NCBI GenBank assembly: GCA_030425645.1
Contig: JAUHZK010000005.1
Coordinates: 186,001 to 250,000 of the forward strand
Source: Gammaproteobacteria bacterium
GTDB taxonomy: Bacteria; Pseudomonadota; Gammaproteobacteria; JAPPPA01
Length of the DNA stretch: 64,000 nt
Direction of reading: 5' to 3'
Shown: in pieces, positions 1 through 64,000 of the stretch
Position numbering within the stretch: position 1 is the stretch's first letter
Layout: each line of letters begins with the position of its first letter
Notes under the pieces: model-generated
What the model was told of the DNA's origin: nothing
What the model saw: the letters and a program-made list of their open reading frames with translations, nothing else
Databases searched by the model: none
Translations under genes and position numbers: made by a program

Positions 1-24
1 ATCGTTTGTGGCGAGTTTGGAAGC

Positions 25-37
25 GGGGTCTGTCCCC
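25..37. repeat. Single arm of GGGGTCTGTCCCC repeat
   Basis: This 13-base word is identical to the right arm of the complete repeat units at 997-1071 and 40862-40936. It lies just downstream of the EamA gene's stop codon. Its partner arm may lie left of the window, or this may be a solo remnant. Confidence 0.7.
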
Positions 38-59
38 TTTTCCCTTTTCTTCTTAAGCT

Positions 60-971
60 TTAGGCATCCGCACCAGCCGTATTAACCGGTGCCGTTGCCA
101 CCACTTTTTGTTTCCCACGGCGCTGGCCGAGTTCCGCAAATATCACCGCGGCAACAATACAGCCGGCACCTAATAAGGTGCTGGTACCCAGTACCTCATT
201 GTTAAATACCGCTCCTACTAGCACCGCTAACACCGGCGTAATGACGGGTATTACCGCAACCTGCGCCGCGCTCACGCGCTGCACTAAGTAAAAGAACGCT
301 CCAAAACCAATCACCGAACCAAATGCGGCCAAATAGGCCACCGCAGCAATGGAGCGATTGGAAACGTTTTGCGGCAGCTCACCATCAATTAACGCCCACG
401 CCAAAACATAGGCAACAGACGCCACTAACAACGTACCGGTGGTTTGCTGCATAGGGCTGACCGGCGCATTAATACGCCTAACCATAATGCTGCTAAACGG
501 GAACAACACCGCCGCAATGCTAACGCCAATGACGCCTTTGTAGCCTTCAGCGCCCAGCACCAACTCGTCTTGGAACACTAGCAACAAGCCGCAGACTGAC
601 AGCACCAAGCCGATTAGTTGCAGGCCGCTGACACGCTCTTTGAGTAACAACGCCGCCATCACTGCCGACGCCACTGGCGCCAAGCCATAGAGCACGGCAA
701 TTAAACCGCTCGGAATAAACTGCGCCGACCAGTAGGTAATCAACATGGCGCCAAATACGCCAATGCTGCCCGCCAGATAGCTATGCCATGCCTTTCGCAG
801 CGCCAGCCCTTGGCGCAACCACAGCAACACACAGCCAGCCAGCACCACGCCACCCAACATACGTAAGGTTGCGGCAGCACTAAAGCTCAAACTCTCGTTG
901 CTAATGTGAATACCCAGCGGTGTGGTTGTCCACACCAGCACTACGGTAGCGAAGGCGATTGGCACGCCCAT
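60..971 (-). CDS. EamA/DMT-family membrane transporter
   Basis: A 303-residue, almost wholly hydrophobic protein that fits the ten-helix, two-EamA-repeat plan of drug/metabolite exporters. The second half carries the typical pattern of short loops and a late AAQVAVIPVITPVLAV helix. Family members export amino acids, metabolites or drugs across the inner membrane; the substrate cannot be told here. The ATG at 971 is chosen because a strong AAGGAGAAG ribosome site sits at 976-984. The reading frame stays open to 1034, but that extension would translate straight through a GGGGACAGACCCC repeat and is unlikely to be coding. The gene has no operon partner; its neighbours on both sides are repeat arms. 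Confidence 0.85.
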   Translation of the reverse strand: MGVPIAFATVVLVWTTTPLGIHISNESLSFSAAATLRMLGGVVLAGCVLLWLRQGLALRKAWHSYLAGSIGVFGAMLITYWSAQFIPSGLIAVLYGLAPVASAVMAALLLKERVSGLQLIGLVLSVCGLLLVFQDELVLGAEGYKGVIGVSIAAVLFPFSSIMVRRINAPVSPMQQTTGTLLVASVAYVLAWALIDGELPQNVSNRSIAAVAYLAAFGSVIGFGAFFYLVQRVSAAQVAVIPVITPVLAVLVGAVFNNEVLGTSTLLGAGCIVAAVIFAELGQRRGKQKVVATAPVNTAGADA

Positions 972-996
972 TGTTCTTCTCCTTAAAACTATTGAT

Positions 997-1071
997 GGGG
1001 ACAGACCCCACCGGCTTAACATTGCCAAACTCAAACGTTCAACACGATTTTTAAAAACGGGGTCTGTCCCC
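997..1071. repeat. 75-bp inverted-repeat unit (GGGGACAGACCCC...GGGGTCTGTCCCC)
   Basis: Two perfectly complementary 13-base arms (997-1009 and 1059-1071) enclose 49 bases. A second unit with the same arms and the same 49-base spacing lies at 40862-40936, although the inner sequence differs. The arm sequence resembles the intergenic GGGGACAGACC words often seen near REP-associated Y1 transposases in Gammaproteobacteria; that link is recalled, not tested. The unit sits between the start of the EamA gene and the terminator of the next operon. Confidence 0.75.
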
Positions 1072-1093
1072 CACTCGGGCAGGCATCAGGCAT

Positions 1094-1128
1094 AAAAAAA
1101 GCCGCAGGGGTGAAACCGCTGCGGCTTT
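1094..1128 (-). terminator. Rho-independent terminator of the 1274-10099 operon
   Basis: On the minus strand a GCCGCAG...CTGCGGC stem (1101-1107 with 1119-1125) is followed by seven T residues. It lies about 150 bases past the stop of the SRPBCC gene, so it would end the long minus-strand operon. The rest of the 972-1273 gap holds the 75-bp repeat unit and nothing else recognisable. Confidence 0.7.
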
Positions 1129-1273
1129 CTGAATGCTGTTACCAAGCTCAATAAGTCAGAAAGACGCAGCCACCTCGTGCCAGTGCAGTTTGCGCACGCA
1201 CAGTAAGTAAACGGGTTTTGCCATAATCTGATTCATGCAGTTACTTTGCGCTTCTGATTCGTGTGGGTCAACA

Positions 1274-1717
1274 CTAGGCGGCACATTTCTTTTCAATGGT
1301 GCGCAAGATGCTGTCGAAACCTTTATGGCCATCAGCCGCTAAACGCTTGCCTATAAAACCGCCGATTAGCGGGATTCGGACATTAGAATCTGAGACCCAA
1401 CGCACATCGGTTTTGCCATTGTTGTCGGTGAGTTCAACCCGCCCTAAAAGATGCTCGAGCAACGGCGGTGTCATTTTCACAATGCGATATTCAAATAGGG
1501 TTGGACGTTCAAACGCCACCACGTCTTCAAAGAAGGTGACCGGCCCTGCCTTAATACGGCGCTGCGCCCCTAGGCCATTGGTTTCGCTGTTACCTTCACG
1601 AATCAACTCGGAGTCATCAAGGCCGCGAAACTGTTTGTAGTTGGCATGATCGGTGAGCATCTCAAACACTTTCTCGATGGGTGCGTTTAGGGTGCGCGTG
1701 ACTTCAATATTTACCAT
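1274..1717 (-). CDS. SRPBCC-family (START-like) protein
   Basis: A 147-residue protein with the START-like/polyketide-cyclase fold pattern: an N-terminal strand (VEVT/IEVTRTLNAPIEKVFEMLTD style), a mid-protein FEDVVAFERP segment, and a C-terminal helix typical of a hydrophobic-ligand cavity. Such proteins bind lipids, quinones or aromatic ketides. The ATG at 1717 has an AGGAA site seven bases upstream; the longer open frame to 1768 has none. It is the last gene of the seven-gene operon, 61 bases after the DsbA-family gene, so it may bind the hydrophobic substrate or an intermediate. The exact ligand is unknown. Confidence 0.75.
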   Translation of the reverse strand: MVNIEVTRTLNAPIEKVFEMLTDHANYKQFRGLDDSELIREGNSETNGLGAQRRIKAGPVTFFEDVVAFERPTLFEYRIVKMTPPLLEHLLGRVELTDNNGKTDVRWVSDSNVRIPLIGGFIGKRLAADGHKGFDSILRTIEKKCAA

Positions 1718-1778
1718 GATTATTCCTGTATTCTCTGTTCCACGATGCCCACTTGAAAGCGGGCTCAACTTAGCCTGC

Positions 1779-2390
1779 TTAGGCTTCCGCCGCCGTTATC
1801 GCCGCTATTTTTTCTTCCACCATATTCAGCGGCTCGTAACCCATGCCCAAAGAACGCCAACGGTCGCCCCGCTTAATCAGCAAGGTTGGATAGCCGCCCA
1901 CCGCGTATTGTTGGGCGCGCTCAAATTGTGCCGCAGTGGCTGCAATCATTTCATCACTTTCAAAATTCAGCAAAAACATCGGATGTGCAATGCCAAATTC
2001 AGTCGCAATGTCCGCAAGCACATTCGTGTCAGTGACGTTTTCAGCCTGCGCATAAAAGGCCCGCTGTATTGCTGCCATCATCGGCAGGCTATATTCGGGT
2101 ATTAAGGCCTGCACCGTCACTACTGCGCGGCAGGCTGGCTCGGTGTTATAGACAAAACCTTCAGGAATGCCGTTTTCAAAATCAAACGGCAAATCCGTCG
2201 CCTGCTGCACATGCTGCCAGTGATTCTGAATTTGCTGGCGATAGGCCGTATTCAATGGACGCGTTTCACCCGCACGCAAACCACCCATTACCACTTCCAC
2301 GTGATGCTTTTCTGCCAGCGCAGTAATGACTGATGAATAGCCATAACACCAGCTGCACATTGGGTCTGCAAAATAGAGCAAGTCAGCCAT
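1779..2390 (-). CDS. DsbA-family thioredoxin-fold protein (FrnE-like)
   Basis: A 203-residue protein beginning with a thioredoxin-fold strand and a CSWC redox motif at about residues 12-15 (FADPMCSWCYG). A cis-Pro loop is recognisable in VGGYPTLL. This matches cytoplasmic DsbA-family oxidoreductases related to FrnE and 2-hydroxychromene-2-carboxylate isomerase, because no signal peptide is present. The ATG at 2390 is preferred. A TTG at 2405 overlaps the stop of the upstream membrane hydroxylase gene and could be used by translational coupling; neither start has a good ribosome site. Its job in the operon is not evident; a redox or isomerase step is possible. Confidence 0.8.
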   Translation of the reverse strand: MADLLYFADPMCSWCYGYSSVITALAEKHHVEVVMGGLRAGETRPLNTAYRQQIQNHWQHVQQATDLPFDFENGIPEGFVYNTEPACRAVVTVQALIPEYSLPMMAAIQRAFYAQAENVTDTNVLADIATEFGIAHPMFLLNFESDEMIAATAAQFERAQQYAVGGYPTLLIKRGDRWRSLGMGYEPLNMVEEKIAAITAAEA

Positions 2391-2401
2391 ACAGAATGCT
2401 A

Positions 2402-3193
2402 TCAACGCTTATGCGTAATCGGATAAACCAGCTGTTTTACAAAACCCTCAGGCATTGGCTCTTCAATCCCAAAAGCCTGAGGCACTTGGCCCTTCGGCTG
2501 GTAGTAGGTACCAAACACCATATCCCAAACAGGCAAGAAACCACCGAAGTTTTTCTCGTAAGCCGCGGGATCCGTACTGTGATGCCAGCGGTGGAAAACC
2601 GGGCTCGCTAGGAAGTAGCGAAATGGTCCGAAGGTCCAATTTACATTGGCATGCAAAAACACGGCATACGCTGCTGTAAACGGCGCAAACAATACAAAGG
2701 TGTAAGGGCTAAAGCCGAGAGCAATCAACGGTGTCACATAGACAAGCTGTGCGCCAATTTCATTAAATGGATGAAAACGCGTTGCGCTTAACCAGTCTAA
2801 ATTTTCTGAAGAATGATGTACTGCATGCGTCGGCCAGAATGGTGCCAAGTGAAACATGCGGTGTTGCCAATAGCTTAGGAAATCAGCCAGCAAGAATACC
2901 AATACCATTTGCAGCCAAAACGGTAGCTGCGACAGCGGGCCAAAGCCGTTCCAATAATTACTTAAAGGTAAGTCCCCTAAGATAAAAACCGGCAATACCG
3001 CTAAGAAAACCACCCAAGGAGCCGCCACACGGGCGACAAAGCTCTGAGCCAAATACCAAACGGCATCTGCCGCCCAAGCTTTACGTATGGTTTTGTAATG
3101 TGGCAGCTGCGGCCACAAACGCTCCAAGCCAATCAATAAGGCTGGCAACAAGATTAACCCGACAAGCAGGCCAACTATTTCTTGCTGTGACAT
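2402..3193 (-). CDS. Fatty-acid hydroxylase/sterol desaturase family membrane protein
   Basis: A 263-residue multi-pass membrane protein with the histidine clusters of the di-iron fatty-acid-hydroxylase superfamily: HRMFH, HAVHHS, a later HANVNW and HRWHHS. These clusters bind two irons on the cytoplasmic face and hydroxylate or desaturate lipid-like substrates. The start has a GAGG site about nine bases upstream. It sits 32 bases after the RND exporter gene and runs into the DsbA-family gene, so it belongs to the same transcript. Within the operon it could hydroxylate the hydrophobic substrate; the true substrate cannot be read from sequence. Confidence 0.88.
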   Translation of the reverse strand: MSQQEIVGLLVGLILLPALLIGLERLWPQLPHYKTIRKAWAADAVWYLAQSFVARVAAPWVVFLAVLPVFILGDLPLSNYWNGFGPLSQLPFWLQMVLVFLLADFLSYWQHRMFHLAPFWPTHAVHHSSENLDWLSATRFHPFNEIGAQLVYVTPLIALGFSPYTFVLFAPFTAAYAVFLHANVNWTFGPFRYFLASPVFHRWHHSTDPAAYEKNFGGFLPVWDMVFGTYYQPKGQVPQAFGIEEPMPEGFVKQLVYPITHKR

Positions 3194-3225
3194 AAGCAGC
3201 TACCTCGTTGGCGCTATAGAGCGGC

Positions 3226-5604
3226 TTAAGCCGCCTCGTTTGCCAAGTCTTTACCTCGAGCCATGCGCCGCTTAGCAAACCAAATCAACAATGTGGGCAG
3301 CAGGAAGAAGTCGGCCAACATGGCGCCACCAATAGCAAAGGCGGTGACCTGAGCCATAGAGGCATTCGGTGCAAATGGACTGGTGCCCATAATGGTAAAG
3401 CCGGCCACCAGAATCAGCGTAGTAACCACAATGGCGGCGCCCACGGTTTCGAAGGTATAACGCACCGCTTCCTCAGCGCTATAGCCCAACACACGCCGTG
3501 CTCGCAGGTACTTGCTGAGGAAGTGAATGGTGTCATCCACAATAATCCCCAGTGTCATGCCCGATACGGCAGCCATAGTGAATATGATTTGGCCATTCCA
3601 TAAGGCCCACACTCCAAAACCAATACCCAGCGGAACGAGGTTTGGCACCAGCGACAAAAAGCCCATACCTAGGCTGCGCAGGGCAAAAATCAGAATGAAT
3701 GAGATACCCACCAAGGCAAAGGTGGTGCCGCTATACATGCTGTCGATATTGCGCTTAGAAATATGAGAGAACATCACGGCCGGGCCGGTGCCTTCGCCAT
3801 AAAGCTGCGGTGCATTTTCTTGTAACCAAGCGCGGCCCATAGCCTCTAACTCACGTGTTTGGGCAGAGCCAACGTTATTCCAAGTCACCGTAAAACGGCT
3901 ACCAGATTTGTCGAGGTTAATTTGGTTGGTTAAGTCCAAACCAAAGGGCAGGCCCATTTCGTAAAGAAAGAGGTTATCGACCGCCAATTCACGCGACTCC
4001 GGAATGGCATAAGCCGCCGGGTCATCGCCATTCATCGACTTATTCACCCGCTTCATCATGGGGATGATGCTGTCTACATGGACCGTTTCAGGCCTCGCCA
4101 GCCAGAACGCCTCAAAGGCTTCTAAGATTTTCAGATATTCCGGATCGGCCACGCCCCAGCTTTCGCCAGTGTCTAAATCCCAGCCCGCTGCGTAAATACC
4201 GGTGATGTTTTCAAACATAAAATCAGTATCAGCACGGAAACGCACACGCTCGTCAAAGTATTCAGCAAAACGGTCGTCGGCAACGTTGTATTGCATACAC
4301 CAAATCAGCGCACCACACATCGCGGCACTCACCAACAACACGGGTTTGTATTTAGCGGCAACCCAGCCACCCATTTTGCCCATCATGTTCGACACCCAGT
4401 CTTTCTCGGTGCGGGCTTTAATAGGCAATAGGCTCATCATTGCTGGTAACAAGGTGACTGATGCAAAGAACGCGATCATCACACCAATGGCCGAGATATT
4501 GCCGAACTCTCGCAGTGGCGGCGCGTCGGCAAAGTTCATACTCAAAAAACCCAGTGCAGTCGTGATTGATGTCAGAAACACTGGCAACATATTTAGCTGC
4601 AGCGAATACACCAAGGCCTCGTGTTTATTTTTTCCTTCGCGCATCCCCACAATCATGCTCACCAGAATGTGAATACTGTCGGCCACCGCCAAGGTCATAA
4701 TCACCGTCGGTGTGCTCGCCGTCGGCGGCGTCAATTTCACACCTAGCGCGGCAATAATGCCCAACGCACCCATTGCCGAAATAGTCACCACAGAGAGCGT
4801 AGTGACAACACCGGCCCAGCTGCGCAGCAACAAATACATGGTGACAATCACCACCAAGTACATCATTGGAATTAAACCCGACAAGTCACTTTGCGCCGCC
4901 TCAGAGAAGGCGTTATTGAGCATGGTAGAACCGCTCATATAGGTGGTGAGGTGTGGGAATTTTTCTAACAAACGGGCTTCAAGATCACGTGCGGCGGTGA
5001 CCGTTTGCGGCACTTCTAGAATGTCTTCTTTGGGGAAGGTAAACGTCACCGACACCGCGGCAATTTTGCCTGCGCCGGCTAGCTTGTCGCTGGATACCAC
5101 GCGGTCGAGCAACAACGGCTCGTTTAGCACCACATCTTTAATTAAGGCCAGCTCGGCATCGGTAATGTTGTCCCAGTCTTCCGCCATTTCCGCTACCAAC
5201 AGGTCATCGCCATCGGCAATGGTGTGGGTAAAGTTGGTAATGGAATCTACCCGCGTACTAAACGGCAGCAACCAAGATTCCTCAGTCAGAAACTCAATCG
5301 CCGCCAAAGTCTCGCGGGTAAAAATGTCGACATCGCCATCTGGATCCAACACATAAAACACGTTGTCTACTTTGGTGTAGGTGTTTTCTAGATTGTCGAA
5401 GGCCAAGAGTTGCGGATTGTCTTTACCGAAAAACACCCGGTAATCGGTGTCAAAACCAATAAAGCTTTTAATACTCCAGAGTGCAGTAGCCAGCAGCGCC
5501 ACACTGGTCGCAATAATGAACCAGCGCAGTTTTAGTACGCCTTCGGCATAGCGGCCGACCGCCTCCTCGAAACGCGTAATTTGTGCTTTCTCTTGGGCGG
5601 CCAT
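3226..5604 (-). CDS. MMPL/RND-superfamily exporter
   Basis: A 792-residue protein with the duplicated RND plan: one N-terminal helix, a large periplasmic loop, a block of five helices near residues 240-400 (GLIPMMYLVVIVTMYLLL, then TPTVIMTLAVADSIHILV), a second periplasmic loop, and a second helix block near residues 630-780 with GIIVDDTIHFLSKY. The paired Asp residues in these helices fit proton-coupled transport. MMPL-type members move lipids, hopanoids or other hydrophobic compounds. The start has a strong GGAGGA site. It follows the acyl-CoA dehydrogenase gene by 33 bases. MMPL exporters often occur with DUF1302 and DUF1329 proteins, and a DUF1302 gene lies divergently at the operon's head. 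Confidence 0.88.
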   Translation of the reverse strand: MAAQEKAQITRFEEAVGRYAEGVLKLRWFIIATSVALLATALWSIKSFIGFDTDYRVFFGKDNPQLLAFDNLENTYTKVDNVFYVLDPDGDVDIFTRETLAAIEFLTEESWLLPFSTRVDSITNFTHTIADGDDLLVAEMAEDWDNITDAELALIKDVVLNEPLLLDRVVSSDKLAGAGKIAAVSVTFTFPKEDILEVPQTVTAARDLEARLLEKFPHLTTYMSGSTMLNNAFSEAAQSDLSGLIPMMYLVVIVTMYLLLRSWAGVVTTLSVVTISAMGALGIIAALGVKLTPPTASTPTVIMTLAVADSIHILVSMIVGMREGKNKHEALVYSLQLNMLPVFLTSITTALGFLSMNFADAPPLREFGNISAIGVMIAFFASVTLLPAMMSLLPIKARTEKDWVSNMMGKMGGWVAAKYKPVLLVSAAMCGALIWCMQYNVADDRFAEYFDERVRFRADTDFMFENITGIYAAGWDLDTGESWGVADPEYLKILEAFEAFWLARPETVHVDSIIPMMKRVNKSMNGDDPAAYAIPESRELAVDNLFLYEMGLPFGLDLTNQINLDKSGSRFTVTWNNVGSAQTRELEAMGRAWLQENAPQLYGEGTGPAVMFSHISKRNIDSMYSGTTFALVGISFILIFALRSLGMGFLSLVPNLVPLGIGFGVWALWNGQIIFTMAAVSGMTLGIIVDDTIHFLSKYLRARRVLGYSAEEAVRYTFETVGAAIVVTTLILVAGFTIMGTSPFAPNASMAQVTAFAIGGAMLADFFLLPTLLIWFAKRRMARGKDLANEAA

Positions 5605-5637
5605 GGCTACATCCTCCGGTTTTATTTTGGCTCAGGC

Positions 5638-7902
5638 TTAGGCGGCTTGCGACACATCCACCTGCGATCGGTCAGCACTATAATGGGTATTAGCTGACAA
5701 CGCATTTTCCATCATATCGAAATCAAATACGTCGACCTCGATCGCGGCTAAGCGAGCCGCTTTCTGGGCGGCAATGGCTTGCTGTTCCTCAGCATTAATA
5801 ATGCCTGCCGCGAGCGCCGCCTCGGCCAAGTCCTCAGCAGGACCACGGCCCAACTTACGGCTACGTTGCGCTTGCTGAACTTTTAACAGGGCTGGTTGCG
5901 CCGCCGCCATTAAATCGAAGGCATGCAGCAGACGTCCAGCGCCCGCTTGGCTAGCACCGGCACGATGCGCCAAGTCGGTGAGGCGCTCACGCGTTGCTGT
6001 GGGCTGCATCACCAGCGCTGCACTGGCGGCAATATCCGCTGATTTGGCACCACTGCTTAGGGTGTTAACCCGCAACATTAAGCTGCCCACCGTACGTAAC
6101 CAACGGCCGACAATCGGAGTATCAAAGTTTTGGTATATACCTTCGAAAGCGTTCTGCAATCGCTGCATGCTGGTGTCTAGCATCCAGGTCACCACAGGCA
6201 GATCCTGTTGCTGACGACCCTCCGCCTCCCAACGACGCGCCGTACTGAAGGCCAGATACATATTGGAAAAGGCATCAGCGAAATGCCCTGATAGCCGACC
6301 TTTCGCTTTTAATTTACTACCCAGTAACAGCATTGCTAGATTCACCAACAAGGCGTAACGCGCCGAGGCCCACGACAGACGGCGAAAATACTTGGCCGTT
6401 GGACCACCTACCGGGCTGCCAGCGCTATAACCACGCGTTAGGCCACGCACTACCGTGCGGCCGGCGCTCATCACCACATGACCCAACCAACCCATTAAGT
6501 TACGACGGAATGCCGGCACGTCATCCTCTTCCAACGCCTGCAACACCTGCTGCGCGTAAGGATGGCAGCGCGTTGCGCCTTGGCCAAAAATGATTAGAGT
6601 GCGCGTCATAATATTCGCACCTTCTACGGTTACCGGCATAGAGGCACCGTTGTAGGCAGCGCCAACAATATTATTGGGGCCTTGCATAATGCCCGCGCCA
6701 GAAAATACGTCTTGCGCATCCAGCGCCAGGCCACGGCAAATTTCAGTCGTGGTTTGTTTTAACGCGGCCGAAACCACCGGCGGTTTAATGCCAGCGTCGA
6801 GTCCACCGAGGGCGACATTGTGTGCCGCGGTAATGCCATAGGTTAAACCTGCTAAGCGTGCCAGCGGCTCTTGCACGCCTTCCATCTGCCCGATCGACAT
6901 GCCGAACTGCTGACGCACCGCGGCGTAAGCCCCGGTGGTTTGCGCAAACAGCTTGGCGAATCCAACCGCGTTGGCAGGCAGCGACACCGCGCGACCACCG
7001 GCTAAGGCTTCCATTAACATTGCCCAGCCTTGGCCAACACCCTCTGCGCCAGCAATAACATTGCTTAGCGGCGCGACCACATCCTTGCCAACAATCGGTC
7101 CGTTATAAAACGGCAGACCATTGGGCCAATGGCGGTCACCTAGAGACAAACCCTCCATACCGCGGGTTAGCAGCACACAGGTGATCCCTAAATCTTCGCC
7201 TTTACCCAAAAGATTGTCTGGGTCACGCACAACGGCGGCCAAGCTGACAATGTCGGCGACTGGCGCCAGCGTGATATAGCGTTTGCGGAAATTCAGTTTT
7301 AGTTTTAGCTCGCCATCGTCATCTTTAAATACCAAGGCATCGGCTTTAATCGAGGCGGCATCAGAACCGGCGGTCGGCTCGGTTAGCGCGAAGCAAGGAA
7401 TCATTTCGCCACTGGCCAACTTCGGCAAAAAGCGCTGCTTTTGCTCATCGGTGCCATAAAGCTCTAATAACTCAGCTGGGCCAACTGAATTGGCGATTAC
7501 GGCAAAACTACCGCTCATGCCGGCCGCCATTAGTTTCATCATCACCATTGCCGTGCCGTAATGACTAAAACCTGAGCCGCCCCATTCTTTGGCGATATTC
7601 AGGCTCATAAAACCGTTGTCACGGATGTATTGAATAGTCTCGGCCGGCACCTGTGCTGTGCGTCGCTCTTTCCAAGCGTCGGTGCGTCGACATAGCTCTT
7701 CAACCGGCCCTTCAAGAAAGGCTTTTTCTTCGGCACTCAACTCTGGCCATGGCGTTCTTAGCATCTCTTTGAAGTTGGGGTTGCCGGAGAAAAACTCCCC
7801 ATCCAGCCAAACATCGCCAGAGGCTAAAGCTTGTTTTTCGGTTTCGGAAATACGCGGCAACATGCCGGCGTTTTTCATGGTTTTCATTAATTGCGCAAAC
7901 AT
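5638..7902 (-). CDS. Acyl-CoA dehydrogenase, FadE-like
   Basis: A 754-residue flavoenzyme that oxidises acyl-CoA to the 2-enoyl-CoA, the first step of beta-oxidation. The acyl-CoA dehydrogenase core covers roughly residues 80-460 and shows the flavin/substrate segment CFALTEPTAGSDAAS, with a later DVFSGAGIMQGPNN stretch. The remaining C-terminal 250 residues match the extra FadE-type (DUF1974) domain. E. coli FadE is 814 residues, so this is slightly short, mainly at the N-terminus. A GAGGAG site precedes the ATG. It lies 41 bases after the acetoacetate-decarboxylase-like gene and before the exporter. Whether it prefers fatty acyl chains or ring-cleavage products is not known. Confidence 0.9.
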   Translation of the reverse strand: MFAQLMKTMKNAGMLPRISETEKQALASGDVWLDGEFFSGNPNFKEMLRTPWPELSAEEKAFLEGPVEELCRRTDAWKERRTAQVPAETIQYIRDNGFMSLNIAKEWGGSGFSHYGTAMVMMKLMAAGMSGSFAVIANSVGPAELLELYGTDEQKQRFLPKLASGEMIPCFALTEPTAGSDAASIKADALVFKDDDGELKLKLNFRKRYITLAPVADIVSLAAVVRDPDNLLGKGEDLGITCVLLTRGMEGLSLGDRHWPNGLPFYNGPIVGKDVVAPLSNVIAGAEGVGQGWAMLMEALAGGRAVSLPANAVGFAKLFAQTTGAYAAVRQQFGMSIGQMEGVQEPLARLAGLTYGITAAHNVALGGLDAGIKPPVVSAALKQTTTEICRGLALDAQDVFSGAGIMQGPNNIVGAAYNGASMPVTVEGANIMTRTLIIFGQGATRCHPYAQQVLQALEEDDVPAFRRNLMGWLGHVVMSAGRTVVRGLTRGYSAGSPVGGPTAKYFRRLSWASARYALLVNLAMLLLGSKLKAKGRLSGHFADAFSNMYLAFSTARRWEAEGRQQQDLPVVTWMLDTSMQRLQNAFEGIYQNFDTPIVGRWLRTVGSLMLRVNTLSSGAKSADIAASAALVMQPTATRERLTDLAHRAGASQAGAGRLLHAFDLMAAAQPALLKVQQAQRSRKLGRGPAEDLAEAALAAGIINAEEQQAIAAQKAARLAAIEVDVFDFDMMENALSANTHYSADRSQVDVSQAA

Positions 7903-7943
7903 GGTCTGTCTCCTCGCGTCAGTGTCAGCTCTACGGCCAACGA

Positions 7944-8630
7944 CTAAGCGTCTGTTATTGGACTAATAGTTGAAATTGGAAAGGTCATCTTGAATTGGGT
8001 GGTGGCGACTGCCAGCAGCGGCTTCGCCTTGCCCAGCTCGGCAAACTCTTCGGGGTCGGCCCAGGCTTCAGTCACACTGGCCAAACCAGCCCAACCACTG
8101 GCGGCGGGCGTGTAGTCAAAACGCTGGCCTTGCCACTCTTGGGTTAAGGTGCGCAACGACCGCGGCACCAGCGCTGTGGTCACTGGCAGCGCGACGGCCA
8201 TTTTGCGAAAGCCTAGGCGGCAAAATACTTTGCCGTCGCGACTCACCGTCGCTTTAACGCCACCTTTGCTGTCGTACTGCAAATCGAAGTCAGCATGAAA
8301 TTTAGGAATCCCCCAGTTACGGCGGCCGTTGACCACACTGGCTTCCGACGACACAAAAATCCGACTAATGCTGTAACGTTTTTTGCCACCTGGCTGCCGA
8401 AAGCGTCCCGGGATAAAGAGCAACTCGTAATACGGCCCCACCGCTGAACTGCTGTAGTCAACCAACATGATGTAACCCATGTCACCAGCAAGTCGGCGGC
8501 TTTTCATTGACGGCGGCGTAAACGGGTCGTCCGCCAACACGCCGTCGGCAAAACGTAAGGCGGCAATATAGCCACGCCCGGTTAATTGCCAGGGTGCCGG
8601 CGCCACTGGCAGCGATTGTTCGTTTGTCAT
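7944..8630 (-). CDS. Acetoacetate decarboxylase-family protein
   Basis: A 228-residue protein with the ADC-fold signature NWGIPKFHADF near residue 105 and a preceding SEASVVNGRR segment. Classical acetoacetate decarboxylase forms a Schiff base on a lysine; the Lys in GIPK is conserved in the fold, but I cannot assign catalysis with confidence, since many family members do other reactions on beta-keto acids or have unknown roles. Its ATG overlaps the TGA of the monooxygenase gene by one base (TGATG), which implies translational coupling. Placed between a Baeyer-Villiger-type enzyme and an acyl-CoA dehydrogenase, it may act on a keto acid or lactone intermediate. Confidence 0.8.
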   Translation of the reverse strand: MTNEQSLPVAPAPWQLTGRGYIAALRFADGVLADDPFTPPSMKSRRLAGDMGYIMLVDYSSSAVGPYYELLFIPGRFRQPGGKKRYSISRIFVSSEASVVNGRRNWGIPKFHADFDLQYDSKGGVKATVSRDGKVFCRLGFRKMAVALPVTTALVPRSLRTLTQEWQGQRFDYTPAASGWAGLASVTEAWADPEEFAELGKAKPLLAVATTQFKMTFPISTISPITDA

Positions 8631-10099
8631 CAGTTACTACTCAATTCGTAATCATCAAAATTAACGCACCGGGTCTGCAGGCGATAGCGCACCGTAAAGT
8701 CCGGCCAGTTGTTGGTACTTTTACCGCTGGCATGTCGGTACCAGTTATTACAGCCAGCACTCCACACTGCGTCAGCGGCTTTGTCCTGAACCGTTTTATT
8801 AAACTGCTGCATTACCTCAGGACGTAAATCCATTTGTTTGACGTCACCTTGGCGCAAGCGCTTAACGCACTGCACCAGGTAATTAATTTGCGCCTCCAAC
8901 ATAAACACAATCGAATTGTGTCCGAGGTTGGTATTAGGGCCGTAAAGCATGAAGAAGTTAGGGAAGCCATCCACGGTCATGCCGTAATACGCCTCGGCAC
9001 CATCATGCCAACGGTCATTCAGATCTCGACCAGCCGTCCCAGTAATGCGTATTGGCGACACAAACTCAGTTGCTTTAAAGCCGGTACCAAAGACAATCGT
9101 GTCAGCGTCGATCAACTGGCCACTTTCGCTGACTAAGCCATCGTTTTTAACGGCGGCAACACCTTCGGTCACAACCTCAACATTAGGTCGGCTTAAGGCC
9201 GGGAAATAGTCGCTCGAAAGCAATATGCGGTTACAACCCAGAGGATAGTTCGGCGTGAGCTTTTCTCGCAAAGGCAGGTCTTTAACGGCCATACGCCGAT
9301 AGGTATTGCAGACCAAATTGAACAGCGGTCGAATCCAACTATTGCTGGACAGCGCCGCAAAACGCCACTCTAGATTCCAATAAATTTTTCGGCGTTCCAA
9401 GCGACCGAAAAACGGTAACTTCTCAAACAGCCATTTTTCAATGCGGCTGTAATGGCGGTTGGGCTTTGCCAGCACCCACGGTGGTGTGCGCTGAAAAACC
9501 GTCAGCTTTTTCGCATGCTTAGCAAGATGAGGAATGAACTGAATGGCACTGGCCCCAGTTCCAACCACAGCAACATGCTTATCGCTGAGGTCGTAGTCGT
9601 GATCCCAATAGGCGGAATGGAACTGCTTGCCGCCAAAACCGGCCAAACCCGGCAAATTAGGAATCGCCGGCTGACTGAGCTGGCCAGTACCTTTGACCAA
9701 AACTTGGGCGGTTACCGAAAAGCCGTCAGCACAGCTGATGTTCCAGCCACAGCTGTTCTCACAATACGCCGCCTGCTCTACATCACTGGCAAAGCGAATA
9801 TAGTCATTCACGCCATACTTGGCCGCACATCGCTCTAAGTAGGCCCTAATTTCAGGCTGTGGAGAGAACTTACGCGACCACTGTGGATTAGGTTCGAACG
9901 AGAACGAATACAGGTGCGACGGCACATCACACTCCGCTCCCGGATAAGTATTGGCCTGCCACACGCCACCCACGGAGTCTGCGCGTTCAAGAATTATGAA
10001 GTCTTTGATACCGGCCTTGAGTAGCTGAATCGCCGTGCCAATACCGCCAAACCCCGCACCAATAATGGCAACCGAAACTGTCGTTGAATTTTGATTCAT
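8630..10099 (-). CDS. FAD-dependent Baeyer-Villiger-type monooxygenase
   Basis: A 489-residue flavoprotein with an N-terminal FAD Rossmann motif GAGFGGIG (residues 14-21), a second NADPH motif GTGASA near residue 180, and the family fingerprint FGGKQFHSAYWD just before it, matching FxGxxxHxxxW. This fingerprint marks Baeyer-Villiger monooxygenases and related flavin-containing monooxygenases, which insert oxygen beside a ketone to give an ester or lactone. The downstream FQRTPPWVLAKP stretch is also typical. It is the first gene of the minus-strand operon and shares the 10100-10236 control region with the divergent DUF1302 gene. A cyclic or steroid/terpenoid ketone substrate is inferred from context only. 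Confidence 0.88.
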   Translation of the reverse strand: MNQNSTTVSVAIIGAGFGGIGTAIQLLKAGIKDFIILERADSVGGVWQANTYPGAECDVPSHLYSFSFEPNPQWSRKFSPQPEIRAYLERCAAKYGVNDYIRFASDVEQAAYCENSCGWNISCADGFSVTAQVLVKGTGQLSQPAIPNLPGLAGFGGKQFHSAYWDHDYDLSDKHVAVVGTGASAIQFIPHLAKHAKKLTVFQRTPPWVLAKPNRHYSRIEKWLFEKLPFFGRLERRKIYWNLEWRFAALSSNSWIRPLFNLVCNTYRRMAVKDLPLREKLTPNYPLGCNRILLSSDYFPALSRPNVEVVTEGVAAVKNDGLVSESGQLIDADTIVFGTGFKATEFVSPIRITGTAGRDLNDRWHDGAEAYYGMTVDGFPNFFMLYGPNTNLGHNSIVFMLEAQINYLVQCVKRLRQGDVKQMDLRPEVMQQFNKTVQDKAADAVWSAGCNNWYRHASGKSTNNWPDFTVRYRLQTRCVNFDDYELSSN

Positions 10100-10236
10100 T
10101 AATCTACTCTACCGTCAGTTATGGCTAACTTAATTGCTCATCCGCCCATGAGTTAGTGGCAAATTAGTCAGCTTTCGGTTTAAAGTGACTGGACAATAAA
10201 TACAAATTATCAAGCGCTTGCTTGGTGGAGACAGAC
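10100..10236. promoter_or_regulatory. Divergent control region with CAAGCGCTTG palindrome
   Basis: This 137-base gap separates the divergent monooxygenase operon and the DUF1302 gene, so it must hold both promoters. It contains a perfect 10-base palindrome CAAGCGCTTG at 10211-10220, immediately before the DUF1302 ribosome site, and a weaker CTCAT/ATGAG inverted repeat at 10137-10152. Either could bind a repressor. No clear -35/-10 pair is assigned. Confidence 0.45.
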
Positions 10237-12423
10237 GTGATTAAACCACAATACCGTGTATTAGTGGCACGCATTAGCGTTGGCATTACCTTAGTTCTAA
10301 CGGCACCTTTCGCTGTCGCCTTTAAAGGCGAAATTGGACCGTTAAATTATCGACTCTCGACAACTCTCAGCGCTGGCGCTGCCTGGCGAATGGAGAAGCC
10401 CGACGAGAACTTTATTGGCCGCACCAACCTGCCAGGGCAAGAAAACTTTTGCCAAGCCAGCGCCTTAGACCCAGTAGGTACTTGCGTGGTTACCGGTCAC
10501 GCCGAATACCTTGCTGGGCGCGGCAATATGGGTAATAACGCCGACAACGGCAACATGAACTTTGACGAGCATGATTTAACCTTTGCCACCGCCAAAGTCA
10601 CCTCAGACCTCGAACTTAACTGGGGCAATAGTGGCGCTTTTTTCCGCTTTTACGGCTTTAAAGATTGGGCCCACGACGGCCGCAAAGAGAGACACTGGAA
10701 CACTATTTTCCAGCCAGCCGAAACGTTCTTAAATGCTGAGCAAGAAGAAGACTTGGTAGCGAATGCCGAGTTGCTAGATGCCTACATTTACCACGACTTC
10801 GAGATTGGCGACCACACACTCAGCGTTAAGGTTGGCGACCAAGTCATTAGCTGGGGAGAGTCACTAATTAACGTTATCAACAGCCTTAACGTCATCAGCC
10901 CACCCGATGCCGTTAAGGTTCGTTACCCCGGCATGAACCTGAAAGAGATTTTTCGTCCTATCAGCGCCGTCGACGTTGCGTATGACATTAGTGAAAACCT
11001 TTCGGTAGAGGCCTTTTATCAGCTCAAGTGGAACAACGTTCATATCGACCCACAGGGCGCATTCCACTCTCACTCTGACGCGGCTGAAGCCGGCGGCGAC
11101 TACATTATGATCGACTTCGGCAAAGGCGCCGAGGATCCTGACAACCTTAACGACAGCCGACTCACCTTTGCCGATCCAGTGCCCTTGGACCAAGCCGGCC
11201 GCGGCTGTTTCAATCCGGATTCGGTTGGCTTAGACACACACCCTTATGGCTATGCTCACCGCGGCGGCACCCTCGGCCGCACTGTCTGTCGCGAGCCAGA
11301 CATGACACCGAGCGACAACGGCCAGTGGGGACTGTCCATGCGCTATTACGCCGAATGGCTGAACGATACCGACATCGGCCTTTACTACATGAACTACCAC
11401 AGCCGTTTGCCTTACGGCAGCTTCCGCGCAACTCTCCCCGGCGTGGACCTGCAAAGCGCTGCGGCACTGATTCCGGGTGGCGCACAACTGATCGACGCCA
11501 TTAACAACCTCACCAGCCTTTTGCCGATTCCTGGCAACCTTTCGCTCGGCGTAGCCGAAGTGGCCGGCGCCCTAATCTTCGCCGACACAATGAATTTGAT
11601 CTTGGAATATCCCGAAGATATCGAGGTTTACGGCTTTAGCTTTAACACCACCTTTGGTGATATTTCGGTGTCGGCTGAATACGCGCACAGGCCGAACCTA
11701 CCGGTCCAAATTGGTGGTGCCGATTTGGTTTACTACGCGCTGGCACCCGCTTTTGGCGACAGTCGCCGTGCGGCCATTCCAAGTCAGGTAGAAACCTATC
11801 GTTACGGTCCCCAAGGTCGGCTTCCTGAAGGCGGCGAAATTATTCATGGTTACGAACGCTTAGAAGTGGGCCAAGGTGACGTGGTTAGCATTTGGGCGAC
11901 CTCAAACGCGCCGTTTTTTGCCGACCAATGGATTGTGATTGCGGAAGCTGGCTTTACTAAAATTTGGGATATGCCGAGCCGAGATGAACTACATTTCGAT
12001 GGCCCCAATACGGTTACTCACCAATCACAAGGCCGAGATGAAGCCGAAGCCGCCTTCGCGGCGAATCCACTAGACCCAAATCAGACCTTGCCGTTAATCG
12101 TGCTGAATCCTCAGCGCCAAACCGACGGCTGGGCAGAGTCATTCTCTTGGGGCTATAAGCTGCTGTCTATCCTTGACTACCCAGGTCTATTCAAAGGCTT
12201 TAACGTTAAACAAATCACTGGCTTCTTCCACGACGTTAACGGTATTGGCCCTTCCCCTGCGCCCACTTATGTTGAAGGCAGCAAGGAAATCCTATTCGGC
12301 TTGGACGTCAGCAAAGGCCCTTGGTTAGGCGAGCTACGTTATAAGGTGCATACCGGTGCCGGCAGCAACAACCCGGATAGCGACCGCGACGAGCTCGCGA
12401 TAGCGATCAAATACACCTTCTAA
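10237..12423 (+). CDS. DUF1302-family outer-membrane protein
   Basis: A 728-residue exported protein. It has an N-terminal signal (VARISVGITLVLTAPFAVAF), a long body rich in alternating strands, the DUF1302-typical ISWGESLIN segment and a C-terminal Phe (AIKYTF) expected of an outer-membrane barrel. DUF1302 proteins commonly pair with DUF1329 proteins and MMPL exporters and are thought to handle hydrophobic substrates at the outer membrane; the exact function is not established. The GTG at 10237 is chosen because GGAG sits six bases upstream; an upstream TTG at 10222 overlaps that site. It diverges from the catabolic operon. Confidence 0.85.
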   Translation: MIKPQYRVLVARISVGITLVLTAPFAVAFKGEIGPLNYRLSTTLSAGAAWRMEKPDENFIGRTNLPGQENFCQASALDPVGTCVVTGHAEYLAGRGNMGNNADNGNMNFDEHDLTFATAKVTSDLELNWGNSGAFFRFYGFKDWAHDGRKERHWNTIFQPAETFLNAEQEEDLVANAELLDAYIYHDFEIGDHTLSVKVGDQVISWGESLINVINSLNVISPPDAVKVRYPGMNLKEIFRPISAVDVAYDISENLSVEAFYQLKWNNVHIDPQGAFHSHSDAAEAGGDYIMIDFGKGAEDPDNLNDSRLTFADPVPLDQAGRGCFNPDSVGLDTHPYGYAHRGGTLGRTVCREPDMTPSDNGQWGLSMRYYAEWLNDTDIGLYYMNYHSRLPYGSFRATLPGVDLQSAAALIPGGAQLIDAINNLTSLLPIPGNLSLGVAEVAGALIFADTMNLILEYPEDIEVYGFSFNTTFGDISVSAEYAHRPNLPVQIGGADLVYYALAPAFGDSRRAAIPSQVETYRYGPQGRLPEGGEIIHGYERLEVGQGDVVSIWATSNAPFFADQWIVIAEAGFTKIWDMPSRDELHFDGPNTVTHQSQGRDEAEAAFAANPLDPNQTLPLIVLNPQRQTDGWAESFSWGYKLLSILDYPGLFKGFNVKQITGFFHDVNGIGPSPAPTYVEGSKEILFGLDVSKGPWLGELRYKVHTGAGSNNPDSDRDELAIAIKYTF

Positions 12424-12444
12424 GGTAACGCTAGCAATCGCTGC

Positions 12445-13698
12445 CTAGAAGAAGTGGCGATATTCAAGCAATACGTGGTCGTCGCGATCCAAGGCAGCGG
12501 CCGGGTTAGGCGCACCATCAATCACATCTGGATTGCCTGAGATTTGCCGATATTCCAAGGTTAGCTGGCCGCTTTCGCCCAAACGACGGCTTGCTTCTAG
12601 CAGCCCTAAACGGCCATCGTTTTCACGATCTTCAACCACACCCAACAAAATCTCGGTGCTCTGAACATCATTAAAGGCAATGCGGGTACCGACAAACACA
12701 TCATCTTGGAACAAAGTGGCCTGTGAGTTGCGGCTGTCGCGCATATATTCGGCCAACAAGCCGACATCCGCTGAGCTACCAGCAAATCCAACCAAGGTGT
12801 ACTCAAAGCCGGCGGCATAGGCACCATAGGTTTCGACAAAGTCTTTGCGACGATAACCTTCAGCCTTTAGCAACCAGCCACCTACTTGGCCAGTCACATC
12901 AAACGACAACTGCTGGATTTGTTCGTAAAACGGCAGGATCACCGTGGTCGACGGCGGTGACGCATCCGGAATCAAACGAGGATCACGGCTAGTACCGTCA
13001 AAGTAACTTAAACCGACATCAAAGCCGGAAAAGCTATTGCTGTAGCGGAAAGCATAATCGATGTGGCGATCCTTATCAGGGTCTTCATACACCGCGTTAT
13101 CGTTATCCAAAACGACCGCGCCAAAGTCGAAACGCAAACGCCCTTCTTGGCCAGGCAAGGTTCGTTCGCGGAAGGCAGGCAACACAAATGCTTCGAAACT
13201 GCCGACTGCCGAATACCAGCTCACTCGTAGCATTGGCTGGCCGAGCTTGTCTTCGCCATCCAGGTTTTCTACTTGGTCGGTCTGGTTGATGATATCAATC
13301 AGGTGCGCAGACTCCGTGGCACCCCAAAACACTTTGCTAATACCGGCTAGCACTTCCCAATTGCCGATATACCAGTTCAGATAGGCTTCGCGTAGATCAA
13401 AGTGCGTACGCTCGTCATCCTCGCTATCCCATCGCGCAAACGGACTAATAACAGCACGGCCATTCCCGCTTTCAAAATCATGCGCAAACTCGGCCTCAAA
13501 CACGCCCGAATAATCGCCTTTAGCTTGCACTGGGTTTGCCGGGTCATCAAAAAAGTGACGAACCTCAACCGCGATTTCAACATCACTACTCCAAGCCATT
13601 TTCGGTGGCATCTCGGTAACGCGATAATTCATATTGCCCGCGGCCGCCGCAGTGGCAAATAGACTGGTAGCGGCGAACAAAGCTAAACCCAAGCGCAT
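12445..13698 (-). CDS. Predicted outer-membrane beta-barrel protein, unknown family
   Basis: A 417-residue exported protein with a clear signal peptide (LGLALFAATSLFATAAAAG), many alternating hydrophobic/polar strands with aromatic girdle residues, and a C-terminal LLEYRHFF ending in Phe, as expected for BAM-inserted barrels. I do not recognise a named family. The ATG at 13698 is chosen because GAGGAG lies at the right spacing; the ATG at 13713 overlaps that ribosome site. It converges on the DUF1302 gene, 21 bases away, and diverges from the amidohydrolase gene, so it is probably a porin or channel used by the same neighbourhood. Confidence 0.7.
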   Translation of the reverse strand: MRLGLALFAATSLFATAAAAGNMNYRVTEMPPKMAWSSDVEIAVEVRHFFDDPANPVQAKGDYSGVFEAEFAHDFESGNGRAVISPFARWDSEDDERTHFDLREAYLNWYIGNWEVLAGISKVFWGATESAHLIDIINQTDQVENLDGEDKLGQPMLRVSWYSAVGSFEAFVLPAFRERTLPGQEGRLRFDFGAVVLDNDNAVYEDPDKDRHIDYAFRYSNSFSGFDVGLSYFDGTSRDPRLIPDASPPSTTVILPFYEQIQQLSFDVTGQVGGWLLKAEGYRRKDFVETYGAYAAGFEYTLVGFAGSSADVGLLAEYMRDSRNSQATLFQDDVFVGTRIAFNDVQSTEILLGVVEDRENDGRLGLLEASRRLGESGQLTLEYRQISGNPDVIDGAPNPAAALDRDDHVLLEYRHFF

Positions 13699-13859
13699 GG
13701 GGTGTCTCCTCATAATTACTGTGCCCGCACCTTAATACAAATCTAGCTATTTAGCGTTGTTTATGCCGACAGCGCGAATTCGGCGTAAGATCCAAAAAGC
13801 CTTAGCAATCATTTATAGGTAAGATAGCTAATTGAGTTAGTAGTCGCGGATAACGCAGC

Positions 13860-15641
13860 ATGAAGTACGACAGCATCATCAAAAATGGCCTTTATTTCGA
13901 CGGCAGCCTAAATACCGCGTCGATAAAGCACGTAGGTATCCGCAATGGCAGTATCGCCAAGGTGAGTGACACGCCACTGGATGAAAGCGGTTGCGAAGAT
14001 GTTATTGATGCGAGTGGTAAATGGGTCACACCGGGCTTTATTGAGCCCCACTCACACTACGATGCTGAAATTATTATTGCGCCGGAGTTAAAAGAGTCGA
14101 TTCGTCACGGCGTCACCACTGTTACCACCGGCATTTGCTCCATTAGCATGGTGGCCGCCGAAGCCGACGACTGCTCTGACCTATTCACCCGCGTAGAAGC
14201 CGTCCCCAGAGATGTCGTCTTACCCTTGGTAAGAGAAAAGAAAACCTGGAAAACTCCGCTGCAGTTCAGACGCTTCTACGAACAACATCCACTAGGGCCA
14301 AACCTTGCCGCCTTTATCGGTCACTCGGATATTCGTGCCGCCGTAATGGGACTAGAGCGCTCGACCACTAAAGGCTTGCGTCCCACCGCTGCTGAGATGC
14401 AGCAAATGGAACAACTGCTAGAAGACGCCCTAGACGCTGGCTTTTTGGGCATGAGCAGCATGACCACTAAAATCGACCGCGTTGACGGTGACCGCGCTTG
14501 GTCGCGGCCGCTACCTTCAACCTTTGCTAGCTGGAAAGAATACCGCGCCCTAAACCGCGTATTGCGACGTCGCGGCCGAATTTTACAGTCGGCCCCCGAT
14601 GCCGTCGGCAAGATCAATATTGTGATGTTCTTCTGGGAAGCCATGAGTTGGTTCCGTAAGCAGCTGAAGACCACCTTGTTAACCGTGATGGATCTGAAAT
14701 CACAGCCGCGTCTTAATCGGCTAGGGCCAATCGCCGGCTGGTTGGCCAATACATTTTTACGCGCCAACTTCCGCTGGCAGTTTCTACCTTCGCCACTGAT
14801 GGTTTACGCCGACGGCCTCGACTTTGGCCCTTTTCAGGAATTCACCGGCGGCGAAATGCTGTGGGATTTGAAAGAATTCAAATACGAGAAAATCAAAGAT
14901 CCCGCCTTTCGCAAACTGTTTAAGAAAGATCTCAATGCGACCCTGTCTAAAGGCGTTTGGGACCGCAACTTCGCCGATGCCTGGATCGTTGATTGCCCCG
15001 ACAAAACACTGGTTGGAAAGAACTTCGGCGAGATTGCTGCGGCGCAAAACAAACACCCAGCCGATGCCTTTTTAGACCTGATGGAACAACATCAGACGCA
15101 ACTACGCTGGGGCGTTTATTACACAGCACACCGTACCGAGGTTATGCGCCGTTTGATCGCCAGCCCGCAGGTGCATGTTGGCTTTGCCGACAGTGGCGCT
15201 CATCTACGCAATTTAGCCGCCTATAACTTCCCTATCCGTTTTCTCAAGTACGTTTTAGACGCCGAGGCAGAAGGCACACCTTGCGTTAGTCGAGAACGCG
15301 CCATCCATCGATTAACCGGGGAGCTAGCTGATTGGTACGGAATTGAAGCAGGCCACATTCGTGAAGGCGACCGAGCAGATGTAGTTGTCTTTAATCCCAA
15401 TGGCATCGATGACGGTGTTTGGGATATGCAAGAGGCCTACTTCGAACCATTTGATACGCATCGCATGGTGAACCGTAATGACAACGCGATTGAGGCAGTA
15501 TTTATCGGTGGCAGCAAAGCCTATGACCGGCAATCAGGTTTCAGCGACGATCTTGGGCAGGCGCAAAAGTACGGCCGTTTTTTAAGTGCCACTATTAATG
15601 CCGTGGATTTAGAGCCCGCCGGCACTGCCGCTGCGACTTAA
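13860..15641 (+). CDS. Amidohydrolase, N-acyl-D-amino-acid deacylase-like
   Basis: A 593-residue amidohydrolase-superfamily enzyme. It opens with the small beta domain (YDSIIKNGLYFDG) and the metal motif PGFIEPHSHYDAE at about residues 58-70. A TGICS segment supplies the Cys position used by D-aminoacylases, and GFADSGAHLRN near residue 440 supplies the late catalytic Asp. The usual mid-protein RVH-type stretch is not obvious and the region around residues 230-320 is unusual, so the substrate is probably not a simple N-acyl-D-amino acid. Members hydrolyse amide bonds in a TIM barrel with bound zinc. It starts 161 bases from the divergent barrel gene. Confidence 0.8.
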   Translation: MKYDSIIKNGLYFDGSLNTASIKHVGIRNGSIAKVSDTPLDESGCEDVIDASGKWVTPGFIEPHSHYDAEIIIAPELKESIRHGVTTVTTGICSISMVAAEADDCSDLFTRVEAVPRDVVLPLVREKKTWKTPLQFRRFYEQHPLGPNLAAFIGHSDIRAAVMGLERSTTKGLRPTAAEMQQMEQLLEDALDAGFLGMSSMTTKIDRVDGDRAWSRPLPSTFASWKEYRALNRVLRRRGRILQSAPDAVGKINIVMFFWEAMSWFRKQLKTTLLTVMDLKSQPRLNRLGPIAGWLANTFLRANFRWQFLPSPLMVYADGLDFGPFQEFTGGEMLWDLKEFKYEKIKDPAFRKLFKKDLNATLSKGVWDRNFADAWIVDCPDKTLVGKNFGEIAAAQNKHPADAFLDLMEQHQTQLRWGVYYTAHRTEVMRRLIASPQVHVGFADSGAHLRNLAAYNFPIRFLKYVLDAEAEGTPCVSRERAIHRLTGELADWYGIEAGHIREGDRADVVVFNPNGIDDGVWDMQEAYFEPFDTHRMVNRNDNAIEAVFIGGSKAYDRQSGFSDDLGQAQKYGRFLSATINAVDLEPAGTAAAT

Positions 15642-15662
15642 CGTAAGCCGCTGGGCGAGACA

Positions 15663-16805
15663 TTAAGCGCTACCAAACTCGGCAGCTTCGGCTGGTTCTG
15701 CGTACCAATAACCTTGCACCAGCTCGCAGCCAACGTCGGCAAGGAAGTCCCTTTGCGCAGCGGTTTGCACACCCTCAGCAACCACTCGAATATCTAAGGC
15801 TTTGGCAGCACCCACAACGGCCTTAACCACCACTCGGGCTTCCTCTAGGGTCTCCAAGCCGCTGATGATCTCACTATCTAACTTGACGAAATCAACCTTG
15901 AACTTGCAGACATGGATCAGCGACGAGCTACCATTACCGTAGTCGTCCAAAGCCACGCGCGCACCTTTTTCGCGGAGCTGACTTAGTGGCTGTTGAATGA
16001 GCTCAGCCTCGGGAATGCAGCTTTCGGTCAACTCAAATACTAGCTGTGAAAAAGGCATACCTTGCTCGCGTGCCAACTCCTCGCAGCGCTCTACAAAGTC
16101 CGACTCCAGCAACTGCTTGGCCGACACATTAATACTTAGCCAATGTCTTTGATGCAGCCCCGCGGCGACAAATTCAGCGCAGGCACGCTCGAAAACGTAA
16201 TAACCCAAGTCGTTAATTAGGCGAGTCTGTTCAGCAAGGCCTACCAAGGCCTGCGTTCCCATCTCCGGAAAGGCTTCAGAATGCCAGCGCAGAAGCGCCT
16301 CAAAGCCGACAGTTTGCTCGTTACCCAAGTTCAAAACGGGTTGAATCTGGACAGCCACCCGGCCAGCGTCCAAGTCTTTTTTTAGGGCTGCCTCAACCCG
16401 CAGCGGGTAATAGTCATCAACTGTCAACGCAGCGGGTGCACGGGCGGCCGCGGTCATTCGCACGCGTTCCAACCCACCTCGATAGCGCTTAACCACTACA
16501 TGTAATAACTTCTTTAGCAGCGGGTCTGCTTGTTCAACCCGATCTAAAAATTGGTGACTTTCGATACGCTGCAAAACGGTATCTTCATGGGCATAGGCAT
16601 CCGCCATTCTTGGAGAGTTGTCGATCACTGCCATCTCGCCAAGCAACTGGCCTTCGCCCAACAACCCAAGCGTGCGTTGCTGCTCACCTTCGCCTACGGA
16701 AACACGCACTGCGCCTGTCTTTATCAGATAGGCACAATCGCCCGTATCACCCGCGGCAAAAATGCGCTCGCCAGCTTCCACCTTATGCGGTGTTATTTCA
16801 TTCAT
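15663..16805 (-). CDS. Cyclic-nucleotide-binding-domain/EAL-domain protein
   Basis: A 380-residue cytoplasmic protein joining a cNMP-binding domain (residues 1-115, with LGEGQLLGEMAVIDNSPRMA as the phosphate-binding cassette) to an EAL phosphodiesterase domain (about 145-380). The EAL core is intact: FEALLRW, NVSAKQL, FELTES, LDDYGNGSSSL, VKLDSEI and VVAEGVQT, with the metal-binding Glu and Asp residues present. It should hydrolyse c-di-GMP to pGpG, possibly gated by a cyclic nucleotide. The ATG at 16805 is preferred because GGGAAGCAGGG lies upstream; the frame is open to 16856. It follows the ABC permease gene and likely shares its transcript, linking c-di-GMP signalling to the cell-surface genes upstream. 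Confidence 0.87.
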   Translation of the reverse strand: MNEITPHKVEAGERIFAAGDTGDCAYLIKTGAVRVSVGEGEQQRTLGLLGEGQLLGEMAVIDNSPRMADAYAHEDTVLQRIESHQFLDRVEQADPLLKKLLHVVVKRYRGGLERVRMTAAARAPAALTVDDYYPLRVEAALKKDLDAGRVAVQIQPVLNLGNEQTVGFEALLRWHSEAFPEMGTQALVGLAEQTRLINDLGYYVFERACAEFVAAGLHQRHWLSINVSAKQLLESDFVERCEELAREQGMPFSQLVFELTESCIPEAELIQQPLSQLREKGARVALDDYGNGSSSLIHVCKFKVDFVKLDSEIISGLETLEEARVVVKAVVGAAKALDIRVVAEGVQTAAQRDFLADVGCELVQGYWYAEPAEAAEFGSA

Positions 16806-16858
16806 CCCTGCTTCCCCTGTTGGACACCCCCGTGATCCAACACCGTGCATAAACAACG

Positions 16859-17623
16859 TTAATCCATTAAACGCCGTTCAAATAATTTTATTGATAGGTA
16901 CCCACCACCGACAGCATAAAACACTAACACCATTAGGTGAACAGCAACGTCGTCAGGCCAGTGACCAATCACCAGCGGCCGCGCGAGTTCAACAGCATGT
17001 GAAAGCGGCAATAACTGCGCCAAGGCCGAGACAAATGGCGGTAGGTTCTCTAAGGGGTAAAAAACCCCTGAGAACATAAACATTGGAATAATAACCAATG
17101 TATAAAAGTAGCTAAAATAATCATAACTTCGCGCAAATGGCACGATTGGCATACAAAATCCAGCAAAAGCCAAGCCTGCAACCAGCGCAACTAGCGGCAC
17201 CAGCAAGGCCGTTAGTGCGGTAATCGCGCCTAAACCGGTGGCCACCAGTAACAGCGCAACACAGGGAATACAACCTTTAGTGGCCGCCCATAGCTGCTCA
17301 CCCAAAACCACATCACGCACCCGTAACGGGGTTGCCAACATTGCCTGATGCGTTTTCTGCGGGTCCATACGGGTATAGCAGGAATACATGCCTTCAAAGG
17401 TCGCGGTATTCATCACCGATGACATCACCAGGCCGCTAGCCAAAAACGTTAGATAAGGCAGGCCGTCCATCGACGGTATGAACTGCCCCAAGCCGTAACC
17501 CAAGCCCAATAAATAAATTAGCGGCTCACCAAACTGAATAACCATGCTGACGCGCATCAACTTGGTCCACACTTTGGCGTTGCGACGCCAGACAGACAAG
17601 GCTGGTAGCAGCGCCCTAATCAC
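16859..17623 (-). CDS. ABC-2-type exporter permease, NodJ-like
   Basis: A 254-residue inner-membrane permease with about six helices and the ABC2_membrane/NodJ pattern: an amphipathic N-terminus, GEPLIYLLGLGYGLG, then MFSGVFYPLENLP before the last helices. It should form the membrane half of an exporter with the ATPase encoded just upstream. Start is a GTG at 17623 inside the last codons of the ATPase gene (eight-base overlap), with a GAGAG site upstream. NodIJ relatives export lipo-oligosaccharides in rhizobia, but in free-living bacteria the cargo is unknown. Confidence 0.88.
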   Translation of the reverse strand: MIRALLPALSVWRRNAKVWTKLMRVSMVIQFGEPLIYLLGLGYGLGQFIPSMDGLPYLTFLASGLVMSSVMNTATFEGMYSCYTRMDPQKTHQAMLATPLRVRDVVLGEQLWAATKGCIPCVALLLVATGLGAITALTALLVPLVALVAGLAFAGFCMPIVPFARSYDYFSYFYTLVIIPMFMFSGVFYPLENLPPFVSALAQLLPLSHAVELARPLVIGHWPDDVAVHLMVLVFYAVGGGYLSIKLFERRLMD

Positions 17624-18533
17624 GTAGCTCTCTCCGCGTCAGTCGCAAGAACACATCTTCAAGATTATGTCGGCGTTGTAGCATCGCTAGTACATCGAGC
17701 GCTGAGGCTTGCAGTTGAGCCCACTCAAGTACCGGCTCTGCATCATCGCTATAGGCGTACCAAGTGGTACCCGACTGCTCGAGCCGAACACCTGACAGCT
17801 GCGCCAATGCCTGCGCCTGTGCTGGCTCCAGTTCTGGAAACTCAAATACATGCGGTTCTACATGCTGTGCGATTAGGTCCCTTGGGCTGCCCTGAGTGAC
17901 AACCTTGCCGGCATCCATAATCGCCAACTCATCACATAAGCGCTCGGCCTCTTCCATATAATGCGTTGTCAGCAGCAAGGTTTTGCCCTGCGCTTGCAAA
18001 GCACGCAAGCGCGACCAAATTAAATGTCGAACTTGCGGGTCCAACCCTGTGGTGGGCTCATCTAGAATCACCAACTCAGGGTCATTCACCAAGGCTCTGG
18101 CAATGGTCAGGCGACGCTGCATGCCACCGGATAAAGCCCCAATTTTCTCTCGGCGCTTATGGCTTAATTCGGCAAACTCCAGTAACCAATCTATTCGATC
18201 GGCCAATTCTGTAGCTGCCAAGCCAAAGAAGCTCGCATAAACCCGAAGGTTTTCTTCCACGGTAAAGTCGGGATCTAAGTTATCCAGCTGCGGCACTACG
18301 CCAATACGCTGGCGCGCGACATGCGCCAGCTGAGGTACCGGCTGCCCCAGTATTTCTACGCTACCATCGCTGGGTTTAGTCATACCCAACAACATTCGAA
18401 TCGTGGTTGTTTTTCCAGCACCATTGGGACCTAACAAACCAAAACACTGCCCACGCCGCACCTGCAAATCTAGACCATCAACCACTTTGTCTTGGCCATA
18501 TTGCTTACGTAGCTGATGGGTACGAATAATCAT
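17616..18533 (-). CDS. ABC transporter ATP-binding protein, NodI-like
   Basis: A 305-residue ATPase. Walker A is GPNGAGKTTT at about residue 35, the signature is LSGGMQRR near residue 135 and Walker B/D-loop is LVILDEPTTGLDPQ near residue 155, followed by LLLTTHYMEEAERLC. The extra C-terminal 80 residues resemble those of NodI/drug-export subunits. It powers the ABC-2 permease encoded directly downstream with an overlap. The start codon overlaps the TAA of the copper-chaperone-like gene by one base, so the three genes are translationally coupled. Confidence 0.9.
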   Translation of the reverse strand: MIIRTHQLRKQYGQDKVVDGLDLQVRRGQCFGLLGPNGAGKTTTIRMLLGMTKPSDGSVEILGQPVPQLAHVARQRIGVVPQLDNLDPDFTVEENLRVYASFFGLAATELADRIDWLLEFAELSHKRREKIGALSGGMQRRLTIARALVNDPELVILDEPTTGLDPQVRHLIWSRLRALQAQGKTLLLTTHYMEEAERLCDELAIMDAGKVVTQGSPRDLIAQHVEPHVFEFPELEPAQAQALAQLSGVRLEQSGTTWYAYSDDAEPVLEWAQLQASALDVLAMLQRRHNLEDVFLRLTRRELRD

Positions 18534-18982
18534 TAATGCGGTGCGCGCTGCCTAACCAACAACTCAAGCGGCATTACATAGGTTTCGCCATTGGCTTTTT
18601 TTATCGTTAAATCAACTGGCACGCGTTCAGCCGGCTCAAGCGGGCGAGTCGGACCGATCAACATAAGGTGATCATTACCTGGGCTTAACTGACGCACTGA
18701 GCGCGGCGCAACTTCCAAGGAGTGCAACTCTCGCATCACCATCTGCCCGTCTGTCATGCGCATATGGTGAAACTCGATCTTCTCAAAACGTGGGCTGCTA
18801 GCCGCAGTTACCGTTAATGGTTCCACACCCGGATTATGAAACGAGAGGTAACCAGCCAAGACCTCTGCCGTTGGAGGAGCATTGCGGATCCAAGCAACTT
18901 GTACCGAAGCCGGTTCAGGCGGACGGCTACAACCTAGGAAAATAGCGGCTACGAATAGCCATAGAACAACAATTTTTTTCAT
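18533..18982 (-). CDS. PCuAC-type copper chaperone lipoprotein
   Basis: A 149-residue lipoprotein. The signal ends in a lipobox (IFLGC at residues 16-20). The body has the copper-binding spacing of PCu(A)C proteins: Met/His in FHHMRM with MVMREL, then HLMLIG about 21 residues later, matching the H-M-x10-M-x21-H-x-M rule. Such proteins carry Cu(I) in the periplasm to cytochrome oxidase or other cuproenzymes. It is the first gene of the ABC cluster and begins 38 bases after the last surface-protein gene, so it may be read through from that cluster. A copper role next to an ABC exporter is unusual; the cargo link is not shown. Confidence 0.85.
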   Translation of the reverse strand: MKKIVVLWLFVAAIFLGCSRPPEPASVQVAWIRNAPPTAEVLAGYLSFHNPGVEPLTVTAASSPRFEKIEFHHMRMTDGQMVMRELHSLEVAPRSVRQLSPGNDHLMLIGPTRPLEPAERVPVDLTIKKANGETYVMPLELLVRQRAPH

Positions 18983-19020
18983 GCGGCTATTGTAATACCA
19001 CTAACCGAACTCGGCAGCGA

Positions 19021-20481
19021 TCACCGTACACGCATGCGTAAATCGACTTCAAAGCTGGGGTCACCCAATAAGCCGCTCGCCGATAAGCTGCCAGTGAAGT
19101 TAATGCGGACGTCGGTTACTAAGGCATCAAACCCATCCACATCCGCAGTTGGGCTATAAGTAAAGTTGCCACTACCGTCGTCATAACTGACATTGGCAGC
19201 AGCGCAACTTAAGCCGCTGCTAGGTGCACCATCACGGAAAGCCACTGAACCGCAGTTTTCCGTATTCGCCACATACACATCCATGTTGTCCGGCACAGGG
19301 TCGTCCAACTGTACGTTGGTCGCCACGCCGTCACCAAGATTTTCTACTCGAATCGTATACAGGACTTCGGCGCCGGGAATCGCTTTCGGGTTAACGGCAT
19401 CATTAATTGGGTCTCGATCAACTAGCACAGTCTTGCGCAGTAACGGTTCAGGCTGCGGCTCGATGTCCGCCACAAACGGCTGGCCAAAAACCAATACCCC
19501 AAAGTCTTCCGTAGTGTGGTTACGTTCGCTGTCTCGGTCCACATCTTCGTCAACCGCTAAGCCCACCTGAGTCGCAGACAACGCACACTGCCGCGCCCAG
19601 CCACCGTCGCCACCGCCATGCGTAATTTTGCTAGCAAAAACCTTTGGCACGGCGCTGTAAGTGTTAAAGAAACCGGCATTTGGCCGATGGTAACAACCGT
19701 TACCCCAACCCCGCACGTTGTCGCCAGTACGGAAAGATTCGTAGGCAACATCATCACCATTATTATCCTGAAAAACACCAGCCGAACCGTTGTCCATCAC
19801 AACATAGCCCATCGTTTCAGCTGACAAGTTGAACAACAAAGGCTGGTTATTCACTTCGCTTCGCTCAATGGCTGTTTGAAAACTCGTCGCAGCAACATTC
19901 CGCGTCGTCATCGTCACCCAAACTTCCGATTGCTGGTTATTGCCCGGCGCGCCAGACAGAAGTGATTCGTTGTTCAAGCTCTGCTGTAAGCCCACCAGAA
20001 CCGGGTTACTTGAGAAGCTACCATTCAGATTCTGCGTTGCCCAACTCTCAGCCCCACCGACACCATTACCATGCTGCAACGCAGAGGTAGTTATGGTGCC
20101 CGCTTCAATTACATCGCCATTCGGGAAGGTATGCACCCCAGGCTCAATAGCCAAATAGGAAACTACAGCTCCATTGGTTTCATAGCGGCCGTTCGAACCT
20201 GCTGGCTCAACAATGGCAATTTGGAAACCCACATTGGTCACATTTTGGATGTGGACAGCGGCGGGTTCGTCGTTCGCTGCTCCTTGTGTGCCCGGAGTTA
20301 GGGATAAGACAACGGGGGTGACCCCTACTGGAAAGGGCTGTTGGAATGTTACGGTGTTATAGAAATTCCAGTTAAGCGTTACCTCGTCAACTTCAAGCTG
20401 CCATGCAAAGCTAAGCTGAGATAGGCCAGTTAGTACAACCGCCGCCAGCGCCCTTTTTACCCCCAACAACACCGGTCTCAA
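19021..20481 (-). CDS. Secreted protein with H-type-lectin-like and DUF11-like domains (copy 2)
   Basis: A 486-residue protein with a signal peptide (ALAAVVLTGLSQLSFAW). The first 300 residues hold two repeats resembling H-type lectin sandwiches (TFQQPFPVGVTPVV and later FSSNPVLVGLQQSLNNE). The last 150 are DUF11-like: NPKAIPGAEVLYTIRVENLG, then NVQLDDPVPDNM. It starts with TTG, overlapping the TGA of the upstream gene (TTGA), so it should be coupled to it. It is a clear paralogue of the 20478-21959 product in order, length and domain layout. Surface adhesion or matrix binding is likely but not shown. Confidence 0.7.
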   Translation of the reverse strand: MRPVLLGVKRALAAVVLTGLSQLSFAWQLEVDEVTLNWNFYNTVTFQQPFPVGVTPVVLSLTPGTQGAANDEPAAVHIQNVTNVGFQIAIVEPAGSNGRYETNGAVVSYLAIEPGVHTFPNGDVIEAGTITTSALQHGNGVGGAESWATQNLNGSFSSNPVLVGLQQSLNNESLLSGAPGNNQQSEVWVTMTTRNVAATSFQTAIERSEVNNQPLLFNLSAETMGYVVMDNGSAGVFQDNNGDDVAYESFRTGDNVRGWGNGCYHRPNAGFFNTYSAVPKVFASKITHGGGDGGWARQCALSATQVGLAVDEDVDRDSERNHTTEDFGVLVFGQPFVADIEPQPEPLLRKTVLVDRDPINDAVNPKAIPGAEVLYTIRVENLGDGVATNVQLDDPVPDNMDVYVANTENCGSVAFRDGAPSSGLSCAAANVSYDDGSGNFTYSPTADVDGFDALVTDVRINFTGSLSASGLLGDPSFEVDLRMRVR

Positions 20482-21959
20482 TCCACTCGAATCCTGAAGT
20501 AAAGATCAAACTGCGGAGTGCCCGTATTCGAATGACTAAACTCGTTGAGAAAGTTAATTCGGTAATGCGTCACCGCATTATCGAATCCATCTGCATCGGG
20601 CGTCGGCTGATAGGCCCAATTATTGCCACCATCGTTGGAGAACTCTAATGAGTCCAAAGTCGGTGCTAAGGGGTTGTAGTTATATACCAACCCACTCGAT
20701 GGGCTGCCGTCTTGAAAGCGCACGGGCCCGCTATTAGCGCCATTAATATCACCAACAAACAACGTCGTATTCGTCGGCACCGCATCACTTAAAACAACAT
20801 CCGTGGCCGGCCCGTCGCCGTGGTTACCGGCGTTAAGTCGGTACTGCACTACTGCTTCAGGAATCGCCTTTGGGTTACTCACGCCATTAATTGGATCCGA
20901 CACCACTTGGTCAACAAGTTTCATAAAGACAATGTCAGGCTCGCCAAACTCAGCGTTAAAAGCCCGGCTAAACGCAATCACGCCGGTCTCGTTAGACTGA
21001 CCATTATTTTTAGAACGCTCATTATCTAAGTCACGGTCTTCGTCACCACGAAGCTGTACCGAATCCCTATCCTGAGTATTCTGGCGATAACGCACCCAAC
21101 CACCGTCGTTGTCACGGTGGTTATTCAGAGATGCGCCGATAATCGGCTGCGCACCGGCACCCAAATCGGTGTAGTTCACCGTAATAATATTATTAGTACC
21201 GTCCCAGCCGCCTAGGCGACCACTTCGAGCCGCTGTCACATTAACGTTATTACCGCTGTTATCTTCAAAAGTATCAAAGGCGCCAATTTCCATCGCCAGC
21301 CATCCAAAATTTTCCGCCAAGATGACACTGCCGTTATTGGCACCGGACCTTTCTAAGGCCGCATCAAAGCCACTGGCGTTGACGTTATCTATTGCCGTTG
21401 TTAGCCAAGGCTGCGAAAAGCTAGCCGGCGGCAAACCGGTTTCATTGTTCATAGTTTGAATTTGAGCAACAACGACTGGCGTAGTCGAGAAGGCATCTGG
21501 AAAGGTAACATCTTCCCAGCCCTCTGCTGGCAACGGCGGTTGCGGAGGCAAGGTAATCAGTGGCGAATTGAAGGCTCGTTGCCGTTCTGCTGTATTAACA
21601 GAGCCAGCTTGAATACGCGTGCCGTTAGGCAACTCATAGCTACCTGGCTCAATGACAATGTAATGCGCGGTCATTGCCACGTGGGGGCCGTCATTCCCTG
21701 CTGGCTCAGCTTGCACAGCCTCAAACCCAAGCGGCGTCACAGCACGCACACGGATATCACTTGGATCTCCACCCTGCTCTGACGGCAACATAAACACCAA
21801 CGGCGTTACATCGTAGGTTTGCTGAAAAACAACCGGAGTAAAGTTAGCCACGTTAAACGTATTTTGAATAGTGACCGTACCTGCCTCCATTTTCCAAGCA
21901 AGTGCGGCATTGGGAAGCAGCAGCGCCACCAACCATAGGCTGCGGCCTAAGCAGCGCAT
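20478..21959 (-). CDS. Secreted protein with H-type-lectin-like and DUF11-like domains (copy 1)
   Basis: A 493-residue protein with a signal peptide (SLWLVALLLPNAALAW). Two lectin-like repeats (FTPVVFQQTYDVTPLVFM and FSTTPVVVAQIQTMNNE) are followed by a DUF11-like region: NPKAIPEAVVQYRLNAGNHG and VVLSDAVPTNTT. The paralogous neighbour has the same plan, so the pair arose by tandem duplication. The ATG overlaps the TAA of the 1936-residue protein's gene by one base. The predicted location is the cell surface or periplasm. H-type lectin similarity is judged by eye and would need profile searches. Confidence 0.7.
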   Translation of the reverse strand: MRCLGRSLWLVALLLPNAALAWKMEAGTVTIQNTFNVANFTPVVFQQTYDVTPLVFMLPSEQGGDPSDIRVRAVTPLGFEAVQAEPAGNDGPHVAMTAHYIVIEPGSYELPNGTRIQAGSVNTAERQRAFNSPLITLPPQPPLPAEGWEDVTFPDAFSTTPVVVAQIQTMNNETGLPPASFSQPWLTTAIDNVNASGFDAALERSGANNGSVILAENFGWLAMEIGAFDTFEDNSGNNVNVTAARSGRLGGWDGTNNIITVNYTDLGAGAQPIIGASLNNHRDNDGGWVRYRQNTQDRDSVQLRGDEDRDLDNERSKNNGQSNETGVIAFSRAFNAEFGEPDIVFMKLVDQVVSDPINGVSNPKAIPEAVVQYRLNAGNHGDGPATDVVLSDAVPTNTTLFVGDINGANSGPVRFQDGSPSSGLVYNYNPLAPTLDSLEFSNDGGNNWAYQPTPDADGFDNAVTHYRINFLNEFSHSNTGTPQFDLYFRIRVD

Positions 21960-24900
21960 TATTCGTGCTCCTTCGCCGGCAACGCGCGATGGCGCGCCAA
22001 GTTAGCGCCATTGCCCTGCTGGTCAAACTTCAAGCGGAACCGAATATAAGCACCGTTATTGGTCCACGCCGCTTCATCAAAGTCTTCGTCTTGGAAACCA
22101 GCCCAGTTATAACCCACACTAATCCATAGATTCTGCAGTGGCGACACGCCAACGTTTAGCCCGGCCGAATACTGTCGGTTTTTAGCTACCCAGTCATCAT
22201 GGCTAGAAATCTGCAGTCCCCAATCCCACCACTCATTGAAGCTATGACGATACTCAACACCTAACTGGCTATAAGCACCGCTATAAACGTCTTCATCAAT
22301 GGTGTCGCGAACATATTTGGCACCAATAAAGAATGACCATTGATCGCGTTCGGTAAACAGCCAATTAGCGTTAAATTGGTTCACTAAACGAGTGCTGCGG
22401 AAATCACCGCCAGTATCGCTACGTTCATCTTCGGCGATTACATCAAAACGATTTAAGAAGAACCATTTCGCTTCCACCGGACGCCAGACTAAGCCAAAGC
22501 GAGCTTCAACTGTTGATTTGCGGCTAGTGGCCGTCTCGTCTTGCAACCAACGCAGGGCAAAGTCGATACCCTTACCTTCCAAGTTCTGGCGACGCCATGA
22601 GGTAATAATGCCGTCGCGCTCAGAGCTGTCGCTACGGTGCGCTTCATAGCGAAGATCCCAGTGCCATAAATCACCCTTACGACCTATGGTAGCGTGGCCT
22701 GACTTAAAGTCATCAGCACTACCGTTCGCCAATGGCGTGTCACCATTCAATGCCGTTACGCCGCTATCACGCAAGGTGGTGGATTGATCAAAACCAAGGC
22801 TTGCCCACCAGCCGTCACGCATCGCCAACTGTTGCGTCAAGCCATTACCGGTATAGAGGCGCTGGCCATCACCTTGGTCGTCATGTGCGATATAGCTTTG
22901 CAAACTCGCGCCTTGCCACAGTTCAGACTGCAACCCTAGACGAGTACTACGCGTGTCACGTTCGGCGCCTTCGGTATATTCTTGTTTAAGGAATAGCAAG
23001 GTAGAAGGCGCGACCCGCACATCCAAGCCCAAAACCACTCGCTCAGGAAAATCCGCGGCCGCATTTTTATCTGACAAAGCTGCCTCATAACGGGCGGAGA
23101 GACCAATAAAGTTATTAAAGAAGCTCTGGCGTAGATCCAATATCGCTTGCTGGCTTTCCGATGTAACACCGGCGGCGGTTTCATCTTCAGCGTGACGGAA
23201 ACCAAGCTCAACATGACCCGTAGCATTCTGGGCACGTACAGACAGCTGCGCGAAGCGACGCTTGTTGCCAACGGTCAGGTTTTCTTCATCAGCCACATCT
23301 GCGGTCAGGCTAACGTGCTGGGTCAACTTAACCTCACCTTGCACACCAATCTTACGAGTCGCATTTTCGCTGGCAGAAACGCTGCCCAAACCATAACCGG
23401 CCTCGACTTCACGGAAGTAAATACTGCCATTCACGCGGCCGCCGCGATGCGAAAGCTCAATCACTTTACCGGCAGCCTTGGTCGTTAGGCCTGCTAGATC
23501 GCGGGTAGTTTCACCGTATTCGACCCGCAGTTCGCCGTGCTTACCAAATCGTAGACGGCCATCTGCTGCCACCACGCTGCGCTCAGCTAGATTGTCATCT
23601 TCACTAAGATAGCTAACACCCAGCATTAGGCGCTGACTAGCATTGTGTAGGGCAACCCGTCCGCCCGCTGTGGTGGTTTTCTGGCCGCCGCCATCTACTT
23701 CATAGTTAGCAACAATATATATAGGGTTAAATTCAGCATCGCGCACCGGCACCGGCTCACGGAAGAAGATAGTGCCGTCGTTATAGTTAATCTGATAGTC
23801 GTAATAGCGACGCAAGTTACGCGTGCTTAACACTTCATGGCTACGCAGGCGATGGCGAGTTTCAATGGTCAGCTGTTCGGTATTTAACGCTGGAACATTA
23901 CTTAGGCGGTAATAGCCAGAGGTGCCGTCACCGGGGATTTCATCACGCGAGAAACCGGTCTCGGTTTCTGCCGCAAACAAGTTGTAGCTGACATAACGCC
24001 CGCGCAACTCACTCTGCAAACCAGTTAAGGAGCGCTGATAGCTGGCTAGTTCAACCACATCTAGGCCGGTCTCAATATCGCCATAGGTAGCGTGGAAGGC
24101 CCCGCGCTCTAGACGCACATAAATTTGCTCTTGGCTGGCGCCTTCTTGGCCACTAAAGGACTGATCACCATATAAGGTATACCAGCTATCTGGATCAATA
24201 TCGCCACCATGGCCAAACTGCGTCGCTTCGCCTTTATTGTCGTCATAGCGCATGGTTAACAAGGCGCTACCTAAAACACGCCCTTTAGCGAAGAAAGCAA
24301 TCCGGCCATCGGTGTAAACCTCATTGCCATCGGCCGCTTGCACGCTGCCTGCTGGAGCTTGTTGCGACAGGCTGCCTTCAGCCAGACCCACCAAAATCCA
24401 ATCTCTAGGCTGCTCAGTTACCCAAGTACTTACTTGGCTGCGACGGCCTTCGGCAAACCGGAACTCAAGGTCAACCCGGCCAGCACTGGCTGCCGGCGAC
24501 AAGCGAATAAAGGCGGTGCCGTCATCATCGGCAACCACATAGCGATAACGAGCTGGGCGGGCGTTACGGTCGCCCTGAATCGTATTGTCGAGAGCAGCTT
24601 CAAGACTTTCCTGCCCGCTACTAATATTGAACTCACCATTCATGCCACGGGCAATTGGCGCGCCACTAATGTCGGTTAAGCGCACCGCTATCACTGCTGG
24701 CTGCTGACCATCTATTAATAAACGTGAACGGTTTTCTAGCAGCTCAGCCAGCACCGGCGTGGTACTACGACGTACTACCCGACTAATACTGTCAGTAATA
24801 TTGCCTTCGTTATCGAGCAAGTGAACGACCAACTCACTGTCGCCAGCCGGTAGATCCACACCCTTCCAGGTACTTAACGCAACTTTGCGGTCACGGCTAC

Positions 24901-27769
24901 GGGTACGGCCTTCGTAGTTCAGCGCACTCACGCCACGGCCATTAATTTCTACTTGAATACGTTGGTTATTGGCGTGTTTCACCACAATTGGTGTACTAAT
25001 GCCAGCCGGGTTATAACCCTCGGTTGGTAGGACGATCTCAGTCTCAGCGTTCTGTGTCGCCAACCATTGCGCATCAAAGTCCGCTAGTTGCGGCTGTTCA
25101 ACTAACGTCGGCTGCCAAAGTACGGGAGCAACCCAACCCTGACCTTCAATAGCTACTGTCTGATAACCACTATCTGCCTGCATCAATTGTAGAGACTGGC
25201 CATTACTAACAGCAGCCGCATACACCTGCACTTCAACACGGCGGTTTTTAGCTTTACCTTCAGGCGTTAAGTTGCTGGCAATCTGCTCATACGGGCCAAC
25301 GCCTTCAACCTCAATCCGGTCTGGATTAATGGCCAAAGTTTGCGCTAAGAAATCAGCAACTGAGCGCGCCCGCGCGTAACCGAGCTCGACATTGTTCTTA
25401 TAGAGCTTTTGATTACGTTTAGAAATCATGTCGCTGTCGGTATGGCCGCGTACTTTCACAGTCAACACAGGGCGGTTAACTAAACGCGCCGCCAAAGCAC
25501 GCAGCGCCTCGCGGTCAACGTCCTTAAGTGTTGTACTGAGGACATCGAACTGCGGCCGGTAAACATAAGTTTCAGGCTCACCTAATGTTTCACTACAGGC
25601 GACCGTGTTAGTGGCCACCGGCGTGCGGTTACGCTTACGTGCTTCGGTACCAAAGGTCGCCATCGCGCGAGCCTCTAGCGTACCAGCCTGGCAAGCGCCA
25701 ACACCAAGCGTGGCGGCAAGATTTAGTTCGCTGGTGAAATCAAGGCCATTTTTAGGCAGCTTCACATTCACCACGCCATCACGGTGACGAACCCGTACCG
25801 GCTGGCCATCTAGTGTTGCGCTACCAACGGTCGGTGTAACACCCTCGGGCAGCATTAACGTTAGCGTGCTGTCTTTAACCGCTATGTCACCAACATTAAA
25901 CTGCAGCTGATAGTTCAAGCCGTCTTGGTCCAATTGGCTTTGCAAACGAACGCCGGCAGTCGAGGTACGCGGCTGTTTTTCTTTGACGTAAAAATCTGCG
26001 CGCCAAAGTGAACCTTGGCTAGCATCTACAAAACGAGAAAACGGTGTACCGGCATAGCGCGTGTCGTCATAGCAAAGCTGTGCTTCGTATTGTGGCGGCA
26101 GTGTCGCCTGATCTACCTGTACCACATGGGTGCGTGCACTCAGGCCTTCAAAGTGATACTTACCCTCGTCGTCGGTCACCGCAAAGCGGCCATTCTCTAG
26201 ATAAACTCTTACTCCCACGACTGGGCGCGCCGGACGGTCTTCGTCAGAACAATCAGTTTCCATTACGCGGCCCACCAAGGTCATGGTGCCTTGCTGGAAT
26301 GCGCTTTCAATTTCAACTTCAGCTTCGGCTGCGTTTGAGACAAAACCGCCGTCGGCCGTCGCCAGCGCGCGGTTCACAGCGCTTCCGACTGTGGCGCCGG
26401 CACTAATTCTGACGACATAAGACAAGCTACGAGAGGTACCGGTGGTCAAATCACCCACCTCAAAGGTCAGGTCGCGGCCATTCGGGCCAATCACCGGATC
26501 TAGGGCTTTAACGCCATCAAGACGCGTACTGCCAGCTTGATAACGCAAACCAAGCGGCAAACGGTCACCAATATGCGTGTTGATCGCATCATTGGTGGTG
26601 CTGAGATTAGCTAGATTTAAGCTATAACGTAGGAAGTCACCTTGCTGCACCACTTGGCGCTGTGCGGTTTTCTCAAGCACTAAGTCTTGCAACAACGGAT
26701 CAATAGGCAAATCTACCCGCACTGGCGGACCTTGTGGCACCAAGAAGTTTTCGCCGTAAGAACCCACAATAATAGTGTATGGGTCTCCCGTAGACGGATC
26801 ATTCGGCAAATTGGCAGCGGCCACGGTAGAAGGGAAGACATAGCTCACCGGTGGCGTAATCTGCAGCCGATATTCGCCTTCATTAACCAATGGGAAGCGG
26901 TATTCACCAGGCGCAAAACCGAGCGCGGCATCACCGGTTGTGACCGTGCTGGGATAAAGCGTCGTGCCGTCGTCATCAAACACAGTGGCCGGTTGGCCGG
27001 TGCTGACATCTATCAGGGTCACGGTAACGCCGTCCTGCGGCTCGCCGGTGCTGCTGTCAAAGACAATGCCGTAAGGATCGATAAGCGCCGAGGCCTCTTT
27101 CACTTCGGTACTGTCAAAGCGATCGGTGTATTCGAGCTCGATCTGGCTATTGCGTTCTACATTTAATACACAGTTGTTTTGAACAACAGCGTTGTCATCC
27201 GTTTGGATATAACCAGCGAACACACCCGTGTCCTCGCCAGTTTCATAAATTCGTAAAGTCTCCTCATCACCATTGTCGGTAGTGAGTACGACTAAAACAC
27301 TTTCGATGGCTTCGTCATCTAAATTCTGATCTCCATCAGCAACCTGCATAAACACAGGGTCGCCCTGCAAATACGCAGCAGCGGAATCTAGATTCTCATT
27401 GCCATTTAAAGTTTGCCCGTCGGCGGTTTGTGGATCGGGTAACGCCGCTGCATTACATTGGGAGTTTTGAATATCCCCCGGTTGGGCATTATTGCCGGCA
27501 GTATTCGCAATTCGTAAGAACTCAATCTCTGCTGACGTTTGGAAAATAGTGGTAGTGGTTTCTATTTCATTAGAATCAGTATCGCGTGCTTCTCCCGCTT
27601 GTAGCCAACTGGCACTAGCCGTGTTGGCAATCACGGTCCCCGGCGTAGTTACCGGCGCAGACACAGCCACACTCACGCCGGCAATCACCAGCAATAAGCA
27701 CAACGCAGCCTTAACGCCCATCAACATAGACGTCTTTAGCTTAGGTAGCTGTGGCACTGTTCTAATCAC
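21959..27769 (-). CDS. 1936-residue OmpA/DUF11/beta-barrel surface protein
   Basis: A very large exported protein. The signal is near residues 15-40 (AALCLLLVIAGVSVAVSA). Next come immunoglobulin-like segments to about 370, a DUF11-type module near 375-490 (QGDFLRYSLNLANLS), and a carboxypeptidase-regulatory/SdrD-B-like module near 500-560 (VRVYLENGRFAVTDDEGKYH). An OmpA peptidoglycan-binding domain covers about 740-850 (VKVRGHTDSDMISKRN, GVGPYEQIASN, KNRRVEVQV), followed by more Ig-like repeats. Finally there is a strand-rich region of about 730 residues that reads as an outer-membrane barrel. Start is a GTG at 27769. It probably anchors the cluster's secreted partners at the outer membrane. 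I know no characterised protein with this exact order. Confidence 0.72.
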   Translation of the reverse strand: MIRTVPQLPKLKTSMLMGVKAALCLLLVIAGVSVAVSAPVTTPGTVIANTASASWLQAGEARDTDSNEIETTTTIFQTSAEIEFLRIANTAGNNAQPGDIQNSQCNAAALPDPQTADGQTLNGNENLDSAAAYLQGDPVFMQVADGDQNLDDEAIESVLVVLTTDNGDEETLRIYETGEDTGVFAGYIQTDDNAVVQNNCVLNVERNSQIELEYTDRFDSTEVKEASALIDPYGIVFDSSTGEPQDGVTVTLIDVSTGQPATVFDDDGTTLYPSTVTTGDAALGFAPGEYRFPLVNEGEYRLQITPPVSYVFPSTVAAANLPNDPSTGDPYTIIVGSYGENFLVPQGPPVRVDLPIDPLLQDLVLEKTAQRQVVQQGDFLRYSLNLANLSTTNDAINTHIGDRLPLGLRYQAGSTRLDGVKALDPVIGPNGRDLTFEVGDLTTGTSRSLSYVVRISAGATVGSAVNRALATADGGFVSNAAEAEVEIESAFQQGTMTLVGRVMETDCSDEDRPARPVVGVRVYLENGRFAVTDDEGKYHFEGLSARTHVVQVDQATLPPQYEAQLCYDDTRYAGTPFSRFVDASQGSLWRADFYVKEKQPRTSTAGVRLQSQLDQDGLNYQLQFNVGDIAVKDSTLTLMLPEGVTPTVGSATLDGQPVRVRHRDGVVNVKLPKNGLDFTSELNLAATLGVGACQAGTLEARAMATFGTEARKRNRTPVATNTVACSETLGEPETYVYRPQFDVLSTTLKDVDREALRALAARLVNRPVLTVKVRGHTDSDMISKRNQKLYKNNVELGYARARSVADFLAQTLAINPDRIEVEGVGPYEQIASNLTPEGKAKNRRVEVQVYAAAVSNGQSLQLMQADSGYQTVAIEGQGWVAPVLWQPTLVEQPQLADFDAQWLATQNAETEIVLPTEGYNPAGISTPIVVKHANNQRIQVEINGRGVSALNYEGRTRSRDRKVALSTWKGVDLPAGDSELVVHLLDNEGNITDSISRVVRRSTTPVLAELLENRSRLLIDGQQPAVIAVRLTDISGAPIARGMNGEFNISSGQESLEAALDNTIQGDRNARPARYRYVVADDDGTAFIRLSPAASAGRVDLEFRFAEGRRSQVSTWVTEQPRDWILVGLAEGSLSQQAPAGSVQAADGNEVYTDGRIAFFAKGRVLGSALLTMRYDDNKGEATQFGHGGDIDPDSWYTLYGDQSFSGQEGASQEQIYVRLERGAFHATYGDIETGLDVVELASYQRSLTGLQSELRGRYVSYNLFAAETETGFSRDEIPGDGTSGYYRLSNVPALNTEQLTIETRHRLRSHEVLSTRNLRRYYDYQINYNDGTIFFREPVPVRDAEFNPIYIVANYEVDGGGQKTTTAGGRVALHNASQRLMLGVSYLSEDDNLAERSVVAADGRLRFGKHGELRVEYGETTRDLAGLTTKAAGKVIELSHRGGRVNGSIYFREVEAGYGLGSVSASENATRKIGVQGEVKLTQHVSLTADVADEENLTVGNKRRFAQLSVRAQNATGHVELGFRHAEDETAAGVTSESQQAILDLRQSFFNNFIGLSARYEAALSDKNAAADFPERVVLGLDVRVAPSTLLFLKQEYTEGAERDTRSTRLGLQSELWQGASLQSYIAHDDQGDGQRLYTGNGLTQQLAMRDGWWASLGFDQSTTLRDSGVTALNGDTPLANGSADDFKSGHATIGRKGDLWHWDLRYEAHRSDSSERDGIITSWRRQNLEGKGIDFALRWLQDETATSRKSTVEARFGLVWRPVEAKWFFLNRFDVIAEDERSDTGGDFRSTRLVNQFNANWLFTERDQWSFFIGAKYVRDTIDEDVYSGAYSQLGVEYRHSFNEWWDWGLQISSHDDWVAKNRQYSAGLNVGVSPLQNLWISVGYNWAGFQDEDFDEAAWTNNGAYIRFRLKFDQQGNGANLARHRALPAKEHE

Positions 27770-27785
27770 AACATGCTCTTAGACA

Positions 27786-27822
27786 CCAAGACCCAAGGCC
27801 TATTACTAGACCTTGGGCTTGG
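27786..27822 (-). other. Intercistronic hairpin upstream of the 1936-residue gene
   Basis: Arms CCAAGACCCAAGG (27786-27798) and CCTTGGGCTTGG (27811-27822) pair over 12 bases with one bulged A. The hairpin fills most of the 71-base gap between the two surface-protein genes. It lacks a T-run on the minus strand, so an RNA-stability or attenuation element is more likely than a simple terminator. Confidence 0.5.
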
Positions 27823-27840
27823 CTGTCAGAGGTTTGGCAG

Positions 27841-29154
27841 TTACTTAATCGTTACGAAGAACGTAATTACGATTACATCGTCGCCATCTGCCGCATCTTT
27901 CTCGGCAATGGTAATGCCGGAAAGCGACAGGTCTGTTGCGCTTGAACCGTCCGTAGGGATTGGATCAACAGCCGCTTCATCACCATCTTCAACCACTACC
28001 GAAGTTGGCGGACCAACCACTAACAAGGTATCGGTATCAACGGTGTCCGCAATCGAGGCACCGGTTACTTCGGTATTACCGTTGTTTTGAATGGTCAGGG
28101 TGTAGCGAACATAGGCGCCAGGAATGGCTTTCGGATTAGTACCGACACCACATAGTGTATCGACATCAGCGGTTGAGTCGGTCGGCTCGGTCGCTACAGA
28201 ACAACTGAAAGCATCCCATACGGTTTCAGACTCTTTCGTTACCACTAGCTCAGGCTGCTCAATGATATAGCCACTGGTAGCGGCAAACTGGCCATTACTA
28301 GCTACATCGGTGCCAGCACCATCGCCATCAAAACGGCCTGAACCGTTAGCGACAAAGTTATGGGTAACCGCTGCACGAGCGGCAATTGTGCTACCTGCGT
28401 TGCCTTCAACATCGTCTTCAGCAAACACATCCTGCACTGCATCCGGATCATCAGCCACAGAAGCTGCGGTGCCACCAGGTGCCGCATTGCCGCTGCTATC
28501 TTGCGCGATCAGCGCGCCTGGTGTGGCCGCGCCACCTGAACCATCATCATCTTCCGCGACTTGCGCCACTAGAGTTACTAGCGCAATGTCACCTGAACCA
28601 ACACCACCATTAGCAACGGTTATTCCGTCGTCTGGAATGTCTGAAGTGATGGTAATGGTCACCATCGCGTCAGGTGCTAGGTTATCGACATAGTCTTGTG
28701 TAGAACCGCCAACAGCAATAGACATAGTCGCAGTCGTTACATCAAAACTATCAGTGGCCGCATAAGGATCAGTCATTGAACCGCTTGCACGGTTTAGAGC
28801 CGCCAAGGCGAAATCCAATGTGTCGTTAGAAGTGTTTTTCAAGGTAAAGGTGGTGACCTGCGCGGTATCGCCTTCCAACACTGATACCAGCGTGGTGTCA
28901 GTGGTAACAACTTCAAAGTCGAGCTTACGATCAACAACGAAGTCAGTCGACTCACCGTTAGATGCACCAACGGTGCTGTTGCCAGTTGGGGAACTTTCCA
29001 ATACCAAATCTGGACCAGTCGGTTCTGCTTTAAAGGTCAACGTGGCAAGGTTTTCCACATCGGTTCCCGCGGCGGTACCCGCAGCGAGGGCGCTACCAGC
29101 GAAGCCGCCGGTCAAGACTAGCCCAAGGGCTATTTTCTTAAAGTTAAGTTTCAT
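27841..29154 (-). CDS. Secreted DUF11-like repeat protein
   Basis: A 437-residue exported, acidic protein of low complexity (rich in Asp, Thr, Ala, Val). A signal peptide (IALGLVLTGGFAGSALA) is followed by beta-sandwich segments such as TFTLKNTSNDTLDFALA and a C-terminal DUF11-like module (NPKAIPGAYVRYTLTIQNNG and GASIADTVDTDTLLVVG). The shared NPKAIPGA signature ties it to the 19021 and 20478 products. An AGAGGAA site precedes the ATG. It is probably a major secreted or fibrous surface component; its acidic, Asp/Asn-rich face might bind calcium. No named family beyond DUF11 similarity is claimed. Confidence 0.72.
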   Translation of the reverse strand: MKLNFKKIALGLVLTGGFAGSALAAGTAAGTDVENLATLTFKAEPTGPDLVLESSPTGNSTVGASNGESTDFVVDRKLDFEVVTTDTTLVSVLEGDTAQVTTFTLKNTSNDTLDFALAALNRASGSMTDPYAATDSFDVTTATMSIAVGGSTQDYVDNLAPDAMVTITITSDIPDDGITVANGGVGSGDIALVTLVAQVAEDDDGSGGAATPGALIAQDSSGNAAPGGTAASVADDPDAVQDVFAEDDVEGNAGSTIAARAAVTHNFVANGSGRFDGDGAGTDVASNGQFAATSGYIIEQPELVVTKESETVWDAFSCSVATEPTDSTADVDTLCGVGTNPKAIPGAYVRYTLTIQNNGNTEVTGASIADTVDTDTLLVVGPPTSVVVEDGDEAAVDPIPTDGSSATDLSLSGITIAEKDAADGDDVIVITFFVTIK

Positions 29155-29201
29155 TTCTCTATTCCTCTGACATGAGAATTACTTAAGGTTTTGCTATCAA
29201 G

Positions 29202-29690
29202 TTATTGCACGACCGCGCGATAGCTCACGGTGCCGGTTTTACCCGGCTGCAATGCGTAGTTCACTGTCCAACGCACATGGCTAACGTCTTTAAACGTCGC
29301 CGCACGCTGTTCGCCATTGGCAAGGGTTACGTCTAAATCAATTAGATTGCCGTAACGCTTGCCGCCGTCGACAGACACTGAAATTTGGGTTCCGGCTCCA
29401 AACGCAGAGCCTTGGCGATACCAGGTATGCTCTGGAATCGGGTTGTTAATGACCAAGTCACGGGCTTCACTGTCGCCCTCGTTGGAAAAGCTGAGGATGT
29501 AAACCACTTCCTCACCCGGTAATACTTTTTCGGCTGGCACCAGTTTTGTGGCCGATTTACCGTCTTCAGTCACGGTTACTTCTTGGAAAACCTCAGATTT
29601 AAAAACCACTTTGTCTTCCGCTAGGGCCGCCAACGGCAGCATGGCTACAGAAAACAACATTGCTTTGATCGAAGCGTTCATCTTTTTCAT
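29202..29690 (-). CDS. Small secreted DUF11-like protein
   Basis: A 162-residue exported protein. The signal peptide (AMLFSVAMLPLAALA) is followed by one DUF11-like sandwich: VLPGEEVVYILSFSNEGDS, then NNPIPEHTWYRQGSAFG and a closing RWTVNYALQPGKTGTVSYR. The ATG at 29690 is preferred, with GAGG upstream; a GTG at 29705 overlaps the end of the upstream gene. One module without barrel or anchor suggests a soluble partner or building block of the cluster. Confidence 0.7.
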   Translation of the reverse strand: MKKMNASIKAMLFSVAMLPLAALAEDKVVFKSEVFQEVTVTEDGKSATKLVPAEKVLPGEEVVYILSFSNEGDSEARDLVINNPIPEHTWYRQGSAFGAGTQISVSVDGGKRYGNLIDLDVTLANGEQRAATFKDVSHVRWTVNYALQPGKTGTVSYRAVVQ

Positions 29691-29701
29691 CTCTAATTTC
29701 C

Positions 29702-30697
29702 TCACTGAATCGTGGCTTGGAACGTCACTACGCGATCCGCGCTCGGCGCGGTCACACTGCCCAAGTCCACAAGTATTTGGTTATTACCACCGTCAAACTC
29801 GGCAGCATCGGTATCGGCACTGTCGGTTTGCGACAGGCCGTCAAGTGTCAAGCTACCAAGGCGATAGTCGGTATTGCTTGGAATTAAGTCGCTAATAACC
29901 ACATCATCCAACACGCCCTCGCCGAGCACGCGGATGGTGATTTCGTAGGTAATGTGGGCGCCGGGTACCGGCTGGTCACCACCCTGTGGGTCGCTAATTT
30001 CACTAACACGCTTGTCTAGCTCTAGCGCCGCGTTGTTGTTCACTCGCAACACGGTAGTGATCGTTTGGGTGCCGCCGTTTTGACCTAGAACCAGGTCAGT
30101 ATCGTTATCACCGGCATCAGCAACCACCGCACCGGGCGTACCAGCTTCTGCGCCAGCATCGGCGGCAGTCGCGGTTAGGTTTAACTCAGCCACACCGGCG
30201 ATAGCCTACCCCGCTGGCACCAGCAAACGTACAAACAGATCTAGGGACTCACCGGCCGCCAACTCCGGCAAGTTGGCTGGGTCGTAGAGTGTATCTTCTG
30301 TCTCATCGAAAACACCGTCGCCGTCGCTGTCTAGCCACAGTTCCAGACTGGCAACATCAAAGTCATCACTCGCGCTCTGAGTAAGCTCCAAACTGTAAGC
30401 CTGAAGACCATTGCCAAGGTGTTCCAAACGGAATTGCAAGAGCTGCTGACTGGGAGTAGCAACACCAACGGGCGCGGTGTTTAGATCAAGCAGATTAAGC
30501 CCCGTTAGCTCTTGAACTTCAAAAGCTTCGGTATTCGAATCAAGCGGCTGGCTACCCGGGTATTCAAACGTGGCAATATTGGAGACGGTCGAGCCCGGGG
30601 CGGTACTGGCATAAGCAGCCGGGCACAATGCCAAGCACAGCAGTAACGCTGCGCTAACAGATGCACCTGTCGACTTAATTTTCCCCAGTGTTCCCAT
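29702..30697 (-). pseudogene. Secreted DUF11-like protein gene split by an in-frame amber codon
   Basis: Two 163-residue open halves lie in the same frame and are separated only by TAG at 30206-30208 and four sense codons (Ala-Ile-Ala-Gly). The upstream half has a signal peptide (ALLLCLALCPAAYAS), a TVSNIATFEY segment and a sandwich ending LFVRLLVPAG. The downstream half continues naturally with AELNLTATAADAG and a DUF11 module (VPGAHITYEITIRVLGEG, ISDLIPSNTDYRLGS). Read as one, it is a 331-residue secreted protein at the head of the cluster. The stop may be a true nonsense mutation, a sequencing error or a read-through site. A GTG at 30193 could restart the second half, but it would lack a signal peptide. 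Confidence 0.78.
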
Positions 30698-31033
30698 TCA
30701 ATCCCCGTGTCTATAGCAACCAGCCCCGCTAGTTGCATCTAAAGCGTTTTAGCCAAGGTGGCTGCGACTTTCTTTAAGCACGTGATTATTCTACTGATTT
30801 GGCTAACAAAAGCCTTATACATCAACCATTAAGGAGCTAAAACCTAATATTCTTAACAGTTGTTCGGAGTGTTTACCAACAAACCAACTGGCCATAGCCC
30901 TTCACAGGGGCAATTCAAGAAAAACAACCGTTTAAGGGGTATTTTTGTACCGTCTGTCGTTTTTTCTCGGATTTTGTCAGCAATTTGGGAATTTGCGCAA
31001 GAACTGCACAAAACGGCACCAGCGCAGCAGTCC
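30698..31033 (-). promoter_or_regulatory. Structured leader and promoter region of the surface cluster
   Basis: This 336-base gap lies between the cluster's first gene and the end of the metal-permease gene. About 20 bases before the ATG a strong hairpin forms: GCAACCAGC / GCTAGTTGC (30716-30736, nine pairs with one G-U). Two weaker hairpins lie just upstream (AGCCA/TGGCT and CTAAA/TTTAG). Together they make a candidate structured 5' leader. No sigma-70 promoter could be assigned with confidence, and the rest of the gap is A/T-rich without an identifiable gene. Confidence 0.4.
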
Positions 31034-32068
31034 TCAACGGCGTCTTTGAAACGCTAAAAACTGCAAACAGAGCAACCAAACGCCAAGTGCAACTGCCGCT
31101 ATCATTGACAGCAGCGACCCCGATTCATGGTGAGCAACCAGCTCAGCGGAATACCCAAACCAAGCCAGTGGCGCAACGGCGTCAATAAGCCAGCCCAGCG
31201 TTAGCGATACCACGCAAATAGCGCCCAAATAACAGGCTACGAAACGCGTACCAAACTCGTTTCGAATTAACGCCAAACCACCCAGATTAGTAGCCGGCCC
31301 AGCCAACAAAAACACCAACACCGCACCCGGCGATACCCCGGCCACCAGCAAAGCTGCTGCGATAGGCGTAGAAGCCACCGCACACACGTAAATCGGCACC
31401 CCTACCAGCAGCATGATGACCAAAGCCCAGCTCGACTGGCCGAGTTCTGCAATCAGATTTGGCGGTACCAAGGCCAATATGACCCCTGCCAACACCACGC
31501 CAAAAACTAACCAACCGGCCAAATCACTCAGCAAGTCAGAAAACGCATAACGCAAACCAGCCCAAATTCCGCCGTCAGGGGCCGCGCTTTCTTCATTCGC
31601 ATGTCCACCACAACAACTTGTTTCGGCGGCACTCTCGGCCACAGGCTTATCATCGCCCCAGCGCCATACTGCCAAGCCAGCGGCAAAAGCCGTGAGCAAT
31701 GCAGCCAAAGGCCTAAGCACTGCGTAGACCGGCCCCAACAAGGCATACGACACGGCAATGGAATCAACACCGGTCTCGGGTGTAGAAATCAGAAAAGCAG
31801 CACTGGCCTCTTTACTGGCACCCGCTCTACGTAAACCAATCGCCGCCGGCAACACACCGCAAGAACACAGAGGCAACGGTGCCCCAAGCAACGATGCGCG
31901 CAGCACTGAACGCGGTCCAGAATCGGCCAACCAACGTTGCAAATGTTCTGTTCTCAGATACACATGCGCGGCCGCAGCAAACACCAAACCCAGACAAAGC
32001 CAAAGCGCAGTGTCGAGCCACACCTGCCAAATTTGTAAGAAAACTGCTTGTGCCATTTCTATCGCCAT
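31034..32068 (-). CDS. SO_0444-family Cu/Zn efflux permease (DUF318-type)
   Basis: A 344-residue membrane protein with two groups of helices flanking a cytoplasmic loop that carries CCGGH near residue 150, a likely metal site. The family hallmark PLPLCSCGVLPAAIGLRRAG lies near residue 60, followed by FLISTPETGVDSIAVSYALLG. This matches the permease branch annotated as SO_0444 Cu/Zn efflux, related to ArsP. It should export heavy metals across the inner membrane. No good ribosome site precedes either candidate ATG (32068 or 32056); the longer is given. It stands alone, with 404 bases upstream free of genes. Confidence 0.85.
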   Translation of the reverse strand: MAIEMAQAVFLQIWQVWLDTALWLCLGLVFAAAAHVYLRTEHLQRWLADSGPRSVLRASLLGAPLPLCSCGVLPAAIGLRRAGASKEASAAFLISTPETGVDSIAVSYALLGPVYAVLRPLAALLTAFAAGLAVWRWGDDKPVAESAAETSCCGGHANEESAAPDGGIWAGLRYAFSDLLSDLAGWLVFGVVLAGVILALVPPNLIAELGQSSWALVIMLLVGVPIYVCAVASTPIAAALLVAGVSPGAVLVFLLAGPATNLGGLALIRNEFGTRFVACYLGAICVVSLTLGWLIDAVAPLAWFGYSAELVAHHESGSLLSMIAAVALGVWLLCLQFLAFQRRR

Positions 32069-32472
32069 CTACTCAGTGTAACCAATGGAGAAAAAAGAGG
32101 CACATCGCGTTAAATGTGCGCCCGCAGCAAAACCTTTGCAATTAACCACTTAAGTTATTTTTAAAACCAAAACTTTAGGGTTTTAGAGGTAAATAACCCC
32201 TACTTTTACACAGTTACTCACATGCTGTTTTGGTTGCACTGCAACATAACGTTTGGCTATTTACAATTCTGTAAAATTATTTTTTTAACGCAATATCTCA
32301 TTGTTTTTAAAAGCAAAAACAATTTATAGCAAAAAATGTCGTTGACAAGATACCTGCATTTGTGAACCCCCCCCTTGTCCAAACCTTATAGCAGGTTACT
32401 CACAAAGTTATCCACAGCTTTTGTGCACCGCAATATTCAGGAATATTTAGCCATTTTTGTTATGCTGCGCGC
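32069..32472. other. AT-rich gene-free gap with one DnaA box, upstream of priA
   Basis: No gene is seen. The stretch is strongly AT-rich around 32150-32340. It holds a run of eight C residues (32367-32374), a TTGACA-like hexamer at about 32342-32348 and a perfect DnaA box TTATCCACA at 32408-32416. Genes point away from it on both sides. It must carry the promoters of priA and the permease gene. A single DnaA box does not make an origin. Confidence 0.4.
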
Positions 32473-34665
32473 ATGACAGCACACACTTCCCTCAACGGCC
32501 CAGTTGCGGTCGCGGTACCTGGGAAATTCTACCTAACTCTGCACTACCATAGCCCTCAAGCCGTCGCTATTGGCGCTAGAGTTGCCGTCACCGTCGGCCG
32601 CAAACCGCATGTCGGCGTAGTGGTTGCCCACGGTGCTGCGCCGGCCAACATTAAGCTGAAAGACATCGAAAACATTATCGATGACGCACCGCTATTTGAT
32701 AGCGCGACACTGGCCTTATTAAGTTGGGCCGCCCAATACTATGCGCACCCCTTAGGCGATGTTGTCTGCAGCGCTTTGCCAACTTTACTTAGTGCCGGCA
32801 ACCCGGCCACGCTAAGTACGACCAAGACCTATCATGCAGTGAATGCTGACGCCTCGACGATTGACCAGCTCCTAAATGGTCGCGCCAAACAACAGGCAGC
32901 GCTCTACCAGCAGTTGGCTAGCAGCAAGGGACTCGATCTCAGTCAATTAAAACAACTCGGGCACAAATCGGCGGCGCTAAAGCCCCTTGTAGAGAGAGGT
33001 TTGGTGTCTCAGCGAGAACAAGCCGTCACTTGCCCCGCCAATGCACAGCCAGTAGCAGGGCCGACTCTAAACCAAGAGCAAGCCGACGCCGTCGCCGCTA
33101 TTCAGAGCAGCCAACAACACCAATGTTTTGTACTGCAGGGGGTAACGGGCTCAGGCAAGACGGAGGTGTATTTACAGACCGCGCAACATTATTTAGCCCA
33201 AAACCAAGCGGTCTTAATTCTTGTTCCGGAAATTGGTCTCACGCCCCAGTTTCTCAGCCGTGTTCAACAGCGCCTTGCCGCGCCGATTACGGTTTTGCAC
33301 TCCGGCTTGAATGCCAAGCAACGCAAAGACAACTGGCTAGCGGCTCAGTCTGGCGAGGCCAAGGTGGTAATTGGTACCCGTTCGGCGGTATTGGCCCCCA
33401 TACAAAACCTGGGGCTGATTATTGTTGATGAAGAACACGATGCGGCCTTCAAACAGCAGGAGCAAATGCGCTACCACGCCCGCGACCTGGCCGTGGTACG
33501 CGCACACCAAGCCAATATCCCGGTCGTATTAGGCAGTGCCACTCCTTCCGGTGAAACGCTGGCCAATATTCAACGCGGCCAATACCAAAAGCTGACATTA
33601 CGGAACCGCGCCACCGGCCAAGCCGTACCAACTATTCAGGCTATCGACCTACGCAGCCAAACATTAAAAGGCCCGCTTAGCCAGCAACTGATTAACCGCA
33701 TTCAACATCATGTAGCGGCTGGCAATCAGGCCATGCTGTTTCTGAATAGACGCGGCGTCGCCCCCGTACTGCTTTGCCATGAGTGCGGCTGGAGCGCCGA
33801 CTGTCATCGCTGTGACAGCCGCATGACGCTACACCGCGGCCAATATAAAGACCGCTTACGTTGCCATCACTGTGATGCCAGCCGCGCCGCGCCACAGCAA
33901 TGTGAAAGTTGCCACAGCAGCAATTTAATCAGTGCCGGAGCCGGCACTGCGGGCTTGGAAGAAACCCTACAAACGCTATTCCCAGAGCAAACCGTACTGC
34001 GGGTAGATCGCGACAGTGCGAGCACTGCCAAACAGTTGCATGCCGCGCTAGATAAAGCCACACAGGGCCAAGCTGACATCTTAGTTGGCACCCAAATGCT
34101 CGCCAAAGGTCATCACTTTCCTAAGCTAACGCTGGTGGGAATTATTGACGCCGACGCCGGACTCTACAGCAGCGACTATCGAGCCACAGAGCGCTTAGCG
34201 CAGCAAGTCATTCAGGTCGCAGGCCGTGCTGGCCGTGAAACTGCTGGTGAAGTGTTTATTCAAACCCATATGCCGGAACACCCGGCGCTGCAAGCGCTTA
34301 TTAGTAATGGCTACGACGGTGCCATCAGTAGCATGCTGGAAGAGCGCCAAGCGTCTATGCTGCCGCCATTTAGCCATATGGCGCTGATTCGGATTTCGCA
34401 TACCCGCGCCGATCGCGCTGAGGCCTTTGCTCGCGCCGTCTCAATGTTGGCTCAGCAAATCATGCCAACCGCCTTGGTAATGGGCCCCATTACCGCGCCA
34501 ATGCCACGCAAAGCCAACCGTTGGCGCTACCAAGTGCTGATTCAATGCCAAGCCCGCAGCGAGCGCAGCCAGCTATTAAACCAGTTAGTGCCACAGGCCG
34601 ATCAGCATAAACTCGCCAGCGGCATGCGCTGGTCAGTAGACGTAGACCCGGTCGACTTTTTCTAG
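32473..34665 (+). CDS. priA: Primosomal protein N' (replication restart helicase PriA)
   Basis: A 730-residue 3'-5' DNA helicase that recognises stalled forks and reloads the replisome. The N-terminal DNA-binding region is followed by Walker A (GVTGSGKTEVY, about residue 225), the DEEHD box (about 320) and a zinc-binding block with paired cysteines (CHECGWSADCHRC, then CHHC and CESC, residues 435-480). The conserved GTQMLAKGHHFP motif lies near 540. Length matches E. coli PriA (732). It stands alone, converging on glnS. Confidence 0.97.
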   Translation: MTAHTSLNGPVAVAVPGKFYLTLHYHSPQAVAIGARVAVTVGRKPHVGVVVAHGAAPANIKLKDIENIIDDAPLFDSATLALLSWAAQYYAHPLGDVVCSALPTLLSAGNPATLSTTKTYHAVNADASTIDQLLNGRAKQQAALYQQLASSKGLDLSQLKQLGHKSAALKPLVERGLVSQREQAVTCPANAQPVAGPTLNQEQADAVAAIQSSQQHQCFVLQGVTGSGKTEVYLQTAQHYLAQNQAVLILVPEIGLTPQFLSRVQQRLAAPITVLHSGLNAKQRKDNWLAAQSGEAKVVIGTRSAVLAPIQNLGLIIVDEEHDAAFKQQEQMRYHARDLAVVRAHQANIPVVLGSATPSGETLANIQRGQYQKLTLRNRATGQAVPTIQAIDLRSQTLKGPLSQQLINRIQHHVAAGNQAMLFLNRRGVAPVLLCHECGWSADCHRCDSRMTLHRGQYKDRLRCHHCDASRAAPQQCESCHSSNLISAGAGTAGLEETLQTLFPEQTVLRVDRDSASTAKQLHAALDKATQGQADILVGTQMLAKGHHFPKLTLVGIIDADAGLYSSDYRATERLAQQVIQVAGRAGRETAGEVFIQTHMPEHPALQALISNGYDGAISSMLEERQASMLPPFSHMALIRISHTRADRAEAFARAVSMLAQQIMPTALVMGPITAPMPRKANRWRYQVLIQCQARSERSQLLNQLVPQADQHKLASGMRWSVDVDPVDFF

Positions 34666-34684
34666 CGACCGCGCCGCATAAGCC

Positions 34685-36370
34685 CTAGCCGTTCCAGCTA
34701 GACCTTAGGGCTACCGTGCGGTTGAACACTGGGCTCTCATCACTGTGCTCATAGCGATCAGCAACAAAAAAGCCGGTACGTTCAAACTGGAAGCTTTGCT
34801 CAGCAGATGCCGCCGCTAGGCTAGGCTCAATCGGTACATTCTTTAGCACCGTCAACGACTCAGGGTTGAGGTTTTCCAAGAAATCGCCATCACCACGGCC
34901 GGGAGCCTCAACCGAAAACAGACGGTCGTAGAGCCGTACCGTTGCTCGCTTACAGTGACTAGCGGAAACCCAATGAATCACGCCTTTTGGCTTCACTCCA
35001 TCGGCAGGGTCTGCTCCTAGGGTTTCTGGTTCGTAGCGCACATGCACTTCTGTGATGTTGTCGTCATCGTCTTTGACGCAGCTTTCAGCAACCACTACGT
35101 AGGCATTACGTAAGCGCACCTTCTTACCAATCACCAGGCGCTTATATTTTTTATTGGCCGACTCACGAAAGTCATCTCGCTCAATATAAATTTCGCGGGT
35201 AAACGGTAGCGTCCGTGTGGGAATATCCTCACGCTCTGGGTGGCCCGGCGCGGATAACTCCTCAACCTGTTCTTCTGGGTAATTAGTAATCACCAATTTA
35301 ATTGGATCAAGCACCGCCATCGCACGGGCTGCGTTGGGTTCTAGGTCCTCGCGAATGGCGGCTTCCAACATACCCATATCAACAATGCCGTCGGTGCGGC
35401 CAACGCCGACCATCTCGCAGAACTTACGGATCGAGGCTGGCGTATAGCCACGACGGCGAATGCCGCTAATGGTTGGCATCCGCGGATCGTCCCAACCGTC
35501 AACCTTATTCTCGTCAACTAACTGCTTCAGCTTACGCTTACTAGTAACGGTGTAATTAAGGTTAAGCCGACCAAATTCATACTGCACCGGCTTAGCAGGC
35601 ACCGGCAGATGCTCTAAAAACCAGTTGTACAACGGGCGGTGATCTTCAAACTCAAGGGTACAGATAGAGTGCGTAATGCCTTCTAGGGCGTCACTCTGGC
35701 CGTGAGTAAAGTCATAAATGGGGTAAATACACCAAGCGTCACCAGTTTGGTGATGATGCGCTCGACGAATGCGGTAAATAATTGGGTCACGCAAATTCAT
35801 ATTTGGCGACGCCATATCAATCTTAGCCCGTAGCACTCGGCTACCGTCCTCAAACTCACCCGCTCGCATGCGGCGGAACAAGTCTAAGTTCTCCTCAGGG
35901 CTACGCTCGCGGTGCGGGCTGTTCTTACCTGGCTCGGTCAGCGTGCCGCGATATTCGCGCGCTTCTTCGGCCGACAAGTCACAAACATATGCATCGCCGT
36001 TTTCAATTAAATGCAGTGCGTACTCATACAAGGTTTCAAAATAGTCCGAGGCGTAATGGATATCGCCGTCCCATTCAAAACCCAACCACTTCACGTCACT
36101 TTTGATTGATTCAATATATTCGTGGCTTTCCTTTTCTGGGTTGGTGTCGTCAAAGCGCAAGTTACAACGGCCATTAAAGTGCCGCGCCAAACCAAAATTA
36201 GTACAAATCGACTTCGCATGCCCAATATGCAAATAGCCATTCGGCTCGGGTGGGAAACGGGTTACCACATCGCCCTGGTGCTGGCCTGACTCGATTTGCT
36301 TCTGAATCAAGTCACGCAAAAAGTTGTTGCCAGCTAAAGTGCCAGCTGCTGAGCTGCTGTTATCGGTCAT
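34685..36370 (-). CDS. glnS: Glutaminyl-tRNA synthetase
   Basis: A 561-residue class I synthetase that charges tRNA(Gln) with glutamine. The [15 protein letters not shown] signature (HIGH) lies near residue 41, with the GlnRS-specific FDDTNPEKE next. The KMSKS-equivalent loop reads VTSKRKL near residue 278. Two beta-barrel anticodon-binding domains make up the rest. Length is close to E. coli GlnS (554). A TATAAT box lies about 35 bases before the start. It converges on priA with a 19-base gap. Confidence 0.97.
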
Positions 36371-36405
36371 AGTTAAGCCACGGAGGCATGCTAATAGGGG
36401 CGCGC

Positions 36406-36411
36406 ATTATA
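36406..36411 (-). promoter_or_regulatory. glnS -10 box (TATAAT)
   Basis: A perfect TATAAT reads on the minus strand 36 bases before the glnS ATG, giving a leader of roughly 30 bases. No good -35 hexamer is visible at standard spacing. The remainder of the 36371-36593 gap should also hold the forward promoter of the DUF1329 gene; a TATAGT at 36510-36515 is a possible -10. Confidence 0.5.
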
Positions 36412-37005
36412 GCGTGGCTAAACGCGCTGGCCGCCGCATTTTTAGCAACGATATTGGCAGCATTAATTAAACCCATAGAACTTGTTTATCATTTTGTGCT
36501 CAAAGCGTTATAGTGGGTGCCGCTAATTTCAGCGTACGCGTTGCAAAGAACCGTAGCGCCCCCAAGAAAGTAATCGGGCAAGGAGACAAACCCATGAACA
36601 AACTGCAAACCACACTGGCTTGCGGTGCAGCACTTACCGCTGCATTTGCTAGCTTTTCAGTTAGCGCCAAAGTATCAGAAGCAGAAGCCGCCAAACTAGG
36701 TGCCGAGCTTACGATGGTTGGTGCTGAGCGCGCCGGCAACGCCGACGGCACTATCCCAGAATACGAAGGCGCAGCTTTCTGGACCGACAAAGAAAAGAGC
36801 TACACCTACAACGAAATCGAAGCCATGTCGAAAGAGACACAGGCTGAATTGCTACTAGGCCGCGTTAAAGGCGAAGAGCCACTCTTCACCATTACCGCTG
36901 CCAACGTTGGCGAACATGCTGACAAACTTTCTGAAGGCCACAATGATACGCCACTAGTTAACTAGACACTCCTAATGGTTAAAATACCGATCAACAGGAG
37001 TGGTT

Positions 37006-37287
37006 ATGCAAACCCGAAAAACGTATTCAGAAGAGTTTCGCCGCGAAGCGGCGATGCAAGTTATCGAGAACGGTTACAAAGTCGTCGAAGTCGCTCAGCG
37101 GCTTGGTGTTTCATCCAAAAGCCTTTATCACTGGGTCGATAAATATAGAAAGCCAGAGCATGTTCGCCTCAACGAAAGTGCTGATGCTGCTGAGCTGCGT
37201 AGGCTCAAAGCGGAGTTAAAACGTGTCGCCGAAGAGCGCGACATCTTAAAAAAGGCCACCGCTTTCTTCGCGAAACTGTCCGACTAA
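37006..37287 (+). CDS. IS3-family transposase OrfA
   Basis: A 93-residue protein with the HTH_Tnp_1 helix-turn-helix (KVVEVAQRLGVSSKSLYHWV) and a C-terminal leucine-zipper-like segment. It binds the element's ends. The slippery heptamer A-AAA-AAG at 37248-37254 lies in the correct phase, about 11 codons before the stop, allowing a -1 shift into the OrfB frame. The ATG at 37006 has CAGGAG five bases upstream. Alone, OrfA is normally an inhibitor; the fused product is the transposase. Confidence 0.92.
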   Translation: MQTRKTYSEEFRREAAMQVIENGYKVVEVAQRLGVSSKSLYHWVDKYRKPEHVRLNESADAAELRRLKAELKRVAEERDILKKATAFFAKLSD

Positions 37288-37343
37288 GGTATCAGTTCAT
37301 TTATGCCCATCGGCATGAGTATGCGTTAACGACGCTTTGCCGG

Positions 37344-38147
37344 GTGATGCGTTGCCATCGCTCGGGGTTTTACCAGTGGCTTAAGCAGCCACTGTCTGAG
37401 CGCGAGAAAGCGGATAAACAACTCACAGGGATGATTAAACAGTCTTGGCTGGAGAGTGGCGGCGTGTATGGCTACCGCAAGGTACACGCTGATCTACGCG
37501 ACTGGGGCTATGCCGTCGGCCCTAATCGGGTATATCGATTAATGAAAGCAGCTGACCTGAAGGCTCAGCGTGGCTACAACAAACGCGCAAGGCATAAAGC
37601 GGGTAAGCCTGCTTTAGCCGCCAGCAATCACGTTAACCGTGACTTTAATATCGCGCAGCCAAACCAAGTCTGGGTGACTGACATCACTTATATCCGGACA
37701 CACGAAGGCTGGTTGTACCTGGCCGTTGTGATTGATCTCTACTCGCGCCAGGTCATTGGCTGGTCGATGCAAAATAGTCTGCATACCGAAGTGGTTTTAC
37801 AGGCCTTATTGATGGCGGTTTGGCGACGTAAACCCAAACAGTCTGTGTGGGTGCATTCCGATCAAGGCTGCCAATACACTAGCGATGAGTGGCAACGGTT
37901 TTTGCGCGAACATAACCTCAAGTGCAGCATGAGCCGCCGAGGCAACTGCTGGGACAACGCAGTAGCTGAAAGCTTCTTTCAGCTCCTCAAGCGAGAGCGA
38001 ATAAGACGAAAAGTCTACTCAACCCGTGAACAGGCGCGCCGCGAGATTTTTGATTACATCGAGTTGTTCTACAACTCAAAACGGCGCCATGGTACAAATG
38101 GCATGCTGTCGCCAAGACAGTTCGAAATGAAGAACGCGAGTGTCTAA
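37344..38147 (+). CDS. IS3-family transposase OrfB (DDE integrase core)
   Basis: The integrase-type catalytic part. The DDE residues are in WVTDITYI, VHSDQGCQYTS and DNAVAESFFQLLKRE, all intact. The frame is open upstream to the frameshift site, so the real product is an OrfAB fusion of about 380 residues made by -1 slippage at 37248-37254. The listed start (GTG, followed by ATG) is only the first in-frame candidate and may not be used. It ends inside the right inverted repeat. Confidence 0.92.
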   Translation: MMRCHRSGFYQWLKQPLSEREKADKQLTGMIKQSWLESGGVYGYRKVHADLRDWGYAVGPNRVYRLMKAADLKAQRGYNKRARHKAGKPALAASNHVNRDFNIAQPNQVWVTDITYIRTHEGWLYLAVVIDLYSRQVIGWSMQNSLHTEVVLQALLMAVWRRKPKQSVWVHSDQGCQYTSDEWQRFLREHNLKCSMSRRGNCWDNAVAESFFQLLKRERIRRKVYSTREQARREIFDYIELFYNSKRRHGTNGMLSPRQFEMKNASV

Positions 38148-39244
38148 TGGACTAGTGGCGTATCACAAGGCCATGTTCAAGAAGTTTCCTGACAGCTACA
38201 AAATGCACGTTTACAAATCGTACCGTGGCACCTTCTTCCCTACTCAAATTGAAGAAGAGACCAAGAAAAACGCTACCCGCGCTACCTTGGTAGGCACCGA
38301 TAGTATGCAAGGCGCTGAAATTGGTTTCCCATTCCCGATTCCAACTTCTGGTGCTGAGCCAATCTGGAACCACAAAACCAAATACCGGGGTGACGCCGTT
38401 GTTCGTTACAACGACCAGGCGATTGTAAAAACTGACGGTACTTTCAAACTGACCCAAGTTGTGGAAGACGTACTGTTCACCTACGCTAACCTTTCTGGCG
38501 GTACTGAAGACGGCGTATTGCTGTACTACCTCCAAACTGACCTTGGCTCATCTGGTACCCGTACCCTAGTACACGAAACCGCTGACCAAGCTAAAGACAA
38601 GCGTAACGCTTGGCTTTACAACAAAGGTTTTGGTCGCCTAAAGCGTGCTCCTAACGTTGGTTACGACAACCCTTCACAAACTTCTGACGGCGAGCAGTTT
38701 AACGACCAAGTTGACATGATCAACGGCGCGCTAGACCGCTACAACTGGAAGCTACTTGGCAAGCGTGAAATGTACGTTGCTCACAACTCGGGCAAAATCA
38801 ACAGCCCACTGTTGAAGTACAAAGACATTCTTAAAGCGGGTCACATCGACCAAGACCTAGCCCGCTACGAGCTACAACGCGTATGGGTTGTAGAAGCTAC
38901 GCTGAAAGACGGCCAACGTCACAAGCTAGCTAAGCGTGTGTTCTACATCAACGAAGATGCATGGTCTACTCAGCAAGTTGACGGCTACGACGGTCGCGGC
39001 GAGCTTTGGAAGTTCCAAGAAGGTCACATGGTTACCACCCCAATGATTCCAACTGCTTCTGCAGTACCTGAAATCATTTATGACCTTCAGTCTGGCCGTT
39101 ACTTCGCTACTGCGATGGTTAACGAAGCCAAGCTGACTGACTTCAGTGCTGAGTTCAAGCCGAAGTACTTCAAACCAGCTAACGTTGCTAAGCGTATTAA
39201 GTAAGCCTTAATTGCTAGCCCAAATCGCTAGCAAGACAGCAACG

Positions 39245-39277
39245 AAACCCGGCGTTGGTAACAACGTCGGGTTTTTT
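39245..39277 (+). terminator. Rho-independent terminator after DUF1329
   Basis: A 12-bp stem, AACCCGGCGTTG (39246-39257) with CAACGTCGGGTT (39262-39273) and one G-U pair, encloses a GTAA loop and is followed by a T-run. It lies 42 bases past the DUF1329 stop. Confidence 0.9.
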
Positions 39278-39338
39278 ATTGCCTAGCAATTCCCCATGAC
39301 TAGCACGCAAGCGCTGCCGCCAGCGTTACAATAAGACC

Positions 39339-39884
39339 ATGAACGACGATAACTTTATCCACGAAGACACCGGCCGCCGCAATCTCACCGCGCTAAAACG
39401 CCAACAGGATGAGATTCACGCCACCTTAGAAAAAATCGTTTCGTTAAAAAGAGATGAACGCCTAGCTCTGCCGATTGATGACGAAGGCCATGTCTTGCTA
39501 ACACGCATCGCTGGCATGAAAGCCGGTGACCCGCGTAACCGCGAAATGCGGTACGCCGCCAAGTGCTATATGGAATGGGACTACGAGAAGATTGAAAAAA
39601 TTCTCAAAGAGCATAGCAGCCGTCATGAGCGCTTGCTTGACCTAGAAACGCCCATCAACGCCTGGCACCAAAAACTGCTAGATAACGGCGGCGAGCTCAC
39701 AGCCTTTATTCAAGAATACCCCGCCGCACAGCAAGACCTACAACGCTTACGTCAACTGGTTCGCAATGCTGGCAAGGAACATAAAGCCCGCCTTGCCGCC
39801 CAAGCTGAAGGCACCAAAAAACCCACCGCTAACAAGTCCACCCAGGCGCTGCTGCAAAGCATTCGCGAAATCGTTCGCGCCTAA
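39339..39884 (+). CDS. darP: DUF615/YjgA-family ribosome maturation factor DarP
   Basis: A 181-residue basic, helical protein matching the DUF615 family: conserved KRQQDEIHATLEKIVSLK, then GDPRNREMRYAAKCYMEW, and a closing LRQLVRNAGKEHKARLAA segment. E. coli YjgA (183 residues) helps late 50S subunit assembly and is now named DarP. The protein lacks the long acidic N-terminus of E. coli but otherwise has full length. It stands between the DUF1329 terminator and two thioesterase genes. Confidence 0.88.
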   Translation: MNDDNFIHEDTGRRNLTALKRQQDEIHATLEKIVSLKRDERLALPIDDEGHVLLTRIAGMKAGDPRNREMRYAAKCYMEWDYEKIEKILKEHSSRHERLLDLETPINAWHQKLLDNGGELTAFIQEYPAAQQDLQRLRQLVRNAGKEHKARLAAQAEGTKKPTANKSTQALLQSIREIVRA

Positions 39885-39994
39885 GCCTTCGCGCCCAATC
39901 GTTCGCGTCTCAGACCAGCAGTTAGCCGCAAGGTCATCCAGGCAGCGGCCAAGCAGCAAATGCGCTGCCACCGCTGCCGCGTATATTAAGCGGC

Positions 39995-40426
39995 ATGACA
40001 CACCCCATACTCGACAACTTTCCTAGCGTCTTCCCACACTGCGCCGATCTAGGTCTGCAAGTCACGCAACGCGGCGACTCTAAAATTCAGATTCAACTAG
40101 CGCCGCGCCCGGAATTCAAAGCCCATGCGAGTATGGACATCCTGCACACCAGTGTTATCACCAGCGCCGCCGACACCACCGCCGGCCTCGCGGCCATGGC
40201 ATCGCTAACTAAAGTCGCGCCACTGGCCACGCTGGATCTGCACGTTGATTACCTAAAACCCGCCAGCAGCGACAACACCGTTGTGATTGACGCCGAGTGT
40301 TTTAAACGCACACAAAACGTGGCCTTTGTACGTGGTGTGGTTTGGCAGCAAAACACCGACAACGTGGTCGCCAATATCACCGCCAGCTTTATGCTCGACA
40401 CCCCCGGCGCGAGGGCAGAAGCATGA
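39995..40426 (+). CDS. PaaI-like hotdog-fold thioesterase (first of two)
   Basis: A 143-residue single hotdog domain. The central helix region reads MDILHTSVITSAADTTAGLAAM, where the usual HGG of PaaI proteins is replaced by LHTS, and the Asp of ADTT probably acts. Members hydrolyse acyl-CoA thioesters in the cytoplasm. Its last codon overlaps the next gene (ATGA), implying coupled expression and perhaps a heteromeric complex. Confidence 0.8.
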   Translation: MTHPILDNFPSVFPHCADLGLQVTQRGDSKIQIQLAPRPEFKAHASMDILHTSVITSAADTTAGLAAMASLTKVAPLATLDLHVDYLKPASSDNTVVIDAECFKRTQNVAFVRGVVWQQNTDNVVANITASFMLDTPGARAEA

Positions 40427-40860
40427 ACGCGCCAGCTGCCACCAACATTAGCTTTGAACAAGCCGCGCAGAACAAAGACTTTGCGGCACTCATTGCCCAC
40501 GTACCCTACGCCCAATTTCTAGGCCTAGCCTACGAACAAGAAACCGCCCGCTTTACCCTGCCGGTGCAAAACAAACATATCGGCAACCCCTACCTACCCG
40601 CCCTACATGGCGGTGTGGTCGCCGGCTTTATGGAAAACGCCGCGCTGCTGCAATGCGTGGTCGACCACCCACAAAACCGCATTCCTAAACCCATCAATAT
40701 TCAGATTGACTACTTACGCAGTGCCACTGCTAGAGACTGCTATGCCGATGTGGAAATGGTACGCCTCGGCCGCCGCGTGGCCACGCTGCAAGTGCGTTGC
40801 TGGCAAATAAAGCCGCAAAAACCGGTTGCCACCGCAAGAGTGCACTTGCTCTTAGAGTAG
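40423..40860 (+). CDS. PaaI-like hotdog-fold thioesterase (second of two)
   Basis: A 145-residue hotdog protein with the canonical PALHGGVVAGFMENAAL segment near residue 55. The ATG at 40423 overlaps the TGA of the preceding thioesterase gene and has GAGG upstream. The pair likely arose by duplication, and hotdog proteins often form mixed tetramers. Substrate unknown; acyl-CoA is probable. It is followed by a 75-bp repeat unit. Confidence 0.85.
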   Translation: MNAPAATNISFEQAAQNKDFAALIAHVPYAQFLGLAYEQETARFTLPVQNKHIGNPYLPALHGGVVAGFMENAALLQCVVDHPQNRIPKPINIQIDYLRSATARDCYADVEMVRLGRRVATLQVRCWQIKPQKPVATARVHLLLE

Positions 40861-40861
40861 C

Positions 40862-40936
40862 GGGGACAGACCCCACAGCCCGAAGCCAACAACTTCAGTG
40901 AAGATCGCTCCATCTTTCTAATCGGGGTCTGTCCCC
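40862..40936. repeat. 75-bp inverted-repeat unit (second copy)
   Basis: GGGGACAGACCCC (40862-40874) and its reverse complement (40924-40936) flank 49 bases, the same geometry as 997-1071. It begins one base after the thioesterase stop. Confidence 0.8.
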
Positions 40937-40961
40937 TTTCACGCGAAATAGCCTTTCTTCT

Positions 40962-40997
40962 CCCCTCTCCCCACGGGGAGAGGGGCTGGGGGAGAGG
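40962..40997. repeat. CT/GA-rich palindromic intergenic repeat
   Basis: CCCCTCTCCCC (40962-40972) pairs with GGGGAGAGGGG (40975-40985), and a second GGGGGAGAGGGG follows. This resembles widespread REP-like palindromes of proteobacteria. No T-run follows, so it is not scored as a terminator. It lies upstream of ilvD. Confidence 0.6.
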
Positions 40998-41054
40998 GGG
41001 GCAATAATGCTAAAATAGCCTGCTATCCATTTTTGAATTTGAAAGCAGACTGCA

Positions 41055-42890
41055 ATGCCTCAATACCGCTCTCGCACAACTACCGCTGGCCGCAACATGG
41101 CAGGTGCTCGCGCCCTATGGCGTGCCACCGGCATGAAAGACGACGACTTTAAAAAACCCATCATTGCGGTTTCTAACTCGTTCACCCAATTTGTACCCGG
41201 CCACGTACACCTAAAAGACCTGGGTCAACTGGTCGCACGCGAGATTGAAAAAGCCGGTGGCGTAGCTAAAGAATTCAACACCATTGCGGTTGATGACGGC
41301 ATCGCCATGGGCCACGACGGCATGCTCTACAGCTTACCAAGCCGTGACCTAATCGCCGACAGCGTGGAATACATGGTGAACGCACACTGTGCCGACGCCA
41401 TGGTCTGTATTTCTAACTGCGACAAAATCACACCGGGCATGCTCATGGCCGCGATGCGCCTAAACATTCCCGTCATCTTTGTATCTGGCGGCCCAATGGA
41501 AGCCGGTAAAACCAAACTCGCCGACCACGGCCTCGATTTGGTTGACGCCATGGTGATGGCTGCCGACGACTCGGTTGATGATGCAACCGTCGCCGAAATA
41601 GAACGCAGCGCCTGCCCAACCTGCGGCAGTTGTTCAGGCATGTTCACCGCCAACAGCATGAACTGCCTTACAGAAGCCCTTGGCCTATCACTACCGGGCA
41701 ACGGCTCTACCTTGGCAACGCATGCTGATCGCGAAAACCTCTTCCTAGAAGCTGGCCGCAAAATCGTAGAAATCACCAAACGTTATTACGAAGAAGATGA
41801 CGACAGCGTACTACCACGCAACATCGCCACCTTCGAAGCGTTTGAAAACGCCATGAGCCTAGACATCGCCATGGGCGGTTCTACCAACACCATCTTGCAC
41901 CTGCTAGCCGCAGCACAAGAAGGCGGTGTGGACTTCACCATGAAAGACATCGACCGCCTTTCACGCCGCGTACCGTGCCTAAGCAAGGTTGCCCCAGCCA
42001 CCCAGAAATACCATATGGAAGACGTACACCGTGCCGGTGGCGTATTCGGCATTCTGGCCGAGCTAAACCGTGGCGGCCTACTACACAACCAAATTCCAAC
42101 TGTGCACAGCGCCACCATGCAGGAAGGCTTGGAAAAATGGGACATCGTTAACAACCAAAATGAAGACGTACTTAACTTCTTCAAAGCAGGCCCTGCCGGT
42201 ATCCCAACCCAAACCGCCTTTAGCCAAAGCACCCGCTGGCCAACGCTAGATGACGACCGCGAAAACGGCTGCATCCGCTCGGTAGAACACGCCTACTCAG
42301 CTGAAGGCGGCCTAGCCGTGCTCTACGGCAACATTGCCGAAGACGGCTGTGTAGTTAAAACCGCCGGCGTAGACGAAAGTATTTGGACATTCACCGGCAC
42401 CGCCGTCGTCTTCGAAAGCCAAGACGACGCCGTAGACGGCATTCTGAAAGACAAAGTAAAAGCAGGCGACGTAGTCGTCATCCGCTACGAAGGCCCACGC
42501 GGCGGCCCCGGCATGCAAGAAATGCTTTACCCAACCAGCTACCTCAAGTCGAAAGGCCTAGGCAAAGAATGCGCCCTGCTTACTGACGGCCGCTTCTCAG
42601 GCGGCACCAGCGGCCTATCCATCGGCCACGCCTCACCAGAAGCCGCCGGCGGCGGCGCCATCGGCCTGATCGAAAACGGCGACACCATCAAAATCGATAT
42701 TCCAAATCGCACGATTGATGTCGACGTAGATGACGCCACCCTAGCCGAACGCCGTAAAGCCCAAGACGCCAAAGGCTGGAAGCCCGCCGAGAACCGCCCG
42801 CGTAAAGTGACGCCTGCGCTAAAGGTGTTTGCCAAAATGGCTACTAGTGCGGATAAGGGTGCGGTTCGGGATTTGTCGCAGTTGGATTAG
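41055..42890 (+). CDS. ilvD: Dihydroxy-acid dehydratase
   Basis: A 611-residue iron-sulfur enzyme converting 2,3-dihydroxy-isovalerate (and its methylvalerate homologue) to the 2-keto acid, the penultimate step of valine and isoleucine synthesis. Cluster cysteines are in [11 protein letters not shown] (about residue 122) and [18 protein letters not shown] (about 192-209). The [14 protein letters not shown] stretch near residue 513 is highly conserved. Length equals typical long-form IlvD (about 615). It stands alone with its own upstream region, which includes the palindromic repeats. Confidence 0.97.
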
Positions 42891-42934
42891 TCGCCATGCT
42901 ATTGTGTCGTTGTCAATGACTGAGAGAGAAGCCG

Positions 42935-43390
42935 ATGAAAAGCACACCATCCCTTCCTAAGACAATCGCTATGATTGCAATGTTGCTTCCACTTACTACA
43001 CATGCCGGTTTTTGGAGTAGTGTTGCTGGAGGCTTAGTTGCAAACTCATTAACGTCAAGCGGAAAAAATTCAAAAGGGATTGATTCGCATCAAAGTGACG
43101 AAATGAAGGTTCAACAAGCCCTATACGGACTAGATTTATATGACGGGAACCTAGATGGGAACCTTAATAGTATTGAATCTCGAAGTGCGATTAATAAATT
43201 CCAAAAAAAATATGACATAAAAGTATCAGGCATCCTTGAAAACAATCATATACAACACCTTCTCTATATCCACGAAATTTATATGAAGCTTGTGTCGCTG
43301 GATAAAAATTCTAGCGACTATTTCACCGTACGTAACCGCTTGTATACATCTGTCGATGAAGCTCTTAGTCTAATTATGCAGGACTCTTAA
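42935..43390 (+). CDS. Secreted protein with peptidoglycan-binding-like domain
   Basis: A 151-residue protein with a signal peptide (TIAMIAMLLPLTTHAG). A PG_binding_1-like helix pattern lies around residues 65-110: VQQALYGLDLYDGNLDG, then AINKFQKKYDIKVSG. Such domains bind cell-wall peptide or serve as a general scaffold. Base composition is clearly more A/T-rich than the neighbouring ilvD, suggesting acquired DNA. The next gene starts two bases after its stop, so the two form an operon. Confidence 0.7.
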   Translation: MKSTPSLPKTIAMIAMLLPLTTHAGFWSSVAGGLVANSLTSSGKNSKGIDSHQSDEMKVQQALYGLDLYDGNLDGNLNSIESRSAINKFQKKYDIKVSGILENNHIQHLLYIHEIYMKLVSLDKNSSDYFTVRNRLYTSVDEALSLIMQDS

Positions 43391-43392
43391 CC

Positions 43393-44229
43393 GTGCTTAT
43401 CCGTACTTCTCTGCTACTTTGTATCTTTTTTCTCGCCGCTTGTGAACAAGTGGGTACGCTACGCGTCGTGAACGACATGGAAGGCAGTACAGTTCTTATT
43501 AATGATGAACCTGTTGGTACAATTAGGATCGGTTACAAATCTCTGCAAGTGCCCGCTGGAAATCATAAAATTGAAATTTCTAAGATATCGGCTGATGGAG
43601 AATGGCGAAGTCACGCAACAAAAGTAGTCTACGTACCCGCCGATGAAATTATTGTTGCCGACCTACGTACTACTAAAACTCCTACCCAAAAACGCTTAGA
43701 CCGGCTTGCTGCCTTAGTCGCCGAAGCCGAGCGCCAAACGAAATTAGCTGCTGAAGCAAAAGCTAAGCAACAAAAATTGGATCGATTGAGTGGCACCACA
43801 GTCGCTTCGAATGGGCTCATGTGGACCAGGTGTGCCCTAGGGCTTCGTTGGACAGGCAACAGATGCGAAGGCGAGAGTGAAAAACTATCACTAAAATCGG
43901 CGAACAAATATGTGAGCGAGATGAACCGTGATGAAGGTTTTGCAGGCTTTCAAGATTGGCGACTTCCCACTTTGGAAGAATTAAATACACTCATTTTATG
44001 CTCCCAACGTAGTGACGTTGATGAGTGGCTACGCGGAAAAACGTGCAGCAACCCTGACGAGCCAGCATACGACACCGAGGCTTTTCCTAATTCACATAAG
44101 GCAAGTTATTTAAGCTCCACCTATTACCGAGGATCGACTTATATCTTTCTAAACAATGGGTATAACGGTCACGGTTATAGTTACGAAAGATACAGCGTAT
44201 TACTTGTCCGTGGCGAGTCAAACAATTAG
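43393..44229 (+). CDS. Lipoprotein with PEGA-like and DUF1566 domains
   Basis: A 278-residue lipoprotein. The lipobox is FFLAAC at residues 12-17. A PEGA-like module follows (STVLINDEPVGTIRIGYKSL to about residue 85), then a charged helical linker rich in Lys/Ala (95-130), then a DUF1566 (Lcl-like) domain: GLMWTRCALGLRW with GFQDWRLPTLEELNTL. DUF1566 modules occur in secreted and adhesin-like proteins. Start is GTG, two bases after the preceding stop. A/T-rich like its partner. Function unknown; cell-surface attachment is the reasonable guess. Confidence 0.75.
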   Translation: MLIRTSLLLCIFFLAACEQVGTLRVVNDMEGSTVLINDEPVGTIRIGYKSLQVPAGNHKIEISKISADGEWRSHATKVVYVPADEIIVADLRTTKTPTQKRLDRLAALVAEAERQTKLAAEAKAKQQKLDRLSGTTVASNGLMWTRCALGLRWTGNRCEGESEKLSLKSANKYVSEMNRDEGFAGFQDWRLPTLEELNTLILCSQRSDVDEWLRGKTCSNPDEPAYDTEAFPNSHKASYLSSTYYRGSTYIFLNNGYNGHGYSYERYSVLLVRGESNN

Positions 44230-44263
44230 CAAAATAATTGGAATAATAATTAGGAAGGGAAAT

Positions 44264-44373
44264 GGGGACAGACCACGTTTTTTTGAACCGATGGGGTCAG
44301 AGAACCGATGGGAACAGATGGGAACCGATGAACCGATGGGGTCAGAGTAAATTGATCCGAGTAAATTGATCCG
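44264..44373. repeat. Degenerate GGGGACAGACC / GATGGGGTCAGAG repeat mosaic
   Basis: The region opens with GGGGACAGACCACGTTTT, then repeats variants of GAACCGATGGG at least four times, then GGGGTCAGAGTAAATTGATCC with a duplicated GAGTAAATTGATCCG. These words resemble the terminal sequences of REP-associated Y1 transposase elements, here without any transposase gene. The rest of the 44230-44506 gap contains one hairpin and no gene. Confidence 0.6.
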
Positions 44374-44387
44374 CCGAAGTTAAATCA

Positions 44388-44412
44388 GTTAAAGGGGGCA
44401 GAGCCCTTTAAC
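44388..44412. other. Perfect hairpin GTTAAAGGG / CCCTTTAAC
   Basis: A nine-base perfect stem with a seven-base loop lies between the repeat mosaic and the HIT gene. No T-run follows, so its role (RNA processing, weak terminator or repeat remnant) is open. Confidence 0.45.
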
Positions 44413-44506
44413 AGCGCCCCCAGATAATACTCACTTCCATTTCATCATTAGCTCGCTAGACTAGAGCCCAGCACCGACAACCACGTTCTTTGCTTTAAGG
44501 GTGACT

Positions 44507-44941
44507 ATGGCCAACTGTCCATTTTGCGAAATTATTAACGGCCAGGCCGAGGCCAGTGTTATCTACGAAGATGAACTGGTGATGGCGATTGTGCCGTTAC
44601 ATGCGCCCTACCCTGAGTCTGCTGTGGTATTCCCCAAACAGCATATTGACCACTTCACCGATTTACCCAAATCTCTAGCCACGCATGTGATGAATGTCGG
44701 TTTTGATATTGGCCAGAAAATTATGCGTGAATACGCACCGGGCCGTATTGGCATGGGCGTGCATGGTTACGGCGTGGCCCACGCGCACTTTAATGTGTTT
44801 CCGCAGAACCACCCGTTTGACGTGGTATTTAGGAAAATGGCTTACGTGAAAGAAGGTGAGGTAAAGTTCGCCTTTAAGAACCTACCCATTCCATCAAGAG
44901 ACGCTATGGATGCTATCGCGGAGCGTCTTAGAAAGGACTAG
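44507..44941 (+). CDS. HIT-family protein with variant histidine triad
   Basis: A 144-residue HIT-fold protein, normally a nucleotide hydrolase or transferase. CPFCEIINGQAEASVIYED opens the fold, and the triad region reads HAHFN rather than H-x-H-x-H, so the last histidine is Asn. The middle His, the usual nucleophile, is kept. The ATG at 44507 has AAGG upstream; a GTG two codons earlier is less likely. The lipoprotein gene starts six bases after its stop. Confidence 0.85.
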   Translation: MANCPFCEIINGQAEASVIYEDELVMAIVPLHAPYPESAVVFPKQHIDHFTDLPKSLATHVMNVGFDIGQKIMREYAPGRIGMGVHGYGVAHAHFNVFPQNHPFDVVFRKMAYVKEGEVKFAFKNLPIPSRDAMDAIAERLRKD

Positions 44942-44947
44942 AGAAAA

Positions 44948-45379
44948 ATGAACCGTAGGAAATTCCCTTTAGTCTGCTGCCTTACGGCGCTTTTGTTTGG
45001 TTGTTCAAGCACGCCCATCGCCCAACAACCCTATCCCACTGAAAGCTGGGACGCATTCAAAGCTCGCCACTCTAGCTACCAAAAGTCATGCGATGAACAT
45101 CGGATAAAAATAACAATGACTCAGCACCAGCCGAACTTTTACATTAGGTATAACGAGGCGTTATCAAAATTCCCGACAATGGCTGGAACCATTGTACTGG
45201 CCCTTGCCATTAAGCCGAATGGAACAACCGCAGAGGTAGCCGTAGTAAGAGAGTCGGTACAAAGCCCACGCTTCATTAACAAAGTAAAACAGCACGCCAA
45301 AACCATGTGGTTTCCGCCTACTTCCGATACGCAAGGCTGTGTTACCGACTTTACGCTCAACTTTTATCGCCAACAATAA
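44948..45379 (+). CDS. Small lipoprotein with TonB-C/AgmX-like fold
   Basis: A 143-residue lipoprotein: lipobox LLFGC at residues 15-19, then a region ending in a TonB-C/AgmX-like module (GTIVLALAIKPNGTTAEVAV, then FINKVKQHAKTMWFPP). This module is common at the C-terminus of TonB-like and gliding-related proteins. No proline-rich linker or inner-membrane helix is present, so it is not a TonB. Six bases separate it from the HIT gene. Function unknown. Confidence 0.65.
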   Translation: MNRRKFPLVCCLTALLFGCSSTPIAQQPYPTESWDAFKARHSSYQKSCDEHRIKITMTQHQPNFYIRYNEALSKFPTMAGTIVLALAIKPNGTTAEVAVVRESVQSPRFINKVKQHAKTMWFPPTSDTQGCVTDFTLNFYRQQ

Positions 45380-45382
45380 AAC

Positions 45383-45400
45383 GAGGACAGACCACGTTTT
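45383..45400. repeat. Solo GAGGACAGACCACGTTTT repeat remnant
   Basis: This word matches the start of the 44264-44373 mosaic with one change. It lies three bases past the lipoprotein stop. Confidence 0.55.
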
Positions 45401-45423
45401 ATGACGTTAACAACTGCGGAGCC

Positions 45424-45459
45424 CTTTAGCTCATCCTTTAGCTCATCCTTTAGCTCATC
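45424..45459. repeat. Three tandem copies of CTTTAGCTCATC
   Basis: Three perfect 12-base copies abut and reach into the stop codon of the DUF1499 gene. Copy number could vary by slippage without changing the protein. Confidence 0.85.
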
Positions 45460-45908
45460 TATTCAACCGCCGTCAGCAACTCCCGAAAACGCTCTACGCG
45501 CCTGCGGTTAACACCAAAATCATAATAGCCAAGCCGCGAGGCTGAACGCAGGTGCAACTCTTGCTTGGCGGCATCTAACCGCAGTTCAAAATCGTCGATA
45601 AATAGCCCGGATAAAGTCTTAACTTCTGCTCGGATATAGTCGCTCTGCTGCTCAACAATCTGAGTTCTATCCATTTTCGCCAACGCTAAGCCAACTCGGC
45701 GCCACATGTTGGCCACATCACTGCCGACGGATATCGGTGCTATGTAATGCTCACCTGAGTATTCCGAAACGACACAGTTGGGCTTAGCTGGGCAAGGCGA
45801 CAAACCGTTACCGACTTGTCTGTCTTGCAGCTTAACCTGGGCTGACGCACATCCGCTAAGCCCTACGGATACCAAAACAAGGACTAAATTCTTCAAACTA
45901 GTTTTCAT
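45459..45908 (-). CDS. DUF1499-family lipoprotein
   Basis: A 149-residue lipoprotein with lipobox VGLSGC (residues 15-20) and the family opening SPCPAKPNCVVSEY. The later FIDDFELRLDAAKQELHLRSASRLGYYDFGVNRRR stretch, summarised here by FEL...RSASRLGYYDFG, is typical of DUF1499. The function of the family is not established. It converges on the lipoprotein gene at 44948 and diverges from the NERD gene by 42 bases. Confidence 0.85.
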   Translation of the reverse strand: MKTSLKNLVLVLVSVGLSGCASAQVKLQDRQVGNGLSPCPAKPNCVVSEYSGEHYIAPISVGSDVANMWRRVGLALAKMDRTQIVEQQSDYIRAEVKTLSGLFIDDFELRLDAAKQELHLRSASRLGYYDFGVNRRRVERFRELLTAVE

Positions 45909-45950
45909 TGAAACAGCCTAAATGAGTTGGAGGCAGAGTACTATTTAACG

Positions 45951-46595
45951 ATGGATTACACCCCAATAGTCGAACAGGTTTATAATCTCTACTGGCTTCT
46001 CCCACTCTTTCTCATTGCTGGATTTCTTAAGTCAGCTTGGTTTAAGGGCCGGCTTGGTGAGGCTTTGGTAAAGCTCGCTGCAAAGCTTTACTTAGATTCT
46101 GAAACCTACCACCCCATCCATAACGTCACGTTACCGACGGACGACGGCACCACACAAATCGACCATATTTTTGTTTCTCGCTTTGGCCTGTTTGTGGTGG
46201 AAACCAAAAACATGAAGGGCTGGATTTTCGGTAGTGCGCGTCAAGCGAGCTGGACACAAAAGATTTATAAGAAAAGCTATAAATTCCAGAACCCCTTACG
46301 CCAGAACTATAAGCATACAAAGACATTAGAAGCCGCTTTAGATATTCCCGCCGAGGCCATTCACTCAGTCATTGTGTTTGTGGGTGACAGCAGCTTTAAA
46401 ACGAAAATGCCGGAGAACGTGACTCACGGCAGCGGCTACATCCGTTATATAAAGTCGTTTATCACGACTGTACTAACTGAAGCGCAAGTACAAACTACGA
46501 TCACAGCGATCCAGTCTGGCCGCTTAACCGCGTCTTGGAAAACAGACCGCGAACACGTAAAACATTTACGCGAGAAACACGCAAACCATGACTAA
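45951..46595 (+). CDS. NERD-domain membrane-associated protein
   Basis: A 214-residue protein with one N-terminal helix (LYWLLPLFLIAGFL) and a NERD nuclease-related domain: GRLGEALVK, QIDHIFVSRFGLFVVETKN with the Asp and Glu-x-Lys of the nuclease-like site, then WTQKIYKK. Members are predicted DNA- or RNA-processing enzymes, sometimes anchored to membranes. The ATG at 45951 is used; a TTG at 45927 falls on a GGAGG site. Its end overlaps the amidase gene by eight bases, so they form an operon. Confidence 0.82.
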   Translation: MDYTPIVEQVYNLYWLLPLFLIAGFLKSAWFKGRLGEALVKLAAKLYLDSETYHPIHNVTLPTDDGTTQIDHIFVSRFGLFVVETKNMKGWIFGSARQASWTQKIYKKSYKFQNPLRQNYKHTKTLEAALDIPAEAIHSVIVFVGDSSFKTKMPENVTHGSGYIRYIKSFITTVLTEAQVQTTITAIQSGRLTASWKTDREHVKHLREKHANHD

Positions 46596-47550
46596 ACAGA
46601 ACAACACCCATCGCGTTGCCGCCGTACAAATACAGGCGCGCTTAGCGGACGTGCAATACAACCTTGCCCATGTAAAGGAGCTGGCGTTAGAGGCCATTGC
46701 TCAAGGCGCCAAGGTTATTTCTTTACCTGAGTTTTTTACGACTTCTATAGTTTTGGATGACAGGCTTTGGGGCTGTGCCTTGCCGCCGGAAAATCCGGCA
46801 TTGGATATGTTGATTGAGCTGGCGACCGATAATGGCGTGTTGATTGGCGGTTCTTATCTAGAGCTGCGCGATGGCGATATTTATAACTGTTACACGCTAG
46901 TTCGGCCAGATGGCACGGTGACGCGTCACGACAAAGATTTACCCACGATGGTGGAAAACGCTTTTTACGTACCGGGCAATACTGACGGCGTACACCAAAC
47001 CGAATTGGGCGGAGTAGGCACGGCGGTGTGTTGGGAAACCATTCGCAGCCAAACCATTAATCGCCTTGCGGGCAAAATCGAGTTTGCTATGACCGGCACG
47101 CACTGGTGGTCGATTGCGAATAACTGGACGTTTATGCGTGACCAATTTGAGCAGCTACACGTTGCCAATAGAGCGTTATTCCGACAAGTGCCGTCTAACT
47201 TTGCTAAGTACTTGGGCGTTGCCAATATTCACGCTTCGCACTGCGGGGAGGTGAAAGGTAAATTCGCCTGGCTGCCCAAGCGGCTCTGGGATGTGGATGT
47301 AGAAACATCTCTACTGGGTGAAACCCAAATTGTAGATAACCAAGGCAATGTACTGAAACGCCTGTCTTTAGAAGATGGTGCGGGCGTGATTGTGGCAGAT
47401 GTTGACCTAACCCCTACTACGCCAAGCTTAGATACCCCTAACCGCTTCTGGTTACCTGATTTACCCCTTACTACACGGTTCTCATGGTCGCAGCAAAACG
47501 CGGTTTGCAAAGGCATTTACCAAAGCGCCAAACGCGACGGATTGTTCTAA
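46588..47550 (+). CDS. Nitrilase-superfamily carbon-nitrogen hydrolase
   Basis: A 320-residue amidase. The Glu-Lys-Cys triad is visible in LPEFFTT (about residue 47), RHDKDLPT (about 115) and TAVCWETIR (about 149). It hydrolyses a small amide or carbamoyl compound in the cytoplasm; the true substrate is unknown. It begins inside the NERD gene and precedes an FAD oxidase gene by 117 bases. Confidence 0.85.
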   Translation: MTKQNNTHRVAAVQIQARLADVQYNLAHVKELALEAIAQGAKVISLPEFFTTSIVLDDRLWGCALPPENPALDMLIELATDNGVLIGGSYLELRDGDIYNCYTLVRPDGTVTRHDKDLPTMVENAFYVPGNTDGVHQTELGGVGTAVCWETIRSQTINRLAGKIEFAMTGTHWWSIANNWTFMRDQFEQLHVANRALFRQVPSNFAKYLGVANIHASHCGEVKGKFAWLPKRLWDVDVETSLLGETQIVDNQGNVLKRLSLEDGAGVIVADVDLTPTTPSLDTPNRFWLPDLPLTTRFSWSQQNAVCKGIYQSAKRDGLF

Positions 47551-47667
47551 CCAGCGGGGCCAAACAAGCGCGCCATTCAATACATAGGCCTTGTTGTCGC
47601 GCTAGGTCAATGCTCTACCACGCTTGCTAAATTAAGGTGTTTAGCTATAAGCGAAGGAGAGAGCACG

Positions 47668-48999
47668 ATGAACCATAACTACAACTTCGAGAGCACTAGC
47701 GTTTGGGTTGAGGAGCCCAACGACAAACAAGCGGCATTAACCGAATCCATTCAAGCCGACGTGGCCATTATTGGCGGCGGCTACACCGGACTGAGCGCAG
47801 CGCTTAACTTGAAAGAAGCGGGGGTTGATGTGGTATTACTGGAGAGAGACTACTGCGGCAAAGGTGCCAGCGGTCGTAACGAAGGCCACCTCACTCCCAC
47901 TATCGGCAAAGACCTCCCTACCCTTGTTAAATACGTTGGTCAGGAACGGGCCATTGAATTCGCTCGCTTTGCCGACCGCGCGGTGGAATACACCGAATCA
48001 ATATTCCAGAAATACCAGATCGACTGCGACTACAAACCCGTAGGCAACGTAGTGGCTGGTTTACACCCCAAGCATCGTGACCCGCTCAAAAACATGGCCG
48101 ACCTTGCTCAAAGCCTAGGCGTTAACGTGAGCTTTCTAGATGAAGATCAAACCCGCGAGCGCGGTCTGCCCAATATGGTGAAATTTGGTGTCTTAGAGCA
48201 CTGCGGCGGGCATCTGCATCCGGGTAAATACGTAATGGCCTTGCGCGCCGAAGCCTTGAAAGCCGGTGTACGCATTTACGAAGACACCACCGTAAGCGAG
48301 ATTACCCACAAAACCAATCCGGTTGAAGTCACCACCGACAAAGGCAGTGTGACTTGCGACAAGGTGGTGGTAGCCACCAACGCGTATGCGCCAAGCACCT
48401 TAGGCCACCTAAAAAGCAAAGTGTTTCCGCTACGGGTAACGCTATTCCAAACCCGTGAGTTAAGCGAAGCCGAACAGGAAGCCGTTGGCTGGAAAGGCAA
48501 GGAAGGCATTTATACCGCCCATGAGGCGCTGGAATCTTACCGCCCTAGCCCAGATGGTAAACGCATTATGGGCGGCTCTAAATTTGTGCGTTACGGCTAC
48601 GGCGGCAAGCTGGCGGGCGGCTACCAACCAGCAGTATTCGAGCAATTTAAGAACATCTTCAAAGAGCGCTTTCCTGAATTGCCCAATCTAGAAATAGATA
48701 CCTTCTGGGGCGGCTGGATTGGCATGACGCTAGACTTTTTGCCGATGAACCAAAGCAATAAGCAAGAAAACGTATACTACGGCGTCGGTTATAACGGGCA
48801 TGGCGTAGCCCAAGCCACCTTAGGCGGCAAGATGGTGGCGGATCAGGTTTTAGGGCAAACCAACGAAGACGTAGATCGTCTTAGACGGCGCATTTACCCG
48901 CTACCGCCAGAGCCTTTCCGCTGGCTGGGCGTAAACGCTTTAAAATGGTATTTCGATCACATCGACCGCAAGATCGACAACGAACTGCGGCAACACTAA
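47668..48999 (+). CDS. DAO-family FAD-dependent oxidoreductase
   Basis: A 443-residue flavoenzyme with the N-terminal FAD motif IIGGGYTGLSAALNL and the typical RNEGHLTPTIG segment. It resembles gamma-glutamylputrescine oxidase (PuuB) and other amine or D-amino-acid oxidases. The C-terminal GVGYNGHGVAQATLGG closes the FAD site. GGAGAGAG precedes the ATG. With the amidase next to it, a role in polyamine or amide breakdown is possible, but no other Puu gene is present. Confidence 0.85.
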   Translation: MNHNYNFESTSVWVEEPNDKQAALTESIQADVAIIGGGYTGLSAALNLKEAGVDVVLLERDYCGKGASGRNEGHLTPTIGKDLPTLVKYVGQERAIEFARFADRAVEYTESIFQKYQIDCDYKPVGNVVAGLHPKHRDPLKNMADLAQSLGVNVSFLDEDQTRERGLPNMVKFGVLEHCGGHLHPGKYVMALRAEALKAGVRIYEDTTVSEITHKTNPVEVTTDKGSVTCDKVVVATNAYAPSTLGHLKSKVFPLRVTLFQTRELSEAEQEAVGWKGKEGIYTAHEALESYRPSPDGKRIMGGSKFVRYGYGGKLAGGYQPAVFEQFKNIFKERFPELPNLEIDTFWGGWIGMTLDFLPMNQSNKQENVYYGVGYNGHGVAQATLGGKMVADQVLGQTNEDVDRLRRRIYPLPPEPFRWLGVNALKWYFDHIDRKIDNELRQH

Positions 49000-49015
49000 A
49001 GAACCAGTTCAGCGA

Positions 49016-49609
49016 ATGAACCCCAAATCCTACCCTTACAAAAAATATCTGGCGCTACTGTTCTGGTGCGTCACCATCAGCACCTTACTGCTGTGGCTTA
49101 CGCCACGTATGGTTCAATACGTTGATAGCAACAAGGTCGGCGTTAAGTGGGAGCGCTTTGGCGGCGGCACGGTTCACGGCGAGGCATACGAGCCGGGCTT
49201 TCACCTGATTGCGCCGTGGGACAAGCTAGAGGCCTACCGCGTCTCGCCGCAGCAAGCAACATTAGAAACCATTTCGTTAACTGCCGAAGCCATACCGGCC
49301 AAGCTCACGGTAGCAATTGACTACCAGCTAATTAAAAACCACCTATCGTTTCTACACCAACAAGTAGGTCCAGACTACGAGGCAAAGTGGTTGCTGCCAG
49401 ATATTGAAAGCCGTGTGCGTAACCACCTAACACGCCTTGAGGCCGATCAATTGTGCACTGAGTCGGCACAACGGAAATTCGCCAAAGCCGCATTCGATGA
49501 AATCAATCAAGCTACACAGCAGCGCTCAATAACCGACTTTATCTCGATAGATGCCTTACGGATTGAGCGCCTAGAGCTTATCTGTAAGCCAACGCAGAGC
49601 GCTGACTAA
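49016..49609 (+). CDS. SPFH/prohibitin-like membrane protein
   Basis: A 197-residue protein with one N-terminal helix (LALLFWCVTISTLLLWL) and an SPFH-like opening (VDSNKVGVKWERFGGG, then GFHLIAPWDK). It is shorter than stomatins or HflC and ends after a charged helical region, so it may be a partial SPFH scaffold. It starts 16 bases after the FAD oxidase gene and ends before a convergent gene. Function not established. Confidence 0.72.
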   Translation: MNPKSYPYKKYLALLFWCVTISTLLLWLTPRMVQYVDSNKVGVKWERFGGGTVHGEAYEPGFHLIAPWDKLEAYRVSPQQATLETISLTAEAIPAKLTVAIDYQLIKNHLSFLHQQVGPDYEAKWLLPDIESRVRNHLTRLEADQLCTESAQRKFAKAAFDEINQATQQRSITDFISIDALRIERLELICKPTQSAD

Positions 49610-49636
49610 ACGCGACCCAATAACGTACAAACCTGT

Positions 49637-50896
49637 TTAAGTAATACGGTCGGCAATCTGTTTCGCCGAGGCCACCGCGTTTTCCAACAAAGGAATACCA
49701 CGCCGAGAATAGGAGCCGCAGAACCATATCTTACGCCCCGCTTGTTGGTTGAGGTGTTCTAGGCGCTTAATGGCCTGCAACGATTCTTGTGTCACCACCG
49801 GCCTGTCTACCGTGGCATCAACAAGAATGTTGTCTGCAGCGGGCTCAATCAACGGATTCCAAGACTCAAAAATATTGGCCTGATCAGCAAGCTCGGGATA
49901 AATGCGGTTCAGCCAAATGCTGGCCATTGGCCGCGATTGGTCGTCGGAAAGTAAGAAATTAACCGGTGCCCATTCGGCCGTATTTTTCGGTGCCAGGCTT
50001 TCATCGCGGTGCACCACAATGCGGCCGCTTTGATAGGCAATCTGGCTAAGCGCGCTGCGCTCTTCCTCGCTAGGATCAGCCAGCAAGGCCAAGGCTTTGT
50101 TGGCCTGCGTAGCAATCACAACGTGGTCAAAGTGCTCTACATCACCATTTTCACTAATCAGTTCGACACCATTTCCGCTTTTGCGAACACCGCTTAGCTT
50201 GGCGTTATAACGAATGTCTTGGGCGGCTTTGGCGAGTTTTTCAGTGACCTCATAAACGCCGTTACTTAGTCGATGTACGCTTGAGCTAATCAGGTCGCTG
50301 GCGAGGTACTCCAGAATAATACCGGCCGGATAGGCAGCCACACTTTCATAGTCGCAGGTACAAATACCGGCAAAAGCTGGGTACAAAAACTGCTCGGCAA
50401 AACGCTGAGAATAGCCCTTGGCCTGCAACCACTCGGCCATGGTTTGCTGGTCTGCCGCCGCCGAGCGCTGGGCATTACCACCATGCCGCTTGGCGTCATT
50501 CAGGAAACGCAATAACTCAGCACCTAAACCAATGGCTTTCGGCTTCCATAGGCTTTTGCCCGCCAGCATTGGCAAGCTATAAGGGCCTGCGCGCAGGTTG
50601 TTGTAACGGAAGTAAGTGTCACCGTTTAGCTGACTAAAAGAGGCGGCGTAGTTAATCGGTTCAAAAGGAATCTCGGCCTCGTGGTATAGAGCCGTTAAAG
50701 TGGGGTAATAACCTTGAAAGAACACCCTCATTGGCACGTTGATATAAACACTGCCCTTGGGTGTATCCACCGCTACTGAATGCGCATCCATACCCACGCG
50801 GCCGCCGCGTTCAAACAGCGTAACCTGATGCTGTTTACTCAAATACCAGCACGCAGCCAGGCCCGCTATTCCACTACCAATAACGGCAACTTTCAT
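49637..50896 (-). CDS. FAD/NAD-binding amine-oxidase-like oxidoreductase
   Basis: A 419-residue flavoprotein with a dinucleotide motif at the extreme N-terminus (VIGSGIAGLAACWYL) and a C-terminal FCGSYSRRGIPLLENAVASA that closes the FAD site. It belongs to the broad amine oxidase/protoporphyrinogen-oxidase-like group; related genes often sit beside lipid or pigment genes. It is the last of three minus-strand genes, 33 bases after the UbiA gene. Substrate unknown. Confidence 0.82.
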   Translation of the reverse strand: MKVAVIGSGIAGLAACWYLSKQHQVTLFERGGRVGMDAHSVAVDTPKGSVYINVPMRVFFQGYYPTLTALYHEAEIPFEPINYAASFSQLNGDTYFRYNNLRAGPYSLPMLAGKSLWKPKAIGLGAELLRFLNDAKRHGGNAQRSAAADQQTMAEWLQAKGYSQRFAEQFLYPAFAGICTCDYESVAAYPAGIILEYLASDLISSSVHRLSNGVYEVTEKLAKAAQDIRYNAKLSGVRKSGNGVELISENGDVEHFDHVVIATQANKALALLADPSEEERSALSQIAYQSGRIVVHRDESLAPKNTAEWAPVNFLLSDDQSRPMASIWLNRIYPELADQANIFESWNPLIEPAADNILVDATVDRPVVTQESLQAIKRLEHLNQQAGRKIWFCGSYSRRGIPLLENAVASAKQIADRIT

Positions 50897-50929
50897 TCTT
50901 GCAGAACCAACAATACGCGAGGCATGAAA

Positions 50930-51811
50930 CTAGATCGTCCCAAATAAATCAGCCACCCAAGATACCATTAACCACAGATGGCCGGCGATGGTTAAGAGCA
51001 TAAAACGCTTAATGTTCGGCACCGATATTTGTCTTGGCGCGAGGCCCAAATACAGAAATAACAACGCTGGCGGCAACGCGACTGCCAGTGGCGCAAAACA
51101 GGCGGCGATTACCGCAGCCAATAAAGAAATAAAGGCCGCGTGTTGCATCGACGAAACCAAGCCAAACCTAACTGGGTAACTGCGCTTGCCGCCCCTGGCG
51201 TCAGATTCCATGTCGGGCAGCGCCGTCATAATATTGGAAGCAAAGAAAACCAGCACAATCGGGCTTAACCATAACCACGGAAAACCCGACAAGCTGCCGA
51301 CCTGCAGGTAGTAAGCACATAGTGGTAACGCAAGCCCGCAGCTAAGACCTTGATGCAATTCACCTAGGCCGCGATAAGCCGTTTTGGCCGGTGGCAGACT
51401 ATAAGAAGCACTAGCCAGCAGCGCCAATACTGCAAACAGGGGTAGCCAAGCGCGGTCGTAGGCTAAGGCAGCAATACTAAGCAACAGAATGAGTGCGGCG
51501 GGGATAAAGGAGGCCCGGTAAAGCTGCTGCCCGGTCAGTTGGCCGTCCGGAATCACCCGCGAGCCGCCCGACAACCAGTAGTCGTGGTTATCTCTATCTA
51601 GCGGCTCATCGGCATAGTCGTTTAGATAAAGCGTGTGAACTTGAATCAGCACCGCCAATAGCTGCGCCAGCGCGAACCAAGCCCATGAAAAATGCCCAGT
51701 CACCGTCCAAGCCGCAGCCTGCCCCCACAACATCGGCAGGGCCAACATGCCATGGCCAACGGGGCGAGCGGCAACTATCCACGGTTTGACTTTTTCTACT
51801 ACGGCGAACAT
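50930..51811 (-). CDS. UbiA-superfamily prenyltransferase (MenA-like)
   Basis: A 293-residue integral-membrane protein with about eight or nine helices. The first aspartate motif reads LNDYADEPLDRDN (about residue 64), matching NDxxDxxxD. The second region has LPDMESDARGGKRSYPVRFG (about 195), matching DxxxD. Such enzymes attach an isoprenoid chain to an aromatic ring for quinones, hemes or chlorophyll. The close FAD and desaturase genes suggest a specialised lipid or quinone product. Starts 63 bases after the upstream desaturase fusion gene. Confidence 0.87.
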   Translation of the reverse strand: MFAVVEKVKPWIVAARPVGHGMLALPMLWGQAAAWTVTGHFSWAWFALAQLLAVLIQVHTLYLNDYADEPLDRDNHDYWLSGGSRVIPDGQLTGQQLYRASFIPAALILLLSIAALAYDRAWLPLFAVLALLASASYSLPPAKTAYRGLGELHQGLSCGLALPLCAYYLQVGSLSGFPWLWLSPIVLVFFASNIMTALPDMESDARGGKRSYPVRFGLVSSMQHAAFISLLAAVIAACFAPLAVALPPALLFLYLGLAPRQISVPNIKRFMLLTIAGHLWLMVSWVADLFGTI

Positions 51812-51874
51812 CTAGGGCGGCCATTTAAAAGTAGCAGCAGCCTACTACTTTCTGGCTCGGCCGCGCAGGCAAAG

Positions 51875-53719
51875 TTACAAATCTAATACTAAGTGCTCGC
51901 CCGCGGCCCGCGAAACGCAGGCAGTCATCTCGCCAGCGCTACGCTCGTCGTCTGACAAATATTGATCTCGATGCTCAATATCACCCTGCTGCACTTTACA
52001 GCGGCAGGTGCCGCAAAAGCCTTGCAAACAAGAGGCATTAATTTTCACTTGGTTGGCCTGCAATACATCCAGCAGACTCTGATCGGCTGGCACCTCCAGA
52101 TCTAAACCAGAGCGACTGAGCGACACCGTAAACGGCTGGTTATTGCTGTTATCGACGTCTGAGGTAAAGGCTTCAAATAAGACCGCCTCGGTCGGCCAAC
52201 CTTGCTCGGCCGCCATTTGTTTAACCGCATCCATAAAACCCTGCGGCCCACAGAGATACAAACGCGCGCCGTCACGATAACGAGGTAAATCAGCGGCGCT
52301 TAGGCGGACATCGTCTAAATACTGCTTAACCTGATCAGACCAAGCGCCGGTATTTAGCAAGCTTGAGAATGGCAAGGCGGCTTCGCTACGAGCGGCGATA
52401 TGCAACTCAAATGGACGCTGGCTGCCATGTAGCTCATTCGCCATTGCCAGAATTGGGGTTAAGCCAATACCGCCGGCCACCAACACCGAATAACTGTCAT
52501 CGGCCTGCAACGCAAACAAGTTGCGTGGTTTGGATATGCGTACGCGTTTGCCCTCGGCAAACTCGGCGTGCAGGCGCTTAGAACCACCGCGGCCATCAGC
52601 TTCTAGCTTAACCGCAATGGCGTAGTTACCCTGGCTGGCTAAGCCGGTTAATGAGTACTGCCGCACCAATTGTTGCGTGATGTGCACATCAATGTGGGCG
52701 CCGGCTTCGAAGGCCGGCAAATCTGCGCCACTGCAGGCAGCAAACTCGCAAGCTAACACATCTTCAGCAACCAACTCAGTGCGCACAATTTGAACATCAA
52801 TCAAACCGTTAGAGGCTTCCGTTGGCAACTGCTCCGGCATTTTTCTGGTGCCAACTGGCACATCCCAGATGATGCCCTCATCTTTAAGATAATCCTGCGA
52901 CAACTTCCAAGCACCGTTGTAACGGTAATACGGCACCATTGGGAACAAGTGATGCATAAGGTGTTGCGACTGCGAAATCATCAAAATATGACTTAACCAG
53001 CCGCCCTTAAACATACGCGTAGCTTGAAACGGATGACTATGCTCGACCACGCCCTCTGGGTGTTGAATTGAGGCAAACAAATACGCCGTGATCAACACTC
53101 CCAGACGCTGTGGCAGCACCCAAACCAAAACAAACTCCCAGGCCAAAGGTGATAGCAACCAACCCACATGCCAAGCGACCGTTACAACCAGCGTTATCGC
53201 ATCAATAATATTGTCGCGGCGGCTGCGGCGATCTAGAAACTTCAACTGCCAACGCAGCCAAGTTATGTCGATAAACAACATCGCAAAGAAACGTTTGATC
53301 GGTGTCGCAGACACCATTACTTCATCGGGATCGAGCACCGGATCACCGGTGTGACGATGGTGTTCTAAATGTAAATAACGATACAAACGCGCAGTTGCGC
53401 CCGGCACTAATAGCTGCGCCGATAGCGTGCCGATAAGCTCATTAAAAAATGGACTTTTTGATGCCGCTCCATGGGCGGCGTCATGCAACGGCGTAAACGC
53501 GGCGTAAGCGGCAAAAGCGGACGTCAGCAGCATCAGAGGCCACGGATATAGACCTTGTAGAAACAACCAAGCGCCACCCCAAAAAACGGTGTGACAGCCC
53601 AACACTAATAGCACCTGCTGCCAAGGCAATGTGCGGGTATCAACTAGCTTATGGAAACCGGGGCTTTGGACGATATCGGCAACAATTTGTCGCTCACGCT
53701 CTGGGTAGGCATAACTCAT
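51875..53719 (-). CDS. Membrane fatty-acid-desaturase/ferredoxin-reductase/ferredoxin fusion
   Basis: A 614-residue three-part protein. Residues 1-310 are a membrane di-iron desaturase with histidine boxes HDAAH, HLEHHRHTG and HLMHHLFP. Residues about 315-520 are a ferredoxin-NAD(P)H reductase: QYSLTG for FAD, VLVAGGIGLTPILAMANEL for NAD(P), LYLCGPQGFMDAV. The last 90 form a plant-type [2Fe-2S] domain with CLQGFCGTC and a fourth Cys about 28 residues on. It thus carries its own electron chain. The ATG at 53719 is preferred over a TTG at 53743. It heads the operon with UbiA and the amine-oxidase-like gene. Confidence 0.9.
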   Translation of the reverse strand: MSYAYPERERQIVADIVQSPGFHKLVDTRTLPWQQVLLVLGCHTVFWGGAWLFLQGLYPWPLMLLTSAFAAYAAFTPLHDAAHGAASKSPFFNELIGTLSAQLLVPGATARLYRYLHLEHHRHTGDPVLDPDEVMVSATPIKRFFAMLFIDITWLRWQLKFLDRRSRRDNIIDAITLVVTVAWHVGWLLSPLAWEFVLVWVLPQRLGVLITAYLFASIQHPEGVVEHSHPFQATRMFKGGWLSHILMISQSQHLMHHLFPMVPYYRYNGAWKLSQDYLKDEGIIWDVPVGTRKMPEQLPTEASNGLIDVQIVRTELVAEDVLACEFAACSGADLPAFEAGAHIDVHITQQLVRQYSLTGLASQGNYAIAVKLEADGRGGSKRLHAEFAEGKRVRISKPRNLFALQADDSYSVLVAGGIGLTPILAMANELHGSQRPFELHIAARSEAALPFSSLLNTGAWSDQVKQYLDDVRLSAADLPRYRDGARLYLCGPQGFMDAVKQMAAEQGWPTEAVLFEAFTSDVDNSNNQPFTVSLSRSGLDLEVPADQSLLDVLQANQVKINASCLQGFCGTCRCKVQQGDIEHRDQYLSDDERSAGEMTACVSRAAGEHLVLDL

Positions 53720-53730
53720 CGCAAACTCAT

Positions 53731-53758
53731 TTATTCTACTCAACAGTAGATTATTCTA
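53731..53758. promoter_or_regulatory. Palindrome and direct repeat upstream of the desaturase fusion
   Basis: TCTACT-CAAC-AGTAGA (53735-53750) is a perfect six-base inverted repeat, and TTATTCTA occurs twice 20 bases apart (53731-53738, 53751-53758). It sits just before the desaturase start and could be an operator for a lipid-responsive regulator. Confidence 0.4.
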
Positions 53759-53856
53759 ACAGAAGACAAAATAAATCCCAAACCACCTAAATATGACGCC
53801 GCGTTTAAGCAAAACAGAACTCCCTTTCGGGCACCGACTCACCATAGAATAGATCC

Positions 53857-54537
53857 ATGATTTATTTACTCGGTCTAGCAGCATTACTGCTACTCGCCTA
53901 CGGCCCCAGTCTCTGGGTGAGATATGTGATTAACAAGCACAGCAAAACTATCGACGCCATGCCGGGCACGGGCGCAGAGTTGGCTGAGCACTTTATTGAG
54001 CGCTACAAACTAGAAGGCGTAACCGTTAAACGCGCCGAGCCCGAGCAAAACTATTACTCGCCAGAGGAGAAACTCGTTGGGTTGTCGCCAGACGTTTATG
54101 ACGGCAAGTCTATTTCTGCGGTCGCCATCGCCACCCATGAAATTGGTCACGCCATTCAATACCATCGCCAAGAACCTGTCAGCCGCCTACGCAGCCGTTA
54201 CACCAAGTTAGCTGTTGCCGCCCAACGGCTGGGCATTTTTGTGATGACGGCAGCGCCACTGCTAACGCTGATCACCAAAGCACCTCCACTAACCGTACTG
54301 ATGTTGTTGGCCGGCGTGGTCGCCATGCTGGGTTCGGTAGCCTTGTACGCCATGATCTTGCCGGAGGAGTTTGACGCCAGCTTTGCTAAGGCACTGCCTA
54401 TTCTTGAGGAAGGCTACTTGCCAGCGGCGCATCTGCCGGCAGCACGGCAGGTATTAAAGGCCGCCGCGCTTACCTATGTTGCCGGCGCATTGGCCAGCAT
54501 CTTTAGTATTTGGCGTTGGCTGCGAGTGCTACGTTAA
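53857..54537 (+). CDS. Membrane zinc metallopeptidase (Zn_peptidase_2/YugP family)
   Basis: A 226-residue membrane peptidase. Helix one is at the N-terminus (IYLLGLAALLLLAYG), the zinc motif HEIGHAIQY lies near residue 101, and two helices follow (VMTAAPLLTLITKAPPLTVL region). Typical YugP-family spacing, including the conserved YSPEEKLVGLSPDVYDG pattern before the motif. Biological substrate unknown. It is divergent from the desaturase operon. Confidence 0.9.
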   Translation: MIYLLGLAALLLLAYGPSLWVRYVINKHSKTIDAMPGTGAELAEHFIERYKLEGVTVKRAEPEQNYYSPEEKLVGLSPDVYDGKSISAVAIATHEIGHAIQYHRQEPVSRLRSRYTKLAVAAQRLGIFVMTAAPLLTLITKAPPLTVLMLLAGVVAMLGSVALYAMILPEEFDASFAKALPILEEGYLPAAHLPAARQVLKAAALTYVAGALASIFSIWRWLRVLR

Positions 54538-54568
54538 GGTTTTCTTAACCCCATTTAGAGTGCAGCTC

Positions 54569-55102
54569 ATGTGGCAAGACGTTATTGATTTTTGGTTTAC
54601 TGAAATCTCACCGAAGCAATGGTGGAACGGCGGCGACGAGTTCGACCAACTAGTGACAAACCGCTTTCAGCAAACATTAGCTGATGCCTGTTCTGGCAAA
54701 TTACAGAGCTGGCGGCAAAGCGCCCTAGGATGTTTAGCTGAGATCATTGTATTGGATCAGTTTTCCCGCAATATCTTTCGTCATAGCGCTGCCGCATTTG
54801 CGCAAGATCCATTGGCACTGCAACTCGCAGAAGCCGCCGTTGCCGCCGGCGTATTAGACGAGTTGAATGATACTGAGCGGCCTTTTTTACTGATGCCATA
54901 TATGCACAGCGAGTCAGCCGACATCCATGAGCAAGCGGTGGCATTGTTTGAACGTTACGCGCCAGCTAATCTCGATTTTGAATACCGGCATAAAGCCATC
55001 ATCGACCGTTTTGGACGCTACCCTCATCGCAACAAAATACTCGGCCGCCAATCCACCGCCGCAGAGCTGCAATTTCTAACCGAGCCCGGCTCTAGCTTTT
55101 AA
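54569..55102 (+). CDS. DUF924-family protein
   Basis: A 177-residue all-helical protein with DUF924 signatures: VIDFWFTEISPKQWW at the start, IVLDQFSRNIFR in the middle, and RFGRYPHRNKILGR near the end. The fold is tetratricopeptide-like. Function not established. The ATG at 54569 is chosen because the family starts here, although the frame is open upstream. It converges on the GFA gene with a three-base gap. Confidence 0.9.
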   Translation: MWQDVIDFWFTEISPKQWWNGGDEFDQLVTNRFQQTLADACSGKLQSWRQSALGCLAEIIVLDQFSRNIFRHSAAAFAQDPLALQLAEAAVAAGVLDELNDTERPFLLMPYMHSESADIHEQAVALFERYAPANLDFEYRHKAIIDRFGRYPHRNKILGRQSTAAELQFLTEPGSSF

Positions 55103-55105
55103 GCC

Positions 55106-55531
55106 TCAAACCAAATGCGGCGGCCTAGGCGGCCCATGAGTGAACTGTAGCGCGCTCGAATCAATATCCACGCCATCAGCTTTTTCACTGGTCCAAACAT
55201 GAAATTTAGGTGCAAATTCAAACGGCGCCTGGATCTTGCCAGCGACCACCCCAACCTGGCCTCTCAACACCGATACCGTGGCGTAAAGGCATTCGCCACA
55301 ATCCGGACAGGAGTAATAGGTTTTAGGATGCTGCGAACCACCCGGCATGGTGACCTCAGTAAACTTACCGCTCACTTGGCAGCTGTCGGGCGCGAAAAAA
55401 GCAATTTCGGTGTAGTCATTGCCACTGACTTGGCGGCAGTCGACACAGTGACAGATTAACTGTGCCAGCGGCGCCGCCGCTAAGCTGATGGATTGCTTGC
55501 CGCAACCACATCGAGCGGTATAACTAGCCAT
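55106..55531 (-). CDS. GFA-family (glutathione-dependent formaldehyde-activating-like) protein
   Basis: A 141-residue zinc-binding protein with CGCGKQ at the start, CHCVDCRQVSG in the middle and CPDCGECLY later, the GFA-family Cys clusters. Relatives include Gfa and centromere protein V-like enzymes; formaldehyde activity is not assured. The ATG at 55531 overlaps the end of the upstream gene by eight bases and has AGAAG upstream. The longer open frame to 55564 is not favoured. Confidence 0.88.
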   Translation of the reverse strand: MASYTARCGCGKQSISLAAAPLAQLICHCVDCRQVSGNDYTEIAFFAPDSCQVSGKFTEVTMPGGSQHPKTYYSCPDCGECLYATVSVLRGQVGVVAGKIQAPFEFAPKFHVWTSEKADGVDIDSSALQFTHGPPRPPHLV

Positions 55532-56303
55532 ATTTCTTCTCATGCCGTTGCAGTGTGTTTTCAACTTTACTTAAGGCCTGCAATATACGTTCAGCGACAC
55601 TAGCGGAGCCATCAGCAGTAACTTTTAGGGTTGCCGAATGCGCCGCGCAGAGATTCTTCGCCGACGACCATTGAGCGGCCAATGCCTCCACCCAAGCCCG
55701 AAACTCAGCAGCCGCACCGGGCCGCTTTTCTAAGGTAGCCCCCAAGGTCATATGGAAGCTGATTTCGGGGCGTTTCAATTTGCCCAGCAAGCCCGGCAAC
55801 ATCAGATACATCAAGGTATCGTCGGAATGAATGGTCTGAGAGGCTTTGTGATAAGCCAGCACTGAGGAGAAATGCAGATTCTCATTGCTAGAAATAAAGT
55901 CCACGCCAGCCGGCACGGAAAACTCAAAATCATCCGCAAACAAGGCGGCAAATTCAGCCGATTCGGTTTTTTCTAACTGCCAGGGCAGTTCAGGAAACTT
56001 GTCTAAATGCCGCTGCGTGCCATACAGCTTGGCCTGAGGGTACTGCGCATGCGAGCGCTTTACGTGCACCGTATGGAAAGGGTGTAGATTAATAATTGCC
56101 TCAATATCAGCGCCACCTTGGGTGAGTTCGTCGACTTTACGCTTGACCTCTCCCTGCAGGGTATAGGCATCGAGCAAAACAAACTTGCCGCTTTGGAGCC
56201 TTACTAAAGAGGCATGTGTGCCGATATTGAGCACGCCCGCTATTTTGAAAACACCTCGAATATTCCAAAAATTATCGGAAATTTTCAGTACCTGTTCGCT
56301 CAT
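55524..56303 (-). CDS. MBL-fold-like protein lacking the metal motif
   Basis: A 259-residue protein that resembles the metallo-beta-lactamase fold in its opening (IGTHASLVRLQSGKFVLLDA) and in the segment IEAIINLHPFHTVHVK, where the usual HxHxDH is replaced. It keeps single histidines only, so metal binding is doubtful. Similar proteins are annotated as DUF4336-like or MBL hydrolases; the activity is unknown. It overlaps the GFA gene and is probably co-transcribed with it. Confidence 0.6.
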   Translation of the reverse strand: MSEQVLKISDNFWNIRGVFKIAGVLNIGTHASLVRLQSGKFVLLDAYTLQGEVKRKVDELTQGGADIEAIINLHPFHTVHVKRSHAQYPQAKLYGTQRHLDKFPELPWQLEKTESAEFAALFADDFEFSVPAGVDFISSNENLHFSSVLAYHKASQTIHSDDTLMYLMLPGLLGKLKRPEISFHMTLGATLEKRPGAAAEFRAWVEALAAQWSSAKNLCAAHSATLKVTADGSASVAERILQALSKVENTLQRHEKKYG

Positions 56304-56377
56304 GTTCTTGCCTTAGTCAACTGCGATTCTAAGCAAGCATAACAACTGTGCGAGGCCAGCAAACCGAAAACCTCAAA

Positions 56378-56743
56378 TCAATGCAGCCATAACCAAGCGC
56401 CTGCCGCTAACGCCAACACCAAGCTGCTGCTGGTACCCCAAAAATAAAGCCGTAATACGCATTGGTAGACGCCTGATAACTCGTCGCCTACCCCAACCAC
56501 GCCCCGTTTTTCGCCCAAGCGCGGCCATACAAACATACTGGCTAAGGCGACATCGTTAAAAATGGACAGGGGGAACCGGGTCAACAATGCGACTTCTTGC
56601 TCACGAAAATACGGCTCGCGGTAATAGCGGCTTCGCAACGTTGCTGGCAATTTGTAACTGAGTAATAACAAAGTTGGCAGACCCAACACCACATTCGCCA
56701 TTACCGACCAATAAAACACCCAAAATACGGTATCAATCGTCAT
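56378..56743 (-). CDS. Small membrane protein of unknown function
   Basis: A 121-residue protein with three predicted helices: WVFYWSVMANVVLGLPTLLL near the start, a middle hydrophobic stretch around VALASMFVWP, and LVLALAAGAWLWL at the end. Not recognised. It lies 74 bases upstream of the MBL-like gene start and has no further context. Confidence 0.6.
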   Translation of the reverse strand: MTIDTVFWVFYWSVMANVVLGLPTLLLLSYKLPATLRSRYYREPYFREQEVALLTRFPLSIFNDVALASMFVWPRLGEKRGVVGVGDELSGVYQCVLRLYFWGTSSSLVLALAAGAWLWLH

Positions 56744-56904
56744 GGTTCTCTCCGCTTTTGGTCGCTGCCTATCAATAAGCTCACAGCGCCAAATTGTTTT
56801 ATCAATGTCATCTAAGCATAGCGCTAATTAACGCTATGTCAGCAGAGCTGTCGTATAGTTAAACTTATCTGACTTGTTTTAACGCCCACTAGAAAAATAA
56901 CGCT

Positions 56905-58575
56905 GTGAACAGACGAGAGTTTTTAAAACATTTACGCCTTGGCGCAATTGCTGCACCTGTTGTCATTAGCGCCTGCAAAGCACAGTCCCCAGACAACGCT
57001 AACAGTAGCGACAACGGCACCAATACTCCTCTGGAGCTGCCACTACCCGGCGCTGGCAATGCCGCCGCCATCTTTCCTTCTTCGGTTGCCAGCGGCGACC
57101 CAACGCCTAGCGGCGCGATGTTGTGGACGCGGGTTGCGGCGGAACACATTCAAATTGATCAGCCGCTGTTGTGGGAAATTGCCAGTGACGAGGGCTTTAG
57201 CAACGTCGTCGCCCGCGGCGCAATTGCCGCTAGCTTTCTCTCCGCCTCGTCCGACTACACCATCAAGCTAGACACCGATGGTTTACTGGGCAATAACCAG
57301 TTCTACTTTTATCGCTTTGCCTATGGCGACACCTCCTCTCGCATTGGCCGTATGCGCACGCTGCCGCTTGCGGATGAGGCCGTAGACCAACTCAAAATGA
57401 TTTTGGTGACTTGCCAAGATTTCACACTCGGGCGTTTCCATGCCTACCGTGAGATCGCGACCGTGGAAGCGGACTATCTATTGCACCTAGGCGACTTTAT
57501 TTACGAGTCGGCCATTATCGGCATTGGGCCAGACCGCCTACTTAACCTTCCGTCGGGGCAGCAATATGCGGTCGACCTAAACGACTGCCGGTTTATCTAC
57601 AAGACGCATCGCGCCGAAGCTGAGTTACAAGAGGCGCTAGAAAAACACACCTTGATTCACACCTGGGACGACCATGAAATTGCGAATGATCGTTACTGGG
57701 ATGGTGAACGCCCCCGCGGGCCAGATCACCCGCTGGATTCAGACCCGGTTGCTTTCACGCAATACACCCGCGACGCCATTCAAGCTTGGTATGAATACCT
57801 GCCGGTACGAGTACCGTATGACCCAGACGGCGACTTCCCCGATTTAATTGAAGTTGAACGCAGCTTCCGCTTCGGCAATCTCGCCGAGCTAGTGCTGACT
57901 GAGCTACGGATGCACCGAGATCCGCACCCTTGTGGCGAAGGCAACTTTGGCGAGCGTCAATTGGTGTTGGAGTCGTCCTGCGAAGCACGACACGAACCCG
58001 ACCGCACCATGATGGGCAGCATCCAACGTAATTGGATGCTCGACACATTGGCCGATAGCGACGCTCAGTGGAAGGTGCTTGGTCTGCCGATTCCATTTAG
58101 TCCCATTCAAATCAGCCAACTGCCTGCTGCGGTTTATGAAACAGACCACTGGGACGGTTATACCGATGAGCGCCGCATTATTTTGCAAGCATTAGCGGAC
58201 AGAGACGTGAACAACCTCATCGTACTCAGCGGCGATTTACACGCCTTCCTTGCCGCGCAGCTGTTCAGCAATTACGACGGCAGCGGTGAACCGATTGGCG
58301 CTGAATTTGCAACGAGTGCGGTGGCCGCCACCCCTATTGCAAGCATTAACCCCCCAGCCAACGTGTTTTTACAGCAGCTCAATATTCAAGCCAACAACCC
58401 CCACATCAATTTTTGGGACGGCACGCGCAACGGTTGGTGCGAAGTCACCATCACCCCCACAAACTGCCGCGTGGTCATGCGGGCCATGCTGGCACAGTTA
58501 CCTATTGCTAACCCATCGTTGCCCTTAGCTGAATTTAATGTCGACGCCGACAACCCGCTACTACAAAGGCTGTAG
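56905..58575 (+). CDS. PhoD-family alkaline phosphatase, Tat-exported
   Basis: A 556-residue secreted phosphatase. The N-terminus carries a twin-arginine motif (NRREFLKHLRLG) followed by a possible lipobox (VVISAC), so it is exported folded and may be lipid-anchored. PhoD metal ligands are visible in LLHLGDFIYE (about residue 190), HTWDDHEIANDRYW (about 250) and VLSGDLHAF (about 440). It releases phosphate from diesters or monoesters using Fe/Ca. Start is a GTG at 56905 with no strong ribosome site. Confidence 0.9.
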   Translation: MNRREFLKHLRLGAIAAPVVISACKAQSPDNANSSDNGTNTPLELPLPGAGNAAAIFPSSVASGDPTPSGAMLWTRVAAEHIQIDQPLLWEIASDEGFSNVVARGAIAASFLSASSDYTIKLDTDGLLGNNQFYFYRFAYGDTSSRIGRMRTLPLADEAVDQLKMILVTCQDFTLGRFHAYREIATVEADYLLHLGDFIYESAIIGIGPDRLLNLPSGQQYAVDLNDCRFIYKTHRAEAELQEALEKHTLIHTWDDHEIANDRYWDGERPRGPDHPLDSDPVAFTQYTRDAIQAWYEYLPVRVPYDPDGDFPDLIEVERSFRFGNLAELVLTELRMHRDPHPCGEGNFGERQLVLESSCEARHEPDRTMMGSIQRNWMLDTLADSDAQWKVLGLPIPFSPIQISQLPAAVYETDHWDGYTDERRIILQALADRDVNNLIVLSGDLHAFLAAQLFSNYDGSGEPIGAEFATSAVAATPIASINPPANVFLQQLNIQANNPHINFWDGTRNGWCEVTITPTNCRVVMRAMLAQLPIANPSLPLAEFNVDADNPLLQRL

Positions 58576-58694
58576 CGGCTAACCCCCTTACCCACCAACG
58601 GCCTAGCTAGGGAATTACCAATTCTAAATTGAATTTTCCGGCAATCGCATTCAAACTAAACACGGGGTTAATTAATCGCAATAGGGGGATAACT

Positions 58695-59180
58695 ATGCGC
58701 AATCTATTCCAACGGACTGCCTTCGCCGCCATTTTCATGTTGCTAGCCACGGCGACTCATGCCGACTCGCGTTATGAAGCAGCCTATCGCCTGCTAGAAG
58801 TATCGCAATTAGAACAATTATTGGAAGCTTCGATAGAAGAGTCGCTACTCGTTGAGCTGGATCAAAATCCAGACCTAGTACCTTTCGCCGACGTGATGCG
58901 CGATTTCTTCAATCGCCACATGTCCTACGAGAGCCTCAAAGTGGAATTGGCCGAGATTTATGTCGATGCGCTCACGGCGGATGAGTTACATACCATTGCT
59001 GACTTCTACGAGACCGACGTAGGTCAGAAGGTACTTGCCGTGATGCCGCAGCTAATGTCAGAAGGTATGAACCTTGGCATTCGCCGTGTGCAAGAGAACT
59101 TGCCCGAGCTGCAGCAGATGATCGCCGCCAAGATCGAAGCTCTAGAAGCTGAAGAAGCTGCAAAGGCAGACGCTGAGTAA
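58695..59180 (+). CDS. DUF2059-family periplasmic protein
   Basis: A 161-residue exported protein with signal FAAIFMLLATATHAD and the DUF2059 helical core: AYRLLEVSQLEQLLEA, then TADELHTIADFYETDVGQKVL. The function is not established. The ATG at 58695 has AGGGGGA upstream; the frame is open upstream to 58629 but lacks a signal there. A hairpin follows the stop. Confidence 0.85.
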   Translation: MRNLFQRTAFAAIFMLLATATHADSRYEAAYRLLEVSQLEQLLEASIEESLLVELDQNPDLVPFADVMRDFFNRHMSYESLKVELAEIYVDALTADELHTIADFYETDVGQKVLAVMPQLMSEGMNLGIRRVQENLPELQQMIAAKIEALEAEEAAKADAE

Positions 59181-59218
59181 CAGCTCAGCAACAAACGCTT
59201 CACCGCTAAAAACTACCA

Positions 59219-59244
59219 AGAGCGCGCGCATTTAGCGCCGCTCT
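59219..59244 (+). terminator. Likely terminator hairpin after the DUF2059 gene
   Basis: AGAGCG(C)GCGC pairs with GCGCCGCTCT around an ATTTA loop (10 pairs, one bulge). The tail is T-poor, so termination efficiency is uncertain. Confidence 0.45.
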
Positions 59245-59301
59245 CAGGTATCTTATGCGCTCAAAAATAACAGCCAACGCAGCGGCTACTAAGGAAAACC
59301 T

Positions 59302-60612
59302 ATGGCCGCCGGCCCGAGTTCTGAGAAACACCCCCAATTTGGTCAAATGAACAACCCGAGTGGCTGGTACCGCCACTATTGTTTGGGGCTAATCTTTGTG
59401 GTGCTGGTACTCAACTATGTAGACCGTGGCATTCTGGCTGTGGTGCTTGAAGACGTAAAAAGCGACTTCCAACTTAACGACCTACAACTCGGCCTGTTAT
59501 CAGGGCCAGCGTTTGCCGTGTTTTATGCGCTGATGGGGATTCCCTTCGCGCGTTGGGCCGACATGGGTAATCGACGTATTGTGATCTCTGTCAGCCTAGC
59601 CATCTGGAGCGCCATGACCGCGCTTGGTGGTTTGGCGCAGAACTTCACCAGCCTGTTCTTAACCCGTGTTGGTGTTGGCGTAGGCGAAGCCGGCGCTGTA
59701 CCACCAACACATTCGCTAGCCTCCAACTACTACCCTCCAGAGCATCACGGCAAGACCGCCAGTGTGCTGTCGTTTTCAGTATTTGTCGGTAGCTTTTTGG
59801 GCCTAGCCGGTGGCGGTGCCATCCTCGCCGCAACCGACTGGCGCACCACCTTAATGGCCGTCGGCTTGCCAGGGGTATTTATCGCCGTACTGGCATTTTT
59901 CACCCTGCGGGAACCGAGACAAATCACCAAAGTGCCGGCACCGAGCGAAATTTTTAACGCCGAGTCTCGCGCCATTATTCGCGGCGTATTGGCGAAAAAG
60001 ACCTATGTCCAACTGCTGATCTCTTTCGCTATCGTTTCTTTCTTTAGCTACGGCATTGCCTCATTCGCAGTGCCGTTTTTTATCCGTAGCTTTGGGGTGG
60101 ATATCGGCTTTATTGGCATTAGTTACGGCGGTACCGCTGCGGCCTCTTCCGTCGTTGGAACGCTATCGGCGGCTTTCTTAGTAGACCGCTTAGCAAAACG
60201 CGATAAAGCCTGGATGCTTAGACTGCCAGGCATCGCTTGCTTGGTCGCCGTGCCATTTGTAGTGGCATCAATTCTAGCGCCGAGCTACGAGATCTGCCTG
60301 CTGTTTTTCTTTATTGGCAACAGCTTTGTCTCAATGGCAATCCCAGCTTTATTTGCATCTATTTATGGGATTATTCATAACAGCCAACGTTCTATGGCGA
60401 TTGCTGTATTTGGTCTGGCGGCCAACCTGCTCGGCTTGGGTCTAGGCCCAGTACTGATCGGGGCTATCAGCGATGCCATTACGCCGATGTTTGAAGTAGA
60501 GGCACTGCGTTACACATTGGCGGGCTCAGTGCTGTTCCTAGCTTGGGCGGCGACCCATATTCTGATTGGCTCACGCACTATCAACCAAGACTATGTTGGC
60601 AACGACGAATAA
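59302..60612 (+). CDS. MFS transporter
   Basis: A 436-residue permease with twelve hydrophobic segments. The Spns/ACS-like pattern is clear: LNYVDRGILAVV in helix 1, IPFARWADMGNRRIVI in loop 2-3, and TRVGVGVGEAGAVPPTHSL in helix 4. This branch moves organic acids, lipids or hexuronates; the substrate here is unknown. AAGGA precedes the ATG by a suitable distance. Confidence 0.88.
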   Translation: MAAGPSSEKHPQFGQMNNPSGWYRHYCLGLIFVVLVLNYVDRGILAVVLEDVKSDFQLNDLQLGLLSGPAFAVFYALMGIPFARWADMGNRRIVISVSLAIWSAMTALGGLAQNFTSLFLTRVGVGVGEAGAVPPTHSLASNYYPPEHHGKTASVLSFSVFVGSFLGLAGGGAILAATDWRTTLMAVGLPGVFIAVLAFFTLREPRQITKVPAPSEIFNAESRAIIRGVLAKKTYVQLLISFAIVSFFSYGIASFAVPFFIRSFGVDIGFIGISYGGTAAASSVVGTLSAAFLVDRLAKRDKAWMLRLPGIACLVAVPFVVASILAPSYEICLLFFFIGNSFVSMAIPALFASIYGIIHNSQRSMAIAVFGLAANLLGLGLGPVLIGAISDAITPMFEVEALRYTLAGSVLFLAWAATHILIGSRTINQDYVGNDE

Positions 60613-60666
60613 GTCCGCCGGCAAAACAGTTGGCGTTATTAGCAAAGGCCGCTGCCACAGCAATGA

Positions 60667-61239
60667 CTACCAGTCAAAGTCGTCAGGAATTTTGTAGTCG
60701 GCATAAGGGTCATCGCCGTCTTCGGCGTCGGCCACACGGTCATGTAAGGACACCACTACCGAGGCGTCACGGCTGTTAATTTTTTCGGCCACTAATGCTG
60801 ATACCAACTGATAGTTGTCGGCCAGTTTCACGATTGCTAACTGGCCTTTACTCAGCTGTCGTTTTAACAGCGCGTTGACATAAATCGTCTCGGTTTTGCC
60901 GCCATCCACAAAGCGATAGGCGACATCCCCTTCACGCTTTACTTCGTTCATATTCACCAGCTGCTTAATCTGCGCTTGCAAAGCCTTTGCCTGCGCCGCG
61001 GCATTTTTCTGACGGTTAAGCTCGCGGTCGCGTGCAACCTTTTCATTCAGCATGCGCTGTTCCTCTGCACTCTTCTGCGCCGCTTGCTGCTCTTGCAGTT
61101 GACGCCGGGCCTTTTTACCGAGCTGTTTAACCTGGGCGTTTTTCTGAGCGTTCTCGCGGCGTTTTGCCGTTTGCGCTTTCTTAACTTGTTTCTTGTCGGC
61201 AATCCCGGCTTTCAGCAATTGGTCGGCGAGCGAAGGCAT
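60667..61239 (-). CDS. DUF2058-family protein (YaiL-like)
   Basis: A 190-residue protein. The first 105 residues are a basic, Gln/Lys/Arg-rich coiled-coil region (LADQLLKAGIADKKQVKKAQ onward). The C-terminal domain has VAYRFVDGGKTETIYVNALL and ends in an acidic PDDFDW tail. This matches E. coli YaiL, a nucleic-acid-associated protein of unclear role. It converges on the MFS gene. Confidence 0.88.
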   Translation of the reverse strand: MPSLADQLLKAGIADKKQVKKAQTAKRRENAQKNAQVKQLGKKARRQLQEQQAAQKSAEEQRMLNEKVARDRELNRQKNAAAQAKALQAQIKQLVNMNEVKREGDVAYRFVDGGKTETIYVNALLKRQLSKGQLAIVKLADNYQLVSALVAEKINSRDASVVVSLHDRVADAEDGDDPYADYKIPDDFDW

Positions 61240-61436
61240 ATCGGTCTGAATCTCGTTTAACGGAACCCCATTATAAATGAGGCAACCACCGCCTACAGCC
61301 CTTATCCCGACGTGCTAAGCCGCTTAGCATCAGTAACCCAAATGGGCTGTTTTTGCCGCAAATCTCTCCGTTAGCGTGCACCTAAAAAGCCCAACTCATT
61401 GAACTCAAAGCAACAAACATAAGCTAATTGTATTTT

Positions 61437-61471
61437 GAATATGAATTCATTTTTATTCGAATATGAATTCA
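61437..61471. promoter_or_regulatory. Two GAATATGAATTCA direct repeats upstream of the acyltransferase
   Basis: Identical 13-base words lie at 61437-61449 and 61459-61471, 22 bases apart (about two helical turns); the first forms the palindrome ATGAATTCAT. The spacing suits a dimeric regulator binding one face of the helix. The 61240-61537 gap otherwise shows no gene. Confidence 0.45.
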
Positions 61472-61537
61472 AACGGGATTCATTTAACTGTTTAATTGAA
61501 TCAACGCCTGTTAAGTCCATGAGGGGGGAGTTAACCA

Positions 61538-62686
61538 ATGTTGAATATAAATCAGTGGCCATCTCGGCGCTTAGACTCGATTGGCGGTCTACATCGTTTC
61601 GATAATTTAGATTCAGCCCGCGCCATAGCCGCGATCGGCATCGTCGCTTATCACAGTAACCTGCACCACCTAATTGCTTGGTGGTGGGGCGTAATGGATT
61701 TCTTTTTCGTTATGTCGGGCATGTTAATCACGCGCACCATGCTAACGCTGCGTGATCGCGGCGACGGCTTTGGTACCTTTATGTTGTATCGAGCAGCCCG
61801 CCTATTCCCAGCGTTTTTGGGCATCATGCTGATGTGGGAGCTTTTGGTATTTGTCACCGGAAGCCGCGAGCAGTTTCAAACGCTGCCCTACTTATTGCTA
61901 TATCAAAACCTAGATTTATTACTCTGGTCACGAGAAGTATTCCCTCGCATCCCGGAGCTTACTCACACCTGGTCGTTGATTCTTGAAGAACAGTACTACG
62001 TGCTCTGGGGCCTAATGTTCTTTACGATTTTTGTGCATGTCAGAAAAATCAATCGACGCTACCTCTGGGCTGTCGTGTTACTCGTACTCGTTGCCACCAT
62101 GGGCCGCTACTACGGCACGCATTGGTGGACGCTACTAGGCCGCTTTGACGGTTTCCTAGTGGGAACTCTACTCGGCTTTTTGGTGTTCTCAGACTCGGCA
62201 ACCCTAAGCCGTTGGGCGAGCAACTCACTATTTAGACGCTGTTTCCAACTCTTGGTGTTGCTAGCTATCGGTAAAATCGTCTACGGCATGAGCCTGTCTT
62301 ATGTTGATCCAGAAGGCTACCGCAGCAGTGCAATTTGGCTAGACGTAACCTGTTATGTGATCTTCTCTACTGCGTTAGTACTGTGGCTCATGCAAAAAGA
62401 AGGCAGCCCGTTAAATACCGTATTCGGTTGTTTCCACTTACCGTGGGTTGGGTTAATTAGCTATGAACTTTATTTGGTACATGTACCGATTAACAGCGTG
62501 GTGATGAAGCTGATCGACTTTGACTTCGCCTATGCCTCGGTAGCTAAGTTTTTCATCGTGCTGACACTGTCGATTATCAGTGGCCACTTTATTAATAAAT
62601 GGCTCACCAAACCGGCGCTCAGAAACCGCCACCGTATGAAAGAGTATCTGGTTAGCGCGTTTTCAGTGCGACAACCAAACCGATAG
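61538..62686 (+). CDS. Acyltransferase 3 (OafA/YrhL-like) membrane protein
   Basis: A 382-residue integral-membrane O-acyltransferase with about ten helices. The catalytic His lies in AAIGIVAYHSNLHHL near residue 34, and the second signature reads HTWSLILEEQYYVLWG near residue 143. It likely acylates a surface polysaccharide or lipid using acyl groups passed across the inner membrane. A strong GAGGGGGGAG ribosome site precedes the ATG. It ends just before a bidirectional terminator. Confidence 0.9.
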   Translation: MLNINQWPSRRLDSIGGLHRFDNLDSARAIAAIGIVAYHSNLHHLIAWWWGVMDFFFVMSGMLITRTMLTLRDRGDGFGTFMLYRAARLFPAFLGIMLMWELLVFVTGSREQFQTLPYLLLYQNLDLLLWSREVFPRIPELTHTWSLILEEQYYVLWGLMFFTIFVHVRKINRRYLWAVVLLVLVATMGRYYGTHWWTLLGRFDGFLVGTLLGFLVFSDSATLSRWASNSLFRRCFQLLVLLAIGKIVYGMSLSYVDPEGYRSSAIWLDVTCYVIFSTALVLWLMQKEGSPLNTVFGCFHLPWVGLISYELYLVHVPINSVVMKLIDFDFAYASVAKFFIVLTLSIISGHFINKWLTKPALRNRHRMKEYLVSAFSVRQPNR

Positions 62687-62696
62687 TCTCCTACCC

Positions 62697-62728
62697 ATCA
62701 CTGGCTAGCAGTATTGCTAGCCAGTGAT
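62697..62728. terminator. Bidirectional terminator between convergent genes
   Basis: ATCACTGGCTAGCA (62697-62710) and its perfect complement (62715-62728) form a 14-bp stem with a GTAT loop. It sits between the stop codons of two convergent genes. T-runs are weak on either strand. Confidence 0.75.
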
Positions 62729-62735
62729 TGCTTGG

Positions 62736-64000
62736 TTAAGCGCCGAGGTTGCTCTCAATCGCATCCAAAAATCCCTGCATATCGACGATTTTTTCGTTCT
62801 CGGGCTGCAGCGTTTTGCCCTTAATATCGCCAGTGATAATGCCCTGGCCAACGGTCTCGATTAAGGCCGCCTTGATATTGCCTGAGTAATACACCAAGGC
62901 TTGGTTTTTCTCACGCAGACCAATCGCTTCTAAGGCATTGGCAACGGCAAACAACAGCGCCGACGAGTTAAAGATCGCGGTCTTGCCTTTACTTTCCTGA
63001 TACATCAAGTAAAGGTCATGTGCGGTACCGTGTGGCGCTTCGAACAACAGCGTGCCGTCAACGCTAGAGATAATCGAGCTAGCCGTTGCCAAGCTGCCGC
63101 CGAGTGCCGCAGAAATATCAGAGAAGATATCGCCATCTAAATTAAGCGCCGGATACAAGGCGTTACGCGGCGGATCAGTAATCATTTTTTGCAGCTGTAC
63201 TGATGGGCGCATGACCATAAATGATGGCGGCGCTACGCGCTCTTGGGTAAGTTCACGACGCACCTCATTTAACACATGGCTAAAGACATCGTCGTATTCC
63301 ATGTATTCACGCTTAAGACCGAAGTAAACCTCTTTGTGTTTACGGCGGGCATCGCGGAAAACATCGCTAATCCAGTCTTTAATGGCTTGGCGCTCATTGT
63401 GCATAAAGAGAATCGGGTCACCCTGCTTAACCGCTCGGGCATGCTTCTCTTCACCATCCACAATCACTTTAACCAGACCGTCCTCTGGCACTGCCATGTT
63501 GAAGCTACCGTATTGGTCACCACCGCCGGCGCTCATACGTGAGATAGAGATCGCCGTATTGCGCGTGGGGATACCAAACTCTTTCAGCGCCTCAACCAGT
63601 TTGTATAGTTTGCGCCCCGAGGTGTTTTCCGGCACCCCCCATAGGCAACGCTCTGGCGGATTAGCCACAATCCGCGCCGCCTGGGCATCAATTAACTCGT
63701 AGTGATAAGCCAAACCCGCCGCTTCTACTTTGGCTTTGTAGTCGGCCTCATAAATTTCTTCGATGGCTTCCCGCATCACGCCGTCGTAACCCGGGATCAC
63801 GGTATCTTTTAAGCCAAGATAGATATCACGTTTTTCATCCAAGGCGCGTTGGAAAAACTTATGCGCCCAATCACGTACCTTCTGAATATCGTTGGTCGCA
63901 ATTAGCCATGGATCACCCAAATGGATGTCACGGCGGTGCAACTCCACCGGGTCGCCGCTAGCGCCAACAAACATTACCTTCGCTACACCGGTGGCTTTTG
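62736..64000 (-). CDS. Isocitrate-dehydrogenase-like enzyme, 5' end beyond the window
   Basis: At least 421 residues are open to the right edge with no stop, so the start lies outside. The C-terminal part has the beta-decarboxylating-dehydrogenase core: LNLDGDIFSDISAALGGSLA, then EAPHGTAHDLYL and SSALLFAVANALEAIGL. Upstream lie two copies of a 60-70-residue module (GDPWLIATND...YLGLKDTVIPGYD and GDPILFMHNE...YFGLKREYMEYDD). The second copy and the PEDGLVKV segment before it resemble the clasp domain of monomeric NADP-IDH, whereas the C-terminus is of the dimeric type. It probably oxidatively decarboxylates isocitrate; cofactor and exact class are uncertain. Confidence 0.7.
   Translation of the reverse strand, partial: KATGVAKVMFVGASGDPVELHRRDIHLGDPWLIATNDIQKVRDWAHKFFQRALDEKRDIYLGLKDTVIPGYDGVMREAIEEIYEADYKAKVEAAGLAYHYELIDAQAARIVANPPERCLWGVPENTSGRKLYKLVEALKEFGIPTRNTAISISRMSAGGGDQYGSFNMAVPEDGLVKVIVDGEEKHARAVKQGDPILFMHNERQAIKDWISDVFRDARRKHKEVYFGLKREYMEYDDVFSHVLNEVRRELTQERVAPPSFMVMRPSVQLQKMITDPPRNALYPALNLDGDIFSDISAALGGSLATASSIISSVDGTLLFEAPHGTAHDLYLMYQESKGKTAIFNSSALLFAVANALEAIGLREKNQALVYYSGNIKAALIETVGQGIITGDIKGKTLQPENEKIVDMQGFLDAIESNLGA

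Follow-up and report, generated by a model that had tools for sequence, protein, structure and literature searches.

A putative composite operon that may join an MMPL envelope transporter to ketone and acyl-CoA steps in a little-known gammaproteobacterium

Little is understood of how very hydrophobic chains pass through the Gram-negative envelope. The MmpL and HpnN proteins export lipids. In Thalassolituus on n-C28, a Baeyer-Villiger monooxygenase (BVMO), an esterase, an MMPL/LolA protein (42-fold) and a porin encoded just downstream of it are induced (PMC6304351). The HAE3-type RND system AmeABCD of Castellaniella defragrans, which comprises DUF1302, DUF1329, YCF48-like and RND proteins, exports compounds for detoxification according to PMC6394551, which also covers lipid export by HpnN. 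Uptake is therefore not implied for the HAE3-type transporter described below. The alkane uptake system AupAB was considered as a further relative and set aside, because AupA is FadL-like according to its paper, which contains no MMPL or RND term. The operon presented here, from a little-known gammaproteobacterium, combines mostly known parts in a new way, and its gene combination was not described in the titles and abstracts searched.

The window, the whole stretch of 64,000 nucleotides that was analysed, contains a run of seven open reading frames at positions 1274-10099, all on the minus strand. The run starts with a BVMO of 489 residues (8630-10099), which was identified by its FMO/BVMO family match and its fingerprint. 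It is followed by an acetoacetate-decarboxylase-like (ADC-like) protein of 228 residues (7944-8630; PF06314, 43 bits against a cut-off of 29.8), a FadE-type long-chain acyl-CoA dehydrogenase of 754 residues (5638-7902; ACDH_C, 256 bits; NCBIfam NF007000, 835 bits against a cut-off of 600), and an MMPL/HAE3-type RND transporter of 792 residues (3226-5604; PF03176). The remaining genes encode a membrane di-iron protein of the fatty-acid-hydroxylase family with 263 residues (2402-3193; PF04116), a DsbA-family thioredoxin-fold protein with a CSWC motif (1779-2405; PF01323; possible ATG start at 2390), and an SRPBCC (Polyketide_cyc2) protein (1274-1717; PF10604). An in-frame TTG would put the start of the SRPBCC gene at 1768; the orthologue from the sister species begins close to the position that corresponds to the ATG at 1717. 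The hydroxylase has three histidine boxes (HRMFH, HAVHH, and HRWHH), and FadE contains a VEGAN motif, which we take to be the site of the catalytic base. The BVMO and ADC genes overlap by one base, the next gaps down to the hydroxylase gene are 41, 33, and 32 bases, the hydroxylase and DsbA genes overlap by four (or are separated by 11 if DsbA starts at the ATG at 2390), and the gap between the DsbA and SRPBCC genes is 61. The run is presumably co-transcribed. Genes for an esterase, an alcohol dehydrogenase, or a LolA-like protein are absent from it.

A DUF1302 outer-membrane protein with a C-terminal phenylalanine is encoded divergently from the run on the plus strand (10222-12423; PF06980, 487 bits), and its start may be a GTG near 10238. 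The sequence of the intergenic region at 10100-10221 was read as a presumed promoter region for the BVMO and DUF1302 genes; promoter-like matches are no commoner than in shuffled sequences (4 found, 10.7 expected). The first-pass annotation had given the same gene order, the same seven families by name, the divergent DUF1302 gene, and gaps of at most 61 bases with some overlapping ends, and all of these agree with the profile matches and measured spacing. The annotation lacked the neighbouring minus-strand gene at 12445-13713, which encodes OMP2, a putative beta-barrel outer-membrane protein and conserved partner of the MMPL.

The MMPL and OMP2 proteins recur together. In 40 loci around the closest MMPL homologues, an OMP2 homologue follows 0.6-1.4 kb downstream on the same strand in 31, and a LolA-like protein is encoded on the same strand in 36, whereas none of the 40 contains a BVMO, ADC, FadE, DUF1302, DsbA, or SRPBCC gene. 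MMPL and OMP2 are thus part of a widespread MMPL-LolA-OMP cassette, which encodes an envelope transporter for oily molecules and has received little study. All 31 OMP2 homologues have a C-terminal aromatic residue, and proteins of this type match no Pfam family above the cut-off. The OMP2 gene of the window is linked to the MMPL neighbourhood, but it lies upstream and is parted from the run by the BVMO and DUF1302 genes. Since a LolA-like gene was not found among the genes adjoining the window MMPL gene, we call the locus a derivative of the cassette and not a member. A model of OMP2 computed from two sequences reached a pLDDT of 28 and was not used. The combination of a BVMO, an MMPL protein, and an outer-membrane protein outside Pfam resembles, in the types of gene involved, TOL_0709 (BVMO), TOL_3187 (MMPL/LolA), and TOL_3188 (porin without conserved domains) of Thalassolituus oleivorans. 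The Thalassolituus BVMO groups with EthA and its locus number is far from those of the other two, whereas the BVMO gene of the window adjoins those of the ADC-like and DUF1302 proteins.

Apart from the present genome, the family is represented only by that of the sister species (G001), whose operon is spread over two contigs. The gene order there is OMP2-ADC-FadE-MMPL-fatty acid hydroxylase-DsbA-SRPBCC, so that OMP2 is the first gene (at locus L012) and the operon is intact apart from the BVMO. Orthologues of the BVMO and DUF1302 proteins were not found in G001, where the best matches have 47% and 42% identity, respectively. These two genes, which in the window sit between OMP2 and the remaining run, are variable members, gained in this species or lost in the sister. 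Their GC contents of 0.507 and 0.532 are close to the 0.49-0.57 of the other genes and therefore give no sign of foreign base composition. Because the BVMO is missing from the sister operon, the core role does not depend on it. Comparison of gene order in related genomes, as proposed in the first-pass annotation, hence bore out the conservation of the run but not the description of an operon built around a BVMO, which is missing in the sister while OMP2 leads and MMPL goes with OMP2 and LolA.

The two enzymes at the head of the run retain diagnostic features of their families. The fingerprint FxGxxxHxxxW(P/D) of the BVMO is intact (FGGKQFHSAYWD at residue 155) and is positioned between two Rossmann motifs, GAGFGG at residue 14 and GTGASA at residue 180. 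Steroid monooxygenase 4ap3 is the best match among solved structures, and GCNR of the window protein aligns opposite GAKR of 4ap3; the arginine of this KR/NR position is presumably the equivalent of catalytic R337 of PAMO. By these motifs, the protein is a type I BVMO with a predicted ketone-to-ester activity. The model of the ADC-like protein (pLDDT 91) has an acetoacetate-decarboxylase fold (Z 21.1, rmsd 3.1 over 215 residues, against chain D of 3bgt) and retains the predicted catalytic lysine, K110. Both K110 and E69 are invariant in the 33 aligned sequences, and K110 aligns with the first lysine of WGFPKK in 3c8w, although the match is weak (E 0.6). The fold is common to decarboxylases and aldolase-dehydratases. 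It is shared with clostridial acetoacetate decarboxylases (3bgt and 3bh2) and with the aldolase-dehydratases Swit_4259 and 4zbt (Z 18.7-21.1), together with the position of the P-K catalytic lysine in the 3c8w alignment, but identity to these proteins is 11-15% (13-14% to the characterised decarboxylases in the structure comparison), and the window protein has no counterpart of the second lysine in PKK.

Homologues of the ADC-like protein are encoded on the same strand as a BVMO in 10 of 32 loci, which are of the Nevskiales type. The various loci of this group also encode an acyl-CoA dehydrogenase, enoyl-CoA hydratase, AMP-ligase, thiolase, esterase, or GMC oxidoreductase; DUF1302 occurs in two. 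Genes for RoxA-like rubber oxygenases are present in four, with the two proteins scanned matching the Pfam RoxA-like family, and were not found in the stretches examined of the other six. Clusters such as those of Stenotrophobium (L021) and Solimonas fluminis (L017) lie on one strand, mostly include an acyl-CoA dehydrogenase, and encode ADC-like and BVMO proteins 47-54% and 43-47% identical to those of the window. They differ in that homologues of MMPL, OMP2, the hydroxylase, DsbA, and SRPBCC were not detected, in the short type of their acyl-CoA dehydrogenase, and in carrying an AraC regulator, ligase, hydratase, esterase, or RoxA. The transport and enzyme modules are thus encountered separately in other genomes. 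In a tree, the window BVMO forms a long branch that is not placed with the ADC-linked BVMOs, and direct co-inheritance of the pair was rejected.

We tentatively propose, with a probability of roughly 0.45, that the locus is a composite operon in which an MMPL-OMP2 envelope transporter is merged with a partial ketone and acyl-CoA pathway for long-chain or isoprenoid compounds. The core would be the RND/MMPL inner-membrane transporter and OMP2, its conserved partner in the outer membrane, whose genes normally stand in the order MMPL-LolA-OMP. Genes for the ADC-like, FadE, hydroxylase, DsbA-like, and SRPBCC proteins would have been inserted into this core in the genus, and in this species the BVMO and DUF1302 genes separate OMP2 from the remainder, whether through gain here or through loss in the sister. 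We infer the substrate, the direction of transport, and the order of the reactions: most likely, the operon products move a long aliphatic or isoprenoid compound of high hydrophobicity through the envelope and oxidise it. Decarboxylation of a beta-keto acid by the ADC-like enzyme would yield a (methyl) ketone, the BVMO would convert this ketone to an ester, hydrolases encoded elsewhere would cut the ester, and FadE would feed beta-oxidation. The catabolic role assigned earlier is thus plausible, given the intact BVMO fingerprint and the recurrence of the ADC-BVMO pair in beta-oxidation-type clusters, although not in its BVMO-centred form. By tying the MMPL-LolA-OMP2 cassette to named enzymes, the operon points to a testable substrate class. 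A rather doubtful extension is that the ADC-like and BVMO enzymes form an undescribed route that handles long isoprenoid or aliphatic chains ending in a methyl ketone or a beta-keto group, leading from the beta-keto acid through the methyl ketone to an acetate ester. This route might act on rubber-oxygenase products in Nevskiales and be joined here to the MMPL-OMP2 transporter, in which case the proteins for chain-end processing and for uptake or export would be produced together. The available part of PMC6311187 gives CHO and CO-CH3 as the ends of rubber-oxygenase products, and the ADC-BVMO-RoxA linkage in Nevskiales suggests a candidate fate for the methyl-ketone end. RoxA was not found in the loci examined from the present genome, a small fraction of the whole.

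Another explanation, which we consider unlikely, is that the hydroxylase, FadE, SRPBCC, and ADC-like proteins modify a lipid made by the cell itself, which MMPL and OMP2 then insert into the outer membrane or deliver beyond it. Between the two species, conservation is highest for the hydroxylase and MMPL (98% and 96%), whose four-fold divergence is the lowest (0.36-0.39 compared to 0.52-0.68), MmpL and HpnN are lipid exporters, and the hydroxylase is weakly similar to the ornithine-lipid hydroxylase OlsE (112 bits against a cut-off of 475). However, FadE belongs to a degradative dehydrogenase family, the Nevskiales relatives of the ADC-like protein sit in beta-oxidation-type clusters, and the operon has no acyltransferase or synthase. 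Expulsion of hydrophobic compounds by MMPL and the outer-membrane proteins, with the enzymes handling oxidised by-products, is the least probable: deletion of AmeABCD lowers monoterpene tolerance in Castellaniella, according to the available part of PMC6394551, and a DUF1302 and an HAE3-type RND protein likewise lie near catabolic genes in the window, but the enzyme set exceeds the needs of detoxification. Moreover, the window MMPL and the RND protein encoded beside a DUF1329 gene in this genome share only 21% identity over 149 residues, so that the window MMPL is probably outside the AmeD line. The operon lacks DUF1329 and YCF48-like genes, two of the four AmeABCD parts, and with the RND branch probably also differing, membership in that system was rejected. 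A DUF1329 gene split by an insertion sequence is located at 36.6-39.2 kb, 24 kb away.

The first-pass annotation favoured breakdown of a cyclic ketone, terpenoid, or steroid-like compound, in which the BVMO would open a ring before CoA-type oxidation. FadE and the ADC-like protein in the operon and the likeness of the BVMO to steroid monooxygenase are consistent with this, and BVMO pathways for progesterone exist, as stated in the available part of PMC12239570. We nevertheless regard it as quite improbable, as the sister operon has no BVMO, the operon contains no lactonase or ring-specific enzyme, and no close kinship of the BVMO to a characterised ring-opening enzyme was shown. A steroid nucleus is an unlikely substrate because KshA (KshA_C, PF19298), the one marker used for 9,10-seco catabolism, has no match in the 99.5% complete genome. 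Nothing specific spoke for a cyclic ketone, and the terpenoid suggestion is retained in its acyclic, isoprenoid sense, through the RoxA linkage, and not in its cyclic one.

Homologues of the hydroxylase at E<=1e-40 occur in 4 of 321 genomes of the class and in 4 of 85 genomes of the order of G026 (G026 counted in both). Its close relatives in G026, G385, G324, and G321 have no other detectable operon homologues alongside and thus give no clue to function; at locus L108 of G385, the filter for overlapping open reading frames also hid the hydroxylase itself. The genome that contains the window has a second cluster with the order MMPL-DUF1302-hydroxylase-BVMO-SDR-hydrolase.

The seven genes of the run are located on the minus strand from position 10099 to 1274 and encode a Baeyer-Villiger monooxygenase (BVMO/FMO), an acetoacetate-decarboxylase-like protein (ADC), the acyl-CoA dehydrogenase FadE, an HAE3-type RND transporter (MMPL), an FA_hydroxylase, a DsbA and an SRPBCC protein, in the order that the first-pass annotation had given. 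The spacing between the genes is -1, 41, 33, 32, -4 (or 11), and 61 bases, and varies with the starts chosen for DsbA and SRPBCC. As had also been described, a divergent DUF1302 gene starts at 10222 and points away from the run. Past it lies a minus-strand gene for a putative outer-membrane protein (OMP2, 12445-13713), which had not been counted. The window spans 186001-250000 of contig C11 in a genome of 2.75 Mb that is 99.5% complete and that its relatives place in the Gammaproteobacteria. The arrangement is a new variation assembled from known kinds of parts. The run itself is confirmed, and its interpretation as a pathway for a cyclic ketone, terpenoid, or steroid-like compound is supported in part.

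The BVMO contains the fingerprint FGGKQFHSAYWD and two Rossmann motifs, and one of its arginines, which we take to be catalytic, aligns with that of 4ap3. By motif reading, three histidine boxes are present in the hydroxylase, a CSWC motif in DsbA, and VEGAN in FadE. In the ADC-like protein, K110 and E69 are kept in 33 of 33 aligned sequences. Its predicted structure (pLDDT 91) matches acetoacetate decarboxylase 3bgt with Z 21.1 and an rmsd of 3.1 across 215 residues; for the match to ADC-like aldolase-dehydratases, Z is 18.6-19.1. The model thus settles the fold but not the reaction.

The only same-family genome among the 56 relatives searched, that of sister species G001 (88% complete), keeps the genes from ADC through SRPBCC, on two contigs reading OMP2-ADC-FadE-MMPL(start) and MMPL(end)-hydroxylase-DsbA-SRPBCC-EamA. 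However, the BVMO is missing and ADC directly adjoins OMP2, with a terminator-like hairpin read in the sequence between them. Because this junction sits within one contig, BVMO and DUF1302 are truly missing from it despite the incompleteness of the genome. The closest BVMO and DUF1302 of G001 are 47% and 42% identical to those of the window. Three other BVMOs of the two genomes pair clearly in the tree, whereas that of the window has no partner. The difference reflects either gain in the window species or loss in G001. Protein identity between the species declines from 98% for the hydroxylase and 96% for MMPL to 73% for OMP2 and 67% for ADC. Hydroxylase and MMPL (2402-5604) diverge by 0.36-0.39 at four-fold sites (loci L083 and L012) and the others by 0.52-0.68, as if the two were under extra constraint or had been exchanged.

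Matches to the window MMPL at E<=1e-200 occur in 89 of 369 genomes of the class. We compared 40 MMPL loci outside the genus from 38 genomes (28 best places and 12 picked lower in the list), including one, L170, that stopped just after MMPL. Downstream on the same strand are a LolA-like gene (36/40) and, 0.6-1.4 kb from MMPL, an OMP2 homologue (31/40). A hydroxylase homologue lies about 6 kb away in two loci, and none of the 40 contains homologues of BVMO, ADC, FadE, DUF1302, DsbA, SRPBCC, DUF1329, or YCF48 (E<=1e-8). The last residue of the 31 OMP2 homologues is Phe in 29 and Tyr in two, as is typical of beta-barrel proteins. Four that were scanned match no Pfam family at E<=0.01, and OMP2 of the window has a single sub-threshold match, to Wzi (19.7 bits vs a cut-off of 30.1). 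Of the upstream regulators, two were scanned, and both are of the TetR type.

An ADC profile search of the genome collection gave 32 loci, ten of which have a same-strand BVMO within 7 kb that is 43-47% identical to that of the window. All ten are labelled Nevskiales-type, bar one Rhodospirillales MAG, and carry varying sets of AraC regulator, AMP-ligase, short acyl-CoA dehydrogenase, enoyl-CoA hydratase, thiolase, esterase, and GMC oxidoreductase genes. Their BVMOs form their own group (support 84/99, not starred), and the tree does not put the window BVMO in it. DUF1302 is present in two of the ten loci, and a search of all ten found no MMPL, hydroxylase, DsbA, SRPBCC, or OMP2 homologue. Separately, in four loci from Alcanivorax and a relative (L025-L027, L035), an ADC-like gene sits close downstream of a gene of the hotdog thioesterase type (DUF4442/YiiD_C in L026, the one scanned), a pairing that recalls, by analogy, thioesterase plus decarboxylase methyl-ketone routes.

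Genes similar to that of the rubber oxygenase RoxA occur in four of the ten ADC-BVMO loci (L013, L019, L020, and L021, Nevskiales-type), some clipped at the locus edge. Two of the proteins are RoxA-like in Pfam, and two compared with the PDB match 4b2n, a RoxA structure, at E ~1e-120. Four of the proteins are complete, two in L019 and two in L021; each contains three CxxCH motifs, and they run to 801-838 residues, as against 662 in the solved chain of 4b2n. Rubber oxygenase cleavage yields CHO and CO-CH3 ends, according to PMC6311187.

By analogy, the closest experimental parallel to the run is the n-C28 response of Thalassolituus oleivorans, for which PMC6304351 describes induction of a BVMO and an esterase together with an MMPL/LolA protein and the porin next to it. 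Related transporters for hydrophobic substrates appear in two further reports: AmeABCD of Castellaniella defragrans acts by export (PMC6394551), and a DUF1302/DUF1329/RND set is required by P. putida on Tween 20 (PMC10866462). Because of these parallels, we propose that the run may be a composite operon, putatively co-transcribed, that would deal with a long aliphatic or isoprenoid chain. The boldest part of this proposal is a putative step from ADC to BVMO.

Matches in the window's genome number 8 for DUF1302, 6 for DUF1329 (two of them weak), and 25 for the MMPL domain, with none for KshA_C, a marker of steroid-nucleus breakdown. A second cluster (contig C2, 268-280 kb; loci L066 and L111) contains the closest MMPL paralogue (53%), DUF1302, two hydroxylase-family proteins, SDRs, a BVMO (36%), and an alpha/beta hydrolase. 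In G001, locus L101 carries counterparts of its BVMO, SDR, and hydrolase-like parts. The co-occurrence of these families in the second cluster supports a working link among them.

Elsewhere in the window, an IS3-type element (~36963-38148, ends TAGACACT/AGTGTCTA) splits the DUF1329 gene at 36593-39204 after its N-terminal part; the genome has three further long DUF1329 genes. The genes in a surface-type block at 19021-30697 include one for a protein of 1936 aa that carries DUF11 and OmpA domains and one for an H-type lectin-like protein. The gene at 51875-53743 encodes a fatty-acid desaturase with a fused ferredoxin-reductase-type C-terminal part (FA_desaturase and Fer2).

Follow-up and report, generated by a model that had tools for sequence, protein, structure and literature searches.

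A cluster of exported DUF11-type proteins proposed to form a head-to-tail surface fibre in a gammaproteobacterium

The A–F gene cluster

The window, the whole stretch of 64,000 nucleotides that was analysed, contains six genes, here called A to F, which all lie on the minus strand from position 30697 down to 19021 and whose ORFs were verified at these coordinates. In the list, donor denotes an N-terminal strand motif and acceptor a C-terminal domain, both described in the next section.

29702..30697, minus strand: gene A, donor + acceptor (proposed link) protein of about 331 codons, with an in-frame TAG at 30208-30206
29202..29705, minus strand: gene B, 167-residue single DUF11-like protein, without donor motif
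27841..29154, minus strand: gene C, 437-residue donor + acceptor (proposed link) protein with NPKAIPGA
21959..27769, minus strand: gene D, giant of 1936 residues, proposed as the base of the fibre
20478..21959, minus strand: gene E, proposed lectin tip with H-type lectin units and a C-terminal acceptor (NPKAIPEA), without donor motif
19021..20481, minus strand: gene F, proposed lectin tip, paralogue of E (NPKAIPGA), without donor motif

Judged by their sequences, all products are exported and of DUF11 type; E and F are in addition H-type lectins, and D is a giant with an OmpA domain and a putative barrel. An earlier sequence-only reading had described six adjacent minus-strand loci for exported proteins; the ORFs, the strand and the signal-peptide-like N-termini of the products agree with that description, which was amended in that the ORFs 30206-30697 and 29702-30193 belong to one gene. 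These two halves of A share a frame and align consecutively to intact homologues of 337–361 residues from other genomes, by which A is a single gene broken by the in-frame TAG. End-to-end overlaps, noted earlier for three of the genes, are present at A/B (4 bases), D/E (1 base) and E/F (4 bases). Since a terminator scan of the locus stayed at chance level and a promoter scan gave one promoter-like site only, below the shuffle mean, an operon comprising A to F can be inferred only from gene spacing and overlaps.

DUF11 (PF01345) was matched above the Pfam cut-off by B, D and F and more weakly by A, C and E, while the NCBIfam model B_ant_repeat (DUF11) passed in all six proteins, in A within the second half. 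The DUF11 character of the five proteins for which it had been claimed was thus upheld, but their supposed common NPKAIPGA-type signature was not, the literal NPKAIP[GE]A being found only in C, E and F, while A has QPVPGA and B KVLPGE. The true start of B is likely the ATG near 29690, and B carries Asn in place of the catalytic Asp (INNPIP). E and F, paralogues (36% over 509 columns), both matched H_lectin (PF09458) above the curated Pfam cut-off (3e-8 and 2e-5, respectively), and each holds about three lectin-like units, of which units 1 and 2 are related within the protein and unit 3 weakly so, in agreement with the lectin-like repeats first noticed in two of the proteins.

The regions of D, in which Pfam recognised OmpA, CarboxypepD_reg, SdrD_B and DUF11 domains, were assigned as follows.

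26300..26686, minus strand: complete DUF11/CLIPPER domain in the interior of the protein, where Lys367, Asp402 and Asn466 are all present
25241..25549, minus strand: OmpA-like peptidoglycan-binding domain, residues 741-843 (PF00691, 6.2e-12)
24425..25102, minus strand: Ig-like region, about residues 890-1115 (AlphaFold model; confidence near 80 only in about 930-1000)
21962..24409, minus strand: C-terminal region, residues 1121-1936, with long beta-strands; putative large outer-membrane barrel

AlphaFold2 models were built on alignments of sequences from the window, L046 and L047 (3 rows for the Ig-plus-barrel region of D and 5 rows for gene C) and were of low confidence, with a mean pLDDT of 37 and 45, respectively. 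Many strands of 10–14 residues were modelled in D at about residues 1370-1760, with pLDDT mostly below 60. The profile of the barrel region gave no match in the PDB, and the Pfam scan of D gave no usher, PapC or autotransporter family. Of the OmpA anchor and barrel originally attributed to this protein, the OmpA domain is established, and the barrel is putative, read from conservation and predicted strands only (pLDDT 37). The OmpA domain of the giant is not essential to the design of the system, since in Acinetobacter haemolyticus p4 the giant lacks OmpA by Pfam and OmpA is encoded by a separate adjacent gene, and the giants of G022 and of an epsilonproteobacterium have no OmpA aligned. A reading of the locus as a defence system was discarded, the only PADLOC matches being MotB/OmpA ones (ZorB) that are accounted for by the OmpA domain of D.

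Incomplete C-terminal DUF11 domains and an N-terminal strand motif

The reference for the C-terminal domains was an independent profile of 35 DUF11 repeats from a separate 11,777-residue protein of the same genome, in which the isopeptide Lys, Asp and Asn are conserved in 100% of the repeats. The partners of D have a homologous C-terminus common to all and flush with the stop codon, and the profile of these acceptors aligned to positions 1-93 of the 140 of the reference, stopping at its own C-terminus (E 4e-11). The Asn position was reached by no acceptor C-terminal end but was occupied by Asn in the internal DUF11 domain of 18/24 giants, so that Lys, Asp and Asn are complete within one chain in the internal domain of D and not in the C-terminal domains of the cluster. 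The catalytic Asp was retained in 48 of the 51 aligned acceptors, compared with 4/21 B proteins, and the Lys was scored as retained on visual inspection of alignments. By these sequence comparisons, the C-terminal DUF11 (CLIPPER) domain of the partners ends one strand early, with the isopeptide Lys and Asp kept and the Asn strand absent. For five seeds taken from C-terminal stretches of 190 residues, each set size listed was 78/377 ORFs, the sets overlapping partly because all contain DUF11-like sequence; a regular expression for the C-terminal tail was also enriched (45/96 versus 21/281), which the profile evidence supersedes. When the acceptor profile was searched against the PDB, no homologous subunit of archaeal-thread or TasA type was found; the best match, the archaeal donor-strand pilus AbpX, was rejected, as its E value was 0.5-0.6 and the alignment was confined to the generic PGA motif region.

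The mature N-termini of A, C and D carry a motif resembling the missing strand, GTxIxNxAxxxY, which is absent from E, F and B. The features below were assigned from this reading together with motif statistics.

30560..30595, minus strand: N-terminal donor-strand motif of A (GSTVSNIATFEY), directly after the signal peptide
29032..29067, minus strand: N-terminal donor-strand motif of C (GTDVENLATLTF)
27605..27640, minus strand: N-terminal donor-strand motif of D (GTVIANTASASW)
27844..28248, minus strand: C-terminal acceptor domain of C, a truncated DUF11 having its Lys in VVTK, its Asp in IADT and ITFFVTIK as the last residues before the stop

The motif was present in 20/25 giants, 29/53 acceptors, 2/23 B proteins and 14/273 other ORFs (Fisher 7e-27), where shuffling led to expected counts of 2.2, 5.8, 1.8 and 11.0, respectively; some giants and link proteins have no recognisable donor motif. 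A strand profile taken from the independent repeats of the 11,777-residue protein ranked nine cluster N-termini on top. When acceptor and donor were joined, DUF11 was matched through the Asn in 49%, compared with 7.6% for other exported N-termini and 22% for shuffled donors, but the gain in score from donors exceeded that from control N-termini in only 33/53 acceptors. Profile–profile comparison of the donor segment, which is short, with DUF11 gave a weak match (E about 0.02-0.03). When the internal DUF11 of the giants was the target, the segment aligned to the following SNxA strand, so that its register is not certain. For replication, criteria fixed beforehand were applied to the loci of 20 additional genomes, most of which belong to other classes, and the motif was found in 31/51 giants and acceptors compared with 10/123 others and 0/12 B proteins (Fisher 1e-12); one of these 20 regions, L147, had no recognisable cluster gene by ORF calling. 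The partition was alike in both samples, the base being donor-only, the links both donor and acceptor, and the tips and B acceptor-only.

Recurrence of the cluster

D was found in 28 and B in 29 of the 369 genomes of the class, the two together in 25 (P about 1e-31), and wherever both were on one contig (21/21 cases) B was encoded on the strand of D and upstream of it. Synteny and co-occurrence were seen for B, the acceptors and D, usually with one giant and several partners per cluster, and because the same layout recurs across many genomes the arrangement is more than chance. About 8% of the genomes sampled from the class carry the cluster, which is also present outside that class, in other classes of proteobacteria and in an epsilonproteobacterial MAG. 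Co-occurrence elsewhere, proposed at the outset as a test that could refute a dedicated system, thus speaks for one, and the conserved DUF11 partners accompanying a single, probably outer-membrane, giant fit the suggestion of dedicated secreted partners around an outer-membrane anchor. No description of the cluster was found in the papers searched, and those among them that mention DUF11 gave no characterised system of such composition, in line with the earlier sequence-only reading.

Proposed fibre, alternatives and known systems

It is probable, on the strength of these comparisons, that the products of the cluster assemble head to tail into a surface fibre, with split DUF11 (CLIPPER) domains joining one subunit to the next. 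D would be the base, anchored by its putative barrel and OmpA, and its N-terminal strand would enter the C-terminal domain of A or C; these links would donate their own N-terminal strand to the next subunit, and E or F, lectin proteins with an acceptor alone, would terminate the fibre and bind glycans. The barrel of D may either export the subunits in an usher-like manner or serve for anchoring alone. OmpA normally acts in the periplasm, and the N-terminus of D could therefore begin there; the placing of OmpA between donor and barrel complicates the surface exposure of the donor. Less certainly, an isopeptide bond between subunits, with the Asp as catalyst, would link the Lys and Asn of neighbours, and B, in which Asn replaces this Asp, may serve donor strands as a chaperone or cap that binds them non-covalently. 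The full version of this proposal, a spontaneously covalent Gram-negative fibre polymerised from DUF11 proteins through a naturally split isopeptide domain (Lys and Asp in the acceptor, Asn in the entering N-terminal strand), from giant outer-membrane base to lectin tip, with catalytically dead B as chaperone or cap and without sortase, usher or PapD-type chaperone, is advanced tentatively, at somewhat below even chances. Among the forms first suggested (adhesin, sheath or S-layer-like fibre), the anatomy favours a fibre with an adhesive tip and disfavours a sheath or S-layer.

An unlikely alternative is that the proteins are independent secreted adhesins without subunit exchange, the C-terminal DUF11 being a naturally compact seven-strand variant and GTxIxNxA the opening strand of the Ig-like domain at the N-terminus of the same protein. 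DUF11 domains without isopeptide residues are known, and DUF7507 is more compact (PMC12617251); moreover, a NEW3-like domain comes after the GTxIxNxA motif. Nevertheless, the isopeptide Lys and Asp persist precisely where the Asn strand is absent, and the donor and acceptor halves are consistently divided among proteins in two separate samples. Less likely still is that D, as a SprA- or usher-like translocon, recognises the C-terminal DUF11 as a signal for sorting or secretion, the partners being released or displayed singly and unpolymerised. The homologous C-termini flush with the stop codon, the large, co-conserved and strand-rich D and its usual service to several partners would suit such a signal, which however leaves the donor motif of D, A and C and the absent Asn strand unexplained, and D matches none of the usher, PapC or autotransporter families. 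This reading is partly compatible with the split-domain fibre. An S-layer or sheath tiling the cell surface as a two-dimensional array is very improbable. In its favour is a weak match between a fragment of D and a model of an anammox S-layer, but this scored 26 bits, far below the cut-off of 1400 bits, and the patchy spread (28/369 genomes), the single giant per cluster and the lectin-bearing partners suit a fibre or adhesin better.

In Gram-negative bacteria, donor-strand fibres are tied to the chaperone-usher and type V systems; in Gram-positive bacteria, covalent pili depend on sortases. The A–F cluster appears to join strand exchange to autocatalytic isopeptide chemistry and to do without any of these. 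Given its prevalence in the class and its presence in other proteobacterial classes, the cluster could represent a common adhesion system that has been overlooked, and the split-domain fibre offers a functional hypothesis for proteins whose sole annotation is DUF11 or OmpA family. In chaperone-usher pili (FimA–FimH, FimC, FimD), FimH is an acceptor-only lectin tip without a donor strand, and the proposed tips E and F, acceptor-only lectins, would be like it. The proposed donor-strand complementation of incomplete Ig-like domains, with an N-terminal donor extension on the links, would likewise be shared with these pili, the donor-strand principle being described in PMC9715654. Pfam scans of the cluster genes gave neither an usher (PF00577) nor a PapD-like chaperone; the subunit domain here is instead DUF11/CLIPPER with isopeptide residues, and the base is a giant DUF11/OmpA/barrel-like protein bearing its own donor strand. 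Archaeal threads (Saci_0406) combine head-to-tail donor-strand complementation with a proposed intermolecular isopeptide bond, from the amine of the N-terminal Asp24 to Asn57 two subunits away (PMC9715654). Both traits are proposed for the A–F cluster, but its bond would be Lys–Asn inside a reconstituted domain, and envelope and genes differ.

The CLIPPER (DUF11) domains of fibrillar adhesins (PDB 9IFR) belong to the same family and have the same Lys–Asp–Asn site (PMC12617251), but those known are complete, in one chain with an intramolecular bond, whereas the domain in the cluster would be split between chains. Division of an isopeptide domain into strand and catcher is also found in SpyTag/SpyCatcher, which, like other tag/catcher pairs, is described in PMC5487036 as engineered from CnaB domains; the cluster would represent a natural CnaA-like split serving assembly and, if this is true, a natural source of new tag/catcher pairs. 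The grappling-hook-like GhlA of Litorilinea, with 49 DUF11 domains in one chain of 6,596 residues (PMC13319060), is likewise a fibre of DUF11 domains, but as a single chain in place of exchanged subunits it is nearer to the separate 11,777-residue DUF11 protein of the genome studied here.

Organization and distribution of the cluster

The cluster of genes A−F for exported proteins spans 30697 to 19021 on the minus strand, with the following coordinates:

29702-30697, minus strand, gene A
29202-29705, minus strand, gene B
27841-29154, minus strand, gene C
21959-27769, minus strand, gene D, encoding a giant of 1936 aa
20478-21959, minus strand, gene E
19021-20481, minus strand, gene F

An in-frame TAG at 30208-30206 splits A into two listed ORFs. 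Since these halves align consecutively to intact homologues of 337–361 residues in other genomes, A is, judged from this alignment, a single gene with either a nonsense codon or an error in the sequence. Pfam matched DUF11 in all partners of D, at strengths from strong to weak, and H_lectin in both E and F; D itself has DUF11, CarboxypepD_reg, SdrD_B and OmpA. The end-to-end overlaps described in the sequence-only reading were confirmed at three junctions (A/B, 4 bases; D/E, 1 base; E/F, 4 bases). The NPKAIPGA-type signature that it assigned to five proteins held literally (NPKAIP[GE]A) for C, E and F and for no other cluster protein. Downstream of F, 15663-18982 encodes a PCu(A)C copper chaperone, an ABC ATPase, an ABC-2 permease and a cNMP-binding and EAL protein, a possible c-di-GMP phosphodiesterase. 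In a sister genome of the same genus (G001, locus L120), E and F stand in the opposite order to that in the window, F coming first, and the pair is again directly upstream of PCu(A)C and the ABC genes.

Close relatives of D, defined by matches above 300 bits to a profile of its Ig-plus-barrel region, were found in 28 of the 369 class genomes, and the B profile matched 29. Both occurred together in 25 genomes (P about 2e-31, or about 4e-30 when the profile-building genomes are excluded), and in all 21 same-contig cases B lay 3.7–6.8 kb upstream of the D barrel region on the same strand. Of the 20 genomes with strong matches to the partner C-terminal profile, 19 had D as well. The sequence-only reading had named a lack of co-occurrence in other genomes as refuting it, and this check came out in its favour. 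Relatives were also found in a Steroidobacter MAG (L046), an epsilonproteobacterial MAG (L047), other proteobacterial classes and an Acinetobacter haemolyticus plasmid. OmpA was not matched within the Acinetobacter giant, and the next gene there encodes an OmpA protein, which ties the functions of the giant and of OmpA together. No description of the cluster was found in the PMC papers searched.

A DUF11 domain probably divided between proteins

The reference DUF11 profile was built from 35 repeats of a separate 11,777 aa protein of the same genome (contig C2), all of which keep Lys at position 6, Asp at 40 and Asn at 102. These match the Lys-Asp-Asn isopeptide site of CLIPPER (PMC12617251). 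The partner C-termini (acceptors) were collected among 377 neighbouring ORFs by iterated searches from five seeds, taken from the final 190 residues of different partners; every set with a recorded size contained 78 ORFs. Their profile aligns with reference positions 1–93, where it terminates at the stop codon. Asp is kept in 48 of 51 aligned acceptors, and Lys precedes the PGA motif in nearly all acceptors where that motif was found; compared with the reference profile, the Asn strand is missing. The internal DUF11 of D is complete (K367, D402, N466). In the PDB, the acceptor profile matched only the archaeal bundling pilus protein AbpX (9rhp, 9sj2) at E below 1, a weak match in a generic motif.

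A segment resembling the last DUF11 strand, GTxIxNxAxxxY (the donor), occurs in A, C and D a few residues past the signal peptide, at a median of 8 residues from AxA in ORFs with the motif. In the class sample, [VIL]xNxA was found in the N-terminal window of 20/25 giants, 29/53 acceptors, 2/23 B proteins and 14/273 other ORFs (Fisher 7e-27). A second sample, drawn after the motif, profiles and protein classes were fixed, comprised loci from another 20 genomes, the majority in different classes of the phylum, and gave 13/17, 18/34, 0/12 and 10/123, respectively (Fisher 1e-12). The donor is mostly absent from B and from lectin and other large adhesin-like partners. The nine top hits of a last-strand profile from the independent repeats of the 11,777 aa protein were cluster N-termini, above every other ORF or shuffle. 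Of the acceptor-donor fusions, 49% read as a DUF11 domain through Asn; with other exported N-termini the figure was 7.6%, and with shuffled donors 22%. On its own, the donor segment does not have the length needed for a decisive profile match, and its register is ambiguous relative to the giants' DUF11 domain.

Proposed assembly

Beyond the domain anatomy, we infer every mechanistic step. A polar chain would run from a donor-only base (D) through donor-plus-acceptor links (A and C) to acceptor-only tips (E and F). The base-link-tip logic is similar to that of FimH-tipped pili, but no usher or PapD-type families were found in the cluster by Pfam. Since acceptors keep Lys and Asp and donors keep Asn, an intermolecular isopeptide bond between subunits is suggested. 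The catalytic Asp position is Asn in 14 of 21 aligned B proteins, and this replacement would fit a role of B as a non-covalent chaperone or cap. The putative D barrel may act as an anchor only or may also export the subunits; OmpA is usually located in the periplasm. AlphaFold models of C and of the D Ig-plus-barrel region were both of low confidence.

Related loci

A second locus type (Type II), in which an OmpA/barrel protein of ~1700 residues adjoins a DUF11 protein of ~2800–4200 residues, was found in G020, G300, G310, G087 and G249 (L042, L116–L119). The 11,777-residue protein is a fusion of the two Type II components, and this independent fusion further ties DUF11 fibres to the D-type barrel family. 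Its open frame (contig C2 of this genome, G000, about 428700-464000; L043, L044) comprises more than 40 DUF11 repeats and, after them, D-related regions of OmpA-like and barrel-like type; it adjoins ribosomal protein and translation-factor genes. The protein is possibly akin in kind to the grappling-hook-like GhlA.
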